Assembly (NCBI RefSeq): GCF_001854805.1
Contig: NZ_MBLO01000036.1
Coordinates: 192,534 to 256,533, forward strand
Direction of reading: 5' to 3'
DNA from: Pseudofrankia coriaricola
GTDB lineage: Bacteria; Actinomycetota; Actinomycetes; Frankiales; Frankiaceae
Length of the DNA stretch: 64,000 nucleotides
Below are positions 1-64,000 of this stretch, one piece after another. The first letter of the stretch is position 1. Each line of letters begins with the position of its first letter. A program made the position numbers and the translations under genes. Under the pieces are notes generated by a model. That model was not told where the DNA came from. It did no database searches and saw only the letters and a program-made list of their open reading frames with translations.

Positions 1-1
1 C

Positions 2-784
2 GGCTCCAGCACAACCTGGGGAAAGTTCGTCCATGACCAGGGCGGCACCCGCGCGGGCGTCTTCGCGATCGACACGAACGCCACGAACGGGGACTTCACC
101 CAGCAGATCGTGGCGAGCCTGAAGGCGAACGACGTCAAGGTCGTCAAGATGTTCTACACCGGTGAGATCACCAGCTGGCAGACCGTCGCCCAGCAGATCA
201 AGGCGAACAACATCGACGCCCTCGCGGGCGTTCTGCTCCCGGACGCGGCCGCCAAGCTGCTCCCCGAGCTCGCCAAGATCGGCATCACCCTCGGCGGCAG
301 CCTCAAGGTTGCCCAGATGCCGCTGGGCTACAGCAACAGCAACCTGACAACATACGGCGCGGCGCTCGCCGGTGCTTCCATCTTCACCGCCATCCAGCCC
401 TTCGAGCTCAACACCGCCGGCCAGCAGAAGTTCAAGCAGGCGATGAGCGACTACGCCCCCGAGATCCAACCGCCGACCCAGGACATGGCCGTCGACGGCT
501 GGATCTCCGCCGACCTGTTCATCCACGGCCTGCAGGCCGCGGGAAAATGCCCCACCAGGGAGTCCTTCATCAGCGGCCTGCGCGCCGTGAAGGACTACGA
601 CGGCGCGGGAATGACCCCCGACGCCAGCAACGATCTGTCCACGAACTTCCGCCAGACCTCGACCTGCTACTACGCCATCAAGGTCAGCTCGGACGGCTCC
701 AAGTTCGAGCCGACCAGTACCACGGCCATGTGTGGAAGCGTCATCAGCCCGGAGCAGATGGCCGCCCTGAACCAGCAGCACTGA
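2..784 (+). CDS. ABC transporter substrate-binding protein, 5' end missing (array copy 1)
   Basis: The reading frame is open from base 2, before any start codon, so the window edge removes the N-terminal part (signal peptide and first lobe). The remaining 260 residues match, almost residue for residue, the C-terminal part of the three complete paralogues downstream (shared segments include GGTRAGVFAI, LPDAAAKLLPELAKIGITL, QPFELNTAGQQKF, SDYAPEIQPPTQD and GKCPTRESFISGL). The family is the type I periplasmic binding fold used by branched-chain amino acid/amide (Liv-type) importers; it would be a lipoprotein that captures solute outside the membrane. The ligand is unknown. First member of a four-gene tandem array; a hairpin terminator follows. 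Confidence 0.88.
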   Translation, partial: GSSTTWGKFVHDQGGTRAGVFAIDTNATNGDFTQQIVASLKANDVKVVKMFYTGEITSWQTVAQQIKANNIDALAGVLLPDAAAKLLPELAKIGITLGGSLKVAQMPLGYSNSNLTTYGAALAGASIFTAIQPFELNTAGQQKFKQAMSDYAPEIQPPTQDMAVDGWISADLFIHGLQAAGKCPTRESFISGLRAVKDYDGAGMTPDASNDLSTNFRQTSTCYYAIKVSSDGSKFEPTSTTAMCGSVISPEQMAALNQQH

Positions 785-845
785 CGGCCGCAGAGGCAAC
801 CCGGCTGGCCCTTTGGTGGGGGCTGGCCGGTAAAATTCCGTGTAC

Positions 846-885
846 GGTCTTCGGGACGCCAGCACCTTCCGGCCTCCCGAAGACC
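846..885 (+). terminator. Hairpin terminator after binding-protein copy 1
   Basis: Arms GGTCTTCGGGA (846-856) and TCCCGAAGACC (875-885) are perfect 11-bp complements around an 18-nt loop, 62 bp after the stop codon. There is no T-tract, as is usual in GC-rich actinobacteria. The other two array spacers hold hairpins at the equivalent place. Confidence 0.6.
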
Positions 886-1073
886 TGTCGAGTACCCGCT
901 CACTACTCTTGACGTATACAAGAGGAGAAACCGCCCCGGTCCTGACGCGACGTCGCGTCAGGATCATCGTTTTCGGCGCAGGCAGAGATTGCGTCGATGG
1001 GCGACTCTCCCTGGACGGCGGACACCTGACCACCCGGGCAGGCACCGTCGCGATACGCCGAAGGAGCCGCGGC

Positions 1074-2363
1074 ATGTTATCGCCGGCGAAAAGCCGACTA
1101 ATAAGAGCAGCCACGCTTGCGGTCAGCGCCAGCGGCCTGGCCGCCTCCCTGACCGCCTGCGGCCAGGGAGGCGCGAGCGGAGCGGGCGGGGCGTGCTCGG
1201 CCACGGTGCCCGGCATCACGCCCACCGAGGTCAAGGCCGGGATGGTCTGGAGCGACACCGGGCCGGGGGCGGAAACCATGCGTTCCTTCCGGGCCGGCGT
1301 GGACGCGCGCCTCCACGTCGCCAACGAGGAGGACGGCGGCGTCTACGGCCGCAAGGTCACCTACGCCTGGCGCGACGACCAGGCCGACCCCGTCCTCAAT
1401 GTGTCCATGGTCCAGGAGCTCCTTGACCAGGAGAAGATCTTCGGGCTCATCTACGCTCCCGGCGGCGGCAGCGACTCAGCCAAGCTCCTGCAGGAACGCA
1501 ACATCCCCGTCACCGGCCTCGCCAGCGACCCGGTCTGGCTGGGGATGAACAACATGTTCTCGTGGTTCTACCTCGGGAATGGTTCCAGCACGTCCCTCGG
1601 TAAATACGTCCGCGAGCAGGGCGGCACCCGCGCGGGCGTCTTCGCGATCAGCGCGAGCGCCACCAACGGGGACTACACGCAACAGGTGGTGGCCAGCCTG
1701 AAGGCCAACAACGTCCAGGTCATCAAGACGTTCCCCACCAGCCAGATCACGAGCTACCAGGCAGTGGCCCAGCAGATCAAGGCGGAAGACATCGACACCC
1801 TCACCGGTGTCCTCCTCCCGGACGCCGCCGCCAAGCTGCTCCCCGAGCTCGCCAAGATCGGCATCACCCTCGGCGGCAGCCTCAAGGTCGCACTGATGCC
1901 CCTGGGCTACAACAACAGCAGCCTGGCGACATACGGCGCGGCGCTCGCCGGTGCGTCGATCTTCACCTCGGTCCAGCCCTTCGAGCTCAACACCGCCGGC
2001 CAGCAGAAGTTCAAGCAGGCGATGAGCGACTACGCCCCCGAGATCCAGCCACCGACCCAGGACCAGGCGGTGAATGGCTGGATCTCCGCCGACCTGTTCA
2101 TCCACGGCCTGCAGGCCGCGGGGAAATGCCCGACCAGGGAGTCCTTCATCAGCGGCCTGCGCGCCGTCAAGGACTACGATGGCGCCGGCCTGACCCCCAA
2201 CACCAGCAATGATCTGTCAACGAACTACCGCGAGATCTCGACCTGCTACTTCGCCATAAAGATCAGCAAAGACGGCTCCAGGTTCGAACCCAGCAGCTCC
2301 ACGGCCACCTGCGGAGACGTCATCACCCCGGAGCAGATGGCCGCGCTGAACCAGCAGCCCTAG
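1074..2363 (+). CDS. ABC transporter substrate-binding lipoprotein (array copy 2)
   Basis: 429 aa. The start at 1074 is chosen over longer in-frame options because AAGGAG lies 7 nt upstream (1061-1066) and because the protein then begins with a basic lipoprotein signal ending in lipobox LTAC (Cys at about residue 29). After a Gly/Ala linker and GACSATVPGITP comes the Liv-type two-lobe binding fold. The ligand is not deducible. Downstream are repeat copy 1 and a strong terminator, so each array gene looks like its own transcription unit. The copy is near-identical to copy 1 over its C-terminal half, which implies recent tandem duplication. Confidence 0.92.
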   Translation: MLSPAKSRLIRAATLAVSASGLAASLTACGQGGASGAGGACSATVPGITPTEVKAGMVWSDTGPGAETMRSFRAGVDARLHVANEEDGGVYGRKVTYAWRDDQADPVLNVSMVQELLDQEKIFGLIYAPGGGSDSAKLLQERNIPVTGLASDPVWLGMNNMFSWFYLGNGSSTSLGKYVREQGGTRAGVFAISASATNGDYTQQVVASLKANNVQVIKTFPTSQITSYQAVAQQIKAEDIDTLTGVLLPDAAAKLLPELAKIGITLGGSLKVALMPLGYNNSSLATYGAALAGASIFTSVQPFELNTAGQQKFKQAMSDYAPEIQPPTQDQAVNGWISADLFIHGLQAAGKCPTRESFISGLRAVKDYDGAGLTPNTSNDLSTNYREISTCYFAIKISKDGSRFEPSSSTATCGDVITPEQMAALNQQP

Positions 2364-2412
2364 AGGGCCAAAGGGTGTGCGAAAATGATCTTCCTTCGCA
2401 CACCCGGCGGCC
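2364..2412 (+). repeat. Dispersed palindromic repeat, copy 1
   Basis: Directly after the copy 2 stop codon. Arms GGGTGTGCGAA (2373-2383) and TTCGCACACCC (2395-2405) pair perfectly around loop AATGATCTTCC; flanks are GGCCAAA on the left and GGCGGCC on the right. Three more copies, in the opposite orientation on the plus strand, occur at 8773, 42698 and 45476 with the same loop and changed but still pairing arms. Confidence 0.8.
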
Positions 2413-2493
2413 GTTGTCCCCAGGATCACTGACGGGTCACGGAACGGCCCGGCCGGCCTCCTGGTGCAGGCGGCCCCGCGAATCCCGCGCACC

Positions 2494-2531
2494 GGCTCCG
2501 GGACGCCGGCAGACGCCGGCGTCCCGGAGCC
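2494..2531 (+). terminator. Strong hairpin between binding-protein copies 2 and 3
   Basis: A perfect 17-bp stem (2494-2510 with 2515-2531) closes on loop AGAC. No T-tract. It would isolate copy 3 from upstream transcription. Confidence 0.65.
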
Positions 2532-2736
2532 CCGCGGGGGTAAGTGCTTACTACTATCGACGTCACTAGGAGGAGCCAGCCGCACCTGGGCCGGCACGCC
2601 CGCCGCGTCGGATTCTCATCTCCGGCGCGATACCGGGCCGGCGTCGGCGGGAGGCTTCTCTTGCACAGCGGGCGGTCGCCCATCCGGGCGGCCACCGCCG
2701 CGACAATGCCGAAGGAAATGCCGAAGGAGCCGCAGT

Positions 2737-4026
2737 ATGCCGCTGCCCACCAGCAAGCGATTATCGAAAGCGGTCGCCCTCGCGGTCAGCGCCGGCGGCC
2801 TCGCCGCCTCCCTGACTGCCTGCGGCAACGGAGGCGCGAGCGGAGCTGGCGGGGCGTGCTCGGCCACGGTGCCCGGCATCACACCCACCGGCGTCAAGGC
2901 CGGGATGGTCTGGACTGACTCCGGGCCGGGGGCTGCCACCATGCGTTCCTTCCGGGCCGGCGTGGATGCCCGTCTCCACGTCGCCAACGAGAAGGACGGC
3001 GGCGTCTACGGCCGCAAGATCACCTACGCCTGGCGCGACGACCAGGGCGACCCGGCACTCAACGTGCCCATGGTCCAGGAGCTGCTCGACCAGGAGAAGA
3101 TCTTCGGGCTCATCTACGCCCCCGGCGGGGGGCGGGACTCGGCCAAGTTCCTGCAGGAGCGCAACATCCCGGTCACCGGCATCGCGAGCGACCCGGTCTG
3201 GCTGGGGATGAACAACATGTTCTCGTGGTTCTACCTCGGAGATGGCTCCAGCACCACCTGGGGCAAGTACATCCATGACCAGGGCGGCACCCGCGCGGCC
3301 CTCTTCTCGACGGCCCAGACCGCCGGGAACGGAGACTTCGCCTCGCAGATCACGGCGAGCCTGAAGGCAAACAACGTCAAGGTCGTCAAGACGTTCCTCA
3401 CCGGCCAGATCACGAGCTACCGGACCCTCGCCGAGCAGATCAAGGCGAACAACATCGACGCCCTTTCCGGCGTCCTGCTCCCGGACGCGGCCGCCAAGCT
3501 GCTCCCCGAGCTGGCCAAGCTCGGCGTCACCCTCGGCGGCAGCCTCAAGGTCGCGGTGATGCCGCTGGGCTACGACAACAGCAATCTCACCCAGTTCGGC
3601 CGCTCGATCGCCGGCGTGACCATCTTCACCGCCACCCAGCCGTTCGAGCTGAACACCCCCGGCCAGCAGGCGTTCGTGCGGGCGATGAGCGACTACGCCC
3701 CTGAGATCCAACCGCCGACGCAGGACCTTGCCGTGGACGGGTGGATCTCGGCGGACCTGTTCATCCGCGGCCTCGAAGCCGCCGGGAAATGCCCCACCCG
3801 GGAGTCCTTCATCACCGGCCTGCGTGCCGTCAAGGACTACGACGGCGCCGGCCTGACCCCCGACACCAGCATCGACCTGTCCACCAACCTCCACGAGACC
3901 TCGACCTGCTACTACGCCATCAAGATCAACAAAGATGGCACCGCATTCGAACCGACCAGCTCCACGGCCACCTGCGGAGACGTCATCACCCCAGCGCAGA
4001 TGACCGCCCTGAACCAGCAGCCCTGA
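2737..4026 (+). CDS. ABC transporter substrate-binding lipoprotein (array copy 3)
   Basis: 429 aa. ATG at 2737 has AAGGAG at 2724-2729 with the same 7-nt spacing as copy 2, and opens a lipoprotein signal (MPLPTSKRLSKA, then a hydrophobic stretch, lipobox LTAC). The body is a Liv-type (Peripla_BP_6-like) binding protein. Compared with copy 2 the protein diverges most in its middle and ligand-lobe segments (for example VMPLGYDNSNLTQFGRSIAG), while the hinge and C-terminal GKCPTRESFITGL block are kept, so the copies may differ in ligand range. An alternative upstream start in the same frame has no lipobox context and is less likely. Confidence 0.92.
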   Translation: MPLPTSKRLSKAVALAVSAGGLAASLTACGNGGASGAGGACSATVPGITPTGVKAGMVWTDSGPGAATMRSFRAGVDARLHVANEKDGGVYGRKITYAWRDDQGDPALNVPMVQELLDQEKIFGLIYAPGGGRDSAKFLQERNIPVTGIASDPVWLGMNNMFSWFYLGDGSSTTWGKYIHDQGGTRAALFSTAQTAGNGDFASQITASLKANNVKVVKTFLTGQITSYRTLAEQIKANNIDALSGVLLPDAAAKLLPELAKLGVTLGGSLKVAVMPLGYDNSNLTQFGRSIAGVTIFTATQPFELNTPGQQAFVRAMSDYAPEIQPPTQDLAVDGWISADLFIRGLEAAGKCPTRESFITGLRAVKDYDGAGLTPDTSIDLSTNLHETSTCYYAIKINKDGTAFEPTSSTATCGDVITPAQMTALNQQP

Positions 4027-4091
4027 CGGTTCGGGAACAGCCCGGCCGTCTCCTTGGTGGGGGCGGCCGGGCGAGAATCACGCGCACCGGG

Positions 4092-4120
4092 CCGGGGCGC
4101 CGGCAAAACCGGCGCCCCGG
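4092..4120 (+). terminator. Hairpin between binding-protein copies 3 and 4
   Basis: A 12-bp perfect stem CCGGGGCGCCGG / CCGGCGCCCCGG (4092-4103 and 4109-4120) with loop CAAAA, 66 bp after the stop codon of copy 3. Confidence 0.6.
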
Positions 4121-4317
4121 GCACCTCGCTGGGTGAGCGCTCATTACTATCGGCGTCCATGACAAGAGCCAGCCGCACCCGGGTCGCCGCGTCGGCGCAC
4201 CAGACCCACTTTCTCCGGCGCAGGACCGAGGCCGCGTCCATGCGCGGCTCCTGCGCGCGCCATGGACGCTTACCCGCCCGGGCGGGTACAGCCGCGATAT
4301 ACCGGCGGCGACGCGGC

Positions 4318-5595
4318 GTGTTATTACCGCCCAGCAACCGATTAATGCGGGCCGCGGCGGTCGCGTTCAGCGCGGGTGGACTGGCCGCCTCCCTGGCCGC
4401 TTGTGGCGGAGGCGGCGCGAACGGGGCGGGCGGGGCGTGCTCGGCGACGGTGCCCGGCATCACGCCCACCGAGGTCAAGGCCGGCATGGTCTGGAACGAC
4501 ACCGGGCCGGGGGCCGACGCCCTGCGGGCCTTCCGGGCCGGTGTGGACGCCCGCCTCCACGTCGCCAACGGCGAGAACGGCGGCGTCTACGGCCGCAAGG
4601 TCACCTACGCCTGGCGCGACGACGGGGGCGACCCCGCGCGCGACGAGCCCATGGTCAAGGAACTCCTCGACCAGGAGAAAGTCTTCGGGCTCGTCTACGC
4701 GCCCGGCGGCAGTCAGGAACCGGCCGAGCTGTTACGGGAACGCGGCATCCCGGTCACCGGCCTGGCCAGCGCCCCGGTCTGGCTGGGGATGAGCAACATG
4801 TTCTCCTGGTTCTACCTCGGAGACGGCTCCAGCACCACCTGGGGAAAATACGTCCGCGGCCAGGGCGGAACCCGCGCGGCCCTCTTCGCGCTCGGCTCGA
4901 GCGCCTCGAGCGGAGGCTTCACCCAGCAGGTCGCCGCGAGCCTGAAGACAGCCGACATCAAGGTCGTCAAGACGTTCAACGTCACCGAGATCACGAGCTA
5001 CCAGACGGTCGCCGAACAGATCAAGGCGAACAACATCGACACTCTCGCGGGCGTCCTGCTCCCGGACGCGACCGCCAAACTGCTCCCCGAGCTCACCAAG
5101 CTCGGCGTCAACCTCAGGGTCGTCCTGATGCCGACCGGCTACGACGGCAGCACCCTCACCCAGTTCGGCCCCACGCTCGCCGGCACGTCCATCTTCACCT
5201 CGATCCAGCCCTTCGAGCTCAATACCGCCGGCCAGCAGAAATTCAAGCAGGCGATGAGCGACTACGCCCCCGAGATCCAGCCGCCGGCCCAGGACCCCGC
5301 GGTGAACGGCTGGGTCTCGGCCGACCTGTTCGTCCGCGGCCTCGAAGCCGCCGGGAAATGCCCCACCCGGGAGTCCTTCATCACCGGCCTGCGTGCCGTC
5401 AAGGACTACGACGGCGCCGGGATAACCCCCGAGACCAGCATCGACCTGTCCACCAACTTCCGCGAGACCTCGACCTGTTACTACGCCATCAAGATCAGCA
5501 AAGACGGCTCCAGGTTCGAGCCGACCAGCTCCACGGCCATCTGCGGAGAAGTCATCACCCCGCAGCAGGTGGTGGCCCTGAACCAGCAGTCCTGA
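4318..5595 (+). CDS. ABC transporter substrate-binding lipoprotein (array copy 4)
   Basis: 425 aa from a GTG at 4318, which gives the same signal-peptide layout as copies 2 and 3 (MLLPPSNRLMRAA, hydrophobic core, lipobox LAAC). Unlike them it lacks an AAGGAG ribosome site, so translation may be weaker; an ATG at 4240 is in frame but would add a long Arg-rich tail. It is the most diverged copy: the GGSLKV segment is shortened (NLRVVLMPTGYDGSTL) and NVTEITSYQ replaces the usual Thr/Ser-rich loop. The Liv-type binding function is inferred from the fold family. It converges on the TetR gene. Confidence 0.88.
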   Translation: MLLPPSNRLMRAAAVAFSAGGLAASLAACGGGGANGAGGACSATVPGITPTEVKAGMVWNDTGPGADALRAFRAGVDARLHVANGENGGVYGRKVTYAWRDDGGDPARDEPMVKELLDQEKVFGLVYAPGGSQEPAELLRERGIPVTGLASAPVWLGMSNMFSWFYLGDGSSTTWGKYVRGQGGTRAALFALGSSASSGGFTQQVAASLKTADIKVVKTFNVTEITSYQTVAEQIKANNIDTLAGVLLPDATAKLLPELTKLGVNLRVVLMPTGYDGSTLTQFGPTLAGTSIFTSIQPFELNTAGQQKFKQAMSDYAPEIQPPAQDPAVNGWVSADLFVRGLEAAGKCPTRESFITGLRAVKDYDGAGITPETSIDLSTNFRETSTCYYAIKISKDGSRFEPTSSTAICGEVITPQQVVALNQQS

Positions 5596-5616
5596 GCCGG
5601 CAGTCCGGCGGCCCGG

Positions 5617-5652
5617 GGTTCGCCCGTCACCCCTCGGCGTGGCGGGCGAACC
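5617..5652. terminator. Bidirectional terminator between binding-protein copy 4 and TetR gene
   Basis: Arms GGTTCGCCCG (5617-5626) and CGGGCGAACC (5643-5652) form a 10-bp stem. The stop codon of the minus-strand regulator (5627-5629) lies in the loop, so the hairpin can serve both converging genes. Confidence 0.5.
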
Positions 5653-6316
5653 CTCCCGAGCAGAAGTCCCACACCTCGTCCGTCGTGAGCGGGTGGGCGC
5701 CCTCGCTCTCCCCCGCGACCGCGGTCGACTGGGCGAGGAACATCACCGACTGCATGACCATCGCGGCCGCCCGGCGCGGGCGCAGGCTCGTCCGCAGCTG
5801 GCCGACCGCGTCGACGCGGGTCATCAGCTCCGCGAACACGCTGAGCATCGGCTCGTGCGCGGACCTGACCTCGGCCGGGTAGGTCATCAGCAGCTGCGTG
5901 GCGAAGTCCGTGAACAGCGGGTGGCGGGTGGACGGATCCGGCAGCGAGCTCTCGAACAGCATCCGGATGCCGACCTCGAGCCCGGCCAGCGGGTCGACCT
6001 CGGCCGCCGCCGCGGCGCGGATCTCGTCCGCGGAGCGGCGCAGGGCGTTCTCGAACAGCGCCAGCAGCAGCTCGTGCTTGCCGCCGAAGTGCTGGTAGAA
6101 GCTGCGCAGCGACTGGTGCGACCGGTCGACGACCTCCTGTACGGTGAAGTCGGTCGACCCCTTCTCCAGGATGATCTCTTGGGCGGCCTCGAGGAACTGC
6201 TGCACCTTGCGCTCGGCGCGCAGGCGCGCGGCCTTGGTAGAGCGCTCGACGGCACGCTGCTTCCAAGCTGGCTCGTCACTCAGCGTGCTCAAAGCAAGCT
6301 CCTGGTCCTGCGCCAT
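5627..6316 (-). CDS. TetR-family transcriptional regulator
   Basis: 229 aa. The N-terminal third is a TetR DNA-binding domain: helices around FLEAAQEIILEKG, then TVQEVVDRS and SLRSFYQHFGGKHELLLALFE (about residues 40-90). The rest is an all-helical ligand domain without an obvious inducer signature. I prefer the ATG at 6316 (MAQDQELA), because family similarity begins at LSDEPAWKQRAV just after it; in-frame starts up to 6382 exist. It is divergent from a paired ACAD operon, and the 17-bp palindrome at 6408 lies between them, which is the usual layout for a TetR autorepressor that also controls its neighbour and senses an acyl-CoA or related ligand. Confidence 0.9.
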   Translation of the reverse strand: MAQDQELALSTLSDEPAWKQRAVERSTKAARLRAERKVQQFLEAAQEIILEKGSTDFTVQEVVDRSHQSLRSFYQHFGGKHELLLALFENALRRSADEIRAAAAAEVDPLAGLEVGIRMLFESSLPDPSTRHPLFTDFATQLLMTYPAEVRSAHEPMLSVFAELMTRVDAVGQLRTSLRPRRAAAMVMQSVMFLAQSTAVAGESEGAHPLTTDEVWDFCSGGFARHAEG

Positions 6317-6407
6317 GAGTAGAACGTACTCCTCACCCTGCGTCCAGCCACGTGCGCTCTTTGCTCCCATCCCCCGCGCCACCCGCGAGACCGCTGCTTC
6401 CGTCTTC

Positions 6408-6424
6408 GGAGAATGTTATTCTCC
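6408..6424. promoter_or_regulatory. Palindromic operator, GAGAAT-type, site A1
   Basis: GGAGAAT-GTT-ATTCTCC is a perfect 7-bp inverted repeat with a 3-nt centre, in the divergent promoter region of the TetR gene and the ACAD pair. The same core recurs upstream of other catabolic genes at 20999 and 45707. TetR binding is inference. Confidence 0.7.
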
Positions 6425-6494
6425 ATCGGGTCCGGGCGGAATACCGTCAGGAGGCCCTCCGTGGCTGAGAACCCACCAACCGTCGGGAGCCGGC

Positions 6495-7553
6495 ATGCTC
6501 TTTGAGCTGGACTCCGACCAGCAGCTGTGGCGCACGACCGTCCGCGATGTCCTCGCGAAGGAGTGCCCGCCCGCGCTGGTCCGTTCCGTCGCCGACCAGG
6601 GCGCGGATCCGGGGCCGCTGTGGCGGACCTACACCGGCCTCGGCTGGACCGAGCTGACCGAGACGACAGAGGCGGTCGAGCTCGCGATCCTGCTCGAGGA
6701 GCTCGGCCGGGCCACCGACCCTACGCCCTACCTGGCGACCATGACCTGGTTCACCCCGCTCGCCCCGGGCGTCGTCTCCGGTGACCAGACCGGCACCGCC
6801 GTCCTCGAGGGCGTCACCGCCCACCGTGACCCGCACGGCGACGAGGGCTGGATCCTCGACGGCACCGGCCACCACGTCCTCGACGGCGACCGCGCCGACT
6901 GGTTCGCTGTGGTCACCGACGCCGGGGTGTTCACCGTGCCCGCCTCCGAGGCGACGGTCCACCGCGAGAACGCCTTCGACCCGCTGCTGCACGTCGCCGA
7001 CGTCAGCTTCTGGCAGGTCAGGGTCGGCGAGGAGAGCCGGACCGGCGCCGACGTCGACCTCGCCCGCGACATCGCGCTCACCGGCCTCGCGCTGACCATG
7101 GTGGGCGCCTGCCGGCGGGTTCTGGATCTCACGCTCGATCACGTGCGCACCCGCCAGCAGTTCGGCGTCCCGATCGGCTCGTTCCAGGCCGTCAAGCACA
7201 AGGCCGTCGACATGCACGTGGCGATCGAACGCGCGACCGCGCTCGCCTACTTCGCCGCGCTGACGATCGCCGAACAGGACCCGCGGCGCGCGACCGCCGC
7301 CGCGATGGCCAAGGCGGCCGCCGGCGAGTGCACGACGGTCGTGTTCGAGAACGGCTTCCAGCTGTTCGGCGGCATGGGCTTCACCTGGGAGAACGACCTG
7401 CAGTTCGCGCTGAAGCGGGCGCTGTCCGGCGAGTTGCTGCTCGGCGGCGCCGACGTCCACCGGGCCAGGGTCGCCGCCGCGCTGCTCGACGCCGACGCGG
7501 TGACCCCGGCGGCCAGCATCACCTCGGAGGAGCGCCATGCGGCTGCGGTTTGA
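6495..7553 (+). CDS. Acyl-CoA dehydrogenase family protein, short partner subunit
   Basis: 352 aa; ATG at 6495 follows GGGAG. The N-terminal helical part is reduced and the middle beta domain is poorly conserved, while the C-terminal helical domain is clear (TRQQFGVPIGSFQAVKH, FQLFGGMGFTWENDL). Such short, diverged ACADs in actinobacteria usually pair with a canonical ACAD to form a heterotetramer (as in the FadE28/FadE29 type), where one subunit supplies most FAD contacts. The next gene overlaps by 17 bp and is that canonical partner. It would oxidise an acyl-CoA side chain to the enoyl-CoA; the substrate is unknown. Confidence 0.87.
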   Translation: MLFELDSDQQLWRTTVRDVLAKECPPALVRSVADQGADPGPLWRTYTGLGWTELTETTEAVELAILLEELGRATDPTPYLATMTWFTPLAPGVVSGDQTGTAVLEGVTAHRDPHGDEGWILDGTGHHVLDGDRADWFAVVTDAGVFTVPASEATVHRENAFDPLLHVADVSFWQVRVGEESRTGADVDLARDIALTGLALTMVGACRRVLDLTLDHVRTRQQFGVPIGSFQAVKHKAVDMHVAIERATALAYFAALTIAEQDPRRATAAAMAKAAAGECTTVVFENGFQLFGGMGFTWENDLQFALKRALSGELLLGGADVHRARVAAALLDADAVTPAASITSEERHAAAV

Positions 7554-8712
7554 CGACGACGTCGAGGCGTTCCGCGCCGAGTTCGCGGCCTTCCTCGACG
7601 CGAACCTGCCCAGCGTCGAGGAGGCCGCCGAGCGGCCCACCTCCACCGCGCACATGCCGGCGTGGACGAGGCGCTGGCAGCGGCTGCTGTTCGACAACGG
7701 CTGGCTGCTGCCGGGCAACCCGCCCGAGTACGGCGGTCGGAACGCCACGCTGCTGCAGCAGTTCGTCCACCTGGAGGAGCTGGGCAGCCGGCACATTTAC
7801 CACAGCTTCAACCCGCAGGGCCTCGGCATCATCGCCGCCTCCCTGCTCACGTTCGGCACCGAGGAGCAGAGGAAGCGCTGGGCGGTGCCGATCCTCAAGG
7901 CCGAGATCACCGCGGCGCTCGGCATGAGCGAGCCGGGCGCGGGCTCCGACCTCGCCGGGCTGCGCACCCGGGCGGTGCTCGACGGCGACCACTTCGTGGT
8001 CAACGGGCAGAAGATCTGGACCTCCGGCGCGCACGACGCGGACATCCTGCTTACGTTCGTGCGTACCGACCCGGACGCGCCCAAGCACAAGGGCATCAGC
8101 GTCCTGGTGATCCCGACCGACCTCCCGGGCATCACCCGCCGGCCGTTCGGCTCGATCGTGGGCGCGGACGACCTCGACTTCAACGAGGTCTTCTTCGACG
8201 ACGTCCGGGTCCCGGCGGAGAACCTGATCGGCCAGCTGAACAAGGGCTGGCACGTCGCGAACGGCTCATTGGGCCATGAGCGCACGATGCTGTGGCTCAG
8301 CTTCGCCGAGCGGCTCGACGAACTGGTCGACGACTTCCGCCCGACGACGACGCTGGACCGCGACCGATACGCCACCCTCGCGATGGACGCGCAGGCGCTG
8401 CGGCTGCTCGGCTCCGCCGCGCTGGCCCGGGCCGCGCGCGGCGAGGAGGACGTGGCCTCGATCTCGGTGCTCAAGCTGTTCGGCTCGGAGTCGGTCCGCA
8501 CGGCCACCCGGCAGGCGCTGCTCGCCCAGGGTTCCGCGGGGCTGGCCCGCGACGGGCAGACCAGGCCGTTCGAGCACCTGAACCTCGACTGGTTCTACGG
8601 GAGCTGGTTCGAGCGGTACGCGCGCAGCTTCTCCGGCACCATCGCTGGCGGAACGTCCGAGATCCAGCGCACGATTGTCGCCGAGCGGGTCCTCGGCCTG
8701 CCCCGGGGCTGA
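7537..8712 (+). CDS. Acyl-CoA dehydrogenase, canonical partner subunit
   Basis: 391 aa; ATG preceded by GGAGG and overlapping the previous gene by 17 bp, indicating translational coupling. Standard ACAD layout: N-terminal helices, MSEPGAGSDLAGL (FAD/substrate loop), QKIWTSGAH, beta-domain INFFDDVRVP-like FFDDVRVPAENLIG, and C-terminal AGGTSEIQRTIVAERVLGLP. The position that holds catalytic Glu in medium-chain enzymes (YEGT) reads AGGT here, so the base must lie elsewhere, as in several long-chain and steroid-side-chain types. Likely forms a complex with the preceding short subunit. Confidence 0.92.
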   Translation: MRLRFDDDVEAFRAEFAAFLDANLPSVEEAAERPTSTAHMPAWTRRWQRLLFDNGWLLPGNPPEYGGRNATLLQQFVHLEELGSRHIYHSFNPQGLGIIAASLLTFGTEEQRKRWAVPILKAEITAALGMSEPGAGSDLAGLRTRAVLDGDHFVVNGQKIWTSGAHDADILLTFVRTDPDAPKHKGISVLVIPTDLPGITRRPFGSIVGADDLDFNEVFFDDVRVPAENLIGQLNKGWHVANGSLGHERTMLWLSFAERLDELVDDFRPTTTLDRDRYATLAMDAQALRLLGSAALARAARGEEDVASISVLKLFGSESVRTATRQALLAQGSAGLARDGQTRPFEHLNLDWFYGSWFERYARSFSGTIAGGTSEIQRTIVAERVLGLPRG

Positions 8713-8741
8713 TCCGTCAGTGGCCCTGAGGACAACGCAGA

Positions 8742-8770
8742 CCTACCAGATCGCTTCGCGATCCGGTAGG
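8742..8770 (+). terminator. Hairpin after the ACAD pair; also a repeat-type hairpin
   Basis: Arms at 8742-8754 and 8758-8770 pair over 13 positions with one mismatch around loop TTC. The centre and right side (CCAGATCG, CGATCCGG, AGGAACCCCG) recur inside a CoA ligase gene at 46896-46930, so this is probably a mobile repeat doing terminator duty. Confidence 0.5.
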
Positions 8771-8772
8771 AA

Positions 8773-8820
8773 CCCCGGCCGGGCGCGCGAAGAAAGATCA
8801 TTTTCGCACACCCGTCGGCC
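8773..8820 (-). repeat. Dispersed palindromic repeat, copy 2
   Basis: Core 8781-8813: arms GGGCGCGCGAA and TTCGCACACCC around loop GAAAGATCATT, the reverse complement of the copy 1 arrangement. Two positions are A/C mismatches on this strand but G/U-type wobbles on the other. Flanks match the other copies less well. Confidence 0.75.
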
Positions 8821-8850
8821 CACCAGCCGAACGGTCATGGGAGTACTGAC

Positions 8851-9648
8851 TTGTACATTCTCTACGACGTCGCCGACAACATCGCGACGATCACGTTAAA
8901 CCGGCCGGAAGCCGCCAACGCGCAGAACGGCCCTCTTCTGGAGGAGCTCAACGACGCCTGGGTCAAGGCGGCCGAAGACCCGGATGTGAAGGTCATCATC
9001 CTGCGCGGCGAGGGCAAGCACTTCTCCGCCGGCCACGACCTGAAGCCGGACCCCTCCACCCCGGTGCCCGCGAAGATGACGCTTGAGCACATCTACCAGG
9101 TCGAGGCCCGGCGCTACCTGGAGTTCTCGCTGCGCTGGCGCAACATCCCGAAGCCGTCGATCGCCGCGGTCCAGGGCCGCTGCATCGCCGGCGCGCTGCT
9201 GCTGTGCTGGCCGTGCGACCTGATCGTCGCGGCGGACGACGCGAAGTTCTCCGACCCGGTGGTCGCGATGGGCATCGGCGGCGTCGAGTACCACGGCCAC
9301 ACCTGGGAGCTCGGGGCGCGCAAGGCCAAGGAGATCCTCTTCACCGGCCGGGCGATCACCGCCGAGGAGGCGGAGAAGGTCGGCATGGTGAACAAGGTCG
9401 TGCCACGCGCTGACCTCGACAAGGAGACCAGGGTGCTCGCGGAGCAGATCGCCGCGATGCCGTCGTTCGGCCTGCGCCAGGCCAAGCGCGCCGTCAACCA
9501 GACCCTCGACGTGCAGGGCTTCTACGCGGCGATCCAGTCGGTCTTCGACGTCCACCAGACCGGCCACGGCAACGCCCTGTCCGTCGCCGGGTACCCGATC
9601 CTGGTCAACCTCGACCAGATGAAGACCACCATCAAGTCCGCCAACTAG
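8851..9648 (+). CDS. Enoyl-CoA hydratase/isomerase family protein
   Basis: 265 aa from a TTG at 8851 preceded by GGGAG; no in-frame ATG or GTG lies nearby. Crotonase features: NRPEAANAQNGPL, oxyanion-hole segment GKHFSAGHDLKPD, IAAVQGRCIAGALLLCWPCDLIVAADDAKF and the usual C-terminal helices. The insert around residues 70-90 (DPSTPVPAKMTLEH) is longer than in typical hydratases. Probably hydrates or isomerises an enoyl-CoA made by the upstream ACAD pair; 138 bp and two repeats separate them, so co-transcription is uncertain. A strong terminator follows. Confidence 0.88.
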   Translation: MYILYDVADNIATITLNRPEAANAQNGPLLEELNDAWVKAAEDPDVKVIILRGEGKHFSAGHDLKPDPSTPVPAKMTLEHIYQVEARRYLEFSLRWRNIPKPSIAAVQGRCIAGALLLCWPCDLIVAADDAKFSDPVVAMGIGGVEYHGHTWELGARKAKEILFTGRAITAEEAEKVGMVNKVVPRADLDKETRVLAEQIAAMPSFGLRQAKRAVNQTLDVQGFYAAIQSVFDVHQTGHGNALSVAGYPILVNLDQMKTTIKSAN

Positions 9649-9682
9649 GCGGTCCTCACCGGCCAGCCGGCCCCGTCATCAT

Positions 9683-9726
9683 GAGGGCGGCCGGGCCGCG
9701 GGCAACCCCGCGGCCCGGCCGCCCTC
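9683..9726 (+). terminator. Very strong hairpin terminator
   Basis: A 20-bp uninterrupted GC stem (9683-9702 with 9707-9726) and loop CAAC, 35 bp after the hydratase stop codon. No T-tract. Confidence 0.7.
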
Positions 9727-9885
9727 TGGCATGCCCGGCTACGAGCGTCCGGTCGTCATGGGGAATCCCGACGGACATTGGTGCGCCAGCGGACAACGCG
9801 ATCTGCCTTTCCCCCGCGACAGATCGTCCACATCGGATGGTTAGGCTGCGATACCAGTCGTTTCCCTGTCCCGCGAGGAGGCCGG

Positions 9886-11628
9886 ATGCTGGCAACGCTG
9901 ACCGATACCGACCCCGGCGTCGTGGGGCGGTATCGGATCCAGGGACGACTCGGCTCCGGCGGTATGGGTGCCGTCTACCTGGGATTCGACCCGGACGGGC
10001 GGCCGGCGGCGGTCAAGGTCATCCGGCCTGACCTGGTGAACGACGTCGAGTTCCGGGAACGGTTCCGCCGCGAGGTCGCCGCCGCCCGCCGGGTGCGCGG
10101 CCCTTTCGTCGCCGAGGTTCTGGACGCTGACGTCGACGCGGAGTCTCCGTGGATGGCGACGGAGTACGTCGACGGGGTGACCCTGACCGCCGCGGTCGCC
10201 AGGCGGGGCCACCTCGATGGCGCCATGCTCACCGGCGTCAGCAGCGGGCTGGCGAACGCCCTGGCCTCGGTGCACGCCGCCGGCCTGGTGCACCGAGACC
10301 TCAAGCCGTCGAACATCCTGCTCGGCCGGGAAGGGCCGAAGATCATTGACTTCGGCATCGCCCGCGCACTCGACGGCACCGTCCACACCAGCACGGGTGC
10401 CGTTCTCGGCACGGTCGCCTGGATGGCCCCTGAACAGCTGCGGGGGGAGCGGGCCGGACCGCCAGCAGACATCTTCGCCTGGGCCATGTGTGTGGCCTTC
10501 GCCGCCCGCGGCCGGCATCCCTTCCCGGCCGAGGCGCCCGCCGCGACGGCGATCCGGATGTTGCAGGACCACCCTGACCTGACAGACGTCCCGGAGCACC
10601 TCATTCCACTGCTGGTGCATGCGCTCGACAAGGACCCGGCCCGCCGGCCCAGCGCGGTCGAAGCGGTCTCCGCCCTCCTCGGCGCCGAGGTCACCAGCCT
10701 TGCCGAGGCCGAGCACGCCACCCGTCTGGCGATGGACGGCTCCTGGATCCCGCCGACGCCATCACCGCCACCCCAGATTCCAGATCAGCCTCCGGTCTCG
10801 GCTCAGGCCCAGGCGGGACCGTCCGCGGCGGCCGACCGGCCGGTGGATCGGACCCGGGACCGTCACGACCGCCGAACCGGGCTGCGCAACCAGCTCCCCT
10901 TGGTCGCCGCGGCCGTCATCCTCATCGTCGGCGCCGCGGCCGCGCTCCTGGTGAAGTACGGCCCGAGCGACCGCGACAAGGATCAAAGCGCTCTCGGTCC
11001 GGAGCAGCTCCGGACCGCCGCCGCGAAAGGCGGCAGCCAGTCCGCCGGACCGCTGGCCGGATCGCCGAGCGGTCGGTTCCCGTCCGCCGGGGCCACCGGC
11101 GGTGGTGCGGCGGCGGCAATGCCGCCGACTCAGGCGGCGCCGCCCCGGGCGTCGGTGGCCGCGGGACAGCCCGGCCAGGTCGACGGCGCACCGGCGGCGG
11201 CCTCGACGCCCGCGCCGAACATGGCACCGGACCAGGCCGCGTCTGCCGCACCGCCTCGGCCAGCCGCGGTTGCCCTCGTCCGCTACAACAACGGCCCCGA
11301 CCACGCGGCCCTGACCGGTCCCGCGCCGGCCGGCTACCAGAGCGAAGGCGTGCTCGGATCGGTCTACCAGTCCAGTGGTGTGCCGGGCACGCGCCCGCTC
11401 TACGCCTGCTGGGCCGGGAGCGACTCGTTCACCTCGACGGCCTCGAACTGTGAGGGACAACAGGTCGCGGGGGTCCTCGGCTGGATCTACGGCTCGGCGC
11501 CGTCGACACCGGCCACGAGGGCGATCATCCGGTGCAACACCGGGCGTGGCGACCACTTCGTATCCCTGGACCCGGCCTGCGAGGGCTTGGTGGTCGAGGG
11601 CGCGCTGGGCTACGTCATCGCCGGTTGA
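9886..11628 (+). CDS. Transmembrane serine/threonine protein kinase
   Basis: 580 aa; ATG at 9886 has GAGGAGG upstream. Residues 15-280 form a Hanks-type kinase: glycine loop LGSGGMGAVY, Lys44 in AAVKVI, catalytic HRDLKPSN (about 135-142), DFG at about 155 and GTVAWMAPEQ activation segment, so all catalytic residues are present. A Pro/Ala-rich juxtamembrane linker leads to one membrane helix (about 340-360, PLVAAAVILIVGAAAALLV). The outside part is a long low-complexity Ala/Pro/Gly stalk followed by a compact C-terminal domain with repeated aromatic/Gly motifs (YNNGPDHAAL, LYACWAGSDSF, CNTGRGDHFVSLD) resembling DUF5648-like repeats rather than PASTA. Likely a sensor kinase whose ligand is unknown. 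Confidence 0.92.
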   Translation: MLATLTDTDPGVVGRYRIQGRLGSGGMGAVYLGFDPDGRPAAVKVIRPDLVNDVEFRERFRREVAAARRVRGPFVAEVLDADVDAESPWMATEYVDGVTLTAAVARRGHLDGAMLTGVSSGLANALASVHAAGLVHRDLKPSNILLGREGPKIIDFGIARALDGTVHTSTGAVLGTVAWMAPEQLRGERAGPPADIFAWAMCVAFAARGRHPFPAEAPAATAIRMLQDHPDLTDVPEHLIPLLVHALDKDPARRPSAVEAVSALLGAEVTSLAEAEHATRLAMDGSWIPPTPSPPPQIPDQPPVSAQAQAGPSAAADRPVDRTRDRHDRRTGLRNQLPLVAAAVILIVGAAAALLVKYGPSDRDKDQSALGPEQLRTAAAKGGSQSAGPLAGSPSGRFPSAGATGGGAAAAMPPTQAAPPRASVAAGQPGQVDGAPAAASTPAPNMAPDQAASAAPPRPAAVALVRYNNGPDHAALTGPAPAGYQSEGVLGSVYQSSGVPGTRPLYACWAGSDSFTSTASNCEGQQVAGVLGWIYGSAPSTPATRAIIRCNTGRGDHFVSLDPACEGLVVEGALGYVIAG

Positions 11629-11809
11629 TCAAGCCCTGACATCCCGCGCTCGCAGGCGCTGGTTCCCTGGAGAGCCACGCGGAGCCCCCGCGGCCCGCCA
11701 CGCCGGGCCATGCGGCCGTTGGACCGCCTCGCGAACGTCTGGCAAGCCGTGGGTGAACGGCACCCGAGCGGCTGGCCGGCGGATCCGGGCGCTCGCTAGA
11801 GTCCGCCCC

Positions 11810-12922
11810 GTGCCCACCGCCCGGCCTGACTCGCCGGTCGATCCAGCGACGGAACGCGGGTCGGCCGCCACAGCGACGGGCGCGGTATCTACCGAAGCGG
11901 CGACAGAGAACGCGCGCCCGGCGGACGCCGCGCCTGTCAGCCGGCCAGGCGCCACCGGTAGGCCGGGGATTCCGGTCGTCGCCCTCGTCGCCCTCGCCGC
12001 GGTCGCCGTCCCGCTGGTTCTCCGGCTAGTCCACGCCGACACGCCCGGTGTCCGGGCATGGTGCACGGTCTTTCTCGCGGTGACCATCCAGGCCCTTCCT
12101 TTCCTGGCCCTCGGTGTGCTGGTGAGCGGCGCGGTGGCAGCGTTCGTCCCGGACGGGGCGCTCGGCAGGGTGCTTCCGCGCCGCGGGACACTCGCGGTGC
12201 CGGTCGCGGGGGTGTGCGGGGCGTTCCTGCCCGGGTGCGAGTGCAGCTCGGTACCGGTGGCCAAACGGCTCGCCGACAACGGCGCGCCACCGGCCGCGGC
12301 CCTGACGTTCATGCTTGCCGCTCCGGCCATCAACCCGGTCGTCCTGGTGGCGACTGCCGTCGCCTTTCCGAACGCGCCGCGCGTGGTCGTGGCGCGGTTT
12401 CTCGCGTCGTTGCTCGCCGCCATCGTGGTCGGGCTGGTCTGGCACCGGTTCGGCACGTCCTTCGCCACGCCGGTCCCTGGCGGGAGGCATCACGAGCACG
12501 CCGGGCGGCCGAGCCGCGTCGACCGGCTGAACCGGCTCGCCGAGGTCGCCGGGCACGACTTCCTGCACGCCGGTGGCTTTCTCGTCCTCGGCGCGGGACT
12601 CGCCGCGACGCTCAACGTCGCCGTGCCGCGCTCGGCGCTGTCGGCGGTCGCCGACGCCGGGTTTCTCACCGTGCTCGCTCTTGCCGCGCTGGCCGTGGCG
12701 CTCGCGATCTGCTCGGAGGCGGACGCCTTCGTCGCGGCCAGCATGTCCCAGTTCCCGCTGAGCGCACGGCTGGCGTTCCTGGTGGTCGGGCCGATGGTCG
12801 ACGTGAAGCTCGTCGCGATGCAGGCGGGGACGTTCGGCCGCCGCGTCGCCCTGCGGTTCGCGCCGCTGACCTTCCTCGCCGCCCTCCTGTCGGCGGTCGT
12901 CGTCGGGGAGATCCTGCTGTGA
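11810..12922 (+). CDS. UPF0718 / ArsP-type permease (DUF318)
   Basis: About 370 aa from a GTG at 11810. An acidic/Ala-rich cytoplasmic head precedes roughly eight membrane segments. The family signature FLPGCECSSVPVAKRL with LTFMLAAPAINPVV is intact, including the paired cysteines, and an ICSEADAFVAASM repeat appears in the second half. UPF0718 members (YraQ/YcgR type, related to ArsP) are predicted metal or organometal permeases; the transported species is not known here. A His-rich loop (GGRHHEHAG) splits the two halves. The stop overlaps the start of the next gene (GTGA), typical of the conserved permease/UPF0703 pair. Confidence 0.85.
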   Translation: MPTARPDSPVDPATERGSAATATGAVSTEAATENARPADAAPVSRPGATGRPGIPVVALVALAAVAVPLVLRLVHADTPGVRAWCTVFLAVTIQALPFLALGVLVSGAVAAFVPDGALGRVLPRRGTLAVPVAGVCGAFLPGCECSSVPVAKRLADNGAPPAAALTFMLAAPAINPVVLVATAVAFPNAPRVVVARFLASLLAAIVVGLVWHRFGTSFATPVPGGRHHEHAGRPSRVDRLNRLAEVAGHDFLHAGGFLVLGAGLAATLNVAVPRSALSAVADAGFLTVLALAALAVALAICSEADAFVAASMSQFPLSARLAFLVVGPMVDVKLVAMQAGTFGRRVALRFAPLTFLAALLSAVVVGEILL

Positions 12923-13830
12923 CCACCCAGGCGCCCGGCCACGCCGGACCAGACGGCCACGCCGGGCCGGCCGGCCACACCGAACCAGACGGGAGCACCG
13001 AAGCGGGCGGCCACGCCGGACCGGGCCGGTCCGGCGAGGGCTTCCGCGCCGAGTGGGTCGGCCCGCTCGGCGGGCTGGTGCTGCTGGTCGTCGGCATCAC
13101 CTGCCTGCGCCTGGTCCAGACCGGCGCCTACACGTCCTACGTCCGGGTCGGGATGCGCGTCCCGCTGCTCGCCGCCGGGGCGCTCGTCGCGCTGCTCGGC
13201 GTGGTGGCCCTCGTCCGCTACGCCCGCTCCGGCGGGCACGACGACCACCCCGCCGAGGCCGCCGTGAAGGGCTCCCCGGAGAACGCGCCCGCCGCCACCG
13301 CGGGCGCCGGCGATCCCGGCCAGAGCGGTCACCACCGTCACGGCCTACCTCGGGTCGCGGCGCTCCTGCTGCTGCCCGCCGCCGTCGCCTACCTCGTCGC
13401 TCCGCCGTCGCTCGGCGCCTTCAGCGCCGCCCGGGCCACGGTGACGGTGCCGGCCCCCCGCGCGCTCCCGTACGCGCCGCTGAAGCCCGGCCCCGACGGC
13501 ACGGTCACCCTCCCGCTGCGCGAGGTCGTCGAGCGCGCCTACGACGGCCGCACCCTGGCCGGCCAGACGCTGCGTGTCACCGGCTTCGTCGTGTCCCCCG
13601 CCGGGGGGCGCCTGACGCTGACGCGATTTGTCATTCGTTGCTGCGCGGCGGACGCCGAGCCCGCGGCGGTGAACCTGACACTTCCGCCCGGCGTCGAAAC
13701 GCCCGCCGAGAACGCCTGGATCACGGTGCTCGCACGCTGGGACGGTGTCCCGCCGTCGGATGACCGGCCCGGTCTCGTCGCGCGGTCCCTCGAGGTCATT
13801 CCACCCCCGGCCGACCCTTACGAGACCTGA
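12919..13830 (+). CDS. TIGR03943-like (UPF0703/YcgQ) membrane protein, permease partner
   Basis: 303 aa, GTG start overlapping the permease stop by 4 bp. After a low-complexity Gly/His-rich head come two membrane helices (GLVLLVVGITCLRLVQ, PLLAAGALVALLGVVALV), a His-rich loop (GGHDDH, SGHHRHG), a third helix and a C-terminal extracytoplasmic domain with FVIRCCAADAEP. This order and the RCCAADA motif fit the YcgQ/UPF0703 family, which always neighbours UPF0718 permeases. The histidines and twin cysteines suggest metal binding, which is inference. Confidence 0.8.
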   Translation: MTTQAPGHAGPDGHAGPAGHTEPDGSTEAGGHAGPGRSGEGFRAEWVGPLGGLVLLVVGITCLRLVQTGAYTSYVRVGMRVPLLAAGALVALLGVVALVRYARSGGHDDHPAEAAVKGSPENAPAATAGAGDPGQSGHHRHGLPRVAALLLLPAAVAYLVAPPSLGAFSAARATVTVPAPRALPYAPLKPGPDGTVTLPLREVVERAYDGRTLAGQTLRVTGFVVSPAGGRLTLTRFVIRCCAADAEPAAVNLTLPPGVETPAENAWITVLARWDGVPPSDDRPGLVARSLEVIPPPADPYET

Positions 13831-13890
13831 GCCGACGGCCTTCAGGATGAGGGGCCGCGCGGGCACCATCACGTCCCAATCCGCGTCACC

Positions 13891-13908
13891 GGTAACGGCC
13901 TGTTTACC
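13891..13908. promoter_or_regulatory. Possible operator upstream of nucleotidase gene
   Basis: GGTAA (13891-13895) and TTACC (13904-13908) form an inverted repeat with an 8-nt spacer, and CTGTTTACC resembles the GTTCACC unit of actinobacterial PHO boxes. A link to phosphate control would fit a nucleotidase, but one weak match is thin evidence. Confidence 0.25.
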
Positions 13909-13990
13909 AACCTGTAGCGCCGCTGTGCGGATCTCGCCGCGCCGGGACGCTAACGTGCACGCGCCCTGTCCACCGTCCGATCGGAGCTAC

Positions 13991-15670
13991 ATGAGTCTCC
14001 GTCATTCCCGGCGAGCGCGCTGGGGCGTTGTTGGAATCGCCGGCGCGCTGGCGGCCGCGCTGGCCTTCGTCGTGCCGGCCGCGGCCGCGCCGACGAATGC
14101 CAATGGCCCTGGCTCGGTGAAGGTACAGATCGTCGGGCTCAACGACTTTCACGGCAACCTGCGTCCACCCACCGGCAGCGGTGGTCTCGTCGGCACGGTG
14201 AACGCCGGCGGCGCCGCCTACCTGGGCACCTGGCTGAACAAGCTGCGCGAAGGCCAGCGCAACACCGTCACGGTCTCCGCCGGAGACAACGTCGGCGCGA
14301 GCCCCCTCATCTCCGCGCTGTTCCACGACGAGCCGACGATCAGCCTCTTCAACAAGCTCGGCGTCGACATCAGCAGCGTCGGCAACCACGAGTTCGACGA
14401 GGGCAAGGCCGAGCTGCTCCGCCTGCAGAACGGTGGCTGCAACCCGGCCGACGGCTGCCAGCTGGGCGAGTTCAAGGGCGCGGAGTTCCAGTACCTGGCC
14501 GCCAACGTCCTGGACGAGAAGACGAACAAGCCGATCCTCGCCCCCTGGGCCATCAAGAACTTCCAGGGCGTGAACGTCGGCTTCATCGGCATGACTCTCG
14601 AGGGGACGCCCGGCATCGTCACCGCCGACGGCGTGAAGGGCCTGAAGTTCACCGACGAGGTTGCCACGGCCAACGCCGCGGTCAAGGAGCTGCACAAGCG
14701 GGGCGTGCACACGATCGTCGTCCTGCTGCACCAGGGTGGCTCGCAGGCGAGCAGCGGCACCTATGACGGCTGCACCGGCCTGTCCGGCCCGATCGTCGAC
14801 ATCGCGAACGGGCTCGACCGGGATATCGACGTCGTCGTCTCCGGGCACACCCACCAGGCGTACAACTGCGTCGTCGGCGGCAAGCTGGTCACCCAGGCCG
14901 CGTCCTTCGGCCGGATCCTCACCGACATCCGCCTGACCATCGACAAGAAGTCCGGCGACGTCACCACGGCCAGCGCCCACAACCAGATCGTCACCCGCGA
15001 CGTCACCCCGGACCCCGGCGTCCAGGCGCTCGTCGACGAGTACGGGGCCAAGTCCGCCCCGCTGGAGAACCGGGTCATCGGGCGGATCACGACCGACATC
15101 ACCCGGACCGCGGCGCCCAGCGGCGAGACCCCGCTCGGTGACGTCATCGCCGACGCCCAACTCGCCGCCACCTCGGCGGCGGACAAGGGCGGCGCGGTGG
15201 CCGCCTTCATGAACCCCGGCGGTGTGCGGGCCGACCTCACCTACGCGCCGTCCGGCTCGGAGCAGCCCGGTGAGGTCACCTATGGCGAGGCGTTCACCAC
15301 CCAGCCGTTCGCCAACCTGCTGACGGTCATCTCCATCAGCGGCGACGCCATCAAGCGGGTGCTAGAGCAGCAGTACTCCCTCAACCGGGTCCTGCAGCCG
15401 GCCGGCATCACCTACACCGTCAGCCAGAGCGCGCCCGTCGGCTCGAAGGTGAGCAACATCGTCATCGGTGGCCAGCCGCTGAACCCGGCCGCCACCTACC
15501 AGATCGCCGTCAACAACTTCCTCGCCGGTGGCGGCGACGGGTTCTCCGTCTTCACCGAAGGCAAGAACCCGGTCAACCAGGGCGTCGACCTGGACGCCTT
15601 CGCCGCCTACCTCACCGCCAAGTCCCCGCTGGCCCCGCCGGCCACCAACCGCGTCACGCTGGCAGCCTGA
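13991..15670 (+). CDS. Secreted 5'-nucleotidase / bifunctional metallophosphatase
   Basis: 559 aa; ATG at 13991 with GGAG upstream. A signal peptide (RRARWGVVGIAGALAAALAF, cleavage after AAA near residue 35) precedes a calcineurin-like metallophosphatase domain with LNDFHGNL, GDNVGASPL, GNHEFDEG and GHTHQAYNC, the expected two-metal ligands. The C-terminal nucleotide-binding domain is present (FMNPGGVRADL, NNFLAGGGDGF). The protein would strip phosphate from extracellular nucleotides (UshA-like). It has a free N-terminal signal and no wall anchor. Two hairpins follow. Confidence 0.93.
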   Translation: MSLRHSRRARWGVVGIAGALAAALAFVVPAAAAPTNANGPGSVKVQIVGLNDFHGNLRPPTGSGGLVGTVNAGGAAYLGTWLNKLREGQRNTVTVSAGDNVGASPLISALFHDEPTISLFNKLGVDISSVGNHEFDEGKAELLRLQNGGCNPADGCQLGEFKGAEFQYLAANVLDEKTNKPILAPWAIKNFQGVNVGFIGMTLEGTPGIVTADGVKGLKFTDEVATANAAVKELHKRGVHTIVVLLHQGGSQASSGTYDGCTGLSGPIVDIANGLDRDIDVVVSGHTHQAYNCVVGGKLVTQAASFGRILTDIRLTIDKKSGDVTTASAHNQIVTRDVTPDPGVQALVDEYGAKSAPLENRVIGRITTDITRTAAPSGETPLGDVIADAQLAATSAADKGGAVAAFMNPGGVRADLTYAPSGSEQPGEVTYGEAFTTQPFANLLTVISISGDAIKRVLEQQYSLNRVLQPAGITYTVSQSAPVGSKVSNIVIGGQPLNPAATYQIAVNNFLAGGGDGFSVFTEGKNPVNQGVDLDAFAAYLTAKSPLAPPATNRVTLAA

Positions 15671-15706
15671 CCAGCGGCCCAACACTCGACGCAGGGCTTC
15701 CCTCAG

Positions 15707-15748
15707 CGGTGCCGTCGTCCCGGCCATCCAGCCGGGACGACGGCACCG
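15707..15748. terminator. Hairpin terminator between converging genes (1)
   Basis: An 18-bp perfect stem (15707-15724 with 15731-15748) with loop CATCCA, 36 bp after the nucleotidase stop codon. Confidence 0.65.
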
Positions 15749-15775
15749 TCCTCGTCCCCTGCCCGTTGGGTCGCC

Positions 15776-15805
15776 GACCGGGACGACCGTGCGGCCGTCC
15801 CGGTC
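15776..15805. terminator. Hairpin terminator between converging genes (2)
   Basis: Arms GACCGGGACG and CGTCCCGGTC (15776-15785, 15796-15805), 10 bp, placed 71 bp beyond the stop of the minus-strand ACAD; probably serves that operon. Confidence 0.5.
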
Positions 15806-15875
15806 ACTGATGGTGGCGCCGTCGCCACGCTGACCGGGGCCGGGAAAAGCCGCGGAGGGGCGCCGCGCACGAGGG

Positions 15876-16694
15876 CTACAGCTGAGCCAGCCGGGGCGCG
15901 GCGCGCTGGGCGCGGATGAGGGCGCCGGCCTGGCGGGTGAGCTCGCGGGTGTTGCCAAGCAGGCCGTCGAGGACCAGCGCCCGGCGGATGTGGTGGTGCA
16001 GGGCGTGCTCGGCGGTGAAGCCGATGCCGCCGAGGACCTGCTGGCAGTGCCGGGCGGCGTCAAGCGCCGCCTGGCCAGCTGCCGCCTTGGCGAGCAGGCA
16101 GCCCAGCTCGTCCTCGGCGACCGTCAGCGTCGCCTCGGCGCCCTCCAGGGCGACGTAGGTCTCCGCGAGGCGATGGCGCACGGCCTGGAAGGCCGCGATC
16201 GGCTTGCCGAACTGGGTCCGGTCGAGCGCGTGCGTGCGGGCGAGGTCGAGCATCGCCCGCCCCGTGCCGACGAGCCACCAGCCGAGCGCCCGTCGGCCCG
16301 CGGCGAGCGCCACCGGGTCCGCGGCAGCCTTCCCGCCGTCGGCCGCGTCCGGGTCGACGGCCCGCAGCGGCAGTGCGGCGTCCAGCACCCCACCGTCGCC
16401 CCCCGCGTCCGCGCGCTCCCACACGACCTGCCGGCCGCCGGCATAGGGCAGCGCCACGGTGCCACCGACCGGCTGGCCCGCGGCGGCAAGCAGCACATCG
16501 TTGACCAGCGAGGCGTGCGCGCCCGTCTCCCCCAGCAACGAGAAGACCAGCGGGACGGCGACCTCGGGCTCCTGGGCGAGCAGGTCCTCCCAGCCGACCT
16601 CGGCCAGGGCCGCGTCGAGCGCGGCACCCGCCGGGGTCGCGGTCATGGTCCCGCGCAGCGCCTCGGCGAGAAGCTCCCGTTCCTCCGCGTCCAC
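15876..16694 (-). CDS. Acyl-CoA dehydrogenase family protein, short partner subunit
   Basis: 272 aa, well below the usual 380, from a GTG at 16694 with AAAGGAG 5 nt upstream. The C-terminal helical domain is intact (RTQFGKPIAAFQAVRHRLAE, QQVLGGIGFTAEHALHHHIRRAL), while the N-terminal and beta domains are reduced. It matches the short subunits seen in other ACAD pairs in this window. Its expected partner is the ACAD at 18070-19245, now 1.4 kb away because a TnpB element sits between the two genes; whether transcription still passes through is unclear. Confidence 0.85.
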   Translation of the reverse strand: MDAEERELLAEALRGTMTATPAGAALDAALAEVGWEDLLAQEPEVAVPLVFSLLGETGAHASLVNDVLLAAAGQPVGGTVALPYAGGRQVVWERADAGGDGGVLDAALPLRAVDPDAADGGKAAADPVALAAGRRALGWWLVGTGRAMLDLARTHALDRTQFGKPIAAFQAVRHRLAETYVALEGAEATLTVAEDELGCLLAKAAAGQAALDAARHCQQVLGGIGFTAEHALHHHIRRALVLDGLLGNTRELTRQAGALIRAQRAAPRLAQL

Positions 16695-16833
16695 GGCTAC
16701 TCCTTTCCGAAGCCTGGCGATTCAGCCATGGTCATCCGATCTGTGTTGGAAGCCCGGTCTTCAGCCCGACAGAGAAAGGATGCCCTTCAATGGCGGGAAT
16801 TCGACACCTGTTCCTTTCCCGTATAGTGGGGCC

Positions 16834-18033
16834 ATGTGCCGTTTCCGGCTTTACCCGACTGCCGACCAGGTCGCCGGGCTGGAGAAGCACTGCGCCCATG
16901 CGCGGTACGTCTGGAATCTGGCCATGGAGCAGCAGTCGTGGTGGAGGGCAGGGCGTGGCCCAGCACCCGGATTCAACGAGCAGTGTCGCCAGCTCACCGA
17001 GGCGCGACGAGAAAATCCGTGGCTTGCGGCCGGTTCCCATACTGTCCAGCAGCAGGCGCTGCGAGACTTCGCCGCAGCGATGGCAGCTTTCTTCCGAGGT
17101 GGCCACGGCAAGCCAGGTTTTCGCCGACGTGGCCGATCGGAAGGGTTCCGGGTCGTGGGAAGCCGGCCACGACAGTGGGATGTGCAGATCCTGAGCCGCA
17201 ACTGGGCCCAGCTGCGGGTTCCAAAGGTCGGCTGGGTGCGACTCCGCCGTTCCCGCCCGGTGCCGGAGGCTAGGTCGTACCGGGTCACGAGGGACAGGGC
17301 AGGTCGGTGGCACGTGTCGTTCGCGGCCATCCCCGAGCCTGTTCCCGAGCCGGGAAGCGGCAGAGTGGTCGGGGTCGACAGGGGCGTGGCCGTGTCCGCC
17401 GCCCTGTCCACCGGCGAGCTGTGGCAGTGCCCCAGTCTGCGGCCGAAACAGTCCGAACGGCTGGACAGGCTGCAACGCAGGCTCGCCAAGGCAAAACCTG
17501 GTAGCAGGCGGCGCGACAGGCTCAAGAGCCAGATCGCGCGGCTTCGCGCCCGCGAGACTGACCAACGCAAAGACTGGGTCGAAAAGTCGAGCACGGATCT
17601 GGTCCGACGGTTTGACCTGATCCGGGTTGAAGATCTGCGTATCCGGCAGATGACCCGCTCTTGCAAAGGATCTTCTGATGCTCCGGGACGTAATGTCCGG
17701 GCGAAGTCTCGACTTAACCGGGCGATCCTCGCCCAAGGCTGGGGAATGCTGGCCCGCCGGCTGCGAGAGAAGGCGCCTAGCAGAGTGGAGGAGATAAATT
17801 CCGCGTTTACGTCGCAGACGTGTTCGGCGTGCGGGATCGTGGATCGGGAGGCGCGCGAGAGCCAAGCCGTCTTCCGCTGCCGCGTCTGCGCCTACACCGG
17901 CAATGCTGACGTGAATGCGGCTCGCAATATCGCCCGAGGGCATCGGGTGACGGCACGGGGAGGCGGCCCGGTGGGGCAGCCGGTGAACCGTGAACCTCAA
18001 CGGACCGCACCTCCCTTCGTGACGGTTGCGTAG
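16834..18033 (+). CDS. tnpB: RNA-guided endonuclease TnpB
   Basis: 399 aa; ATG at 16834 gives the classic N-terminus MCRFRLYPTADQ. RuvC residues are all in place: Asp in VGVDRGVAVS (about 181), Glu in RVEDLRI (about 266) and Asp in GNADVNAARNI (about 358). The zinc ribbon TCSACG...CRVCAYTG has all four cysteines. Length and motifs suggest an active nuclease. TnpB proteins cut DNA matching a guide carried by the RNA from the element right end and promote retention of the element. Genes around it are metabolic, so it is cargo only. Confidence 0.93.
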   Translation: MCRFRLYPTADQVAGLEKHCAHARYVWNLAMEQQSWWRAGRGPAPGFNEQCRQLTEARRENPWLAAGSHTVQQQALRDFAAAMAAFFRGGHGKPGFRRRGRSEGFRVVGSRPRQWDVQILSRNWAQLRVPKVGWVRLRRSRPVPEARSYRVTRDRAGRWHVSFAAIPEPVPEPGSGRVVGVDRGVAVSAALSTGELWQCPSLRPKQSERLDRLQRRLAKAKPGSRRRDRLKSQIARLRARETDQRKDWVEKSSTDLVRRFDLIRVEDLRIRQMTRSCKGSSDAPGRNVRAKSRLNRAILAQGWGMLARRLREKAPSRVEEINSAFTSQTCSACGIVDREARESQAVFRCRVCAYTGNADVNAARNIARGHRVTARGGGPVGQPVNREPQRTAPPFVTVA

Positions 18034-18073
18034 TCGTTGGAATCCCCTGTCCTTGGGCAGGGGAGGATGTCAA
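17930..18073 (+). ncRNA. Candidate omega (reRNA) guide scaffold at TnpB right end
   Basis: In this family the guide RNA spans the tnpB 3' end and the right terminus, with the guide being the flanking host bases. Here the structured right end (hairpin 18044-18063) is followed by TCCTTGCCCAGGTTCAGGAG (18074 onward shifted by one or two bases), which is the 3' end of the ACAD gene. No direct sequence proof of transcription. Confidence 0.35.
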
Positions 18074-19245
18074 TCCTTGCCCAGGTTCAGGAGCCGGCGG
18101 GCGACGATGTTGCGCTGGATCTCGGCGGTGCCGCCGTAGATGGTCGCCGCCCGTGAGTACAGGTACTCGGTGCGCCAGTCGCTGTCGGCCAGCTCGATCA
18201 CGCCGGGCAGCACGTCGCGCGCCGTGTTGGACAGCAGCTGCTCGGCGGTCGCCAGCAGGATCTTGTCCACGGACGTCTCCGGGCCCAGGTTCGCGCCGGC
18301 CGCGAGCCGGCGCTGGGTGTTGCGCGAACGGCAGCGGACGGTGTGCAGCGCCAGGTAGGCGGCGCCCACGGCCGCGTCCGTGGTCGCGGTCGGCTCGCTC
18401 CCGTCCGTGTCCGCGTCGGCGACCAGCCGGTCGAGCCGGGTGAACAGGTAGGTGATCCGGTGCCAGAAGCAGGTGGACCGCTCGTAGGGGAGCAGGTCCA
18501 TCGCGAGGCTCCAGCCGTCGCCTTCCTTGCCGAGCATCCGCTCGTGCGGCACGACGACGTCGTCGAAGAACACCTCGGCGAACTCGTCGACGCCGTGCAT
18601 GGTGCGCAGCGGGCGGACGGTGATGCCGGGGGTGTCCATGTCGACGAAGAACGCGGTGATGCCGGCGTGGCCGGGCGCGGTGCGGGTGAGCAGCACGCAC
18701 CGCTGCGCGTACTGGGCGAGGCTGGTCCAGACCTTCTGGCCGTTGACGACCCAGGCGCCGTCCTCACGCTGGAGGGCGCGGGTGGTCAGCGAGGCGAGGT
18801 CGCTGCCGGAGCCGGGCTCGGAGAAGCCCTGGCACCACTGTTCGCGCCCGGACAGCAGCCACGGCAGCATCTCCGCCGCCAGCTCCCCCTTCGCATACGA
18901 GATCATCGTGGGGGCGAGGACCTCGACAAGCGAGTAGTTGGTGGCGTCGGTCAGGTCGCGGGCCGCCACCTCCTCGCCGAGCACGGCGCGCAGCACGTCC
19001 GGCCCGCCGAGGCCGCCGGCCTCGACCGGCCAGCCGTAGCGCATCCAGCCGGCGTCGAACAGGGCACGGCGGACCTTGCCGAGCTGGGCGACCTCGGCGT
19101 CGAGCGAGTGGTCGGCGGGCTTGGCGAGCCCGGCCGCGTGCTCGTCGAGCCAGGCCCGCACCGCGGCGCGGAACTCCTCGACGGTCGCCGTCTTCCCGTC
19201 CACCGGCGGGACGAACCCGGCGGGCACCAGCGAGGTCGGGCTCAC
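18070..19245 (-). CDS. Acyl-CoA dehydrogenase, canonical subunit
   Basis: 391 aa. The GTG at 19245 overlaps the stop of the NTF2-like gene in a GTGA arrangement, so the longer frame upstream is rejected. Motifs: GFSEPGAGSDLASL, GQKVWTSLAQYAQR, FFDDVVVPHERML, and C-terminal YGGTAEIQRNIVARRLLNLGKD. The YEGT catalytic position reads YGGT, as in the other canonical partners here. It was presumably followed directly by the short subunit at 15876, before the TnpB element inserted exactly at its stop codon; the reading frame is complete. Confidence 0.92.
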   Translation of the reverse strand: MSPTSLVPAGFVPPVDGKTATVEEFRAAVRAWLDEHAAGLAKPADHSLDAEVAQLGKVRRALFDAGWMRYGWPVEAGGLGGPDVLRAVLGEEVAARDLTDATNYSLVEVLAPTMISYAKGELAAEMLPWLLSGREQWCQGFSEPGSGSDLASLTTRALQREDGAWVVNGQKVWTSLAQYAQRCVLLTRTAPGHAGITAFFVDMDTPGITVRPLRTMHGVDEFAEVFFDDVVVPHERMLGKEGDGWSLAMDLLPYERSTCFWHRITYLFTRLDRLVADADTDGSEPTATTDAAVGAAYLALHTVRCRSRNTQRRLAAGANLGPETSVDKILLATAEQLLSNTARDVLPGVIELADSDWRTEYLYSRAATIYGGTAEIQRNIVARRLLNLGKD

Positions 19246-19742
19246 AGGTTGATCCGCTCGATGACGTGCGGGATGCCGTGGTCGTGCGCGCCACTGCGGC
19301 GGATGAACGTCATGGCCCTGGTCCGCAGCCGCCAGCCGTCGGCGGTGCGCAGGTAGGTATCCCGGTAGTAGCCGATGCGCATGTCGTGCTTGGAGTGCTC
19401 GATGAAGCACAGCGGCTGGGTACCGGTCGCGTTGATCCCGTCGTCGGCGAAGTCGATGGCGGGCGTTCCGGTCAGGAACAGGCCCTTGGGAGCGGCCCCC
19501 ACCAGCGCCGGGAAGTCCTTCAGCGCGAAGGTGTCACCGAAGGCGGTGTAGGTGCCGTCGGGGGTGAAGACCTTGACCAGGCCCTCGATGTCGCCCTGGG
19601 TGATGGTCACCGCGTAGCGAGCGAGGGTCTGCTGGATCTCGACAAGATCCTCGATGCGGTTCGGCTTCGCCGCCGCGGTCTCGGGCACTGGGTTCTCAGA
19701 CAACGGGGTCTCCGGCACGCTGGTCTCGGGCTCAGTAGACAA
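19242..19742 (-). CDS. NTF2-like / SnoaL-type protein
   Basis: 166 aa from a TTG at 19742; GTG codons at 19718 and 19688 are equally possible because the first 25 residues are a PET-repeat tail (PETSVPETP...NPVPETA). The rest has the SnoaL_4-like pattern: IEDLVEIQQTLARYAVTITQGD, DGTYTAFGDTF, then beta strands ending in GWRLRTRAMTFIRRSG. Such cone-fold proteins act as small hydratases, isomerases or dehydratases in steroid and aromatic catabolism. It overlaps both neighbours, so it is part of the amidohydrolase-ACAD operon. Confidence 0.8.
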   Translation of the reverse strand: MSTEPETSVPETPLSENPVPETAAAKPNRIEDLVEIQQTLARYAVTITQGDIEGLVKVFTPDGTYTAFGDTFALKDFPALVGAAPKGLFLTGTPAIDFADDGINATGTQPLCFIEHSKHDMRIGYYRDTYLRTADGWRLRTRAMTFIRRSGAHDHGIPHVIERINL

Positions 19743-20943
19743 ACTGCTTACCGCCCTTCATCACGAAGGGGACGCGGGTGAAGACCCGAATGTCCTCGAG
19801 GGGGTTGTCGCGGACGGCGATCACGTCGGCGAGCAGGCCCTCGCCCAGCCGGCCCCGGTCGGTGACGTCGATGAGGTCGGCGCCGACGATGGTGGCGGCC
19901 TGGATCGCCTGCAGCGGCGTCATGCCCCGCTCGACCATGGTGACCAGCTCGTTGCCGTTCTTCCCGTGCGGGATCGCAGGCGCGTCGGAGCCGATGGCGA
20001 TCTTCACGCCGGCCTCGATGGCGTTGCGGATCGACGCCTTGGCCTTCGGCCAGTCCCGGGCGGCCTTCGCCTGGATCCGCGGGTCGGAGGACTTGAGCAC
20101 TTCCATGCCGTCGATCAGCGCCTGAGTCGCGACCAGGTAGGTGCCCCGCTTGACCATCAGGTTGATCGTGTCGTCGTCGATCATGAAGGCGTGCTCGATG
20201 CAGTCGACGCCGCACTCGACCATCTGGGTCACGGCCTCCGAGCCGTGGGTGTGCGCCGCGACCCGCAGCCCGCGCCGGTGCGCCTCGTCGGTGATCGCGA
20301 GCACCTCCGCGTCGGAGTAGTGCTTCGCGCCCGCCGGGCCGGTAAGCGTCATGGTGCCGCCGGAGCCGCACATCTTGATGACCTGGGCGCCGTGCTTGAT
20401 CTGGTGGCGGACGGCCTTGATGACCTCGTCGACGCCGTTGGCGAGGCCTTCCTCGACGGTGAGCTGCAGGACGTGCGGGGCGAACTGACCGAACATCGTC
20501 GGGTCGAGGTGGCCGCCCGTCGGGGTGATGGCGTGGCCGGCGGGCACGATCCGCGGGCCGTCGACCCAGCCGGAGTCGATCGCCTTCATCAGCGCCACGT
20601 CGAGCAGGTAGCCGCCGGTCTTGCAGAACAGGCCGAGGTTGCGCACGGTGGTGAAGCCGGCCCGCAGGGTGCGGCGGGCGTTCTGGGTGGCGCGCATCAT
20701 CCGCAGCGGCGGGTCGTCGCGCATCTGCCCGGTGAACTGGTTCTCACCGGGGCCGCCCATCAGGAGGTTGAGCTCCATGTCCATCAGACCGGGCACGAGG
20801 ATCAGGTCGCCGAGGTCGATGACCTCACCCTCGGGCTGACCGCCCAGGCCGACGATGTACTCGCCGTCGACCTTGAGGATCCCAGGCCGGATGATCTCCC
20901 CGTGGTCGACGTCCAGCAGGCCCGCAGCCTTGAGGGTCAGCAT
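19732..20943 (-). CDS. Amidohydrolase-family protein with altered first metal motif
   Basis: 403 aa. ATG at 20943 has GAGGTGAG 8 nt upstream; a GTG at 20955 is too close to its ribosome site. Imidazolonepropionase-like amidohydrolase fold: small beta-sandwich head, VPGLMDM entry, VAAHTHGSEAV (strand-5 His), GVDCIEHAF, and IGSDAPAIPHG (strand-8 Asp). The HxH of strand 1 is missing: the segment reads DMELN (Glu57, Asn59). It may bind one metal or none, so a classic hydrolase function is not safe. First gene of the operon; a GAGAAT-type operator lies 56 bp upstream. Confidence 0.85.
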   Translation of the reverse strand: MLTLKAAGLLDVDHGEIIRPGILKVDGEYIVGLGGQPEGEVIDLGDLILVPGLMDMELNLLMGGPGENQFTGQMRDDPPLRMMRATQNARRTLRAGFTTVRNLGLFCKTGGYLLDVALMKAIDSGWVDGPRIVPAGHAITPTGGHLDPTMFGQFAPHVLQLTVEEGLANGVDEVIKAVRHQIKHGAQVIKMCGSGGTMTLTGPAGAKHYSDAEVLAITDEAHRRGLRVAAHTHGSEAVTQMVECGVDCIEHAFMIDDDTINLMVKRGTYLVATQALIDGMEVLKSSDPRIQAKAARDWPKAKASIRNAIEAGVKIAIGSDAPAIPHGKNGNELVTMVERGMTPLQAIQAATIVGADLIDVTDRGRLGEGLLADVIAVRDNPLEDIRVFTRVPFVMKGGKQFVY

Positions 20944-20998
20944 GGAGGCGCTCACCTCTTCCCTTCGAGCCCAGCCAGGATAAGACCAGCCAGGTTAG

Positions 20999-21013
20999 GA
21001 GAATCACGTTCTC
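20999..21013. promoter_or_regulatory. Palindromic operator, GAGAAT-type, site A2
   Basis: GAGAATCACGTTCTC, a 15-bp near-perfect palindrome matching the core of site A1 at 6408 (one arm change), 56 bp upstream of the amidohydrolase start. Confidence 0.6.
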
Positions 21014-21168
21014 AGACTTGAGTGCCAGATTTTCACGCGGGGCGCCGCCGCGTCAAACGTCCCGACCCGGGCCCCAGGCCGCTCCCCAGAGGCCGCGAGC
21101 CCTCGACCAGCGCGAACCGGGCCGCGCGTGGGGCCAGAAGCGACACCGAAGATCGATTACATCGTTGA

Positions 21169-21185
21169 TTCTCGTAGGATGAGAA
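21169..21185. promoter_or_regulatory. Palindromic operator, TTCTC-N7-GAGAA type, site B1
   Basis: TTCTCGTAGGATGAGAA has perfect 5-bp arms with 7 nt between. The same geometry occurs at 40336, 47449 and 51156, all upstream of catabolic genes. It lies before the hydratase remnant and the aldehyde dehydrogenase operon. Confidence 0.5.
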
Positions 21186-21218
21186 GCTAGTTTCCCTCCA
21201 CGAGAACAGCGCCGACCA

Positions 21219-21377
21219 GCCAACGGCCCGCTCGGCGTCGAGGTCACGAAGAAGATGATGGGTGAGCGGCGCTGGGCCGACCCGGCGGAGATCGACGCGG
21301 TGTTCGTGAGCGAGGACGCCCAGGAGGGCGCCCGGGCGTTCGCCGAAAGCCGCGCGCCGGTGTGGAAGGGAAGGTAG
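21219..21377 (+). pseudogene. C-terminal remnant of an enoyl-CoA hydratase
   Basis: The plus frame ending in TAG at 21375 reads ANGPLGVEVTKKMM, then WADPAEIDAVFVSEDAQEGA and RAFAESRAPVWKGR. This is the characteristic final helix set of enoyl-CoA hydratases (the EGARAFAEKRAPVWKGR ending). No start codon or catalytic domain remains: upstream of about 21219 the frame turns into promoter-like sequence with operator B1. The remnant runs directly into the aldehyde dehydrogenase operon, so a deletion probably fused the hydratase promoter to its own tail. Confidence 0.7.
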
Positions 21378-21381
21378 CCCG

Positions 21382-22860
21382 GTGAGCATCACCGACACCA
21401 CGGACACGGCCGCCAGCGCGACGAGCGCGCCCGCCGCGGCACCGCGGCGGCACGAGCACTGGATCAACGGCGCGGCGGTGCCCCCCGCGGGTGGGGCCTA
21501 CTTCTCCACCCGCAGCCCGGCGACCCGCGAACCGGGCGATGAGATCGCCGCCGGCACGGCGGCCGACGTCGAGCTCGCCGTCGCCGCGGCGGCGGCCGCC
21601 TGGCCCGCGTGGGCCGCCCGGCCCGCGGGCGAGCGCGCGGACATCCTGCACGCGGTCGCCGACGCGATGGCGGCGGGGGCGGGGGAACTCACCGAGCTGG
21701 AGCGGGCCGCCACCGGCAAGACCGACGGCCAGCTGAAGCTCGAGATCGACATGTCGGTCGCGTACTTCCGGTACTACGCCGGGGTGCTGCGCGCGCTGCA
21801 CGGCCGCACGATCGACCTCGGCGCCGGGGCGCACGCCTACACCCGGCTCGAGCCCTACGGCGTCATCGGCGCGATCACCCCGTGGAACCTGCCCCTGAAC
21901 CAGGCAAGCCGCGCGCTCGCCCCGGCGCTGGCCGTCGGCAACGCCGTCGTCGCCAAGCCGAGTGAGTTCACCTCGACGTCGACGGTGCTGCTCGCCCGGC
22001 TCGCGACCGAGGCCGGGCTGCCGGACGGCCTGCTCAACGTGGTCACCGGCACCGGGCCCGACGTCGGCAGCCCGCTGGCCACCCACCCGCTGGTACGCAA
22101 GGTGGCGTTCACGGGCTCCGTTCCCACCGGGCGCCACCTGGCCAGGGTCGCGGGCGACCGGCTGATCCCGGTGACGCTGGAGCTCGGTGGCAAGTCCCCG
22201 GTCGTCGTCTTCGCCGACGCGGACCTCGACCGGGCGGCCGCGGCGGCGGCCGGCGCGATCCAGGCGAACTCCGGCCAGGTGTGCTCGGCCACGACCCGCC
22301 TGCTCGTCGAGAACTCGGTCCATGACGAGGTCGTCGCGCGCGTCGTCGAACGGCTCGAGAAGCTCCGGCCGGGCGTCGACTTCGGCCCGATCATCACCGA
22401 GGCGCAGTTCACCAAGGTCCTCGCCGCCTTCGCGGAGGCTTCGCGGGACGGCCTCACCCCGCTGACCGGGGGCGCCGCCTACGACGACGGCCCAGGCGCG
22501 GCCGGCCAGTACGTGCGCCCGACCGTCTACGCCGACGTACCGCCGACGCACCAGCTCGCCCACGAGGAGGTCTTCGGGCCGGTCCTCGTGACCCGCCGGT
22601 TCGCCAGCGAGGCGGAGGCGCTCGCCGTGGCGAACGACACCGACTTCGGCCTCGTCGCGAGCGTCTGGAGCGGTGACATCGCCCGCGGGCTGCGGCTCGC
22701 CGAGGGGATCCAGGCCGGCCAGGTCGCCGTCAACGGAGGCCCGCTGACCATCGAGACCCCGTTCGGCGGCTACAAGAACAGCGGCTACGGCCGCGAGAAG
22801 GGCCTCGAGGCCCTGCACGACTACGCCCAGACCAAGACCATCAGCCTCTCTCTGGGCTAA
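21382..22860 (+). CDS. Aldehyde dehydrogenase (NAD(P)-dependent)
   Basis: 492 aa, GTG start 4 bp after the hydratase remnant. ALDH superfamily hallmarks: PWNLPLNQASRALAPALA, AFTGSVPTGRHLA, catalytic Glu in LELGGKSP, catalytic Cys in GQVCSATTR, and EEVFGPVL near the C-terminus. It oxidises an aldehyde (or semialdehyde) to the acid. The neighbours (CMD-family protein, hydroxyisobutyrate-dehydrogenase-like enzyme) suggest a degradation operon; the substrate cannot be specified. Confidence 0.93.
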   Translation: MSITDTTDTAASATSAPAAAPRRHEHWINGAAVPPAGGAYFSTRSPATREPGDEIAAGTAADVELAVAAAAAAWPAWAARPAGERADILHAVADAMAAGAGELTELERAATGKTDGQLKLEIDMSVAYFRYYAGVLRALHGRTIDLGAGAHAYTRLEPYGVIGAITPWNLPLNQASRALAPALAVGNAVVAKPSEFTSTSTVLLARLATEAGLPDGLLNVVTGTGPDVGSPLATHPLVRKVAFTGSVPTGRHLARVAGDRLIPVTLELGGKSPVVVFADADLDRAAAAAAGAIQANSGQVCSATTRLLVENSVHDEVVARVVERLEKLRPGVDFGPIITEAQFTKVLAAFAEASRDGLTPLTGGAAYDDGPGAAGQYVRPTVYADVPPTHQLAHEEVFGPVLVTRRFASEAEALAVANDTDFGLVASVWSGDIARGLRLAEGIQAGQVAVNGGPLTIETPFGGYKNSGYGREKGLEALHDYAQTKTISLSLG

Positions 22861-22877
22861 CACGAAGGAGCACCACC

Positions 22878-23315
22878 GTGGACGATGCGCTGAGCGCCGC
22901 GTACGCGCTGCGCAGGGCCATGCTGGGCGACGCCTACGTCGACCGGCAGACAGGCGAGACCGATCCGGTCGCGCGGGAGTTCCAGGACCACATCACCCGC
23001 CAGGCCTGGGGCGTCTGGACTCGCGGCGGAGCCCTCTCCAACCGGGACCGCAGCCTGCTGGTGCTGGCGATGACCGCCGCTCTTGGCCGGATGGAGGAGT
23101 TCCGGCTGCATGCCAGCGCGCAGGCGCGGACCGGTGTGACCGACGCCGAGCTGGACGAGCTGCTCTTCCAGGTCGCCGCCTACTGCGGCGCGCCGGCGGC
23201 GATCTCCGCCCGCCGTGCCCTGCGCGAGGTGCGCGCCGACCGCGCCGCCCAGGAGGCCGCTCAGGAGACGGCCGCCGCTTCGGACAGCGGGTCCGCGCCC
23301 GGCGAAGGGGCGTGA
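22878..23315 (+). CDS. Carboxymuconolactone decarboxylase (CMD) family protein
   Basis: 145 aa; GTG at 22878 with GAAGGAG upstream. The sequence has the PcaC-like pattern: REFQDHITRQAWGVWTR, LSNRDRSLLVLAMTAALGRMEEF, HASAQARTGVTDAELDELLFQVAAYCGAPAA. A single Cys (in AAYCGAP) and the His of the helix pair match decarboxylase-type members rather than the CxxC peroxidase type. A real 4-carboxymuconolactone activity is possible but the family is broad. It overlaps the next gene by 4 bp. Confidence 0.85.
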   Translation: MDDALSAAYALRRAMLGDAYVDRQTGETDPVAREFQDHITRQAWGVWTRGGALSNRDRSLLVLAMTAALGRMEEFRLHASAQARTGVTDAELDELLFQVAAYCGAPAAISARRALREVRADRAAQEAAQETAAASDSGSAPGEGA

Positions 23316-24181
23316 CTATGACCTCCCCGACGGTTGGCTTCGTCGGCCTCGGCAACATGGGCGCCGCACTCGCCGACAACCTCGTCAGGTACGGCTTCGA
23401 CGTCGTCGCCTTCGACGTGGCCGGCCCGGACCGGGCACCCGAGCGCTCCCGGTTCGCGGCCGACCTGGCCGAGGTGGCGCGCGAGGCCGACATCGTCGTG
23501 TTCAGCCTCCCGGACGGCACCGTCTCCGAGAAGGTCGCCTCCGAGGTCGCCGGCGCGGCCGACCGCCGCGTCGCCCACATCATCGACACGTCGACGATCG
23601 GTGTCGCCGCGGCCGGCCGTATCACCGAGCTGCTCACCGCCGCCGGCATCGGCTACGTCGACGCGCCCGTGTCCGGCGGCGTGGCCGGCGCCAGGGCCCG
23701 CAAACTGGCGGTCATGTACGCGGGCACCGACGACGCCGTCGAGGCCGTCTACTCTGTGCTCGCCGGCCTGTCGGACAAGATCCGCCGCGTCGGTGACCGC
23801 GCCGGCCTCGGCCAGGCGCTGAAGCTCGCGAACAACTTCCTGTCCGCCACGGCGCTGGCCGCCACCAGCGAGGCCGTCGCGTTCGGCGTCAGGGCGGGCC
23901 TCGACATGAAGACCATGATCGAGGTCCTCAACACCTCCAGCGGCCGCAGCGCCGCCACCGACGACAAGTTCCCGAACGACGTCCTCACCGGCCGCTACGG
24001 CTCCGGCTTCGCCAACACCCTCATGGCCAAGGACGTCCGCCTCTACCTGGCCGAGGTCCGCGAGGCCGCCACTCCGGACACCGTGGGGGCGACGACCGAG
24101 GACATCTGGAAGCGCTTCGCCGAGGCCGAGCCGGGGGTCGACTTCACCCGCATCTACCCCTTCATCGAGGGCCCCGCCTGA
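23312..24181 (+). CDS. NAD-binding 3-hydroxyisobutyrate dehydrogenase-like protein
   Basis: 289 aa; GTG at 23312 overlaps the CMD stop, with a second start (ATG) at 23318. N-terminal Rossmann domain with GFVGLGNMGAALADNL, substrate motif DAPVSGGVAGA, catalytic Lys in LGQALKLANNFLSATALAATSEA, and C-terminal helical domain FANTLMAKDVRLYL. Beta-hydroxyacid dehydrogenases oxidise 3-hydroxyacids to semialdehydes, which would feed the aldehyde dehydrogenase of the same operon. The exact substrate is unknown. Confidence 0.9.
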   Translation: MTMTSPTVGFVGLGNMGAALADNLVRYGFDVVAFDVAGPDRAPERSRFAADLAEVAREADIVVFSLPDGTVSEKVASEVAGAADRRVAHIIDTSTIGVAAAGRITELLTAAGIGYVDAPVSGGVAGARARKLAVMYAGTDDAVEAVYSVLAGLSDKIRRVGDRAGLGQALKLANNFLSATALAATSEAVAFGVRAGLDMKTMIEVLNTSSGRSAATDDKFPNDVLTGRYGSGFANTLMAKDVRLYLAEVREAATPDTVGATTEDIWKRFAEAEPGVDFTRIYPFIEGPA

Positions 24182-24355
24182 CGCGAGGCCAGCCCCGTAT
24201 CCCCTCCGGGCTCGTTGTGGAAGCGCTGGGCGCCGATCCGTGGCCGTCCGCTTCCCGACACAGCAACGTTGTCCGTTCGCCTCGCCACCGTTGCGCCGCA
24301 TACGGGACGATATGTACGCGGAACGGAGCGAACGGATTGGCCGGTGGGGGGACCC

Positions 24356-25867
24356 ATGGATCTGCCTGAGCGGCCCGACTCGTCGAATGCTCCCGGAAAC
24401 GGCGGACGCACGGGTGCCGGTCCCGCGGGCGACTCCCCCGACCAGCGCGGCTCCTTACCCCCCAGCCGCAGTCCGCTGGCCGTCGCGATCGGAAATGCCT
24501 CCCTGCTGTGCGTCGGATACGTGATGCTGGGCTGGCGGCGGCGGGCGGCCGCCGTCGGCCTGGTGACGCTCGTACTCGTCATCCTTCTCGCCTCGGCGAT
24601 TCAGACGGTGTGGTTCGAGCTCGTCTTCCTGGCATGGTGGCTGGCCCTTGTCGCGCATGGCTGGTTTCTGGCGGGCGGATGGCCACGGCGCCGGCGGAGG
24701 GCGGGCGGAAGAACGCGGCTGGTCACCGCGCTCGCCCTCGCGCTCCCGGTGCTCGCGGCCGTCGTCCTTCTCCGTCTCGACGTCGCGCGGATCAACAGCG
24801 ACCTGGCGGGGGCGGTCCGGGACGGCGACTGCGGAAAGGCGACGGCGGCCCTGGACCGCAGATCAGCGGCCCACTATCTGGCCGACTCGCCCGGAGCGGC
24901 CAGCGGCGACGCCACCGGGCGGGTGTGCGCACGGCTCCGAGTCGCCGCCGCCCAGTTCGACGACGCTCTGGACGGCGACAAGAGCGCACTGACACAGGGA
25001 TTCAGCGGCCTGTCGGGAGTCCTCGCGGACGCGCCGGGCCACGAGCGCCTGGTCGAGGGCGTTCTGAGCGGATTCCTCGACCGCCTCCCCGTCCACGACG
25101 CCTGCGACACGGAGACGATCCTCGACGGGCTGCGCGCGAGGAAACCGACCGGCGACATGTTGGACCGTGCCACCGGCGTCGTCCCCCGGCTGGCACCCGC
25201 GGCGATCGTCGGCTGCGGCGACAGTCTCCTGGCCTCCAGTGACTGGGAGCCGGCACGCACCCAGTACCAGCGGCTGCTTGACCAGTACCCGGGCGACAAG
25301 CTCGCCGGCAAGGCCACCGATGGGATCAGGAAGGCGACCCAGCAGGTCGAGCTGGCCCACGTCCGTGAGCTGTTGGGAACCGGCTCCGGCGGCGGACAGC
25401 CCGCATACTGCACCAACCCGGCGCCGTACAGTGGCGCGGCTCCGCATGGCGGCGACGGGCCGTATCGCACCCTCCTGCGCGGCGACAACACCTACGTCGG
25501 CCAACTGCCCGCCGAATGGCTGACCGACGACGTCGCTGACGCGGTGCTCGTGGTCTGCGCCGGCGCGAAGGAGTACGGCGACACGGTTCGGACCTGCTCG
25601 TACGAGACGAGCTTCGGCGTGTTCGGCTCCAAGGACGTGGCATTCAAGAAGATCGCGGTGCCGGTCCGCGTCTACGAGGTCCAGACCGGGCGCCTGGTGT
25701 CCGACCTCAGGGTGCAGGTCAACGGCCCGAACTGCCCCAGCACGATCAGCTACACCACCTACGGTTCTTTCGACACCGGGCCGCCCTCGGAGATGTACGT
25801 CGACGCGTCGGACGCCGACGTCACCGCCGCCGTACGCGGCGCCCTCGCACCCGTGATCGACCCATGA
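24356..25867 (+). CDS. Membrane protein of unknown function with extracytoplasmic domain
   Basis: 503 aa; ATG at 24356 behind a G-rich ribosome site. A Pro-rich cytoplasmic head is followed by a short amphipathic GNASLLCVGYVMLG segment, two adjacent helices (VGLVTLVLVILLASAIQTVW, LVFLAWWLALVAHGWFLAGG), a strongly basic loop and another helix (VTALALALPVLAAVVLL). The remaining 340 residues lie outside: TPR-like helices (DWEPARTQYQRLLDQYPGDKLAGKA) and a C-terminal beta domain with paired cysteines (YCTNP, VVCAGA, RTCSYE, GPNCPS). I do not recognise the family; the layout suggests a surface sensor or a complex component. Stands alone. Confidence 0.75.
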   Translation: MDLPERPDSSNAPGNGGRTGAGPAGDSPDQRGSLPPSRSPLAVAIGNASLLCVGYVMLGWRRRAAAVGLVTLVLVILLASAIQTVWFELVFLAWWLALVAHGWFLAGGWPRRRRRAGGRTRLVTALALALPVLAAVVLLRLDVARINSDLAGAVRDGDCGKATAALDRRSAAHYLADSPGAASGDATGRVCARLRVAAAQFDDALDGDKSALTQGFSGLSGVLADAPGHERLVEGVLSGFLDRLPVHDACDTETILDGLRARKPTGDMLDRATGVVPRLAPAAIVGCGDSLLASSDWEPARTQYQRLLDQYPGDKLAGKATDGIRKATQQVELAHVRELLGTGSGGGQPAYCTNPAPYSGAAPHGGDGPYRTLLRGDNTYVGQLPAEWLTDDVADAVLVVCAGAKEYGDTVRTCSYETSFGVFGSKDVAFKKIAVPVRVYEVQTGRLVSDLRVQVNGPNCPSTISYTTYGSFDTGPPSEMYVDASDADVTAAVRGALAPVIDP

Positions 25868-26147
25868 CCACCACCGACCGACTGACCGGCTCACCAACTC
25901 ACCGCGACGGGTGGCGTGGGCCCGGTGGCCGGGCCACGATCGTCGGCGGTCGGTACCTGCTCAGCCGGTCGGTCGCCGCCCGGGCGGCCCGGATGATCGG
26001 CCGACCGCAGCTTCGGTGGTCGGGCGTGATGCATCACGTTCCATCGGCGCTCCTGACAGCGTCGCGGCCCGTTCCGGGGTGCCACCCGGGCGGGCCCTTT
26101 CATGAACTCAAGCCAGGCTCGGCCGGTGGCGGCGACCGGCCAGCGCG
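25868..26147. other. Non-coding stretch with a 14-bp perfect palindrome
   Basis: Overlapping frames here have no family resemblance or ribosome sites. CGTGATGCATCACG at 26025-26038 is a perfect palindrome, like a GntR-type operator, but no gene starts next to it. A GC hairpin at 25915-25936 may end the upstream gene. Confidence 0.35.
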
Positions 26148-27020
26148 CTACGTGGTCAGCGCCGGCATTCTGCTCGCTGCGTACCGGCGTGCGAGCGCCG
26201 CTCGCCATCTCATCGCCTGGTCACTCGACTCGACTGCCCGGTAAGTCCATAGCCCGGCAACCTGGCTGGCGAACGCGGTCAGCGCTTCCGGGGTGACCGT
26301 CCAGCAGGCGAGCCCGGCTGCCCACTGTTCGGCCTCGGTCGGGCTGTGGCCCGCGCCGATGAGCCGGATCGCCATGAACGCGGCGTCGACCCAGGGGGCG
26401 CCCTGCGCGGGCCAGCCCCAGTCGACCACCCAGACCCGGTCGTCGGCGACGAGGAACTGGTGGGCGTGCAGATCGGTATGCAAGAGCCGGTCGCCGGCGA
26501 CCGCGTCGCTCACACCGACGGCCAACGTGGCGGCCGTCGCGATGTCGAACCCAGGGACTGCGTCGGCTGGCAGGGCACGCAGGTCATCCCACCAAGCGGA
26601 GCGTCGCCATCGGTCGGACAACGGGCGTAGCCCGTCACCGGATCGCCGGCCAAGTTCGTCGAGCACCTCACCGATACGCGGTAGGTCCGCGGAGCCGGGG
26701 GTGAGATCCGCCGGACGGCCGTCCGCATGGTCGAACGCGACGAGCAGCCAGCCCGCCGTGTCGACGGCGAACAACGGCGTCGGGGCGACCCCGGCGGCCA
26801 AGTGCCCTGATTCGTGCTCGTTTGACAGCCATCGCGCCCGTCGGCCGTCGCCCTCGACCGCTTTGACGAACAGCCGGCGGCCGGCTGTTTCCGCAACCAC
26901 GGCGAGGTCGCAGCCGTTGCCCACGTCCACCGGTTTGGTGGACGTGACCGGCCCTGTCTGCGCCTCGACCGCCTCGCGGACCTGCGGAGGCAGGTCATCC
27001 CATCGCATGGGAGGTCGCAT
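26148..27020 (-). CDS. Phosphotransferase-family (APH-fold) protein
   Basis: 290 aa from ATG at 27020, two bases after the stop of the upstream gene; an ATG at 27008 is possible. Kinase-like fold: RRLFVKAV (Lys), HESGHLAAGVAPTPLFAVD, catalytic loop LLHTDLHAHQFLVADD and metal motif VWVVDWGWPAQG (expected HxDxxxxN and D). The catalytic loop keeps His/Asp but has Gln where Asn is normal, seen in some phosphotransferases. A small-molecule kinase is likely; antibiotic resistance is not implied. Last gene of a minus-strand operon interrupted upstream by an IS. Confidence 0.8.
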   Translation of the reverse strand: MRPPMRWDDLPPQVREAVEAQTGPVTSTKPVDVGNGCDLAVVAETAGRRLFVKAVEGDGRRARWLSNEHESGHLAAGVAPTPLFAVDTAGWLLVAFDHADGRPADLTPGSADLPRIGEVLDELGRRSGDGLRPLSDRWRRSAWWDDLRALPADAVPGFDIATAATLAVGVSDAVAGDRLLHTDLHAHQFLVADDRVWVVDWGWPAQGAPWVDAAFMAIRLIGAGHSPTEAEQWAAGLACWTVTPEALTAFASQVAGLWTYRAVESSDQAMRWRAALARRYAASRMPALTT

Positions 27021-27508
27021 TCCTAGTCGTCGTCCTGGTCGGTCCGGGTATCTCGATTCTCGTTGCCGTCCGAGCCGGAGGCACCGCAGTCGTCCGGGTC
27101 GCACCTGCGCTTCGCGGTTGTCGTCCACAGGTCAGGGTCGACGACGAAACCGGATGCCTTCATCGCGGCGATCGTAGCGACCTGGCCACCGGCCGGGCCT
27201 TCATCGACGGACGGGTCGACAGGCACGTGATGAATGAACCGGCCACATACGCGGGCGCAGAATGCGGCGTAGTCGCGGGTGAAGAGGATGAACGCGTGCC
27301 AGCCGACGTCCACCAGCGGCGACGGCACGAGCCCCTGGGGGCCGCGGTCCGCGCACGTGCCGAGGAACGCCAAAGCTTGGTCGACGATCCGGTCAGCCAG
27401 CTCGGCGTGATCCGGATGGTCGGCGGCGACCCGGGCCGCGACCCGGGCGAACTGAGTTTCCCCCTCTGAGCGTGGAGAACATCGCGAACAGAGGGTGAGG
27501 CGATTGTC

Positions 27509-27805
27509 ATGGAATCGCGTCGTAGGTTCGATCAGGAGTTCAAGGAAGGCGCTGTCCGTATCGTTCTCGAGACGGAGAAGCCGGTCGCGGCTGTGGCCCG
27601 TGACCTGGGGGTTCACGAGACAACGCTGGGAAACTGGGTGAACGCGGCGCGTCGTAGGGAAAAGAAGGGCGAACTGTCCGAGGGCGAGCGGGCGGAGTTG
27701 GAGCGGCTGCGGGCGGAGAACGCGAGGCTCGCGATGGAGCGTGATGTCCTCAAGCGATCCGTGGCCCTCTGGGTGAACGAGGCGATGGGCCGGACGGGCC
27801 GGTAG
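27509..27805 (+). CDS. IS3-family transposase OrfA (HTH protein)
   Basis: 98 aa. N-terminal HTH typical of IS3 OrfA: RRFDQEFKEGAVRIVLETEK, VAAVARDLGVHETTLGNWV, then a leucine-zipper-like stretch (ELERLRAENARLAMERDVLKRS) for dimerisation. It overlaps the OrfB frame by about 60 bp, so a programmed -1 shift would make the fused OrfAB transposase. Confidence 0.9.
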   Translation: MESRRRFDQEFKEGAVRIVLETEKPVAAVARDLGVHETTLGNWVNAARRREKKGELSEGERAELERLRAENARLAMERDVLKRSVALWVNEAMGRTGR

Positions 27806-29136
27806 AGCTGGCCGGGTTCATCGTTTCCCAGAGGGCCGAGCACCAGGTTCCGTACCGGCTGTCGTGCCGGCTGCTGAACGTGTCGGAGTCCTGGTTCTAC
27901 AAGTGGCGCCACGGCGACGAGTCGGCGCGCCGGGCGCGGCGTCGGGCACTCGCAGCGGCCGTGCGCTGGCTGTTCCACCTGCACCGCGGCCTCTACGGCT
28001 CCCCGCGGATCACCGCGGAGCTACGTGCCCGGGGCTGGTCGGTGTCGAAGAACACCGTCGCGGCGCTGATGGCCGAACTCGGCCTGGCGGCGCGGCGCCG
28101 ACGGCGTCGCCGGGGCCTGACCAAAGCCGACCGCAACGCCGCGAAACCACCAGACCTGGTCCGCCGCCGGTTCTGCCCGCCCGAGGCCCCTGACCGGGTC
28201 TGGGTCGGAGACCTGACTGAGATCCCGAACAGCGAGGGCAGGCTCTACCTCGCCTCGGTCCTGGACCTGCACAGCCGGCGCATCGTCGGGTTCGCCCTTG
28301 GCCCTCGGCACAACCCGGCGCTGGCCACCGCCGCGCTACGGGCCGCGATCGCCGCCCGCGGCGGCCACGTCGACGGCGTCGTCCTGCACACCGACCAGGG
28401 CGGTGAATACACCGCCACCGACTTCGCCGACACCTGCCAAAAATCAGGCGTCACCCAGTCCATGGGACGCACCGGCTCGGCACTGGACAACGCCGTCATC
28501 GAGTCGTGGCACTCCACTCTCGAATTCGAGCTCCTCGCCCGGGCGCAGTTCACCACCCGCGCGCAGGCGAAAACCGCCGTCGCCGACTACATCGACTGGT
28601 ACAACACCAAACGCCGCCACTCAACCTGCGGCGGGCTTTCCCCGGCCGCCTACGAACACCAGACCCGACCCGGCCAGAACCACCCCGGCGGCCATCCGGA
28701 AAAAGACAAGAACATGGAGGCGGCTGGCGCCGCCACTCATCCCCAGACCCAGGTGCCGGTTCGGGAGCGCCGCGCACCATACGAGGCCGCCCCTCCAGGG
28801 TCAAGGACCGCTCCGCGGCCGCCTGACGGCGGTGGCCCTACGGGCCATCCTGGACCCCGGAGCCTCTACGGCCTCGCGGCCAGCACAAACAGGGCCAGGT
28901 TAGGAACCTGGCCCATCAGACGCGCGACGCCGGGTACACCCACCTACAGACACCAGGCCAAGACCCGGCCCTACCCCAGCCGATCATCTCCACGGTTCGA
29001 GGGGAAGCTCGGAACAGCGCCGGGTCGACAAGTTCATGGCCGTGATGCTGCTCGGCTGTGGGCTGTGTTGTCGGGGCAGGTGGGGCGAGGGTGGTCATGG
29101 TGCCTCCTGGTGGTGTCGCGCCCGCCCGGGGGGTGA
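27781..29136 (+). CDS. IS3-family transposase OrfB (DDE integrase), no stop inside the IS
   Basis: The frame lies -1 to orfA and is open from 27745; recognisable protein starts at about 27805 (ELAGFIVSQRAEHQVPYRL). A free start would be GTG at 27880, but the conserved upstream part argues for frameshift expression. The DDE triad is present: Asp in WVGDLTEIP, Asp in LHTDQGGEYT and Glu in LDNAVIESWHSTLEFE. The normal ending (DWYNTKRRHSTCGGLSPAAYE) is followed by about 150 further codons through the right IR into flanking DNA, stopping at 29136, so the original stop appears lost. Probably still catalytic. Confidence 0.82.
   Translation, partial: GDGPDGPVELAGFIVSQRAEHQVPYRLSCRLLNVSESWFYKWRHGDESARRARRRALAAAVRWLFHLHRGLYGSPRITAELRARGWSVSKNTVAALMAELGLAARRRRRRRGLTKADRNAAKPPDLVRRRFCPPEAPDRVWVGDLTEIPNSEGRLYLASVLDLHSRRIVGFALGPRHNPALATAALRAAIAARGGHVDGVVLHTDQGGEYTATDFADTCQKSGVTQSMGRTGSALDNAVIESWHSTLEFELLARAQFTTRAQAKTAVADYIDWYNTKRRHSTCGGLSPAAYEHQTRPGQNHPGGHPEKDKNMEAAGAATHPQTQVPVRERRAPYEAAPPGSRTAPRPPDGGGPTGHPGPRSLYGLAASTNRARLGTWPIRRATPGTPTYRHQAKTRPYPSRSSPRFEGKLGTAPGRQVHGRDAARLWAVLSGQVGRGWSWCLLVVSRPPGG
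28892..28914. terminator. Hairpin near the IS right end
   Basis: Arms GGGCCAGGTT and AACCTGGCCC form a perfect 10-bp stem with loop AGG. It may end transposase transcripts. Confidence 0.45.
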
Positions 29137-29493
29137 TGGCACCCGGGCGGGCCCGAGCCGGTGGGGGGAGGGGGCTCGTTCGACGGGTCGGGTCTGAGCC
29201 GGGCGGAGCCGCAGCAGTTGGAACGGCCCGACTTCCCAGGCGGGGAGCATCTTCAGGCCCTCCGCGTACGTCTCCGCTCCTGTGCGTGAGTAGAACGGTG
29301 CGAGGGTGCAGAGGACTCGACCGTGGTTGTCGAAGATCGTCAGTCCCCAGAGGTTGACGATCAGCGGCTCGTCGTCCGGGTGGCCGGGGAGATCGGGATC
29401 TCCCCGGCCGTCAGCACCACCCGCGGCCGGAGCGCCGGCCGGGAGGGTGGTCCGGTGCCGTGATGGCTCGGCCAGTTCGGATATTTGGTCCAT
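29095..29493 (-). CDS. Hypothetical protein, first gene of the IS-split operon
   Basis: 132 aa. ATG at 29493 has GGGAGG 6 nt upstream; a longer frame to 29547 has no ribosome site. A central segment looks genuinely folded (DEPLIVNLWGLTIFDNHGRV, LCTLAPFYSRTGAETYAEGL, WEVGPFQLLRLRP), flanked by Pro/Arg-rich tails. I do not recognise the family. The stop overlaps the next start by ATGA, so it is coupled to the split gene. It is divergent from an XRE regulator, which may control it. Confidence 0.6.
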   Translation of the reverse strand: MDQISELAEPSRHRTTLPAGAPAAGGADGRGDPDLPGHPDDEPLIVNLWGLTIFDNHGRVLCTLAPFYSRTGAETYAEGLKMLPAWEVGPFQLLRLRPAQTRPVERAPSPHRLGPARVPSPPGRARHHQEAP

Positions 29494-29588
29494 CGGCGCC
29501 TCCCGAACTGTCCGTGCCGTTGCCGGCGCCGTTGCCGGCACGACCACTGTCAGGCAGTGTTCGAATAGTCGCTAGACGTGTAACCGTG

Positions 29589-29625
29589 CTGTGCTGTGAT
29601 GTGCGGTGTCAGCACAGTCCGCACA
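29589..29625. promoter_or_regulatory. Nested palindromes in divergent promoter region
   Basis: CTGTGCTG (29589-29596) pairs with CAGCACAG (29610-29617), and TGTGCGG (29600-29606) pairs with CCGCACA (29619-29625). They lie just before the XRE start and are good candidates for autoregulation. Confidence 0.4.
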
Positions 29626-29643
29626 GGCAAGGCGGGGGTTCGC

Positions 29644-30879
29644 ATGGGGCAGGATGGTCGTGCGGAACTGGCCGCCCGGATCCGCGAACTACGCGGCGAC
29701 AAGAGCCAGGCCGCGCTGGCGGCGGCGATTCTGCACGATCGGACAGCGATCTCCCGGGCCGAGACGGACACCGAGGTGCCATCGCCGGCGCTCTGCGAAA
29801 AGCTCGACGCGTACTACCGAACCGGTGGCGAACTAGGCCGCCGCAGGCAGACATTGGTAGGCGGGCAGCTAACGGAGGTGAGTCCGACGGACCGTCGAGA
29901 CCTTCTTGCGGGACTGGTTGCCAGCGCCGGCGAGCTAACCGTCCGGATCCGGACCGGCCGGACGACCCCGGGCCGCAGTGACCTGCTCCTCCTCCAGCAC
30001 ACCATCCGCACCGTGACTGACACGTACGGAGCCACTCCGCACTCAGCGCTGACCCCCGTCGTCGGACGGCATTGGCGCCTCGCCGAGGGGATCGTCGCGG
30101 ACGCCTGGAAGTCGGACCGCCTCCGCCCCGCGTTCCGCGTCGCGGCCGGCCAGCTCGCCTACCTGCTCTGCCGGCTGTTCTTCAACACGGGCGACACAGC
30201 CGGATCGGCCACCTTCCTTGAGCTCGCCGAGGAACACGCCGTTGGTACTGGCGATCCGGCACTCTCCTCCGCCGTCACAGGCATGTGGAGCACCCTCCAC
30301 TTCTATGCCGGGGACTATCGGGAGGCCGCCGCGGTCGCTGTCGACGGCCGCCGTTGGGGGTATTCCTACGACACGGCGGTCCTCGCCGCCTATGAAGCGC
30401 GCGCGCTCGGCGCCCTCGGAGACGACACCGGGGCGATGCGCGCCCTGGAACTGATGGAGCGGTCGCCGATTCCCAGCGCACCCGAGCCGTCGTGCGAGCC
30501 CTACGGCACTGCTTGGGGGATGCTCATCGCCGGCGGCACCCTCGCCCGACTCGGCCGGCATGAGGAGGCTTTGCCGATCACAGCCGGGTCCGTCGCCGCA
30601 TACGACACCAGGTCCGACGCTCCCTATGAAATGCACGCCAACGCGCTGCTTGCCCACTCCCGCGCACTGCTCGGAGCCGACATCGCCGCGGCGGCCGACA
30701 CAGTCTCCCGGGCACTCGACATGGTCGCCGATCGCCCGACGTACAGCGTGTGGGCCCGGGCCGGCGAGCTAGCCAGCGTCATGGCGCCGCACCGGTCGGT
30801 CCAGGCCGTCGCCGAGCTGCGCGGCCGGCTTCGCGAGGCGCCAGCGATGCTCGCCCTCACCGCCGGCCAGATGTCATGA
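29644..30879 (+). CDS. XRE-type regulator with TPR-like C-terminal domain
   Basis: 411 aa. ATG at 29644 (G-rich site upstream) begins an N-terminal HTH: RAELAARIRELRGDKSQAAL, AAAILHDRTAISRAETDTE, CEKLDAYYRTGG. Residues 80-411 are helical repeats (FELAEEHAVGTGDPALSSAV-like, RALELMERSP, HEEALPITAGSVAAYD), as in the large family of actinobacterial HTH proteins with TPR-like bodies, often linked to small peptides or kinases nearby. It overlaps the acetyltransferase gene (ATGA), so both are co-translated, and is divergent from the IS-split operon. Confidence 0.85.
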   Translation: MGQDGRAELAARIRELRGDKSQAALAAAILHDRTAISRAETDTEVPSPALCEKLDAYYRTGGELGRRRQTLVGGQLTEVSPTDRRDLLAGLVASAGELTVRIRTGRTTPGRSDLLLLQHTIRTVTDTYGATPHSALTPVVGRHWRLAEGIVADAWKSDRLRPAFRVAAGQLAYLLCRLFFNTGDTAGSATFLELAEEHAVGTGDPALSSAVTGMWSTLHFYAGDYREAAAVAVDGRRWGYSYDTAVLAAYEARALGALGDDTGAMRALELMERSPIPSAPEPSCEPYGTAWGMLIAGGTLARLGRHEEALPITAGSVAAYDTRSDAPYEMHANALLAHSRALLGADIAAAADTVSRALDMVADRPTYSVWARAGELASVMAPHRSVQAVAELRGRLREAPAMLALTAGQMS

Positions 30880-31424
30880 CTGCCCCTGCATCGACGGCGA
30901 GCGCATCCTTCACGGTCCCCACCGTCACCACCGACCGGCTACTCCTTCGCGCCTGGCACCCGGACGACATCGCCCCCTACTCGGCGATGAACGCCGACGA
31001 GGAAACGATGCGCCACAACGGCGGCACCTTCGACACCGCCGGAACCTGGCGCCTGGTCAGCCATTTGATCGGCATGTGGGCATTGCGCGGTTACGGGATG
31101 TGGGCCGTCGAGCTTCGGGCGACCGGCGAGTTCATCGGCCGCGCTGGACTGTATGCCGCCTTCGAATGGCCCGCGGTCGAGGCCGCCTGGTCAATCCGCC
31201 GGGACCTGTGGGGCCAGGGCCTGGCGACCGAAGCCGCCGCCGCGGCCATCGCCTGGGGCTGGTCGACCCTGCCAGACGACCACTTCATCTCGATCATCGA
31301 CCCCGCCAACATCGCCTCTCAGCGGGTCGCGGAGAAGGTCGGCTTCACGGTCACTGGGCACGGCAGCGTCGGGCCGTGGAAGGACCAGATTCTCTACCGG
31401 CTGGACCGGTCGCCGCCCGGCTGA
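30876..31424 (+). CDS. GNAT-family N-acetyltransferase
   Basis: 182 aa; ATG overlaps the regulator stop. GNAT pattern of the RimJ/RimL type: TDRLLLRAWHPDDIAPYSAM, GYGMWAVELRATGEFIGRAG, acetyl-CoA loop YDLWGQGLATEAA-like RDLWGQGLATEAAAAAI, and SIIDPANIASQRVAEKVGF. It acetylates an amino group on a protein or small molecule. The pairing with an XRE regulator is common in actinobacterial accessory DNA. Confidence 0.9.
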   Translation: MTAPASTASASFTVPTVTTDRLLLRAWHPDDIAPYSAMNADEETMRHNGGTFDTAGTWRLVSHLIGMWALRGYGMWAVELRATGEFIGRAGLYAAFEWPAVEAAWSIRRDLWGQGLATEAAAAAIAWGWSTLPDDHFISIIDPANIASQRVAEKVGFTVTGHGSVGPWKDQILYRLDRSPPG

Positions 31425-31664
31425 ACTCGCAGTCCCGGGCGCCTGGTCGCAGGCTCGGCGACCTACATGAACGCGACCGGCCCGCCCCGACGCGCGGGAC
31501 GGACCGGCGGGCGGGTGCCGCTAAAGGCGGACGCCCTTGGCGATTAGGAGGGCGGAGCAGGTGGCGGCCACCCACCTTGCCGCCTCCACCCGCCCACCCA
31601 GATCACTGTCGGTGAAGAAATCATGGGTTAGCGTGTCCCCGATCGATCACAGGGGGACACGGGG

Positions 31665-32252
31665 ATGACGCACTACGGCACCCACGACCAAGGTCACGGC
31701 TACCAAGGTCCGGGCTACACACAGCCCTACCAACAGACCGGCGGCTACCCACCCGCCTACGGCAACCAGCCACCATCCGGCCCGCCGCCCCGCCCATCAT
31801 GGAAGCGACGCTGGCCCCTATGGGCCGCCCTCGGAGTCGTCGCCCTGCTGTTCGTGTCCTGTGTCGCCGCCATCGCCAGCTCGGGTGATGGCAAGTCGTC
31901 CGCCAGTGCAACACCGACACCGACACCGACAGCCACACTGACGACGACGCCAGCACCGGCTACTTCGGCGGTCACTGTCGCCTCGACGCAGCCAGTCGCC
32001 CAGCCGACCGCGAATGCCACACCCGAACTCGTCGCCGTTCCGAACGTCGTCGGAAGCGATCTCCAGTCCGCGCAGGAAACCCTGTTCCCACCGCTGCGGT
32101 CCACATCAATCGACGCGACCGGGCAGGGCCGGATGCAGCTGTGGGACCGGAACTGGGTCGTCGTCCGCCAAGACCCGCCAGCAGGCACGCAGGTCGAGGC
32201 GCTGACCGACATCAAGCTGTATGTGATCAAGCCAGGTGAGACTGCCCGCTGA
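31665..32252 (+). CDS. Membrane-anchored PASTA-domain protein
   Basis: 195 aa; ATG behind GGGGACACGGGG. Pro/Gly/Tyr/Gln-rich head (YGTHDQGHGYQGPGYTQPYQ), one membrane helix (PLWAALGVVALLFVSCVAAIA), a Thr/Pro/Ala linker, and one C-terminal PASTA domain (VPNVVGSDLQSAQETL, VVVRQDPPAGTQV). PASTA domains bind cell-wall fragments or beta-lactams. No kinase domain, so it is an accessory sensor or wall protein. Stands alone; the next frame overlaps its end slightly. Confidence 0.8.
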   Translation: MTHYGTHDQGHGYQGPGYTQPYQQTGGYPPAYGNQPPSGPPPRPSWKRRWPLWAALGVVALLFVSCVAAIASSGDGKSSASATPTPTPTATLTTTPAPATSAVTVASTQPVAQPTANATPELVAVPNVVGSDLQSAQETLFPPLRSTSIDATGQGRMQLWDRNWVVVRQDPPAGTQVEALTDIKLYVIKPGETAR

Positions 32253-32328
32253 CGCAAGACCAGGCTGGCAGGTCAACCAATCGCCGGAGGGACATCACGC
32301 CGCGGGTAGGGACGTCGAGGGGGCTTGC

Positions 32329-32643
32329 ATGCCGGGTCGGTTCCGCCGCCCACGTCCCGAGACCGACGAGGAGAGGGACGCCCGCCTCGCAGGCACGATC
32401 GTCAACGGCCACTGGGAGGCCGTGCAGATTCTCGAACCGATCGAGCTGGAAGATCTCGAACCAGCCGAGAAGATCGCCTACGCGCAGACACTCGCGATCC
32501 TGGCGTTGACACATCGGCTGGACAGGCTCGGCAAGGCGGCCAACAGCGACAAGACGGCCAGCAGCATGGACCCGTTGGTCGCGAGACTCGCGGATGCGAT
32601 CGAGCGGATAGCGAACTTCGGCGTCCCGCCACCGCCCGGCTGA
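32329..32643 (+). CDS. Small hypothetical protein
   Basis: 104 aa from ATG at 32329 with GAGGGGG 6 nt upstream. Acidic/basic soluble helical protein: RFRRPRPETDEERDARLAGT, WEAVQILEPIELEDLEPAEK, LAILALTHRLDRLGKA. I do not recognise it. Codon use is like its neighbours, so it is probably real. Confidence 0.55.
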   Translation: MPGRFRRPRPETDEERDARLAGTIVNGHWEAVQILEPIELEDLEPAEKIAYAQTLAILALTHRLDRLGKAANSDKTASSMDPLVARLADAIERIANFGVPPPPG

Positions 32644-32657
32644 CAGCCCCTTGAGGC

Positions 32658-32900
32658 TCAGGCTGCGTGGTGGACGACGTTGGGCGAGGACCGACGGAAG
32701 CGGGTACGGCGGACCGACTCGGTACGGCGCATCCGGTAGGCACGGACCGCCTTCTCGCTGACCCCGTCGCCGAGGCGGGACAACTCGCCACTGGACGGCG
32801 ACAGGTAGCGGCGGACCGTCCGCGACTAGGTGCCGAGGCGCTTCGCCGCTTCCTCGACGGTCAGTTCGGGGGTCGAGGAGGTCCCGTGTCGCCATTGGCG
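32658..32900 (-). pseudogene. Broken helix-turn-helix (excisionase-like) gene
   Basis: The minus frame reads STPELTVEEAAKRLGT, then TAG at 32826-32828, then SRTVRRYL, GELSRLGDG, VSEKAVRAYRMRRT to TGA at 32658. Ignoring the stop, this is a typical MerR/excisionase-type HTH (TVEEAAKRLGTS-RTVRRYL). There is also no start codon upstream before a second in-frame stop at 32901. A nonsense mutation and loss of the 5' end make it inactive. Confidence 0.6.
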
Positions 32901-33035
32901 CTATTGATGATCTAGTCGCCGTGGCGTCGGCCATCCGCTGGTGTCCAGGAGCGGACAAGTGATTCGGCGCGTTGCCGGAACACTGCAGCCACCAGCCCAA
33001 CGGTGGGACGGCAAGTAGCGAGGAGATCACGGCAA

Positions 33036-33608
33036 ATGTCCACAGTATTGCGTCGGCGGGCGTGCGGCGAGGACCAGGCCAGGAGCGCGGGCGCTCAGCG
33101 TGGTCGCCGCCGGCGTCGGGGGCTTCTCGCATCCGTCCTGGCCATCAGCATGGCCGCCGTTGTTCTCGGCGTCGCCTCTCCCGCTCGGGCCGCGTCGCCC
33201 TACTACCAGTTCAAGTCCGTGAGGTCCGGGCTCACTCTGGACGTCAACGGGGGGTCGACGGCGCCCGGCGCCCAGGTCATCCAGTGGTCCAGCAACGGCG
33301 GCGACAACCAGCGCTGGGCGCTGTTCTTGACCGGCAACCAAGGCCAGGTCGTCAACAAGAAGAGCGGGCTTTGCCTCAACTTCGACGGAGTAGTCGGCCA
33401 CACCCTGACGCAGGAGCCGTGTGACGGCCGGTTCACCGAGCTGTGGCAGTTCCAGGTCGCGGCGGACGGGACCTTCCAGCTGCGCAACTATTGGAGCGGG
33501 CTCTACGCCGACGTCTACGGCGACAGCCTGTGGCCGGGCGCGCCGATTGACGGGTGGTACGGCAACGGCGCGCTTAACCAGCAGTTCGTGTCGGTCTTCT
33601 TGGGGTAG
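33036..33608 (+). CDS. Secreted ricin-type beta-trefoil lectin protein
   Basis: 190 aa; ATG at 33036 with AGGAG upstream. A basic head (RRGRRRRRGLLA) and hydrophobic core (SVLAISMAAVVLGV) end in ASPARA, a signal cleavage site, at about residue 53. The mature 137 residues are one ricin B-type lectin domain with QxW repeats (GGDNQRWALF, ELWQFQVAADG, LNQQFVS) and YYQFKSVRSGLTLDV. It would bind carbohydrate outside the cell. No enzyme domain is attached. Confidence 0.88.
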   Translation: MSTVLRRRACGEDQARSAGAQRGRRRRRGLLASVLAISMAAVVLGVASPARAASPYYQFKSVRSGLTLDVNGGSTAPGAQVIQWSSNGGDNQRWALFLTGNQGQVVNKKSGLCLNFDGVVGHTLTQEPCDGRFTELWQFQVAADGTFQLRNYWSGLYADVYGDSLWPGAPIDGWYGNGALNQQFVSVFLG

Positions 33609-33626
33609 CGACGCGACCCCCCAGGA

Positions 33627-33755
33627 CTACCGAGGGATCGGAACCGACTGCGTGGGCGTCCTCGAAGCACTTGGACGCACCGTGTACGACCCCTTCAGTC
33701 GGTGACTGGTGGAGCCGCACTTTGGGCAGCGAACCTGCCCGTCCTCGTCCAGCAC
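33627..33755 (-). CDS. Possible small zinc-knuckle peptide
   Basis: A 42-aa frame from GTG at 33755: VLDEDGQVRCPKCGSTSHRLKG then a basic tail. The CPKCGS motif resembles half of a zinc ribbon. The ribosome site is weak and the second cysteine pair is missing, so it may be a fragment or a chance frame. Confidence 0.25.
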   Translation of the reverse strand: MLDEDGQVRCPKCGSTSHRLKGSYTVRPSASRTPTQSVPIPR

Positions 33756-34366
33756 GCCCTTAATTCACGCCAACGCCCCCCAGTTGTCGTAGCGGAGGAC
33801 ACCCTAGACCGGTGCGCCAGAATTGCGGCGCTACCCCTTGTCGGAGATCGGCGCCGCTGCCAGGTTGGTCAGCAACGAGAAGTTGACCTGGCTCTCCAAT
33901 CCTGGCGGCTTCCCAGCCGACTACGAGGCCGGCTTCCCCACGCTCTGCGAACTTGCTGACAAGCGGCTCGCCGAGCATGGGTGGCGCCTCGAAGGTGACT
34001 GGAGCAGGACCCGGCGGGGTGTCAGCGGACGTTGTAGAGACCGCGACGGGGCCGACGGTCGGCTGAGCCGAAGACGACGAACGCCCCTCCCGGTCTCGGC
34101 TGGGAGGGGCGTTCGCGTTGCACACCTCGATGCCAGCGTAGATCGCGGACGTCTGGGGCGCCGGGCCTGGGGGATGCCCCCGAATCGGGGCTTGTCACTC
34201 ACTGTCGCCGTCGGTCGCGACGGTCCCGCGTGGCGCCGATCAGTCTTCGGACCGGGCTGGACCGTCTCTGGACCGTCGCGCACGCGAGACACCGCGAGAC
34301 GTGGCTAGATCATGCCGGGTGTAGCTAGCCTGGTCAGAGCCATGATCCGGAATTCGTGCTGGTCGA
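33756..34366. other. Low-coding stretch with possible gene remnant
   Basis: A plus frame near 33823-34010 reads RLVSNEKLTWLSNPGGFPAD and LCELADKRLAEHGWRLEGDW, which looks protein-like but has only a TTG start, no ribosome site and a random-looking C-terminus. Otherwise only the hairpin at 34078 stands out. This may be the edge of an accessory insert. Confidence 0.3.
34078..34115. terminator. Strong hairpin terminator
   Basis: Arms CGAACGCCCCTCCC and GGGAGGGGCGTTCG form a 14-bp perfect stem with a 10-nt loop, in the low-coding stretch. Confidence 0.6.
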
Positions 34367-35506
34367 TCACAGGCCGAGGTCCTTGGCGATGATGGTCTTC
34401 ATGATCTCGCTGGAGCCGCCGTAGATGCGCCCCACCCGGGCGTCGGCCCAGGCCCGGGCGACCGGGTACTCGGTCATGTAGCCGTAGCCGCCGAACAGCT
34501 GCAGGCAGGCGTCGGTGACGCGGCCCTGCATCTCGGTGACGAACAGCTTGACCTTAGCCGCGTCCGTCGGGGTGAGCTCGCCCGCGTCGAGCGCGGTCAG
34601 TGCCCGGTCGAGCATCGCCCAGCCGGCCTCGACCTCGGTCGCGCAGCCGGCCAGGACGAACTTGGTGTTCTGGAAGTGGCCGATCGTCTTGCCGAACGCC
34701 TTGCGGCCGTTCACGTAGTCGACGGTCTGCTGGACGACGGACGCGGCCGAGGCCTGCGCGTTGACGGAGATCGACATCCGCTCCTGCGGCAGGTGGGAGG
34801 TCAGGTAGGTGAACCCCTGGCCCGCCTCCCCCAGCAGGTTGGCCGCAGGCACCCGGACGTCGTCGAAGAAGATCTCGCAGGCCTCCTGGATGTGCAGGCC
34901 GATCTTCTTCATCTTCCCGCCCCGGGAGACGCCCGGCGTCTTCGCGTCGATGACGAGCAGCGACAGGCCGGCGTGCCGCTGGGCCGGGTCGGTCTTCACC
35001 GCGGTCAGGAAGACGTCGGCGTTCAGGCCGCCGGTGATGAACGTCTTCGAGCCGTTCACCACGTACTCGTCGCCCTCGAGGCGGGCACTCGCCGACAGGC
35101 CCGCGAGGTCGGAGCCCGCCCCCGGCTCGGTGAGGGCCAGCGCGCAGACCAGCTCGCCGCCGGCCAGGCCAGGCAGCCAGCGAGACCGCTGCTCCTCGTT
35201 CGCGTGGTCGACGAAGTACGGCACGCTGATGTCGCAGTGGATGCGCAGCGGGCCGAGGCCCAGGCCCAGGCGGCCGGCCTCCTCGGCGACGACCGCGTTG
35301 AACAGGTACGAGGCGCCGCCGCCGCCGTACTCCTCCGGGATGCCCAGCCCCAGGATGCCGAGGTCGCCGCACTTGTTGTAGAAGTCGCGCGGCGGCATGC
35401 CGCGCTCCTCCCACTCGTCGAAGTGGGCGACCACCTCCTTCTCGAAGAAGGTCCGGACCGCCGCTCGGAATGCCTCGTGCTCAGGTCCGTAGACCGTGCG
35501 TCGCAC
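34367..35506 (-). CDS. Acyl-CoA dehydrogenase, long-chain-like
   Basis: 379 aa, GTG start 6 bp after the stop of the hydratase gene. A full canonical ACAD: LTEPGAGSDLAGL, SKTFITGGLNADVFL, IFFDDVRVPAANLLGE, GRKAFGKTIGHFQNTKFVLA, and QLFGGYGYMTEYPVARAWADAR with IYGGSSEIMKTIIAKDLGL. The IYGGSSEIMK ending matches long-chain (LCAD) type enzymes, in which the catalytic Glu lies earlier; the TEVEAGWAML segment is the probable site. Last gene of a four-gene minus-strand operon (38345 to 34367). Confidence 0.93.
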   Translation of the reverse strand: MRRTVYGPEHEAFRAAVRTFFEKEVVAHFDEWEERGMPPRDFYNKCGDLGILGLGIPEEYGGGGASYLFNAVVAEEAGRLGLGLGPLRIHCDISVPYFVDHANEEQRSRWLPGLAGGELVCALALTEPGAGSDLAGLSASARLEGDEYVVNGSKTFITGGLNADVFLTAVKTDPAQRHAGLSLLVIDAKTPGVSRGGKMKKIGLHIQEACEIFFDDVRVPAANLLGEAGQGFTYLTSHLPQERMSISVNAQASAASVVQQTVDYVNGRKAFGKTIGHFQNTKFVLAGCATEVEAGWAMLDRALTALDAGELTPTDAAKVKLFVTEMQGRVTDACLQLFGGYGYMTEYPVARAWADARVGRIYGGSSEIMKTIIAKDLGL

Positions 35507-35512
35507 CGGTCG

Positions 35513-36292
35513 TCACCCCTTGTTCGCGTTGAGCTTTTCGACGATGGCGGCGAAGTCTGGCGTCTTGAACGACTGCTCCTCGGCGTTCGTCGCGTAGTCG
35601 AGGCTCGCCATCACCGCCCGTTCCAGGTGGATGTTCAGCAGCCGCTTCGTCGACTCGACAGCCTGGCGGGGCAGGCCGGCGATCTTCTTCGCACACTCGA
35701 GGGCCTCGCCGAACGGGTCGGCGACGATGTGGTTCGCCAGACCCATCTGCAGTGCCCGCTCGGCGGGGATCTTCGCGCCGGTGAGCGCGTACTCCTTCGC
35801 CCAGTGCAGGCTCGTGTGCAGCGGCCAGGTGAGCGGGCCGCCGTCGGCCGCCACCAGGCCGACCTGCACGTGCGGGTCGAGCAGGTACGCCCGCTCGGCC
35901 AGGTAGACGATGTCGGACAGCGCCACCAGGCTGCAGCCGAGGCCGGCCGCCGGCCCGTTGACCGCGGCGACGACCGGCACCCGGCAGCGCGCCATGCCGA
36001 GCACGAGCTCCCGGCCGTGCATGATCGTCAGCCGCTGCAGATCGGGGTCATCCCTCAGTCGCTTCAGGTAGGCGAAGTCACCGCCGGCCGAGAACGCCCG
36101 CCCGGCGCCCGTGATCACCGCGGCCCTGGCCTCCAGGTCCTCCGACAGCAACGTCCACACCTTGGCGAGGCCGAGGTGCAGCTCGTGGTTCACCGCGTTG
36201 AGGTTGTCCGGCCGGTTCAGCGTGATGATCCGGATCGGGCCGTCGGCCCGGACCTGGATCTCGTCCGGCAGGTCGTACAGGTTGTCCGACAT
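35513..36292 (-). CDS. Enoyl-CoA hydratase/isomerase
   Basis: 259 aa. Crotonase fold: TLNRPDNLNAVNHELHLGL, oxyanion segment AGRAFSAGGDFAYL, AAVNGPAAGLGCSLVALSDIVYLAERA, QVGLVAADGGPLTWPL and the C-terminal helices. The usual Glu of the GLxPxxG region is replaced by the LVAADGG motif seen in hydratase-related isomerases. It sits between ACAD genes in the operon and would add water across, or shift, the double bond they create. Confidence 0.9.
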   Translation of the reverse strand: MSDNLYDLPDEIQVRADGPIRIITLNRPDNLNAVNHELHLGLAKVWTLLSEDLEARAAVITGAGRAFSAGGDFAYLKRLRDDPDLQRLTIMHGRELVLGMARCRVPVVAAVNGPAAGLGCSLVALSDIVYLAERAYLLDPHVQVGLVAADGGPLTWPLHTSLHWAKEYALTGAKIPAERALQMGLANHIVADPFGEALECAKKIAGLPRQAVESTKRLLNIHLERAVMASLDYATNAEEQSFKTPDFAAIVEKLNANKG

Positions 36293-36316
36293 CGTTGTCC
36301 GTCCCTTCCGGCCAGG

Positions 36317-37417
36317 TCAGCTCGTCGGCAGGCCGAGGATGCGGCCTGCGATGATGTTCTTCTGGATCTGGGACGTGCCGCCCATGACGCTCTGCGCCCG
36401 GCTGTACAGATAGGCCTCGAGGTTCTCCCGGTCCCTGGTGCCGGTGACGGCCAGCGCCGCGTGGCCCACGGACTGCTCGACCCAGGTCATGAGCAGCTTG
36501 TCCAGCGAGCCGTCCGAGGTGTGCGTGACGCCGTCGAGCTGCTCGGACAGCCGCCGGCGCACGTGCAGCCGCAGCATCTCGGCCTGCACCGCCGCCCAGC
36601 GCAGGTCGTCGGGCACCTTCCCGCCGGCGGCGTCGGCCGTCTGCGCGAGCGAGCGGACGAGCTTGCCGTAGCGGGCGGAGAAGCCCAGCGTCGACGGCTC
36701 GCGCTCGTGACCGACGACGGTCATCGCGAGCTTCCAGCCGTCGCCGGGCTTGCCGACCATGTTGGCGGCCGGCACCCGGGCGCCGTCGAAGACGACCTGG
36801 CCGAACTCGGCCGACACCCCGTTGATCATCTTCAGGGGCCGCTGCTCGACGCCCGGCTGGTGCATCGAGACGATGAAGCCGGAGACGCCCTTGTGCCGGG
36901 GCACGTCCGGGTCGGTGCGGGCGAGCACCAGGCACAGGTCGGCGACGTCGGAGTAGCTCGTCCAGATCTTGTGGCCGTGGATGACGTACTCGTCACCGTC
37001 GAGCTCGGCCCGGGTGGTCAGCGAGGCGAGGTCGGAGCCGGCGCCCGGCTCGCTGAAGCCCTGGCACCACCGCTCGGTCCCGTTGATCATTCCGGGCAGG
37101 AAGCGCTGCTGCACCTCCTCGCTGGCGTGCCGGCCGAGGCCGTGCGCCAGGTAGCCAAGGCTCGGCCGCGGCGGGGCGCCGGCGATGGCCAGCTCCTCGT
37201 CGAGGATGACGTCGTAGACCGGCGCCAGGTCGTGCCCGCCGAACCGCTTCGGCCAGGACAGGCCGAAGAAGCCGCCCTCGTAGAGGGCGGTGTGCCACCG
37301 CCCGGCCTGGTGCCAGTAGTCGTCGCCGGACGCCTTGAACTCACCGGCGTGCTCGGCCAGCCATGCCCGCAGCCGCGCGCGGAACGCGGCCTCTTCCGGG
37401 GAGTCACGAAAGTCCAA
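36317..37417 (-). CDS. Acyl-CoA dehydrogenase, canonical partner subunit
   Basis: 366 aa. A TTG at 37417 is chosen: GAGGAG lies 7 nt upstream within the end of the previous gene, giving a 14-bp overlap. Motifs: FSEPGAGSDLASLTTRAEL, HKIWTSYSDVADLC, VVFDGARVPAANMVGK, VMGGTSQIQKNIIAGRILGLPTS. The catalytic YEGT position reads MGGT. It follows the short subunit gene directly, giving another short-plus-canonical ACAD pair. Confidence 0.9.
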   Translation of the reverse strand: MDFRDSPEEAAFRARLRAWLAEHAGEFKASGDDYWHQAGRWHTALYEGGFFGLSWPKRFGGHDLAPVYDVILDEELAIAGAPPRPSLGYLAHGLGRHASEEVQQRFLPGMINGTERWCQGFSEPGAGSDLASLTTRAELDGDEYVIHGHKIWTSYSDVADLCLVLARTDPDVPRHKGVSGFIVSMHQPGVEQRPLKMINGVSAEFGQVVFDGARVPAANMVGKPGDGWKLAMTVVGHEREPSTLGFSARYGKLVRSLAQTADAAGGKVPDDLRWAAVQAEMLRLHVRRRLSEQLDGVTHTSDGSLDKLLMTWVEQSVGHAALAVTGTRDRENLEAYLYSRAQSVMGGTSQIQKNIIAGRILGLPTS

Positions 37418-38345
37418 GGTCGATCTCCTCAAGACTGGCCGGGAACAGCTCCGCGGACGTCAGCACGCGCCGCAGGAAGACGTGCGCGAGGCACTCCCAG
37501 GTGTTGCCGATGCCGCCGTGCACCTGGATCGAGGTCTCGCAGATGGTGCGGGCGGCGCGCTCGGTGTAGACCTTCGCGACCAGCGCGGCCTGGACCGCCT
37601 CGACAGCCGACAGCTCGTCGACCGCCCACGCGGCGTGCCGCAGCACACTCACCGACCCCTCGACGAGGGCGAGCGCCTCGGCGAGCAGGTGGGCGATCGC
37701 CTGGTACGAGCCGATGGCGTGGCCGTACTGCTGGCGCACCTTGGCGTACTCGACGGCGAGGGCCTGCCCGCCGCGGGCGGCGCCCAGCATGTCGGCCGCG
37801 GTCGCGACGAGCGCGAGCGCGTGCCACCGCAGCGCTGCCTCGGCGTCGAGCTCGCCGACCGCCGTGAGCGGGCCGGCGACCTCGCCGGTGAGCCTGGTCA
37901 GGTCGACGCCCTCGACGGTCACCCCGACGCCGCCGGCGAGCACCTGGGTGCCCTCGAGCGCGAGCAGGCCGCGCAGGCCCTTGGCGTCGACGGCGATGCC
38001 GTCGACCGCGACCGTGGCCGCGCCGGCCGCCGCCGTCTCGAGGCCCTCGGGCGCGGGCTCACCCGCCGCGGTGAGCCGCGCGTACAGGTCGTCGGCCAGC
38101 ACCGGGCCGACGAACGGCACGTCGATCAGGCCGCGGGCGAACTCCTCGGCGACCAGGGCGACCTCGACACCGGAGGCGCCGTCGGACCGCAGGGTCCGCC
38201 AGCCGGTCGCGGCGATCGCCTTCTCCAGCCGCGCCGCCCGGTCGTCGTCGGCCAGGTCGAGCACGGACCCGGGGCCGAGATCATCCGCGAGCCGGGCGGC
38301 CGCGTCCCGCAGCTCGCGCTGCTCAGTCGTCAGACGAACGTCCAT
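37404..38345 (-). CDS. Acyl-CoA dehydrogenase family protein, short partner subunit
   Basis: 313 aa; ATG at 38345 with AAGGAG 4 nt upstream, so the much longer upstream frame (into the repeat cluster) is rejected. Reduced N-terminal and beta domains; clear C-terminal domain (VRQQYGHAIGSYQAIAHLLAE, ETSIQVHGGIGNTWECLAHVFLRR). Overlaps its canonical partner. First gene of the four-gene operon; the repeat cluster lies directly upstream, between it and the CoA ligase gene. Confidence 0.88.
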   Translation of the reverse strand: MDVRLTTEQRELRDAAARLADDLGPGSVLDLADDDRAARLEKAIAATGWRTLRSDGASGVEVALVAEEFARGLIDVPFVGPVLADDLYARLTAAGEPAPEGLETAAAGAATVAVDGIAVDAKGLRGLLALEGTQVLAGGVGVTVEGVDLTRLTGEVAGPLTAVGELDAEAALRWHALALVATAADMLGAARGGQALAVEYAKVRQQYGHAIGSYQAIAHLLAEALALVEGSVSVLRHAAWAVDELSAVEAVQAALVAKVYTERAARTICETSIQVHGGIGNTWECLAHVFLRRVLTSAELFPASLEEIDLGLS

Positions 38346-38364
38346 ACTGCTCCTTGTTTCTGGT

Positions 38365-38760
38365 TCGCTCCGTCCGGGCGCCGCGCTCCGGCCCCCTCCT
38401 CGCTTCGCTCGGAGGGGACCTCCGCGCGGCGTCCTCCTCCGCTCACGTGCCCTCCGGCGACCTCCGCTGCGGCCCAACCACGTCGCTTCGCTCGTGGCTG
38501 GGCCTCCGCGGAGGCACGCCTCCGGGCCAGGACGGTCGCCTGCCGCTGCACCTCACCAATCCGAGCTGGCCCACATGTCGAGACACGTCGCTTCGCTCGT
38601 GGACGGGCCTCCGCGGAGGCACGCCTCCAGGCCAGCCCGGTTGCGGAGCGCTTCAACGTTGCGAGCGGTGTAAGCGTTTGCGGGGGGCCACTTCGCTTCG
38701 CTCGTGGCCGGCGCCTCCGGGCCAGGACAGTTGCGCAGCGCTTGAACGTCATGGACGGAG
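38365..38760. repeat. Cluster of TCGCTTCGCTC-loop hairpins and CCTCCGCGGAGG palindromes
   Basis: Four hairpins share the loop TCGCTTCGCTC but have different, still complementary arms: CCCCTCC/GGAGGGG (38393-38417), CCACG/CGTGG (38478-38497), CACG/CGTG (38584-38601) and GGCCAC/GTGGCC (38686-38709). Two units share a further 40 bp containing CCTCCGCGGAGG, and the last two share TTGCG-AGCGCTT-AACGT endings. No convincing protein frame. A related unit occurs at 46865 within a CoA ligase gene. Confidence 0.75.
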
Positions 38761-38772
38761 CCGGGCCTGCGG

Positions 38773-40302
38773 TCATCCGGCACCCCGAAGCGACTCCGGC
38801 GCGAGCGCCGTGTCGCGCAGGACGCGGCGCAGCACCTTGCCGGAGGGCAGCCGCGGGATCTCGGCGACGAACACCACCTGGCGCGGCCACTTGTAGGACG
38901 CGAGCCGCGTACCGACCAGAGTGAGCAGCTCCGCGGCCAACGCGTCGTCGGACGTGACGGCCCACACGTCCGCCGCCTGCCCGGGCGGGGCGGTAACGGG
39001 GGCCGAGGCGGGGGCCGTACGGGTGACGGCGGCGACGATCACCTCGCCGGACGCCGCGTCCGGCACGCCGAACACGGCGCAGTCGGCGACCGCCGGGTGG
39101 CCGTGCAGCACCGCCTCGACCTCGGCGGGCGCGACCTGGAAGCCGCGCACTTTGATCATTTCCTTGCGCCGGTCGGTGAGCCGCACCCAGCCGTCGTCGT
39201 CGATGGTGCCGACGTCGCCGGTGCGGTACCAGCCGTCGTCGAAGGCCTCCGCGTTGGCGTCTTCTGGGAGGTAGCCGGCCATCAGCGACGGCGAGCGGGC
39301 CTGGATCTCGCCGGTCTCCCCCGGGCCGAGCGGCTTGCCGGTCTCCAGGTCGACGACCCGGAGGTCCACGCCCGGTGCGGCCTTCCCGACGCTGTCCAGC
39401 CGCGCGCCCTCGAGCGGGTTGCAGGCGAGGACAGGCAGCTCGCTCGCGCCGTAGGCAGGGAGCCACCGCACCCCGGCCCGGCGGGTGACGGTCTCTGCGA
39501 CGCTTGCCGTGACGGGTGTCGCGCCCCACATGATGAAGCGCAGCGACGAGAGGTCGAACGACTCCAGGTCCGGGTGTGAGGCCATCGCGAGCGCGATCGG
39601 GGCGACCGCCATCTCGATGGTGATCCGGTCGTCCTGGATCGAGCGCAGCAGCGCGTCCAGGCTGAAGCGGCGGTGCAGCCGCATCCAGGCCCCAGTCTCG
39701 AGCGCGGTGACGATGTTGAGGATGCCGAGGATGTGCGACGGCGGGGTCGCGACCTGGATACGGTCCGCCGCCGTCATCCCGAGCACGTCGCGCCAGTGGC
39801 CGACGGCGGCGGCGAACGAGCCGTGGGTGTGCCGCACGGCCTTCGGGAGCCCGGTCGTGCCGGAGCTGAACACGAACAGCGCGTCCGCGGCGGGGTCGGG
39901 AGCCGCCGCCTCGCCGGGAGCGGATGCCTCGGCGGGGGCCGGTCGCTCGCCGGGAGCGGCGACCGGGGTGGGCTCGGTAAGCTCGACGAGCTCGTCCAGG
40001 TGGAGCATCGGCATCAGTTCGGCGAGCACCGGGTGGTCACCGATGGCGTGTGCCGGCTGGCTGACAGCCAGGGCGTGCTCGACGTCGCCGCGTTTCCACG
40101 CGGGGCTGAGCAGCACGACGGAAGCACCTAGCCGCCAGATGGCCCGTACAGCGATGATGAATTCTGGACGGGTCGACGACATCAGCGCCACGCGGTCACC
40201 GGCACGGACCCTACCGCCAGCGAGCCGATCGGCTAACCCGCTGGTCAGGGCGTCCAGCCGGGCTTGGCTGTACTCCTGCTCCTCGAAGACGAGGACCACC
40301 AT
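38773..40302 (-). CDS. AMP-forming acyl-CoA synthetase/ligase
   Basis: 509 aa; ATG at 40302 with GGGAG 7 nt upstream. The N-terminal part is slightly short for the family (starts MVVLVFEEQEYSQARLDA). ANL motifs: FVFSSGTTGLPKAVRHTH (P-loop), YGASELPVLACN, YRTGDVGTIDDDGWVRLTDRRKEMIKVRG, and Lys in PRLPSGKVLRRVL. An Ala/Pro/Glu-rich insert (about residues 120-140) precedes the P-loop. It activates a carboxylic acid to its CoA ester. Divergent from the reductase gene, with operator B2 between. Confidence 0.9.
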   Translation of the reverse strand: MVVLVFEEQEYSQARLDALTSGLADRLAGGRVRAGDRVALMSSTRPEFIIAVRAIWRLGASVVLLSPAWKRGDVEHALAVSQPAHAIGDHPVLAELMPMLHLDELVELTEPTPVAAPGERPAPAEASAPGEAAAPDPAADALFVFSSGTTGLPKAVRHTHGSFAAAVGHWRDVLGMTAADRIQVATPPSHILGILNIVTALETGAWMRLHRRFSLDALLRSIQDDRITIEMAVAPIALAMASHPDLESFDLSSLRFIMWGATPVTASVAETVTRRAGVRWLPAYGASELPVLACNPLEGARLDSVGKAAPGVDLRVVDLETGKPLGPGETGEIQARSPSLMAGYLPEDANAEAFDDGWYRTGDVGTIDDDGWVRLTDRRKEMIKVRGFQVAPAEVEAVLHGHPAVADCAVFGVPDAASGEVIVAAVTRTAPASAPVTAPPGQAADVWAVTSDDALAAELLTLVGTRLASYKWPRQVVFVAEIPRLPSGKVLRRVLRDTALAPESLRGAG

Positions 40303-40332
40303 GGAGAGGCTCCCGTCTCGTCGGTGGAAACT

Positions 40333-40362
40333 GTATTCTCGTCTAGTTAGAACCTTAATACC
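40333..40362. promoter_or_regulatory. Divergent promoter/operator element, site B2
   Basis: Contains TTCTCGTCTAGTTAGAA (40336-40352; imperfect palindrome) framed by GTAT at the left and ATAC at the right (TTAATACC). It matches the element at 47446-47475 in 20 of 30 positions. TTAATA may be the -10 box of the plus-strand reductase gene, 15 bp before its ATG. Confidence 0.55.
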
Positions 40363-40377
40363 AGAGGATGTCGTCAC

Positions 40378-41415
40378 ATGCCGAGACCTCCGCTGTTCCA
40401 GCGTGCGACCGTCACCCGGGTGATCGAGGAGACGGCCGACGCGCGGACGTTCGCGCTCGCCCCGGTCGCGGGGCCGTGGGAGTACCGCGCCGGCCAGTTC
40501 TGCACCTTCAAGGTCACGATCGACGGCCAGGAAGTGCTGCGCAGCTACTCCATGTCGAGCGCGCCGGAGACAGACGGCGAGCTCGCGGTGACCGTCAAGC
40601 GAGTCCCCGCCGGCCGGGTGTCGAACTGGATGATCGACAACCTGGCCAAGGGCGACGAGGTCGAGCTGACGAGGCCGCACGGCGTCTTCTGCCTTCGCGA
40701 GACCGACGCGCCGCTGATCGGTTTCTGCGGCGGCAGCGGGATCACCCCGGTCATCTCCCTGGCCAAGAGCGCGCTCGCCACGACGAACCGCCGGGTCCGG
40801 CTCCTGTGCGCCGACCGTGACCAGCCTGCGGCGATCTTCTGGCAGGCGCTGGCCGACCTGGCCGAGCGGTACCCGGGCCGGCTGTCGGTCACCCGTCACC
40901 TGGACGTCGAGAAGGGCTTCCTGGACGCGGACGCGGTCCGCGTCTTCCTCGGCGAGGACACCGGCGCCGACGTCTACATCTGCGGCCCGACGCCGTTCAT
41001 GGACCTGGTCGAGGCCGCCATCCCCGTGGCAGGGAAGATCTTCATCGAACGGTTCGGCGTGACGGCCCCGCTGCCTCCGGAGGAGGACGAGGCCATCGGC
41101 ACCGGGGCCGAGGGCTCCGGCTCGGCGGCCAGCCAGGTCCTCGAGGGCACGGTGACGATCATCCTGGGCCGCAAGAAGGTGACGGTTCCCCGCCGGCCCG
41201 GCGAGACGTTCCTGGAGAGCGCGCGCCGCGGCGGGCTCACCCCGCCGTTCTCCTGCGAGTCCGGCACCTGCGCGACCTGCATGGCCCACGTCGAGGAGGG
41301 CGAGGTCTCGATGCGGGTGAACGACGCGCTGACCGACGACGAGGTCGCCGACGGCTACGTGCTCACCTGCCAGGGCCTCCCCGAGTCGGACAAGGTCGTC
41401 GTCAAGTACGAGTAA
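40378..41415 (+). CDS. Ferredoxin reductase-type oxygenase reductase (KshB/PaaE-like)
   Basis: 345 aa. Order: FAD domain (WEYRAGQFCTFKV, RSYSMSS), NAD domain (GFCGGSGITPVISL, VYICGPTPFMD), an Ala/Gly/Glu linker, and a C-terminal plant-type 2Fe-2S domain with cysteines in CESGTCATCMAHVEEGEV and TCQG. This is the layout of electron donors for ring-hydroxylating oxygenases (KshB, HmpX, PaaE). No oxygenase component is in the window, so its partner is elsewhere. The ligase and CoA-transferase neighbours favour steroid or aromatic catabolism. Confidence 0.9.
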   Translation: MPRPPLFQRATVTRVIEETADARTFALAPVAGPWEYRAGQFCTFKVTIDGQEVLRSYSMSSAPETDGELAVTVKRVPAGRVSNWMIDNLAKGDEVELTRPHGVFCLRETDAPLIGFCGGSGITPVISLAKSALATTNRRVRLLCADRDQPAAIFWQALADLAERYPGRLSVTRHLDVEKGFLDADAVRVFLGEDTGADVYICGPTPFMDLVEAAIPVAGKIFIERFGVTAPLPPEEDEAIGTGAEGSGSAASQVLEGTVTIILGRKKVTVPRRPGETFLESARRGGLTPPFSCESGTCATCMAHVEEGEVSMRVNDALTDDEVADGYVLTCQGLPESDKVVVKYE

Positions 41416-41425
41416 CGCGGTCGGT

Positions 41426-42523
41426 TCAGGCGCGGCCGTGCTCGCCGAGAGCTGGGGGCGGGCCGTAGGCCGGTTCGTAGCCGTCGACACGGATAGGGCT
41501 GCCGATCAGACGGAAGCCGCCGCCCGCGTCGACGACGGCCTCGGGGGCCTCGGCCAGGGCGTCGGGCAGGGAGCGGACCGCGGCGATCGGGATGCCCTGG
41601 GGACGCAGCCGCGCCTCCCAGCCGCGCGCTGTGTCCGCCGCCAGTGCCTTGATGACGATCGCCACCACCTCCTCGCGGCTCGCGGCCCGGTCGGCCATCG
41701 TCGGGAAGGCCGCGACCTCCTCCGGGGGGATCCCGGCCTCCGTCACGAACGTCCGCCAGGAGCGGTCGTGCGTCAGGAACATGGCGATGAAACCGTCCGC
41801 GGTCGGGAACAGCTGCGCCGGCACGTAGTACGAGTGCGCTCCGAACGGGTGGCGCACCGGCTCGGTGCCGTCGTTTAGGTACGCCGACGCCTTGTAGTTG
41901 AGCTGGGAGAGCATGACGTCGCGCAGCGACACCTCGACCTGCCCGCCCCGGCCGGAGACGATCTGGGCGAGCAGGCCCAGCGCGGCGGTCAGGCCCGCGG
42001 AGTTGTCCGCCGCCGTGTAGCCGGGCAGCGTCGGCGGGCCGTCCGGTTCACCGGTGAGCGCCGCGACGCCGGTGGCCGCCTGGATGATGTAGTCGAACGC
42101 CGGGTCGTCGCCGGCGCGCAGGCCGTAGCCGGTGATCGCGACGCAGACGAGCTTCTCGTTGTACTGCCTGAGCGCCTCGTAGGTCAGCCCGAGCTTGCGG
42201 ATCGCGGACGGCCGCTGGTTGACGATCAGCGCGTGCGCGCCCGCGGTCAGCTCGTGCAGCCGGTCCTGGCCTTCCCGCGTGGTCAGGTCGGCGACGACGC
42301 TGCGCTTGCCGCGGTTGAGGCTGGCGAAGTAGGCCTCGCCGACCTGCCGCGACATGTCGCCCGTCGGCGGCTCGATCTTGATGACCTCGGCACCGAGGTC
42401 CGACAGCAGCATCGAGGCGTACGGGCCGGCCAGGATGTGGCCGGCCTCGAGAATCCTGATTCCCGCCAGCGGCCCCTGACCCGCGGCGGAACCGGTCAGG
42501 GCATCCCGAACTCGCTCCGTCAC
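41426..42523 (-). CDS. CaiB/BaiF family III CoA-transferase
   Basis: 365 aa; GTG at 42523 with GGAGGGAG upstream. Family motifs: GIRILEAGHILAGPYASMLLSDLGAEVIKIEPP, SLNRGKRSVVADL, NQRPSAIRKLGL and PAFDYIIQAATG with the expected catalytic Asp, plus a C-terminal HDRSWRTFVTEAG domain. Transfers CoA between carboxylic acids or racemises acyl-CoAs. Converges with the reductase gene (11 bp gap). Confidence 0.9.
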   Translation of the reverse strand: MTERVRDALTGSAAGQGPLAGIRILEAGHILAGPYASMLLSDLGAEVIKIEPPTGDMSRQVGEAYFASLNRGKRSVVADLTTREGQDRLHELTAGAHALIVNQRPSAIRKLGLTYEALRQYNEKLVCVAITGYGLRAGDDPAFDYIIQAATGVAALTGEPDGPPTLPGYTAADNSAGLTAALGLLAQIVSGRGGQVEVSLRDVMLSQLNYKASAYLNDGTEPVRHPFGAHSYYVPAQLFPTADGFIAMFLTHDRSWRTFVTEAGIPPEEVAAFPTMADRAASREEVVAIVIKALAADTARGWEARLRPQGIPIAAVRSLPDALAEAPEAVVDAGGGFRLIGSPIRVDGYEPAYGPPPALGEHGRA

Positions 42524-42697
42524 AGCGCTCCCTCCGTGCGCGGCGCGTGGCACCGTCAAGTGACGGCGCCTGGGCGCAGCGCCCACCCAGCCACCTCGCC
42601 GACCCGCGACACCGGGCCAGACCACCCATCATCATGGGCCTCGAGAACTGGGACCACGTGCGAGGGAGCTCAGCGCCCCGTCCTGATTCCCGAACAA

Positions 42698-42747
42698 CGG
42701 CCGCCGGGCGCGCGAAGGAAGATCATTGTCGCGCACCCTTTGGCCCT
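42698..42747 (-). repeat. Dispersed palindromic repeat, copy 3
   Basis: Core 42706-42738: arms GGGCGCGCGAA and GTCGCGCACCC around GGAAGATCATT; CCTTTGGCCCTC follows. It lies immediately downstream of the LLM gene stop (minus strand), in the same orientation relative to the upstream gene as copy 1. Confidence 0.78.
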
Positions 42748-42750
42748 CTA

Positions 42751-43713
42751 CTAAGCCCGAAGGTCGGCGGCGATCTGGGCGTAGACCTCGCGGGTTCGGC
42801 GCTTGGAGGCCACCAGCTCGTCGCGGTTGTCGCCGATCGGCAGCAGCCGCGCGGAGAGGTCGGTGACGCCGGCGTCGACGAACTGCTTGATCCGGGCGAC
42901 GATCATCTCCTCGTCGCCGACAGCGGCGAGGTCGCCGACGTCCTTGGCGTCGCCCTGGTCGAGCAGCCGCTGGTAGTTCGGGGAGACCTCTGCCTCGCCG
43001 AGGATCCGGTTGGCGCGCGCCTTGGCCTCCTCGACCTGGTCCCGCAGGCACAGGCACACCGGAATGCCCGCGACGATCCGCGGCGCCGGCCGCCCGGCCT
43101 CCTCGGCCGCCTTGATGATCCTCGGCGCGATGTGCCCGCCGATGGCGCGCTCGTCGGCCAGCCACAGCACGGTGCCGTCCGCCTTCTCGCCGGCGATGCG
43201 CAGCATCACCGGGCCGAGGGCGGCGACCAGCACCGGCAGCGGCGCGACCGGGGTGAGGCCGAGCGGGTTGTGGACCGTGAAGGTGTCGTTCTCGACGTCG
43301 GCGCCGCCGGTGCCCGCCAGGGCGGCGTTCAGCACCTCGAGGTAGTCGCGGGTGAACGCGGCCGGCCTGTCGTAGGGCAGGCCGAGCATGTCCTTGACGA
43401 TCCAGTGGTGCGACGGCCCGACGCCGAGCGCGAGCCGGCCGTTCGTGGCGGCGTGCGCCGACATCGCGGCCCGCGCCAGCGCGATCGGGTGCTGCGGCTG
43501 CAGCGGGACCACCGCGGTCCCCAGCTCGATGCGCTCGGTCACCGTGCCCATCAGCGCGACGGTGATCAGCGCGTCGAAGTCCGTCGGGACCTGAGGGATC
43601 CAGGCGGTGTCCATCCCCGCGCCCTCGGCCCAGCGCACGTCGTCGAGCATCCGGGCGGCCTTACGCGCGGAGTCCCCGCGCTCGGGCCCGATCATCACGC
43701 CGAACCGCGCCAT
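42751..43713 (-). CDS. LLM-class F420-dependent oxidoreductase
   Basis: 320 aa; ATG at 43713 (AGGTGG upstream). Luciferase-like barrel: FGVMIGPERGDSARKAARML, DVRWAEGAGMDTAWIPQV, RIELGTAVVPLQPQHPIALA, NGRLALGVGPSHHWIVKDM and GTVLWLADERAIGGHI. The family uses reduced F420 or flavin to reduce or oxidise small molecules, common in actinobacterial lipid and steroid catabolism. Substrate unknown. Its promoter region holds a direct repeat AACTCTT with 12-bp period (43734-43752 area). Confidence 0.9.
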   Translation of the reverse strand: MARFGVMIGPERGDSARKAARMLDDVRWAEGAGMDTAWIPQVPTDFDALITVALMGTVTERIELGTAVVPLQPQHPIALARAAMSAHAATNGRLALGVGPSHHWIVKDMLGLPYDRPAAFTRDYLEVLNAALAGTGGADVENDTFTVHNPLGLTPVAPLPVLVAALGPVMLRIAGEKADGTVLWLADERAIGGHIAPRIIKAAEEAGRPAPRIVAGIPVCLCLRDQVEEAKARANRILGEAEVSPNYQRLLDQGDAKDVGDLAAVGDEEMIVARIKQFVDAGVTDLSARLLPIGDNRDELVASKRRTREVYAQIAADLRA

Positions 43714-43939
43714 CTTCTCCACCTAACTCTTCGGTCAACTCTTACGCGCCGCCGCCAGCGTCAGCGCAGGCACAGTCACAGGCACCTCGCCGGCGCGGAC
43801 AAGGACCGGCCCGGGTGTGCGCACCGGCCCTGTGACCGCACGGTCGGCGCGAAGCGCCCCACTCAGGCGGCGCTGGCGACGCCGGTCACCTCGGCGCCTG
43901 ACCGGCCCGTGCCACTCTGGCCGAGCGGGTTCCCGGCCG

Positions 43940-45454
43940 TCACCGCAGCTGGTCCTTCATTACCTTGCCCGTCGCGTTCAACGGGAGGGCGTCGAGGAAC
44001 TCGACATATCGCGGCGCCTTGAACCCGGCCATCCGCACCTTGGACCAGGACATGACCTCCTCGGCGGATACCTGAGCACCCGCGCGGAGTACCAGGAACG
44101 CCTTGCACACCTCGCCCAGCCGCTCGTCGGGCACGCCGATGACGGCGGCCTGGGCGACGGCCGGGTGCTCCAGGAGGTATCCCTCGATCTCGGCGGGATA
44201 GGCGTTGAACCCGCCGACGATGAACATGTCCTTCTTGCGGCCGACGATCTTCAGGTAACCACGCTCGTCGAGGGAGCCGAGGTCGCCGGTGTGCAGCCAG
44301 CCGTCGGCGTCGATCGTCTCGGCGGTGGCCTTCGGGTCGTCGAAGTAGCCCTGCATGACGCTGTAGCCGCGGATGAGCACCTCGCCGTCACCGGCGACCG
44401 CGACCTCGATGCCGTCGCAGGGCGCGCCGACGGTCGTCGCGATCGACTCGAACGAGTCGCCGGGACGGGAGGCCGTGGCGGTGCCGGCCTCGGTGAGCCC
44501 GTAGCCGGTCATGATGTGCTGGAACGGCAGCTCGGCCTTCATCCGGCGGATGAGCTCCACCGGGATGTCGGCCGAGCCGGTGACCGCGCAGCGCAGAGAT
44601 GAAAGGTCGTGCCAGGCTCTGCCACCTTCGGCCAAGTGCGGGCCGCTGGCCTCCAGCAGCGAGTGGTAGATGGTCGGCGCGCCCGGGAGCATGGTGACCT
44701 TCTCCCGCTCGACCAGCTCGCCGACCTTGTCCACATCAAAGACGGCCAGCGGCAGAATGGTCGCGCCACGAATGAGTGACGCGACAAGCCCTGCCTTGTA
44801 GCCGAACGTGTGGAAGAACGGGTTGACGATCAGGTACCGGTCGCCCTCGCGCAGATCGGCCTGGTAACACCACTCGGAATACAGCCGCAGGGTCTGCCGG
44901 TGGTTCATCATCACGCCCTTGGGGCGCCCGGTGGTGCCGGAGGTGAAGATGATGTCGGCGATGTCGCCGCCGTCGACCTCCCGCTCGAACGGCGAGCCGC
45001 TCGTGAGGAAGTCCGACTTCAGGTCGATGTTCGTGACCCCGTCCGGCACCTCGTAGTCGATACCGAGGAAGCCGGGCTGGGTGAGCACGGCCTTGGCACC
45101 GCTGCGCACGATGATGTCGGCGGCCTCGGCCGCCTTGTAACGGGTATTGACGGGAACCAGGACACCGCCGGCGGTCAGCAGTCCAAAGGCCGCAATCGCC
45201 CACTCGGCGGAGTTGGGCGCCCAGATAGCCACCCGGTCGCCCTTGCCAACGCCAAGCGCGGCGAACGCGCCGGCCGCCCGGCGGACCCGCTCGACCAGTT
45301 GGACATAGGTCAGGCGCAGGTCACCGTCGACGAGCGCCTCGGCGTCACCGAACCGCTCCGCGGTGCTGGCCACCATCCGCGGGATGGTGTCCCACGGCAG
45401 CCCCGTGAACGTCGCGCTCTCGGTGCTCCCGGCAATCCTGAGGTCCCCGGCCAC
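43940..45454 (-). CDS. AMP-forming acyl-CoA synthetase (FadD-like)
   Basis: 504 aa; GTG at 45454. Complete ANL enzyme: TYVQLVERVRRAAGAFAALG, IIFTSGTTGRPKGVMMNH (P-loop), MTGYGLTEAGTATAS, LHTGDLGSLDERGYLKIVGRKKDMFIVGGFNAYPAEIE and LPLNATGKVMKDQL (catalytic Lys). Resembles FadD3/FadD17-type fatty or steroid-acid ligases. Repeat copy 4 and a GAGAAT operator lie upstream, in a 260-bp leader after the stop of the previous ligase gene. Confidence 0.92.
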   Translation of the reverse strand: MAGDLRIAGSTESATFTGLPWDTIPRMVASTAERFGDAEALVDGDLRLTYVQLVERVRRAAGAFAALGVGKGDRVAIWAPNSAEWAIAAFGLLTAGGVLVPVNTRYKAAEAADIIVRSGAKAVLTQPGFLGIDYEVPDGVTNIDLKSDFLTSGSPFEREVDGGDIADIIFTSGTTGRPKGVMMNHRQTLRLYSEWCYQADLREGDRYLIVNPFFHTFGYKAGLVASLIRGATILPLAVFDVDKVGELVEREKVTMLPGAPTIYHSLLEASGPHLAEGGRAWHDLSSLRCAVTGSADIPVELIRRMKAELPFQHIMTGYGLTEAGTATASRPGDSFESIATTVGAPCDGIEVAVAGDGEVLIRGYSVMQGYFDDPKATAETIDADGWLHTGDLGSLDERGYLKIVGRKKDMFIVGGFNAYPAEIEGYLLEHPAVAQAAVIGVPDERLGEVCKAFLVLRAGAQVSAEEVMSWSKVRMAGFKAPRYVEFLDALPLNATGKVMKDQLR

Positions 45455-45475
45455 TCTGAGTGCCTCTGGGGACGC

Positions 45476-45527
45476 GGGCCGCCGGGCATGCGAAGGAAGA
45501 TCATTCTCGCATGCCCTTTGGCCCTCT
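45476..45527 (-). repeat. Dispersed palindromic repeat, copy 4
   Basis: Core 45484-45516: arms GGGCATGCGAA and CTCGCATGCCC around GGAAGATCATT. The outer stem GGGCATGCGA/TCGCATGCCC is perfect although its bases differ from copies 1-3, i.e. compensatory change. CTTTGGCCCTC follows as in copy 3. Confidence 0.8.
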
Positions 45528-45706
45528 CGGTTCTCTGTCACCTGGACGTCCTCGTCACTCGGCTTCCTGGTTCCGTACTCGGCTTCCTGGTTCCATCGCG
45601 GCGGCGCTCAGCGGTCGATCAGCCGTCGATCGGCCCGATGTGGTCGCTCGTGTCGACGACCGGGTCCGGCGAGCGCGTCGACATGAGATCCATCCTTGCT
45701 CAAGGC

Positions 45707-45721
45707 GAGAATCCTATTCTC
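45707..45721. promoter_or_regulatory. Palindromic operator, GAGAAT-type, site A3
   Basis: GAGAATCCTATTCTC is a perfect 6-bp inverted repeat with a 3-nt centre, the same core as site A1. It overlaps the stop codon of the upstream ligase and lies 253 bp before the downstream ligase start. Confidence 0.6.
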
Positions 45722-47414
45722 TGGCCTGTCCGGCCGCAATGTCCCGCCGCAGGAGCACCTTCTGGACCTTGCCGCTGGCCGTGCGCGGGAAGTCGCCGAC
45801 CGTGTGGACCTCCTCGGGCCACTTCTGCCTGGCCAGCCCTACCCGTTCCAGGTGCGCCCGCATCTCCGCGAGCGTCGGCACCTCGTGCCCCGGGGCGAGC
45901 CGCAGCACCGCGGCGGCGTGCTCGCCGAGGCGCGGGTCGGGGGCGGCCACGACCGCCGCCTCGGCGACGGCCGGCATCGTGAGCAGCGCCTCCTCCACCT
46001 CCAAGGCACTGATGTTCTCCCCGCCGCGGATGATGAAGTCCGCCTTGCGGTCGACGATCGTGAGGTAGCCGTCCGCGTCGAGCACGCCGACGTCGCCGGT
46101 GTGGTACCAGCCCTCGTCGTCGAACGCCTTCGCCGTCAGCTCGTCGTCGAGGTAGCCCAGGCACAGGTCCGGGCCGCGGCTGAGGATCTCGCCGTCCTCG
46201 GCTAGCTGGATCTCGACGCCCGTCATCGGGTCGCCGTCGGTGAAGATCCTCTTCTCGAGGGCCGCGGAGTAGCGCGAGCCGGTGATCGACGGGTGCTCGG
46301 TGCTGCCGTACGACCGGAAGACGGTGACGCCCAGGTCGGTGAGCCTGGTGGTGACCGCGGCCGGCACCGAGGAGCCGCCCAGGCCCGCGTAGCGGATCCC
46401 CTCGTAGTGCTTGGCGAGCTCGAAGTCGGGGTGGTCGACGATGCTGGTCATGAAGAAGGTCGCGCCGCCGCCGACGGTGAGGCCGTCGGCGAGCAGCGCC
46501 AGCACCTTCGCCGGGTCCCAGACGTCCAGCAGGTTGATCGGCATGCCGTCCAGCACCGGGATCAGCAGCGCGTTGAGCATCCCGATGAAGTGGCCGACCG
46601 GCGCGCCGGTGAGCTGGGCGCCCCGGTCCTCGGGCATCAGCCCGGCGAGCTGGCGGGTCTCGAAGACCAGCGTCTGGTGACTGTGCACCACGCCCTTCGG
46701 GTCGCGGGTGGTGCCCGAGGTGAACGCGATCACCGCCGTCGAGGCCGGGTCAACCAGGAGCACGCCCTCGAGCGGCTCGTCGGCCAGCAGGTCGTCGAAA
46801 TCCACCGTTCCGCCGCGTCGCTCAGAGCCTTCTGCTTCGCCGCGTCGGTCACGCGCTCCGGCTCCGTCCTCGCTCCGCTCGGACGAAACGACCTCCCAGA
46901 TCGACTTCGTCGATCCGGCAGGAACCCCGTCCGCGCGTGCCCTCCGTCGCTCAGGGTCACGGTCGACCACGCCGACGATCGGTACCTCGGCGCACAGGTC
47001 CTCGTGCAGTTCCATCCGGCCGAACCGCTCCGCCGTGACGAACACCTTCGGCTTCGCGGTGCGCAGGATGTAGCCGAGCTCCTTGCGGCCGTAGAAATGC
47101 ACGATCGGCACGACGACCGCGCCGAGGAACGTCGACGCCCAGAAGGTCGCCGCCGCCTCCACCCAGTTGGGAAGCTGGACGGCGACGACGTCGCCGGGGC
47201 CCACCCCGCGCGCCCGCAGCCCCGCGGCGAGCCGGCGGGCGAGCCGCTCGACGTCGCGAAGCGTCCCCTCATACGGCCGCACGTCCGAGTGGACCCGGAA
47301 CTGGGCGTCGGGCGCGGCCGCGAGCCCGGCCGCTAACAGGTCACCGAGCGTCTCCCGGGTCCACCACCCCTCGGCCTCGTAGCGCTTGACCAGCTCGGCG
47401 GGGATGGTTCGCAT
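45714..47414 (-). CDS. AMP-forming acyl-CoA ligase carrying an in-frame repeat insertion
   Basis: 566 aa from ATG at 47414 (GGAG upstream); longer frames continue antisense through the hydratase and are rejected. ANL motifs: IAFTSGTTRDPKGVVHSH, FRSYGSTEHPSI, YHTGDVGVLDADGYLTIVDRKADFIIRGG, and Lys in RTASGKVQKVL. Between VVDRDPE and TVDFDDLLADEP lies an extra, Arg/Glu/Gly-rich stretch of about 50 residues (GVPAGSTKSIWEVVSSERSE...RRGEAEGSERRGG) encoded by hairpin repeat DNA (46808-46962). The reading frame survives, so the enzyme may still work. Divergent from the hydratase at 47494. Confidence 0.88.
   Translation of the reverse strand: MRTIPAELVKRYEAEGWWTRETLGDLLAAGLAAAPDAQFRVHSDVRPYEGTLRDVERLARRLAAGLRARGVGPGDVVAVQLPNWVEAAATFWASTFLGAVVVPIVHFYGRKELGYILRTAKPKVFVTAERFGRMELHEDLCAEVPIVGVVDRDPERRRARADGVPAGSTKSIWEVVSSERSEDGAGARDRRGEAEGSERRGGTVDFDDLLADEPLEGVLLVDPASTAVIAFTSGTTRDPKGVVHSHQTLVFETRQLAGLMPEDRGAQLTGAPVGHFIGMLNALLIPVLDGMPINLLDVWDPAKVLALLADGLTVGGGATFFMTSIVDHPDFELAKHYEGIRYAGLGGSSVPAAVTTRLTDLGVTVFRSYGSTEHPSITGSRYSAALEKRIFTDGDPMTGVEIQLAEDGEILSRGPDLCLGYLDDELTAKAFDDEGWYHTGDVGVLDADGYLTIVDRKADFIIRGGENISALEVEEALLTMPAVAEAAVVAAPDPRLGEHAAAVLRLAPGHEVPTLAEMRAHLERVGLARQKWPEEVHTVGDFPRTASGKVQKVLLRRDIAAGQARE
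46808..46962. repeat. Hairpin repeat unit inserted inside a CoA ligase gene
   Basis: It holds hairpin CGTCC-TCGCTCCGCTC-GGACG (46865-46885), homologous to the 38.4-kb cluster, and hairpin 46896-46918 (CCAGATCGAC/GTCGATCCGG) homologous to the one at 8742. It is bounded by near-identical direct repeats CGTCGCTCAGRG (46816-46827 and 46945-46956). Length keeps the ligase frame open. Confidence 0.65.
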
Positions 47415-47445
47415 GCTGGTGCACACTCCGTTTCGTGCGGCGACG

Positions 47446-47475
47446 GTACTCTCACCAGACGAGAACGTTAGTACC
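47446..47475. promoter_or_regulatory. Divergent promoter/operator element, site B3
   Basis: Contains CTCTCACCAGACGAGAA (47449-47465) framed by GTACT and AGTACC arms. It matches B2 at 40333 in 20 of 30 positions, including the AGAAC-TTA-TACC right half. It lies between a CoA ligase and a hydratase gene read in opposite directions. Confidence 0.55.
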
Positions 47476-47493
47476 AAAGACGGAGAAGGCATA

Positions 47494-48225
47494 GTGATCG
47501 ATCTCGACATCGACGGAGGCCTCGCGGTCGTCACGGTCGACCGGCCCGAGGCACGCAACGCCATCTCGCGGGACACGATGGACGAGCTGGAGAAGGTGCT
47601 CGACGCTGTCGACACGTCGGGAGCGCACGCGCTGGCCATCACCGGCGGCGGCGACCGTGCGTTCATCTCGGGCGGCGACCTTAAGGAGCTCGCCACGATC
47701 CGGACCAAGGAAGGCGCCGTCGACATGGCGCTGCGGATGCGCGGGCTGTGCGACCGGATCGCCGCGTTCCGCGGGCCCGTCATCGCCGCGATCAACGGCC
47801 ACGCCCTCGGCGGAGGCGCCGAGGTGGCCATCGCCGCCGACATCCGCGTCGCCGCCGAGGACATCCGGATCGGCTTCACTCAGGCCATGTTGGCGATCAT
47901 GCCGGGATGGGGCGGCGCGGAGCGGCTGGCGGCCGTCGTCGGCCGCGGCCGGGCCCTCATGCTCGCCGGCTCCGGCGCCGTCGTCGACACCGCCGAGGCC
48001 GCCCGCCTGGGCCTGGTCGACAAGGTCCTCCCACGCGCCGAGTTCGACGCCGGCTGGCGCGCGCTGGCGAAGTCCCTGGCCCACCACCCGGCCGCCGAGA
48101 CCAAGCGCGTCATGTCCGGCACGGTCGGCCCGCGGGAGGCCGCCGAGGCCTTCGGCGACCTGTGGGTCTCCGACGCGCACTGGGCCGAGGTCGACAAGGT
48201 CCTGAACCGGATCCGCGACAAGTAA
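47494..48225 (+). CDS. Enoyl-CoA hydratase/isomerase family protein
   Basis: 243 aa; GTG at 47494 (GGAGAAGG upstream). Crotonase pattern: TVDRPEARNAISRDTMDEL, RAFISGGDLKELATI (oxyanion), AAINGHALGGGAEVAIAADIRVAAEDIRIG, and GWGGAERLAAVVG followed by the LGLVDKV helix. The usual catalytic Glu region is kept as AMLAIMPGWGGAERL. It probably works on the CoA ester made by the divergent ligase. A strong terminator follows. Confidence 0.9.
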   Translation: MIDLDIDGGLAVVTVDRPEARNAISRDTMDELEKVLDAVDTSGAHALAITGGGDRAFISGGDLKELATIRTKEGAVDMALRMRGLCDRIAAFRGPVIAAINGHALGGGAEVAIAADIRVAAEDIRIGFTQAMLAIMPGWGGAERLAAVVGRGRALMLAGSGAVVDTAEAARLGLVDKVLPRAEFDAGWRALAKSLAHHPAAETKRVMSGTVGPREAAEAFGDLWVSDAHWAEVDKVLNRIRDK

Positions 48226-48257
48226 CAAGTAAGGACGACAACAGCGCCCTGGGTATA

Positions 48258-48294
48258 AGGAGGGGAGGACGCCGAGACGGCGTCCTCCCCTCCT
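48258..48294 (+). terminator. Strong hairpin terminator
   Basis: A 17-bp perfect stem (48258-48274 with 48278-48294) with loop AGA, 32 bp after the hydratase stop; also suits the converging CoA-transferase gene. Confidence 0.7.
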
Positions 48295-48347
48295 GCCTGT
48301 GGCCGTTGTCCCCGGCACCGGACCGTCGACGAGCCTCGGCCCGGCGG

Positions 48348-49562
48348 TCAGGTAACCGCGCCGGCTTCCTTCAGGGCGATGATGCGGTCCCAGCCGTAGC
48401 CGAGTTCGAGGAGGACCTCCTCGGTCTGGGCGGCGAAGTCCGGCGCCGGGGCCGCGACGGGCGCGGTGACGTCGAACTGGACCGGGTTCGCGACGAGCTC
48501 CATCTCCCCGGCGTCGATGATGTACTCGTTGGCCCTGACCTGCGGGTCGGCGCTGACCTGCAGCGAGTCCTGCACCGGGGCCCACGGCCCGGACAGGGTG
48601 GCCAGCCGTTCGGTCCACTCCGCCAGGGTCCTGGTGGCGAACGCCTCCCGTAGCAGCTTGACGCCCTCGGGGGTGTTCTGGCCGATCAGCTCCGCGGTGG
48701 CGAACCGGGGGTCGTCGGCCAGCTCCGGCCGGTCGACGTGGCGGCACACGTCCGCCCAGAACCGGGCCGGCTGCAGCATGACCAGGGAGATGTACCGGCC
48801 GTCCCTGGTCTTGTACAGCCCGGAGAGCGGGTTGGTCGGCGCGCCGTGCTCGCCGGGCACGATCCCCTCGAAGGCCATGTTGACGAACTTCGACAGCGCG
48901 ACCCCGTGGCCCATCGACCAGACCCCGCTGCCCAGCAGCGAGACGTCGACGATGGAGGGCTCGCCGGTCCGCTCGCGGCGGAACAGCGCCGCGGCGATGC
49001 CGCCAGCGAGGTTCGTGCCGGAGATCGTGTCCCCGTACGCCGGCCCGGGCGGGTTGACGACGCCCTCGGTGCCCGGCGGCGTCAGGCTCGCGGCGGACGA
49101 GCCGCGCGCCCAGAAGGCGGTCATGTCGAACCCGCCCTTCGTGGACTCCGCGCCGCGCGGGCCGAGCGCGCTGCCGCGCGCATAGATGATCTTCGGGTTG
49201 ACGGCGCGGATGTCGTCGACGTCGACGCGCAGCTTCTCGCGCACCTTCGGCAGATGGTTCGTCAGGTACACGTCGGCCTGCTTCGCCAGCTCCAGCAGGA
49301 CCTCCCTGCCGAGCGGGTTGGCGATGTCCAGGCCAACGCTGCGCTTGCCCCGGTTGCTGTGCCAGATGTTCGGGTTCGGCCCGGCGGGGTCGACCTTCAT
49401 CTTGCCGATCTGCGTAAGCCCGCGCTGCGGGTCGCCAGTCACGGCATGCTCAATCTTGATGACCTGAGCGCCCCACTCCCCGAGGACCGCGCCACCCGAC
49501 GGCACGAAGCCGTACATGGCGACCTCGAGGACGCGGATGCCTTCCAGGGGCCGGGCGCTCAC
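48348..49562 (-). CDS. CaiB/BaiF family III CoA-transferase
   Basis: 404 aa; GTG at 49562, 31 bp after the aldehyde dehydrogenase stop. Motifs: PLEGIRVLEVAMYGFVPSGG, EWGAQVIKIEHAVTGDP, WHSNRGKRSVGLDIANPLGR, TNHLPKVREKLRVDV and TKGGFDMTAFWARG carrying the probable catalytic Asp, then WSMGHGVALSKFV. Similar to transferases linked to steroid/bile-acid side-chain or benzylsuccinate-type degradation, but the substrate is open. Likely in one operon with the aldehyde dehydrogenase upstream. Confidence 0.9.
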   Translation of the reverse strand: MSARPLEGIRVLEVAMYGFVPSGGAVLGEWGAQVIKIEHAVTGDPQRGLTQIGKMKVDPAGPNPNIWHSNRGKRSVGLDIANPLGREVLLELAKQADVYLTNHLPKVREKLRVDVDDIRAVNPKIIYARGSALGPRGAESTKGGFDMTAFWARGSSAASLTPPGTEGVVNPPGPAYGDTISGTNLAGGIAAALFRRERTGEPSIVDVSLLGSGVWSMGHGVALSKFVNMAFEGIVPGEHGAPTNPLSGLYKTRDGRYISLVMLQPARFWADVCRHVDRPELADDPRFATAELIGQNTPEGVKLLREAFATRTLAEWTERLATLSGPWAPVQDSLQVSADPQVRANEYIIDAGEMELVANPVQFDVTAPVAAPAPDFAAQTEEVLLELGYGWDRIIALKEAGAVT

Positions 49563-49593
49563 CGGCCCAGCCCCTGGGTCAGCTTGACCACGC

Positions 49594-51033
49594 TCACTTG
49601 ACCGGCACCGCCAGGGTCTTGCGCTCCAAGAACTCCTCCAGCCCGGGCACGCCCATCTCGCGGCCGATGCCCGACTGCTTGTACCCGCCGAACGGCGAGT
49701 CCGGAGCGAACCAGTTGCCACCGTTGACGCTGATCGTCCCGCTCCGGATCCGCCGGGCGATCGCGATCGCTCGCTCGTCGTCCGCGCCGAACACCGAGCC
49801 GGACAGACCGAAGATCGAGTTGTTGGCGATCGCGACGGCGTCGTCGTCGTCCTCGTAGGCGATGATCGCCAGAACCGGGCCGAAGACCTCGTCCTGAGCG
49901 ATCTCGCTGTCCTGGTCGACGTCGGCCAGCACCGTCGGGGCGTAGAAGTAGCCGGGCCCGTCGAGGCTCTTGCCTCCGGCGACGAGCGTGGCGCCGGCCG
50001 CGACGGCCCGCTGGACGATCCCGTCGACCTTCTCGCGCTGCTCGGCACTGATCAGCGGGCCGACGTAGGTCTCCTCCAGCGCCGGGTCACCGACCTTGAT
50101 GTTCTCGATCGTGGCCTTGACCTTCTCGACGAACTCGTCCTTGCGCGAGCTGGGCACGAGCAGGCGCGAGGTGACGGCGCAGCCCTGCCCCGCGTGCGAG
50201 CAGATCGTCATGGTCGCGATGAGGGCGAGAAAGTCCGCGTCCGCGTCATCGACGGCTATGAGCGCCGACTTGCCGCCGAGCTCCAGGAAAACCTTCTTGA
50301 CGGTCTTGGCGGCGACTTCCATGATCCGTCGACCGACCGGCGTCGAGCCGGTGAAACTGATCATGTCGACGTCGGGGTGGCCGGTGAGCACCTCGGCGAC
50401 CTCGACCGACGGCGAGGTGATCACGTTGACCACGCCGGCCGGGATGTCGGTCTCGTTGGCGATGATCTCGCCGAGTGCCAGGGTGATCAGCGGAGTCTGC
50501 GGCGCGCCCTTGAGGATCACGGTGCAGCCGGCCGCGAGCGCGGGAGCGACCTTCGCGATCGCGATCTGGGTCGGGTAGTTGTAGGGAATGATCGCGGAGA
50601 CGACGCCCGCGGCTTCCTTCTCCACCCAGCGTCGATTCTTGATCCCGTGGGACTCGACCTCCGGAAGCTCCTCCGTGAACGAGTAGCCCGCGGCCAGGTC
50701 CGCGTAGTACTTCACGATGTCGATCGGGACATCGAGCGCCGCGCCGTACGTCATCACGCGCGGGTGCCCGACCTCGGCGATCGTCAGCTCGCGCAGCTCC
50801 TCGCGGTGCTTGACCAACGCCTCATGCAACTGGTTCAGGCAACGCACCCGGAACTCGACGTTCGTCGACCAGTCCGTCGTGTCGAACGCCCGGCGCGCCG
50901 CCTTCACCGCGGCCACCGCCTGCTCGACCGTCGCGTCCGGTGCCTCGCCGAGAACCTCGCCCGTCGTCGGGTTGAGCGAGACCGTCGCACTCGGCGCCTC
51001 GACCAGCTGCCCGTCGATGAGTAAGCCCTTCAC
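49594..51033 (-). CDS. Aldehyde dehydrogenase
   Basis: 479 aa; GTG at 51033 with GGGAG upstream. ALDH motifs: IIPYNYPTQIAIAKVAPALAAG, ISFTGSTPVGRRIM, catalytic Glu in FLELGGKSALI, catalytic Cys in HAGQGCAVTSRLL, QDEVFGPVLAIIAY, and GGYKQSGIGREMG. Oxidises an unknown aldehyde. First gene of a two-gene operon with the CoA-transferase; operator B4 lies 120 bp upstream. Confidence 0.93.
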   Translation of the reverse strand: MKGLLIDGQLVEAPSATVSLNPTTGEVLGEAPDATVEQAVAAVKAARRAFDTTDWSTNVEFRVRCLNQLHEALVKHREELRELTIAEVGHPRVMTYGAALDVPIDIVKYYADLAAGYSFTEELPEVESHGIKNRRWVEKEAAGVVSAIIPYNYPTQIAIAKVAPALAAGCTVILKGAPQTPLITLALGEIIANETDIPAGVVNVITSPSVEVAEVLTGHPDVDMISFTGSTPVGRRIMEVAAKTVKKVFLELGGKSALIAVDDADADFLALIATMTICSHAGQGCAVTSRLLVPSSRKDEFVEKVKATIENIKVGDPALEETYVGPLISAEQREKVDGIVQRAVAAGATLVAGGKSLDGPGYFYAPTVLADVDQDSEIAQDEVFGPVLAIIAYEDDDDAVAIANNSIFGLSGSVFGADDERAIAIARRIRSGTISVNGGNWFAPDSPFGGYKQSGIGREMGVPGLEEFLERKTLAVPVK

Positions 51034-51155
51034 GGCAGCTCCCTCGCCCTCTTCTGGTTGGTTCTCGTGGTGCGTCCTCGCCGATCATCCCCGAGGACGC
51101 ACGCCGGATGTGCGCGGAGGCCCGTTACCAGCGCTTCCCTGTGCTGGAAGCTACA

Positions 51156-51172
51156 TTCTCACCTGACGGGAA
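51156..51172. promoter_or_regulatory. Operator-like palindrome, site B4
   Basis: TTCTCACCTGACGGGAA: 17 bp, arms TTCTC/GGGAA (one mismatch), 123 bp upstream of the aldehyde dehydrogenase start. Differs from B3 at only three positions over this window. Confidence 0.5.
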
Positions 51173-51220
51173 TCAAGATTTCATGGACTGCCCGGTACAG
51201 CGGGCCGCCGCCGGGTGCCT

Positions 51221-51250
51221 CGACGGCCCGGGCACATACCCGGGCCGTCG
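51221..51250. terminator. Hairpin terminator after the amidohydrolase gene
   Basis: Arms CGACGGCCCGGG and CCCGGGCCGTCG (12 bp) around loop CACATA, 69 bp downstream of the minus-strand amidohydrolase stop. Confidence 0.6.
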
Positions 51251-51318
51251 ACCCTACCGGGCACAGCGCACCCGCGGCGCCCGGCCGACGGGGCGCCGCG
51301 CGCCCCGCCGGTGCCCTC

Positions 51319-52524
51319 TCAGACCGTGGCGGGCAGCGCCACCGGGACGTTCATCAGCTTGGCCAGGTTCTCGCCCATGACCTTGCGGATGAACGGCTCG
51401 GGCTGGTCCTTGAGGTCGTCGATGTAGCTGACCGGGTTGGCCAGGCCCTCCGGGTGCGGGTAGTCGGAGCCGAAGAGGATGTGCTCCTCACCGAGCAGCT
51501 GGGCCAGCTCGGCGAAGTTCTCCTCCCAGAACGGGCTGATGTAGATGTTGCGCTTCAGGGCCTCGACCGGGTTCTCGATGAAGTCCTGCGGCATCTTCTT
51601 GTAGAGGTCCTTGAGGGTCTTGAGCAGCGGCCCGACCCAGGAGGCGCCGTTCTCGACGACCGCGACCTTCAGCCGCGGGAAGCGCGACACGGCGCCATGG
51701 ATGACCAGCGACGCCACCGCGTCCTCGATCGGCCGCCAGGAGTGCAGCATCCGGAAGGCGTTCGGCTGGAAGGGCAGGTGCTCGGTCGCGGCCCCGGTCC
51801 ACTCGCCGGTGAAGCGGGAGTAGCCCGAGTCGGACGAGTGCAGGGCGACCAGGATGTCGGCCTCCTGGACCCGCGCCCAGAACGGGTCGAACTCCGGCAG
51901 CGCGAACGAGCGCGGCCCCCGGTAGCCGGGCACCGGCGCCGGCCGGACCAGGATCACCTTCGCGCCCCGCTCCAGGACCCACTCCAGCTCCTCGACCGCC
52001 TTGTCGACGATTGGCAGGGTGATCACCGGGGTGGTGAAGATACGGTCGAGGCCGTTGTAGTTGAACTGCCAGGTCTCGTAGAGCCACTCGTTGAGCGCGT
52101 GGATCGCCGCGTGGGTCAGCTCCGGGTCGTCCTTCATCCGCTCCTCGAGCAGGCTCGCGAGCGTCGGGAACAACAGGGTCCTCGCGAGGCCCTGCTCCTC
52201 GTCCATCAGCTTCAGGCGCGCCGCGGGCTCGCGCCAGGCCGGGATGCTCTTCACCGGCTTGCCGAAGATCTCGCGGCGGGACTTGCCGTCCGGGTTGCCC
52301 TTGCGGTAGTACTCCTCCTGCGCACCCGGCCGGGCGACGACCTCGAAGGTCGGGTTGGGGATGTACTCGCTGACCGTCCCCTGGACCATGATCTTCGTGC
52401 GGCCGTGCACGTCGACGTAGTCGATCGCCTTCTTGTAGCGCGGCGGCAGGTACTTGGTGAACGCGTCGATCGTCTCGTACAGGTGGTTGTCGGCGTCGAA
52501 CACCGGGATCTCGGGGCCGGACAT
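51319..52524 (-). CDS. Amidohydrolase-2 family (ACMSD-like) metal-dependent hydrolase
   Basis: 401 aa; ATG at 52524. A single TIM-barrel amidohydrolase: VFDADNHLYE at the N-terminus (metal DxH-type site), ILVALHSSDSGYSRF (strand His), VIHGAVSRFPRLKVAVVENGASW, and HILFGSDYPHPEGLANP (strand Asp). This family includes decarboxylases (ACMSD, gamma-resorcylate) and C-C or lactone hydrolases used in ring degradation. Transcribed alone, with an unusual AT-rich element upstream shared with the double-ACAD gene. Confidence 0.88.
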   Translation of the reverse strand: MSGPEIPVFDADNHLYETIDAFTKYLPPRYKKAIDYVDVHGRTKIMVQGTVSEYIPNPTFEVVARPGAQEEYYRKGNPDGKSRREIFGKPVKSIPAWREPAARLKLMDEEQGLARTLLFPTLASLLEERMKDDPELTHAAIHALNEWLYETWQFNYNGLDRIFTTPVITLPIVDKAVEELEWVLERGAKVILVRPAPVPGYRGPRSFALPEFDPFWARVQEADILVALHSSDSGYSRFTGEWTGAATEHLPFQPNAFRMLHSWRPIEDAVASLVIHGAVSRFPRLKVAVVENGASWVGPLLKTLKDLYKKMPQDFIENPVEALKRNIYISPFWEENFAELAQLLGEEHILFGSDYPHPEGLANPVSYIDDLKDQPEPFIRKVMGENLAKLMNVPVALPATV

Positions 52525-53120
52525 CGGGCCTCCCGCTTGGGCTCTGGCTGGTTCCGTCGAAGTTAATTAATAATGCACCTATCGGCCGGGTGCACGGGCG
52601 CGAGCCGGGTGGCAGTGGTCACGGCGCCCCCGTCCGACCTACCGGTGGCGAACCGAATCACGTTCTGACACGATCGTCGAAACCTGCTCCTCGGGCAACC
52701 GCCCCGACACCCGGCCCACCGGCCGATGCGGGGTACGGGCCCTCGGCACGTACGCACAAGCAGGCCGACGATCGGACTGAGCATGATCGGGATCAGCGAC
52801 CGCCACAGGGGGTTACCCTCGGCGGGGCGCGGCACCCGCAGCGCACGAAGCGCTCGGGCCTCGCAGCGAGACCGGCCGCGCGGGCGAGCACACTGTCCAC
52901 GGGCAGCAACGAACTCGCCGGCCGACTCGCACCGCGAGGCCCGAGATGAGCGAACCTACTATGTGAACGCTCACTCAAATGCCCGCGGCCAGGCGGCCCG
53001 CGACTGCCCCCGAAGCTCGCCTGAAGCCCGGCTGAAATGCGAGGAAGGCGTTCACTCTGGGCGAACCGTTGACGAAACGGTGTCGAGCATGTATTCACTT
53101 AGCGACCGACAGCCGCTGTG
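52525..53120. other. Intergenic stretch with AT-rich shared motif
   Basis: TTAATTAATAATGCAC at 52563-52578 resembles TTGATTCATAATTCAC at 63399-63414 (13 of 16 identical); both lie 40-60 bp before a minus-strand catabolic gene. GTGAACGC (52963-52970) and GCGTTCAC (53048-53055) form an inverted pair. No convincing gene in between. Confidence 0.5.
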
Positions 53121-53708
53121 ATGCCCGACACACGACGTTACCGCGAGCTCGCGCTCGCCGGCGAGCTGTACGCCACACCTCCGCTGACCAAGATCGCCAA
53201 CTGGGGACGACATGCCGCATACCAGGGTCGCTCGCCGCACCGTCGCCTCCAGGCGGTCATGGCGACGTCCCTCGCTGCCCCTGTTGACGATGCCCTCGGC
53301 GCCGTGGAGGCCTCGGCGATCGTGATCGACATCCCGGCCGCTGTGGGCATCCGCCGAAAGCCGGCCCCCGCGGTCTTCGACGCGGCCGGCGCCGACCTCG
53401 ATCCGGTGACCGTCCCGCCGGACCAGGCCGACCTGACGCCGCGTGCACGACGCATCGCGACCGACGGCACTGGCGACCCATCATTCCCACTGTTCAAGAC
53501 GGGCGCGGAGTCCTACGGTCACGACACTGACATTGACATCGACACCAGTCGCAGCGTCGCGATCGGCATGTTTCCATCGATGGCCGGCCTCCGTGCGGCC
53601 GTCGAGGGGATCTCGCGTGTGCGTGGCGGTCTGACCACCACGCTGGGCGACGAGGGCCGCGTGACCATCCACAAGCCGCCTGGCCAGTCGCCGATCGACG
53701 AGAACTGA
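53121..53708 (+). CDS. Hypothetical protein
   Basis: 195 aa; ATG at 53121 (GTG at 53118 also possible), no clear ribosome site. Sequence is soluble and mixed: RRYRELALAGELYATPPLTK, HRRLQAVMATSLAAPVDDAL, VIDIPAAVGIRRKPAPAVF, RSVAIGMFPSMAGLRAAVEG. Codon use looks coding, but I see no family or domain and the C-terminal third is plain. Could be a fragment. It precedes the transporter genes by 235 bp. Confidence 0.4.
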   Translation: MPDTRRYRELALAGELYATPPLTKIANWGRHAAYQGRSPHRRLQAVMATSLAAPVDDALGAVEASAIVIDIPAAVGIRRKPAPAVFDAAGADLDPVTVPPDQADLTPRARRIATDGTGDPSFPLFKTGAESYGHDTDIDIDTSRSVAIGMFPSMAGLRAAVEGISRVRGGLTTTLGDEGRVTIHKPPGQSPIDEN

Positions 53709-53791
53709 ACATAGCCGATCAAGAACTTCGCAGGGCCGATGCAAAACTGAACAGGCTGTAGACCAAACTCCACCACCACCGCCGCTTCCGC

Positions 53792-53841
53792 GGCCCTGTC
53801 CCGGGACGCCCCACGACAAGGGGCCGTCCCGGGTCAGGGCC
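53792..53841 (+). promoter_or_regulatory. Large imperfect hairpin in the leader before the transporter operon
   Basis: Arms 53792-53812 and 53820-53841 pair over 20 bp with one mismatch and one bulge. Downstream, GGAAGCGGTCCT is repeated at 53844 and 53905. It may terminate the upstream gene or regulate the transporter transcript. No riboswitch family recognised. Confidence 0.45.
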
Positions 53842-53943
53842 ATGGAAGCGGTCCTGACCCGAGAACCGCCGCTCAACGTGGTCCTGACCTGGGACGCCGA
53901 TCGCGGAAGCGGTCCTCCTGGGACGACGTCGGGAGACTCCTCC

Positions 53944-56856
53944 ATGTCACACATCGCCTCGCTCCTGCTCGGGCTCGGCAACGGCGCGGTGTTCGCCGCG
54001 CTCGCGCTCGCGCTGGTGCTGACCTACCGAAGCTCGGGGGTCATCAACTTCGCGACAGGAGCGATCGCTCTCTACGTCGCCTACACCTACGCGGACCTGC
54101 GAGAAGGCGAGTTACTGGTTCCGATTCCGGGCCTGCCAACGACCGTCAACCTCGGAACGGACAGCATGCCGTTCCTTCCGGCGGCGTTGCTCGCTCTGGC
54201 GATCGGCGCGCTGCTAGGCGCGCTGCTCTACGCGGTCGTCTTCCGCAAGCTGCTGGACGCGCCGCCGCTAGCCAAGGCGGTGGCCTCACTGGGCGTGCTG
54301 GTCATTATCCAGCAGGTGATGGTGATCCGGGTTGGTGTGGCGCCGGTCAGCGTCGAGCAGATCTTCCCGGCGGAGCGCTGGAAGTTCGGCTCGCTGACCG
54401 TGCTGTCCGACCGGTTCTACCTGGCCGTGGCCGTGGTCGTGCTGACCCTGGTGCTCACGGCGGTGTTCCGGTTCACCCGGTTCGGCCTGCTGACCAGGGC
54501 CACGGCCTCCTCGCAGACCGGCGCCTACGTCAGCGGCGTGTCCGCCTCCCGGGTGGCCCTGACCAACTGGATGATCAGCTGCGCGGTCGCGGGTGCCGCC
54601 GGCATCCTCATCGCGCCGGTCAGCCCGCTCGCGCCAACGACCTACACGCTGTTCGTGGTGCCGGCGCTGGCCGCGGCCGTGGTCGGCGGGTTCCAGAACC
54701 TGGTGCCGAGCGTGATCGCCGGCCTCGTGATCGGCATGGTCCAGGCCGAGGCGCTGTCGCTGGCCGCGCAGCACTCGTGGCTACCCAGGACCGGCTCGGC
54801 CGAGCTGGTGCCCCTCATCGTCATCGTGATCGCGCTGCTGGCGACGGGCCGGGCGATGCCCGTGCGCGGTGGCCTGGTGCGCCAGTCGCTGGGGCTGGCC
54901 CCCCGGCCGCGCTCCCTCACCCTGCCGACGGTCGCCGGCACCGTCGTCGGTGTCCTGTTCCTGGTCCTCCTCCACGGCACCTGGCGCGCCGCCGTCATCG
55001 GCACCATCATCGCCGCGGTCATCGGCCTGTCGCTGATCGTCGTCACCGGTTACGCCGGCCAGGTGTCGCTCGCCCAGCTCGCGCTCGCCGGCGCGGGCGC
55101 GTTCCTGCTGTCGAACCTCACCCAGAGCTGGCACATCCCGTTCCCGTTCGCGCCGCTGCTCGCGGCGCTCGGTGCCACCGTCCTGGGCGTCGTCATCGGC
55201 CTGCCGGCGCTGCGACTACGCGGTCTGACCCTCGGCGTGGTCACGCTCGCGCTCGCCTACGCCATCGAGGCGGTCTGGTTCCGCAACACCCAGATCGTCA
55301 GCACCTCGGGCGCGAAGGTCAGCGACCCGAAGATCTTCGGCCTCAACCTTGGGATCGGCAGCGGGCATGCTTTCCCCCGCCTGGAGTTCGGCCTGCTCTG
55401 TCTGTTCGTGCTGGTGGTGGTGGCGTTCGGTGTCGCGAAGCTGCGGATGAGCGCGCTGGGCTCGGCGATGCTCGCCGTGCGGGCCAACGAGCGCTCCGCC
55501 GCCGGTATCGGCATCAACGTGGTGCGGATCAAGGTCATCAGCTTCGCGATCGGGTCGTTCATCGCCGGCCTCGGCGGCGCGCTGCTCGCCTACCGGCGCG
55601 GCGTGGTCACCTTCGACTCGTTCTCCGCGGTCGGCGGTCTGTCGCTGCTGACGGTCGCCTACCTAGCCGGCATCACGTCAGTGTGGGGCGGTGTCAACGC
55701 CGGCCTCATCGCCAGCACCGGCATCTTCTTCATCGCGATGGACCGCTGGATCCACCTCGGCGACTGGTTCCAGGTCCTCACCGGCATCGGTCTGCTCGCC
55801 GCCCTCGTCGGCCACCCGGAGGGCCTCGCCAGCGACGCGCACAAGCTCGTGCACAAGGCCCGAGGTCTCCTGGAAAGCAGACGCCCAGCGACGCCGGTCG
55901 CCGCCCCGGTGCCGGCACTGGCGGGCATCCCTACCAACGGTCTGGCGGCCGGAGGCTCCGGGGCGCTGGATGCCCCGGCCACGCGCGCGACCACCGTGTC
56001 CGCTCCCCTGGCCTCGGTCGCCGTGGCGGGCGCCCAGGCGACGGCGCCGACCGGCGGTCACGGCGAGGTCCTGGAGGTGTCCGGCCTCACCGTCCGCTAC
56101 GGCGGTGTGACCGCGGTCGACGACATCGCGCTGCGTGTCGAGCCGGGCAAGATCGTCGGTCTCATCGGCCCGAACGGCGCCGGCAAGACCAGCGCCATGG
56201 ACGCCATCACCGGCTTCGCCCGGGCCAGCGGCAGCGTCACGCTCGGCGGCCAGCGCATCGACGGGCTCGCCTCGCACGTCCGGGTACACAAGGGCCTCGC
56301 GCGCACGTTCCAGTCGCTCGAGCTCTATGAGGAGCTCACCGTCGAGGAGAACGTGTCCGCCGCCCTCAGCGGCGTGCGCGGCCACGAGCGCCACCAGCGT
56401 CTCGCCGCCGCCCTCGCCGTGACGGGCATCGCCGACCGGGCCGACCGGCAGGCCGGCGAGCTCTCCCAGGGCGAGCGCCAGCTGGTGTCCATCGCCAGGG
56501 CCTGCGCCTCACGCCCGAATGTGCTGCTGCTAGACGAGCCGGCCGCCGGCCTGGACAGCACCGAGTCGGCCTGGCTCGGCGAGCGCATCCGCGGCATCGC
56601 CGCGGGCGGCGCGGGCGTCCTGCTCGTCGACCACGACGTCGCGCTGGTGCTCGGCGTCTGCGACTACATCTACGTGCTCGAGTTCGGCAAGCTCATCGCC
56701 GAGGGCACGCCGGCCGAGATCCGCGCCAACCGGCTCGTGGCCGACGCCTACCTCGGCAACGCCCACAGCACACCCGACCCGGCGCCCGCGGACGAGCAGG
56801 CCGCCGCGAGCGACGCCCAGCAGACGGCCAACGAGTCCCCGGCGGTGACGGCATGA
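53944..56856 (+). CDS. Branched-chain-type ABC transporter: LivH-LivM-LivG fusion
   Basis: 970 aa; ATG at 53944 (GGGAG upstream) is preferred to a longer frame from 53842. Residues 1-300: LivH permease (LLLGLGNGAVFAALALALVL, GVINFATGAIALYVAY). Residues 320-640: LivM permease (GTWRAAVIGTIIAAVIGLSL, GYAGQVSLAQLALAGAGAFL). Residues 700-930: LivG ATPase with Walker A GPNGAGKTSAMDA, signature LSQGERQLVSIAR, Walker B VLLLDEPAAGLD and VDHDVALVLG. An Ala/Pro linker joins the permease to the ATPase. Imports branched-chain amino acids, amides or aromatic acids; no binding protein is encoded nearby. Confidence 0.93.
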   Translation: MSHIASLLLGLGNGAVFAALALALVLTYRSSGVINFATGAIALYVAYTYADLREGELLVPIPGLPTTVNLGTDSMPFLPAALLALAIGALLGALLYAVVFRKLLDAPPLAKAVASLGVLVIIQQVMVIRVGVAPVSVEQIFPAERWKFGSLTVLSDRFYLAVAVVVLTLVLTAVFRFTRFGLLTRATASSQTGAYVSGVSASRVALTNWMISCAVAGAAGILIAPVSPLAPTTYTLFVVPALAAAVVGGFQNLVPSVIAGLVIGMVQAEALSLAAQHSWLPRTGSAELVPLIVIVIALLATGRAMPVRGGLVRQSLGLAPRPRSLTLPTVAGTVVGVLFLVLLHGTWRAAVIGTIIAAVIGLSLIVVTGYAGQVSLAQLALAGAGAFLLSNLTQSWHIPFPFAPLLAALGATVLGVVIGLPALRLRGLTLGVVTLALAYAIEAVWFRNTQIVSTSGAKVSDPKIFGLNLGIGSGHAFPRLEFGLLCLFVLVVVAFGVAKLRMSALGSAMLAVRANERSAAGIGINVVRIKVISFAIGSFIAGLGGALLAYRRGVVTFDSFSAVGGLSLLTVAYLAGITSVWGGVNAGLIASTGIFFIAMDRWIHLGDWFQVLTGIGLLAALVGHPEGLASDAHKLVHKARGLLESRRPATPVAAPVPALAGIPTNGLAAGGSGALDAPATRATTVSAPLASVAVAGAQATAPTGGHGEVLEVSGLTVRYGGVTAVDDIALRVEPGKIVGLIGPNGAGKTSAMDAITGFARASGSVTLGGQRIDGLASHVRVHKGLARTFQSLELYEELTVEENVSAALSGVRGHERHQRLAAALAVTGIADRADRQAGELSQGERQLVSIARACASRPNVLLLDEPAAGLDSTESAWLGERIRGIAAGGAGVLLVDHDVALVLGVCDYIYVLEFGKLIAEGTPAEIRANRLVADAYLGNAHSTPDPAPADEQAAASDAQQTANESPAVTA

Positions 56857-57617
56857 CCGCGACGGTCGAAACCTCCTCCCCCACCCCCGCCGAGGTCAGC
56901 ACCGCCCGGCTCCAGACCGTCAGCCTCACCGGCGGCCGCGGCACCACGACGGCGTTCCGCGACGTCGACCTCGCCCTGGCGCCCGGCAAGGTACTCGCCC
57001 TGCTCGGGCCGAACGGCGCCGGCAAGTCGACGATGCTGCTCACGCTCGCCGGTCTCCTGGCGCCGCAGAGCGGCAACATCCTGGTCGACGGCACGAAGCT
57101 GCGCGGCGGCCGGCCGGCGGCGGCGAACCGGGCCGGGATCGTCCTCGTCCCCGACAACCGGTCGCTGTTCGTCACGCTGTCCGTCGAGGAGAACCTGAAG
57201 GTGGCGGCCCGCCGCGGCGGGCCGAAGCCACGGGACATGCTGGAGACCTTCCCCGCGCTCGAGAAGCGGTGGAAGCTGCCGGCGGGCGCGCTGTCCGGCG
57301 GCGAGCAGCAGATGCTCGCGATGGCACGCGCGCTCATCCAGCAGCCCCGGGTGCTGCTCGTCGACGAGCTGAGCCTCGGCCTCGCCCCGCTCATCGTCGA
57401 GACTCTCTTCGAGACGGTGCGCACGATCGCGGCCGACCACGGCTGCTCGGTCGTACTGGTCGAGCAGTACGCGAAACTCGCCATGGCCGCGGCCGACGAT
57501 GTCGTCGTCCTGGCCCGCGGCCGGATCGCACTCTCGGGCTCCTCCGACGAGCTCGCCGACCAGGTGGACCGGCTGGAGAACCTCTACTTCGACTCCGCCG
57601 ACTCCACGAACAACTGA
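56853..57617 (+). CDS. livF: Branched-chain-type ABC transporter ATP-binding protein LivF
   Basis: 254 aa; the start overlaps the previous stop (ATGA). Walker A LLGPNGAGKSTMLL, ALSGGEQQMLAMARAL signature, VLLVDELSLGLAPLIVE (Walker B, with the LivF-typical LSLGLAP) and EQYAKLAMAAADDVVVLARG. Together with the fused protein it completes a four-domain importer (two permeases, two ATPases). Terminator follows. Confidence 0.93.
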   Translation: MTATVETSSPTPAEVSTARLQTVSLTGGRGTTTAFRDVDLALAPGKVLALLGPNGAGKSTMLLTLAGLLAPQSGNILVDGTKLRGGRPAAANRAGIVLVPDNRSLFVTLSVEENLKVAARRGGPKPRDMLETFPALEKRWKLPAGALSGGEQQMLAMARALIQQPRVLLVDELSLGLAPLIVETLFETVRTIAADHGCSVVLVEQYAKLAMAAADDVVVLARGRIALSGSSDELADQVDRLENLYFDSADSTNN

Positions 57618-57621
57618 CCGA

Positions 57622-57693
57622 GCCCTCCCTCCGGGGAGGGCCGAGGATCCAGGCGGGTCGCGCCGAGCAACACGCGGCCCGCCTGATCTTTTT
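57622..57693 (+). terminator. Two consecutive terminators, the second with a T-tract
   Basis: First hairpin GCCCTCC/GGAGGGC at 57622-57641. Second hairpin AGGCGGG...CCCGCCT at 57651-57684 is followed directly by GATCTTTTT, one of the few classic U-tract terminators in this GC-rich window. Confidence 0.7.
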
Positions 57694-57728
57694 GTTCGCG
57701 TCAACGAGAGCGGGACGGGTGAGGTTTC

Positions 57729-58652
57729 GTGAAACTGGGATTTGCCATGCCGCATCTGCTGCGGCTGAAGGCCACCTGCCAGCAATGGGAGGCCGAGGTA
57801 ACAGGCGCGGACCAGACGCGCCTCGCGAAATGGGCCGAGAAACTCGGCTACGCGATGATCGCTGTCCCCGAGCACCACATCATTCCCAGGGCACACGTGG
57901 ACCTGTCCGGGCCACACTATTTCAGCGCCTACCCGGCGATGGCTTACTGGGCGGGGGCCACCGAGCAGATCCGCGTCAACTCGTGTATCGCGATCCTGCC
58001 GTTACAGCACCCGATCGTGACGGCGAAGGCGCTGTCGACCATCGACTGGCTGTCCAGCGGGCGGGTGACCGTGACGTTCGCCGTCGGCTGGCTGGAGGAG
58101 GAGTTCAGAATCCTGGGCGTTCCCTTCCAGGAACGCGGCGCGCGCGCCGAGGAGTACATCCAGGCGATCCTCGAGCTCTGGACGAAGGAGGAGCCCGAGT
58201 TCGACGGGAAATACGTCTCGTTCAAGGACGTCGCGTTCGAGCCGAAGCCGGTCCAGAAGCCGTACCCACCGGTGTGGTTCGGCGGTGACGCCGAACCGGT
58301 GCTGCGACGCGTCGCCCGCTACGCGACGGGCTGGTGGCCATTCCTCACCAAGCCCGCGGACATTCCCGCCAGGCTCGACCTCATCAGGTCCCAGCCCGAC
58401 TACAACGGCAAGCTGACCGAGGTGTTCTACGGCCTGGGCACCGCGCGCGTCGGCGAGGGCCACGCGGTGAACGAGGACCCGAACGCCCGGCCCGGCATGC
58501 CCAAACAGGAGATCATCGACCGCCTCGGCTGGTTAGAGGAACTCGGAGTCACCATGAGCTCCGTTCCCATCCCCGCCCTCACCCACATTGACGAGTACTA
58601 CGACTACACCCAGTGGATAGCCGAAGAAATCATGCCCGCCGTCGGGGGCTGA
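57729..58652 (+). CDS. LLM-class F420-dependent oxidoreductase
   Basis: 307 aa; GTG at 57729 with GAGG upstream. Motifs: KLGFAMPHLLRLK, YAMIAVPEHHIIPRAHVDLS, IRVNSCIAILPLQHPIVTAKAL, RVTVTFAVGWLEEEFRILGV, PPVWFGGDAEPVLRR. Matches the TIGR03619-like, probably F420-dependent branch of luciferase-like monooxygenases. Substrate unknown; the start lies 112 bp after the transporter operon and after a terminator, so it has its own promoter. Confidence 0.9.
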   Translation: MKLGFAMPHLLRLKATCQQWEAEVTGADQTRLAKWAEKLGYAMIAVPEHHIIPRAHVDLSGPHYFSAYPAMAYWAGATEQIRVNSCIAILPLQHPIVTAKALSTIDWLSSGRVTVTFAVGWLEEEFRILGVPFQERGARAEEYIQAILELWTKEEPEFDGKYVSFKDVAFEPKPVQKPYPPVWFGGDAEPVLRRVARYATGWWPFLTKPADIPARLDLIRSQPDYNGKLTEVFYGLGTARVGEGHAVNEDPNARPGMPKQEIIDRLGWLEELGVTMSSVPIPALTHIDEYYDYTQWIAEEIMPAVGG

Positions 58653-58694
58653 ACGCCTTCCCCTCCCCCTGACCGCCTGGGCGTCCCGCCGTCG

Positions 58695-59402
58695 TCACGG
58701 AATCGGCGCCGGGACGTACCTGGTCGGGGCGCGGCCGGGACTGACGACCAGTTCGGTTCCGGGTTTGCCGGTGCGGAGGGTCTCGACGGCGGCGGTCGCG
58801 ACCTCGTCGGCGGAGAGCATCGGGATGCCGGCGGCCCGGAAGCGGTCGCGTGCCGGCGAGGTCAGGGGTGTGTCGACGAGGCCGGGGCAGATGGCGCTCA
58901 GCCGGATGCCCTCGCGGGACAGCTTTCCGGACAGGGCTCGGACCAGACCGATGACGGCGTGCTTGGTCATGGTGTAGATCGGGTCCTGCTCGACGCCCAT
59001 CAGCGCGGCGTGCGAGGCGGTGACCACGATCGAGCCGGTCCCGTGCCGGCGCATCACCGGGAGCGCGGCCCGCAGCCCGTACACGACGGAATGCTGGTTG
59101 ACGCCGACGACCGCCTGGTACCGGTCGAGGTCGAGCGTCGCCGGGTCCTTGTCGACCGAGTTGATCCCCGCGTTCAGGACGAGCAGGTCCAGCCGCTCGC
59201 CTGCGGCCGCCACCATCCGGACGGACAGCTCGGGGTCGGTCAGGTCGCCGACCACCGCGGCACCGCCGAGAGACGCGGCGACGTCCTCGACCGCCGGGTT
59301 TCGGTCCACCAGCACGCAGCGCGCGCCCTCGGCCGCCAGCCGCCGCGCGACCGCCTCCCCGATCCCACCCGCCGCCCCTGTGATGACCGCTACCTCGCCC
59401 AT
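58695..59402 (-). CDS. Short-chain dehydrogenase/reductase (SDR)
   Basis: 235 aa; ATG at 59402. Classical SDR: VITGAAGGIGEAVARRL (cofactor), NAGINSVDKDP, catalytic Ser in SIVVTASHAALMG and Tyr/Lys in YTMTKHAV, PGLVDTPLT. Oxidises or reduces an alcohol/ketone, possibly the beta-hydroxyacyl step of the window pathways. Converges with the LLM gene. Confidence 0.9.
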   Translation of the reverse strand: MGEVAVITGAAGGIGEAVARRLAAEGARCVLVDRNPAVEDVAASLGGAAVVGDLTDPELSVRMVAAAGERLDLLVLNAGINSVDKDPATLDLDRYQAVVGVNQHSVVYGLRAALPVMRRHGTGSIVVTASHAALMGVEQDPIYTMTKHAVIGLVRALSGKLSREGIRLSAICPGLVDTPLTSPARDRFRAAGIPMLSADEVATAAVETLRTGKPGTELVVSPGRAPTRYVPAPIP

Positions 59403-59502
59403 TCGCCCACCTCGTCCCGTCTGCCCAGGTATTCCTGCAGGTTACGTGCGGGCCGTCAGCCCGGTCGCGACCTGGACGCACGGCAGGGACAACCCCCACC
59501 GC

Positions 59503-60171
59503 CTAGAGAGTCGGACGCACGAGTAGAAGCGCGGGAACGCGGCTAAAGGTCCCGATCCAACTCGCAAGATCCTGATCGACGTATCCAGCCACCCGCAGCA
59601 GATCACCGTGCAGTGTCAGCAGCGGCCGGTTGTAGATCGGCTCGTGGTGGGCGACCCGGTTCCGAAGACGCACAAGCTCATTGACAGGCAGGTAGACGGT
59701 GTCGCGACGGGCCGGACGTAGCCCTGGGAAGGCGTGCCGCAGGGCGGGCGTCCACAGCGACGACTCATAACGACCGGCGAGGAGAAACCGCCAGAAGCCG
59801 AAGCTCAGCTCGGTGACCAGGCCGCCAGGCGTCTCGGCCTTGTTCTGTCGCTGGAGTCTCCACCTGGCGTCGGCGATGTCTTGCGTTCGGCGAGCCTCTA
59901 GGACCCCGGAAGGGTCGTCGTACCAGCGGCCTGTCTGGGACCGCGCCGTATGCCATCTCGCTAGCTGATCGTGCAGCGCGTTGCGAAGCGCAACCTCCAG
60001 CAGCCCGAGCGCCTCGAAGAAGGCTCCACTGACAGTGCAGTTCCACTCGTAGAGGGCGAACGCCTTGTCAAGGTCCCCGGAGCAGGCCTGCTCGTAGGGT
60101 CCCATGCGCTCGAAACTCATCCGCTGGCGCAGCGCGAGCACCGACGGGGACGGGGTCGGGGCGTTGGACAT
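59503..60171 (-). CDS. Abi-family (HEPN-like) protein
   Basis: 222 aa; ATG at 60171. Begins LRQRMSFERMGPYEQACSGD and continues LEVALRNALHDQLARWHT, typical of Abi-like proteins linked to phage abortive infection. The C-terminal RLRNRVAHHEPIY fits the HEPN R-x4-6-H motif (Arg then His/His), suggesting a ribonuclease. A low-GC promoter-like stretch (60240-60280) separates it from the HTH gene upstream, which reads in the same direction and could be a regulator or antitoxin. Confidence 0.8.
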   Translation of the reverse strand: MSNAPTPSPSVLALRQRMSFERMGPYEQACSGDLDKAFALYEWNCTVSGAFFEALGLLEVALRNALHDQLARWHTARSQTGRWYDDPSGVLEARRTQDIADARWRLQRQNKAETPGGLVTELSFGFWRFLLAGRYESSLWTPALRHAFPGLRPARRDTVYLPVNELVRLRNRVAHHEPIYNRPLLTLHGDLLRVAGYVDQDLASWIGTFSRVPALLLVRPTL

Positions 60172-60268
60172 GGCGACACTGATCCCTTAAAGTGTTCGGT
60201 GGACACCCCGGATGGCCTCTACCGCCTAGCGCGGTATGTCACCGGGGTTATTTTCTAGGTATATTTTT

Positions 60269-60673
60269 CTATGAAGGCCATGGCGGCTCACTCCATGACT
60301 CGCTCTTCGCCGAGGGTTGCAGCCGCTGGATCAGTTGCTCAACCAGGTCGGAGTCGGCCTTGCTGAGCGCGTTGATCCGAGCCGCGAGCCCGCGGACCCT
60401 TCGCGACTGGTCGGCGGCTTTCACCCCATACCACTCTTCCGCCACCGCAACAGCTACGTCACGTTGAGTGACGTTTAGCAGCTTCGCAAAACCGGCAAAC
60501 GTGTCTTGAGCAGGCGGCCCCACGGCATCCGGGCCAAAATTGATCAACTTGTTGAACCATGCGGTCGACCGGGCTCGGTCACTGCCAGCCTCAAGATCGG
60601 CATAGCGGTACCCCCGCCGACGGAGATCCTCAATCCGCTCCGTGAACGGGCGCCCCTCCAGCTCATCTCCCAC
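60269..60673 (-). CDS. HTH-type DNA-binding protein upstream of the Abi gene
   Basis: 134 aa; GTG at 60673, weak ribosome site. Pattern: TERIEDLRRRGYRYADLEAG, STAWFNKLINFGP, TFAGFAKLLNVTQRDVAVAVAEEWYGV, then a helical tail (AARINALSKADSDLVEQLIQ). This matches actinobacterial XRE-like proteins that pair with or regulate adjacent genes. Proximity suggests a role with the Abi protein, but there is a 97-bp AT-rich gap, so independence is possible. Confidence 0.65.
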   Translation of the reverse strand: MGDELEGRPFTERIEDLRRRGYRYADLEAGSDRARSTAWFNKLINFGPDAVGPPAQDTFAGFAKLLNVTQRDVAVAVAEEWYGVKAADQSRRVRGLAARINALSKADSDLVEQLIQRLQPSAKSESWSEPPWPS

Positions 60674-60802
60674 ACCATGAGACTACATGAATCTCACAGT
60701 TCGTGCGATGAACGAAATAGAGGATCATGCCGAGTCTGCACCGGGTCAGATCATGCCGCCGACGCCGCAGAGGGATGCGAGAAGGCCGGCATAGGCCACC
60801 AT

Positions 60803-60832
60803 GCCGGCGTCGGGCCCGGGCCCGACGCCGGC
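60803..60832. terminator. Perfect 30-bp palindrome after the double ACAD gene
   Basis: Arms GCCGGCGTCGGGCCC read identically on both strands; located 22 bp downstream of the minus-strand ACAD stop. Functions best as a GC terminator hairpin. Confidence 0.6.
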
Positions 60833-60853
60833 GGCGCCAATTTCAGGCCCGTC

Positions 60854-63352
60854 TCAGGACCGGGCGCGACCGCCGCGGGGGACGTTGCGGAACGCGATGC
60901 CGTGGTCCGGGGCCGCCTCGCGCGGCATGCCGAGCACGCGCTCGCTGATGACGTTGCGGGCGATCTCGGTGGTCCCGCCGGCCACGGTAGCGATCGTGCG
61001 GATCAGGTAGCCCACGCCGCAGGCGGCGGCCGGGTCGTCGTCGGCCCAGGCCGCGCCGATGGCGCCGGCGATCTCGTAGGTGATCGTGTCGCGGCGCGTG
61101 CCGAAGTGGCCGGCGAACAGCCGGCCGATCGCCGACGACTGCGGGTGCAGCCGGCCCGTGGTCATGCCGGCGGCGAGCCGACGGTTCAGCTGCTCGCGCA
61201 CCACGGAGAGCAGCCGCGCCTCGCCGATCAGCTCCCGCGTCCTCGGGTCGTCGAGCCGGCCCAGCCGGCTGGCGATCGGGACAAGCGGCGCGTCGATGCC
61301 GGCGCTGCCGCGGCGGGTGTGGCTGGGGCTGGTCACGAACGGTGAGTTGCTCGCCTGCCGCTCGTGCATCATCCAGCGGGTGCCGACGGTCCAGCCGCCG
61401 TCGACGTCGCCGAGACGCTCGCTGTCGGGCACCCGGACATCGGTGAGGTACTCCTGGCAGAACTCCTTCGAGCCGTTGAGCATCTCGATGCGGCTGATCT
61501 CGATGCCCGGCTGGTGGATCGGCAGCATGAACACGCTCAGCCCGCGGTGCTTGGGCACGTCCCAGTTCGTGCGGGCCAGGCACAGCGCCCAGTCGGACCA
61601 CCAGGCGCCGGTGCTCCAGATCTTCGAGCCGTTGAGCACCCACTCGTCGCCCTCGGCGACGGCCGACATGAGCGCCCCGGCGACGTCGGACCCGCCGCTC
61701 GGCTCGGAGAGGAACTGGATCCAGATCTCCTCGCCGCGCAGGATCGCCGGCAGGTGGCGGTGCTTCTGCTCCTCGCTGCCGAACTCGAGGATGACCGCGG
61801 CGCATGGCGAGAGCGTCGGCACCTGCAGGTGGCGCGGGAACTCGTAGCCGGCGAGTTCCTCGTTCAGGACCTGCTGGTGCGCGGCGGTGAGCCCCTGGCC
61901 GCCGTACTCGCGCGGGAAGGTGATGCCCGCGAGGCCCGCGTCGAACAGCATCCGCTGCAGCTTGCGGGCGTGCGCGACCTCGGCGAGCTCCTGCTCGTCG
62001 GTCAGCGTCCGCCGCAGCGTGCGGACCGTCTCGTCCTGCTTGAGATTGCCCCGGATGAATCGGCGCGCCCGCTCCCGGAAGCTGTCGAGGTCCTCGACGT
62101 CGCCCGCCGCGCCCGCCCGCGGCGCCGACGGGACGGCGGCGCGCGGGGCCGCGGGCGTCTCCTCCGGCTGAGTGTCGTCGCCCGGGGCGGTGGCCTGCGC
62201 GACGGCGATGGCGGCCAGCCGCTCCAGGTGCTCGGCCGGGGCGCCGAACAGCGAGCGGTTGACGGCACCCCGGCGCAGGAACAGGTGCAGGTCGTGCTCG
62301 AAGGTCACCCCGATGCCGCCGTGCAGCTGGACGCAGTCCTGCAGCAGCTCGACCCCGGGCTCGCCGAGGGCCTTGGCGACGCTGACCAGCTCGTCGGCCC
62401 GTGGCGAGCCCGCGTCGACGGCGGCGGCCGCGGCGTCGACGGCGGCGTGCGTCGCCTCGAGCCACATCTTCATGTCGGCGAACCGGTGCTTGAGCGCCTG
62501 GTAGGAGGCGAGCGGGCGGCCGAACGAGTAACGGTCGAAGGCCCACTCGACGGTCATGTCGAACGCGCGCTGCAGCGCGCCGACGGTCTCGGCGGTGAGC
62601 ATGACCAGGGCGAGCTGAAGCTGGCGGCGCACGTCCTCGTCGGCCCCGCCGAGCTCGCCGACGACCGCCGCGCGCGGCAGCCGGACGCCGTCGAAGGTGA
62701 CCGTGGCGAACCGGCGGGTCAGGTCGAGGGAACGCATCGGCGTGACGGTGACGCCGGCCGCGTCGGCGGGCACGAGCACCTGGGTGAGCCCGTCGCCGGT
62801 ACGGCCGGTCACCAGCAGGTGGCTCGCGGACCCGGCGGCCTCGACCGGGCGCTTGACCCCGTCGAGCACGACCTCGTCGCCGTCGGCCCGGACGGTGAGG
62901 GTGATGGTGCCGAGGCGGTCGTGCGGGGCCGGCTCGGCCAGGCACCACGCACCGACCGTCTCGCCGGCCAGCAGCGCGTCGAGAACGTCGGCCTGCTGGG
63001 CGGCGGCCTCGGGCCCCAGGGTGGCGGCGGTGCCCGCCGTCAGCGCGCGGGACAGCGCGGCGGCGACGACGTTCGTCCCGACCAGCGGCCCCGGCGCCGC
63101 GTGGGTGCCGAACTCGTAGGCGATCAGGCTCAGGTCGACGACGGGCGCGCCGCTGACGCTGCCACCGCCAAGCTCGTCGTCGACCACCAGCGCGGTCCAG
63201 CCGAGCTCGGCGCCGGACCGCCAGTAGTCGCGGCCGAATCCCTCCGGGTCGTCGCGCAGCCGGCGCAGCGCGTCCGGGGCGGCCTCCCGCTCCAGGTAGC
63301 GCGCCGTGGTGTCACGCAGGATCTCCTGCTCCGAGCTCAGCTCGATCAGCAT
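60854..63352 (-). CDS. Fused double acyl-CoA dehydrogenase (short + canonical)
   Basis: 832 aa; ATG at 63352. Residues 1-385 are a short-type ACAD (LSSEQEILRDTTARYL, SFGRPLASYQALKHRFADM, VQLHGGIGVTFEHDLHLFLRRG). A Pro/Ala/Gln linker follows (about 390-430, PGDDTQPEETPAAPRAAVPS). Residues 430-832 are a canonical ACAD (FLSEPSGGSDVAGALMSAVA, GSKIWSTGAWWSDWALCLA, VAGGTTEIARNVISERVLGM). The order matches the two-gene pairs elsewhere in the window, joined into one chain. Opposes a GntR regulator; element C2 lies upstream. Confidence 0.93.
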   Translation of the reverse strand: MLIELSSEQEILRDTTARYLEREAAPDALRRLRDDPEGFGRDYWRSGAELGWTALVVDDELGGGSVSGAPVVDLSLIAYEFGTHAAPGPLVGTNVVAAALSRALTAGTAATLGPEAAAQQADVLDALLAGETVGAWCLAEPAPHDRLGTITLTVRADGDEVVLDGVKRPVEAAGSASHLLVTGRTGDGLTQVLVPADAAGVTVTPMRSLDLTRRFATVTFDGVRLPRAAVVGELGGADEDVRRQLQLALVMLTAETVGALQRAFDMTVEWAFDRYSFGRPLASYQALKHRFADMKMWLEATHAAVDAAAAAVDAGSPRADELVSVAKALGEPGVELLQDCVQLHGGIGVTFEHDLHLFLRRGAVNRSLFGAPAEHLERLAAIAVAQATAPGDDTQPEETPAAPRAAVPSAPRAGAAGDVEDLDSFRERARRFIRGNLKQDETVRTLRRTLTDEQELAEVAHARKLQRMLFDAGLAGITFPREYGGQGLTAAHQQVLNEELAGYEFPRHLQVPTLSPCAAVILEFGSEEQKHRHLPAILRGEEIWIQFLSEPSGGSDVAGALMSAVAEGDEWVLNGSKIWSTGAWWSDWALCLARTNWDVPKHRGLSVFMLPIHQPGIEISRIEMLNGSKEFCQEYLTDVRVPDSERLGDVDGGWTVGTRWMMHERQASNSPFVTSPSHTRRGSAGIDAPLVPIASRLGRLDDPRTRELIGEARLLSVVREQLNRRLAAGMTTGRLHPQSSAIGRLFAGHFGTRRDTITYEIAGAIGAAWADDDPAAACGVGYLIRTIATVAGGTTEIARNVISERVLGMPREAAPDHGIAFRNVPRGGRARS

Positions 63353-63395
63353 GGACTCGACACCCCCGTGGCGGCTCGTGGGCGGTCGCCCTTGC

Positions 63396-63425
63396 AGATT
63401 GATTCATAATTCACTAGAGCAATCT
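63396..63425. promoter_or_regulatory. AT-rich operator-like element C2
   Basis: AGATTG (63396-63401) and CAATCT (63420-63425) are perfect 6-bp arms around 18 nt containing TGATTCATAATTCA. Core TTGATTCATAATTCAC (63399-63414) recurs at 52563. Likely promoter/operator of the double ACAD gene, perhaps bound by the divergent GntR protein. Confidence 0.45.
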
Positions 63426-63641
63426 ACGATCGGCGGGGCGGAACGCGCCACGATCTGTGGGACCGCCACGACCTGTGGGACGGAGGACACGCTCACGCCC
63501 ATCCGCCCGCCGGCGGCCGTATACAGGGGAGAACCCTGGCCGGAGTGCCCGGCCGCCCGCCGTCCAGCCGCCCCACAGCCGAAGATCGCATACTGTCGAG
63601 GACCCCGACACCATCCCGTCACCACCGCGAGGACCAGCACC

Positions 63642-64000
63642 GTGCCGCCCAGCCGAACCGTCAAGCTCACGAAGGCGAGCAACGCCGTCGTCGACTACCT
63701 CCTCGAGGAGATCTTCGAGGGGCGGCTGCGCTCCGGGCAGCGCATCGACCTCGTCGAGGTGGGCGACGCGCTCGGCCTGTCCCGCAGCCCGGTCCGGGAA
63801 GGTCTCGTCATGCTGGAGCGGGACGGGATCGTCTCGATCCGGCCGCACCGCGGGGTGTTCGTCGAGCCGTTCGACGCCGAGTCCGTGCTCGACGACTTCG
63901 AGGTGATGGGCCTGCTCTCCGGGGTCGCCGTCTCGCGGCTGGCGCACCAGCGCGACCCGGCGGTCATCGCCGAGCTGGAGCAGCTGATCGCCGACCTGAA
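63642..64000 (+). CDS. GntR-family regulator (FCD type), 3' end missing
   Basis: GTG at 63642 (GAGGA upstream); the frame runs to the window edge. N-terminal winged HTH: AVVDYLLEEIFEGRLRSGQR, DALGLSRSPVREGLVMLERDGIV, RPHRGVFVEPFD. The following helix (ESVLDDFEVMGLLSGVAVS) begins an FCD ligand domain as in FadR/VanR. The divergent position next to the double ACAD suggests it controls that gene. Confidence 0.88.
   Translation, partial: MPPSRTVKLTKASNAVVDYLLEEIFEGRLRSGQRIDLVEVGDALGLSRSPVREGLVMLERDGIVSIRPHRGVFVEPFDAESVLDDFEVMGLLSGVAVSRLAHQRDPAVIAELEQLIADL

Follow-up and report, generated by a model that had tools for sequence, protein, structure and literature searches.

A five-gene tandem array of Liv-type binding lipoproteins within an acyl-CoA catabolic island of Pseudofrankia: a candidate receptor bank for hydrophobic carboxylates

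In LivJ of Escherichia coli, the residues that contact the ligand are presumably Ser79 and Thr102, which hold the carboxylate, together with Tyr150, Tyr202 and Glu226, the last of which holds the amino (ammonium) group. A structure also exists for the substrate-binding protein (SBP) of a fatty-acid ABC transporter from Thermomonospora curvata, which is itself actinobacterial (4n03). On the catabolic side, PMC11342911 describes ACAD10/11 and LvaA/LvaC as acting on 4-hydroxyacyl-CoA.

The locus considered here lies in Pseudofrankia coriaricola and was analysed through a window of 64,000 nucleotides, meaning the whole stretch of DNA. Given the observed gene content, synteny, copy-number series, paralogue-specific divergence and palindrome distribution, and the predicted fold, it is considered somewhat probable that the array is a receptor bank for hydrophobic carboxylates, tandemly duplicated on repeated occasions within a TetR-controlled island and feeding one shared permease.

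The array and its catabolic island

Five paralogous SBP genes (g1-g5) are arranged head to tail, according to ORF coordinates in the genome itself. An earlier note on the window had recognized the head-to-tail paralogues but counted four, the first of them partial; the count is five because g1 lies outside the window, and the 'partial' gene, g2, is whole. It had seemed truncated because the window begins one base past a single N, which is the base before position 1 and falls inside g2. The array is no assembly artefact, since a related genome (G006) carries an orthologous five-gene array on an 8.19-Mb contig. The genes and their downstream neighbours are as follows (window positions unless stated).

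G000:C36:190424-191719, upstream of the window: g1
1..784 in the window, whole gene -508..784 (L031:10026-11318), plus strand: g2, complete, 430 aa
1074..2363, plus strand: g3, 429-aa lipoprotein with a Peripla_BP_6 domain
2737..4026, plus strand: g4, 429 aa
4318..5595, plus strand: g5, 425 aa, GTG start, 4-aa gap opposite g3 residues 265-268
5627..6382, minus strand: TetR-family regulator, closing the array
6410..6422, unstranded: palindrome AGAATGTTATTCT, candidate operator, between the TetR and acyl-CoA dehydrogenase genes
6495..7553, plus strand: acyl-CoA dehydrogenase 1, overlapping dehydrogenase 2
7537..8712, plus strand: acyl-CoA dehydrogenase 2
8851..9648, plus strand: enoyl-CoA hydratase
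43940..45541, minus strand: FadD3-family acyl-CoA ligase, preceded by a candidate operator
45708..45720, unstranded: second copy of the palindrome in the window, AGAATCCTATTCT

The other paralogues were 65-83% identical to g3. A profile search of the whole genome, which found 103 Peripla_BP_6 domains, placed all five proteins over the curated Pfam cut-off of 31.7 bits; the three that were scanned individually scored 235.5 (g3), 258.3 (g1) and 234.1 bits (g5). Lipoboxes read by eye were LAAC, LVAC, LTAC, LTAC and LAAC in gene order, each ending at Cys29, which is invariant in the alignment, and the five proteins are thus predicted to be lipidated and anchored to the membrane through this cysteine.

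The TetR-family regulator had a match in 8/8 genomes of the genus searched, and the palindrome AGAATnnnATTCT preceded the TetR gene in all 12 of 12 genomes, exactly in 11 and with one mismatch in the other. Within 11.2 Mb this palindrome occurred four times, always within 56 kb around the array, against 0 control matches. The array spacers contained no copy, L031 having only three sites at up to one mismatch. AGAATnnnATTCT is therefore a candidate operator that the TetR protein may bind, and from this sequence pattern the neighbouring regulator most likely controls the catabolic island.

The array is flanked by genes of acyl-CoA catabolism, including a split ACAD11-like pair upstream, in which an APH-type kinase (PF01636) adjoins an ACAD11-type dehydrogenase with acyl-CoA dehydrogenase domains, as in the ACAD11/LvaAC module. 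The dehydrogenase matched ACAD11 at 252.7 bits, compared with 146.6 bits for the first chain outside the ACAD11 group, and its four best PDB sequences were three of ACAD11 plus 4hr3. The kinase matched ACAD11 at 85.3 bits; its two best matches were 9o56 and 3dxp, with ACAD11 in third and fourth place. By analogy with the activity described in PMC11342911, the pair would act on 4-hydroxyacyl-CoA by phosphorylation and elimination.

The slot occupied by the array, with ACAD-APH-quinone-oxidoreductase-like genes upstream and TetR (minus strand) plus acyl-CoA dehydrogenases downstream, was conserved with its flanks in 6/8 genomes. These six, the present genome included, held 5, 5, 4, 3+1, 2 and 2 SBP genes in the slot; a seventh had a rearranged locus with one SBP gene next to the oxidoreductase, and the eighth had none there. 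Among the matches listed from the open-licence literature, no title or abstract opening on Frankia, Pseudofrankia or tandem SBP arrays described the array.

Spacers and the unit of duplication

The spacers between the genes contain recurrent elements, which are listed here for the three spacers in the window (all plus strand; promoter function is putative throughout).

801..830: stem-loop 1 of spacer g2-g3, 13 pairs, close to the stop codon
846..885: stem-loop 2 of spacer g2-g3
898..910: promoter-like element of g3, GCTCACTACTCTT, 176 nt before the start, position conserved
2373..2405: stem-loop 1 of spacer g3-g4, close to the stop codon
2494..2531: stem-loop 2 of spacer g3-g4, 17 pairs, zero mismatches
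2546..2558: promoter-like element of g4, GCTTACTACTATC, 191 nt before the start
4040..4072: stem-loop 1 of spacer g4-g5
4092..4120: stem-loop 2 of spacer g4-g5
4139..4151: promoter-like element of g5, GCTCATTACTATC, 179 nt before the start, overlapping the palindrome TGAGCGCTCA

The sequence GCTCAYTACTATC was found 170-191 nt 5' of the start codon, at up to two mismatches, in 10 of 11 g2-g5-type spacers from three genomes (N_232d was excluded from the comparison), M_3 being the exception. The relatedness of the spacers proposed in the earlier note was thereby borne out, in the form of a common promoter-like element at a near-constant distance from the start codon. Since this element and the ribosome-site region recur among the array units, the tandem duplication of gene-plus-upstream units was likewise supported; at some dispersed copies, too, the final ~120 nt of the leader could be discerned by eye. 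The duplicated unit would comprise the promoter element, a leader of ~170 nt and the gene, copied repeatedly at one fixed slot within the conserved island. At up to one mismatch, the only matches in the genome were three in the array plus a single one on contig C38, so the element looks array-specific. A genome-wide regulon was rejected, as 45 matches at up to two mismatches were fewer than the 59 in the reversed control.

The strong hairpin claimed for each spacer was present in all three within the window, but neither the g1-g2 spacer nor two orthologous g1-g2 spacers had one at the threshold used. Over the initial ~145 nt of each spacer, folding z was -0.32 for g1-g2, -3.84 for g2-g3, -2.06 for g3-g4 and -4.29 for g4-g5; an extra 70-nt piece of the g3-g4 spacer, whose boundary fell inside stem-loop 2, gave +1.67. 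A simple terminator scan of the region returned nine sites against 4.1 expected, of which the only one on the plus strand lay within the g3 leader, and therefore the scan credited none of the spacer hairpins beyond a leader with a T run. By eye, a strong hairpin leading into CTTTCT was seen in the QOR-g1 spacer, which is absent from the scan's list. The sigma-70 promoter scan found one site, on the minus strand, against 0.6 expected. Each array gene may have its own promoter and termination, and separate expression is plausible from these sequence features.

A conserved leader RNA or riboswitch was also considered, using a consensus fold of ten leaders out of 18 upstream regions compared. Compensatory change affected 8/32 consensus pairs, but the covariation term was +0.59, giving no net support, and the idea was discarded. 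In L031:8000-16500, every Rfam family stayed below its gathering score.

Divergence among the paralogues

Differences between the paralogues peaked at residues 106-135, 181-225 and 271-300, and these segments were mostly kept among orthologues of g2 and of g4. For residues 166-230, pN was 0.01-0.06 between g2 or g4 orthologues, as against 0.16-0.22 among the paralogues g2-g5 of the same genome; orthologues of g3 gave 0.13 and 0.26, about the paralogue level. The near-identity once ascribed to the C-terminal halves is confined to residues ~301-375 (78-97% similarity among g2-g5), and does not extend to residues 376-420 (71-78%) or 271-300 (58-67%). Recent gene conversion was rejected as an explanation for the likeness of the C-terminal ends, because longest-run permutation tests on silent codons identified no significant pair in three arrays (lowest p = 0.20, 0.15 and 0.11, for 10, 10 and 6 pairs). 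In larger sets, single pairs with p = 0.007 (of 45 pairs) and p = 0.015 (of 91) were non-significant after correction.

The array proteins could be compared with LivJ through a weak alignment of 25-26 bits. In it, Ser79 aligned with residue 128 (Ala in g3-g5, Ser in g2, Met in g1), Thr102 with the invariant Ser151, Tyr150 with Thr, Ser or Gly, Tyr202 with the invariant Leu247, and Glu226 with Leu277 in g1-g4 and Thr in g5. Three of these five positions varied among the paralogues, compared with 186/384 positions overall, which is no enrichment. Cleft-side loops (70/384 positions, a set picked after viewing the model; p one-sided and uncorrected) held 33/138 residues variable among g2-g5 (p = 0.023), 7/20 orthologue-conserved differences of g2-g5 (p = 0.052) and 8/34 such differences for all five groups (p = 0.26); as a control, they held 40/184 residues varying within orthologues (p = 0.057), almost as enriched. 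The sequence A_1, which has an X, was omitted from the structure alignment and entered the half-gene trees without its first ~42 residues. Of the widened ligand range that the earlier note had envisaged, the concentration of paralogue change, rather than an even spread, was confirmed, but its tie to the ligand cleft is weak.

A tentative reading is that the slot, within a hydrophobic-acid catabolic island under TetR control, is a receptor nursery, whose copies were repeatedly duplicated with their own promoters, diversified at about residues 106-135, 181-225 and 271-300, and feed one distant shared permease, so that transporter range would evolve by receptor addition alone. Somewhat more doubtful is that duplication served dosage, five copies binding the same ligand while the multiple promoters increase receptor abundance. 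The overall identity to g3, the promoter-like element common to the copies, the invariance of Ser151 and Leu247, the deviation of residue 277 in g5 alone, and contacts no more variable than the rest would all suit such a function. However, it sits poorly with variation that is focused on three segments and, in g2 and g4, largely preserved from one species to another, and with the difference at residue 128 between g1, g2 and g3-g5.

Phylogenetic analysis of the array and dispersed copies (rooted on C7 alone, with supports given for clades of <16 leaves) placed g2-g5 and the later slot copies of a related genome, G004 (N_232b-d), in different clades, the latter joined by two dispersed G004 copies with support of 1.0; this suggests that the slot expanded separately in the two genomes. 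Dispersed relatives within the present genome (C29, C223, C53, C263 and C169) fell among the array genes, which would fit an origin in the array itself or in a common pool. One sequence, A_3, grouped with g4 by its N-terminal half (support 0.98) and with g2 by its C-terminal half (0.82), and so an old mosaic origin is possible.

Ligand class, permease and described systems

The structure model of g3 (pLDDT 83.4) has the two-lobe PBP-I fold, with 4n03 as its top match (Z = 32.6). Close behind were the valine-bound SBP 3lkb (Z = 30.5) and LivK/LivJ-type structures (29.2-29.4), while the first two Foldseek matches by E-value were 4-hydroxybenzoate SBPs; the fold by itself does not single out a ligand. 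The amino-acid label is doubtful because Glu226 is lost, the top-Z match is a fatty-acid SBP and the flanking genes belong to acyl-CoA catabolism. A reading of the proteins as LivJ/LivK-type receptors was not supported, given that the residues aligned with Glu226, Tyr150 and Tyr202 are replaced, with a hydroxyl kept at the Thr102 position; through the invariant Ser151 and the Ser of g2 at the Ser79 position, part of the carboxylate site could nonetheless suit an amino acid.

It is accordingly unlikely that these are ordinary branched-chain amino acid receptors, neutrally duplicated beside incidental catabolic neighbours. Peripla_BP_6 scores over the cut-off, the distant relationship to LivJ and LivK, the valine and leucine binders near the best structural match, the Ser at the Thr102 position in g1-g5, and the commonness of duplication implied by 103 domains would agree with this; yet three LivJ contacts are replaced in all five proteins, the best Z belongs to a fatty-acid SBP, slot and flanks persist in 6/8 genomes, and differences are preserved within g2 and g4 orthologues. 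The ligands would rather be hydrophobic carboxylic acids, most likely fatty, hydroxy-fatty or alicyclic/aromatic acids.

Permease and ATPase genes, which adjoin the receptor in a complete Liv system, do not adjoin the array. On its contig, BPD_transp_2 matches were confined to 64-66 kb and 246-248 kb, with none less than 48 kb downstream or less than 100 kb upstream of the array. A fused Liv permease lies 48 kb downstream, with no adjoining binding protein.

53842..56856, plus strand: fused permease ORF, LivH-LivM-LivG-type, 1004 aa, two BPD_transp_2 domains, ATPase end read by eye
56853..57617, plus strand: LivF/UrtE-type ATPase, below curated cut-offs

An NCBIfam scan of the first 353 aa of the fused ORF gave no match at E 1e-30. 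The permease was linked to the array in four relatives also, at 34-50 kb across the five genomes, and neither was found in G002. Its partnership with the array receptors is suggested by this linkage, although another permease may serve them since the genome has 78 BPD_transp_2 matches; among the SBP matches listed for G001 and G006, one in G006 lay 42 kb beyond the permease. That the proteins are sensory or scaffold lipoproteins, signalling without transport or permease, is quite improbable. The distance of any BPD_transp_2 permease and the Liv fold of the amide sensor AmiC (1qo0), which is among the structural matches, would agree with it; yet five genomes show linkage between the array and a solitary permease, and the search of G002 found neither.

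As a receptor bank, the array would probably pass its acids to a single shared Liv-type permease, for which the fused set is the best candidate; the imported acids would be ligated to CoA by the FadD3-family ligase, and any 4-hydroxyl removed by the ACAD11-like pair before beta-oxidation. If true, this would point to the duplication of receptors at a fixed catabolic locus, rather than the copying of whole transporters, as the way in which a soil actinobacterium that has some hundred Liv-type receptor domains broadens its diet. Caution in annotation would follow, as proteins here named branched-chain amino acid receptors may bind lipid-like acids. TetR and AGAATnnnATTCT offer a regulator-operator pair open to testing, and the fused set a candidate shared permease.

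Among described systems, the Thermomonospora curvata SBP aligned with g3 over 363 residues at an rmsd of 3.9, with only ~20% identity, so that the likeness is structural. The aromatic-acid SBPs of Rhodopseudomonas palustris (4evs, 4f06, 4ey3) and the 3-hydroxybenzoate SBP of Bordetella (4q6w) were among the top matches by both sequence and structure (Z = 27-29). E. coli LivJ and LivK have the fold in common with the array proteins and are distantly related in sequence; the hydroxyl at Thr102 is preserved as Ser151, whereas Tyr150, Tyr202 and Glu226 are not kept, and the array lacks an adjoining livHMGF. As for the ACAD10/ACAD11 and LvaA/LvaC pathway, homologues of its kinase and dehydrogenase adjoin each other upstream of the array but, unlike ACAD10/ACAD11, they are two separate genes, with predicted activity.

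Composition of the array and its spacers

Tandem genes for solute-binding proteins (SBPs) are, as such, of a known kind; what is new here is a fixed slot, probably expanded repeatedly, within a palindrome-defined catabolic island. The host genome is 11.2 Mb in size, the window lying at 192534-256533 of contig 36 (C36), and, judged by these proteins, Pseudofrankia asymbiotica and Frankia nepalensis are among its nearest named relatives. The earlier observation of four tandem Liv-type lipoprotein genes, the first partial, was sound in outline; the array is real, but it comprises five genes (g1-g5) and the supposed fragment is complete:

C36:190424-191719: g1, entirely upstream of the window
g2: complete gene; the base preceding window position 1 is N

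The proteins measure 431, 430, 429, 429 and 425 aa (g1 to g5), and identity to g3 was 65% for g1, 83% for g2, 79% for g4 and 75% for g5; the description of their C-terminal halves as near-identical was judged wrong. Peripla_BP_6 scored well above cut-off in the three members scanned, and all five were among the 103 family matches in the genome. Eleven matches exceeded 700 bits in this subfamily, i.e., the five array genes and six dispersed copies. Genes for short-chain dehydrogenase, thiolase, P450, luciferase-like monooxygenase and methylmalonyl-CoA mutase were found near the dispersed copies (18 chosen neighbouring ORFs), and these surroundings are also compatible with catabolism.

The spacers, from g1-g2 to g4-g5, are 305, 289, 373 and 291 nt long. 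An element resembling GCTCAYTACTATC was located 170-191 nt 5' of the start in 10 of 11 g2-g5-type spacers from three genomes. Four later spacers, from three further genomes, contained weaker forms at -165 to -178, with 2, 2, 4 and 5 mismatches. At one mismatch or fewer, the host genome has four matches to the 13-mer, three of them at array promoters and the other at an unrelated site. The final ~120 nt before the start resembled, by eye, those of some dispersed copies, in whose upstream regions (also compared by eye) the promoter element was absent. Given the recurring element and the similar leader ends, gene and upstream region were duplicated as whole units, as the earlier note had proposed. 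Its hairpin in every spacer was borne out for g2-g3, g3-g4 and g4-g5, but no strong stem-loop was detected between g1 and g2. The spacer data are compatible with separate transcription and termination of the units. Upstream of one dispersed copy, C53 (stretch L103), a long inverted repeat, CCCCGGTGTATAC...GTATACACCGGGG, was seen by eye in the place of the array genes' promoter element.

Evolution of the slot

The upstream flank of the slot is conserved (ACAD, APH kinase and quinone-oxidoreductase-like genes), and is represented on L031, which covers the host array and its upstream region, by:

L031:4742-6043 and 6040-7095: split ACAD11-like dehydrogenase plus APH kinase, upstream of the array, with a four-base overlap

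Downstream, a minus-strand TetR gene is followed by acyl-CoA dehydrogenases and, in stretches that extended far enough, by an enoyl-CoA hydratase. The slot held five copies in the host genome and in G006, four in G005, two each in G001 and G003, one in G007 (where the locus was rearranged) and none in G002. G004 had 3+1 copies, split by a 7.5-kb insert; by eye, this insert (L098:9000-16500), inside the orthologous array, carries TetR, aldehyde dehydrogenase, F420-type oxidoreductase, P450 and short-chain dehydrogenase genes.

In trees, position orthologues clustered across species, in three genomes for g1, g2 and g4 and in two for g3 and g5; A_3, a relative's array copy, grouped with g4. One group united the host g2-g5 with five dispersed host copies, one G006 copy and one G004 copy, while the G001 and G003 slot copies, together with the later ones of G004, formed a separate clade (0.99). 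This placement in different clades suggests that the slot has probably expanded more than once. For residues 166-230, pN between orthologues was 0.01-0.03 for g2, 0.03-0.06 for g4, 0.05-0.11 for g1, 0.08 for g5 and 0.13-0.26 for g3; among the paralogues g2-g5 of the host, pN was 0.16-0.22 and pS 0.16-0.34. On these pN values, g2 and g4 show a clear pattern of divergence and later conservation, which g3 lacks. No gene conversion was detected inside the array.

The palindrome and a candidate transporter

The TetR gene closing the array had matches in 12 of 25 genomes searched (E 1e-60), and in all 12 the palindrome AGAATnnnATTCT stood immediately 5' of it; the match was exact in 11 genomes and had one mismatch in G027. 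The host genome contains exactly four copies, all within 56 kb (C36:182026-238253):

window 6410-6422: palindrome
window 45708-45720: palindrome
L031:27-39: palindrome
L031:4701-4713: palindrome

One precedes an upstream TetR gene, one the ACAD11-like genes and one a FadD3-family ligase; the remaining copy separates TetR from the dehydrogenases. The reversed control had no match in this genome, and the palindrome was absent from the array spacers. Seven relatives had 31 sites (controls 0); those tied to array, TetR or permease stretches or contigs numbered 4/7 in G001, 4/6 in G003, 4/4 in G004, 4/5 in G005, 3/3 in G006 and 1/3 in G007. In the array-less G002 one of three sites was at TetR, the others being 25 and 43 kb off. 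The palindrome is a candidate operator of a TetR regulon. At L145:2136-3719 of G001, a further Liv-type receptor gene has an off-island copy 144 bp 5' of its longest open frame.

No permease adjoins the array. A possible partner is:

window 53842-57617: ORF combining two Liv-type permease domains with an ATPase end (the end identified by eye), and a LivF-type gene

There is no receptor or binding protein alongside these genes, and the array, at 48 kb, is the closest receptor set on that contig (complete list for the host genome). In G001, G003, G005 and G006 a distance of 34-50 kb separates the permease orthologue from the array, and in G004 and G007 the orthologue is on other contigs than the array; in G002, neither it (at E 1e-150) nor the array was found. 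Guilt by association thus points to a putative partnership of permease and array.

Predicted ligand class and comparison with known systems

The AlphaFold2 model of g3 (pLDDT 83.4, pTM 0.81) matched PBP-I proteins. The highest Z was for 4n03, a fatty-acid SBP (32.6); aromatic-acid SBPs (27-29) and Leu/Val binders (27-30.5) came near it, and therefore the ligand cannot be deduced from the fold alone. Foldseek E-values ranked R. palustris 4-hydroxybenzoate proteins first and second, and 4n03 sixth.

We take Ser79, Thr102, Tyr150, Tyr202 and Glu226, all verified in the E. coli sequence, to be the contacts by which LivJ clamps its amino acid, Glu226 presumably holding the amino group. In a weak alignment these correspond to Ala128, Ser151, Thr197, Leu247 and Leu277 of g3; across the five array proteins, as weakly aligned, the Glu226 position is Leu or Thr, whereas the hydroxyl of Thr102 is kept. 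Compared with LivJ, and subject to that weak alignment, this is what would be expected of a receptor for a carboxylate lacking an amino group. With moderate confidence, the ligand class should be shifted from amino acids to hydrophobic carboxylates. Three of the five contact positions vary in the array, compared with 186 of all 384 positions, and so lend no support to specialisation of the pocket.

Each half of ACAD11 has a match upstream of the array, one in the dehydrogenase gene and the other in the kinase gene. PMC11342911 describes ACAD11 as phosphorylating 4-hydroxyacyl-CoA and then eliminating phosphate, feeding beta-oxidation, and bacterial LvaA/LvaC as carrying out the same phosphorylation and elimination. 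By homology, the pair is likely to be a 4-hydroxyacyl-CoA module; as against ACAD11, homologues of both halves are present at the array flank as separate, overlapping genes.
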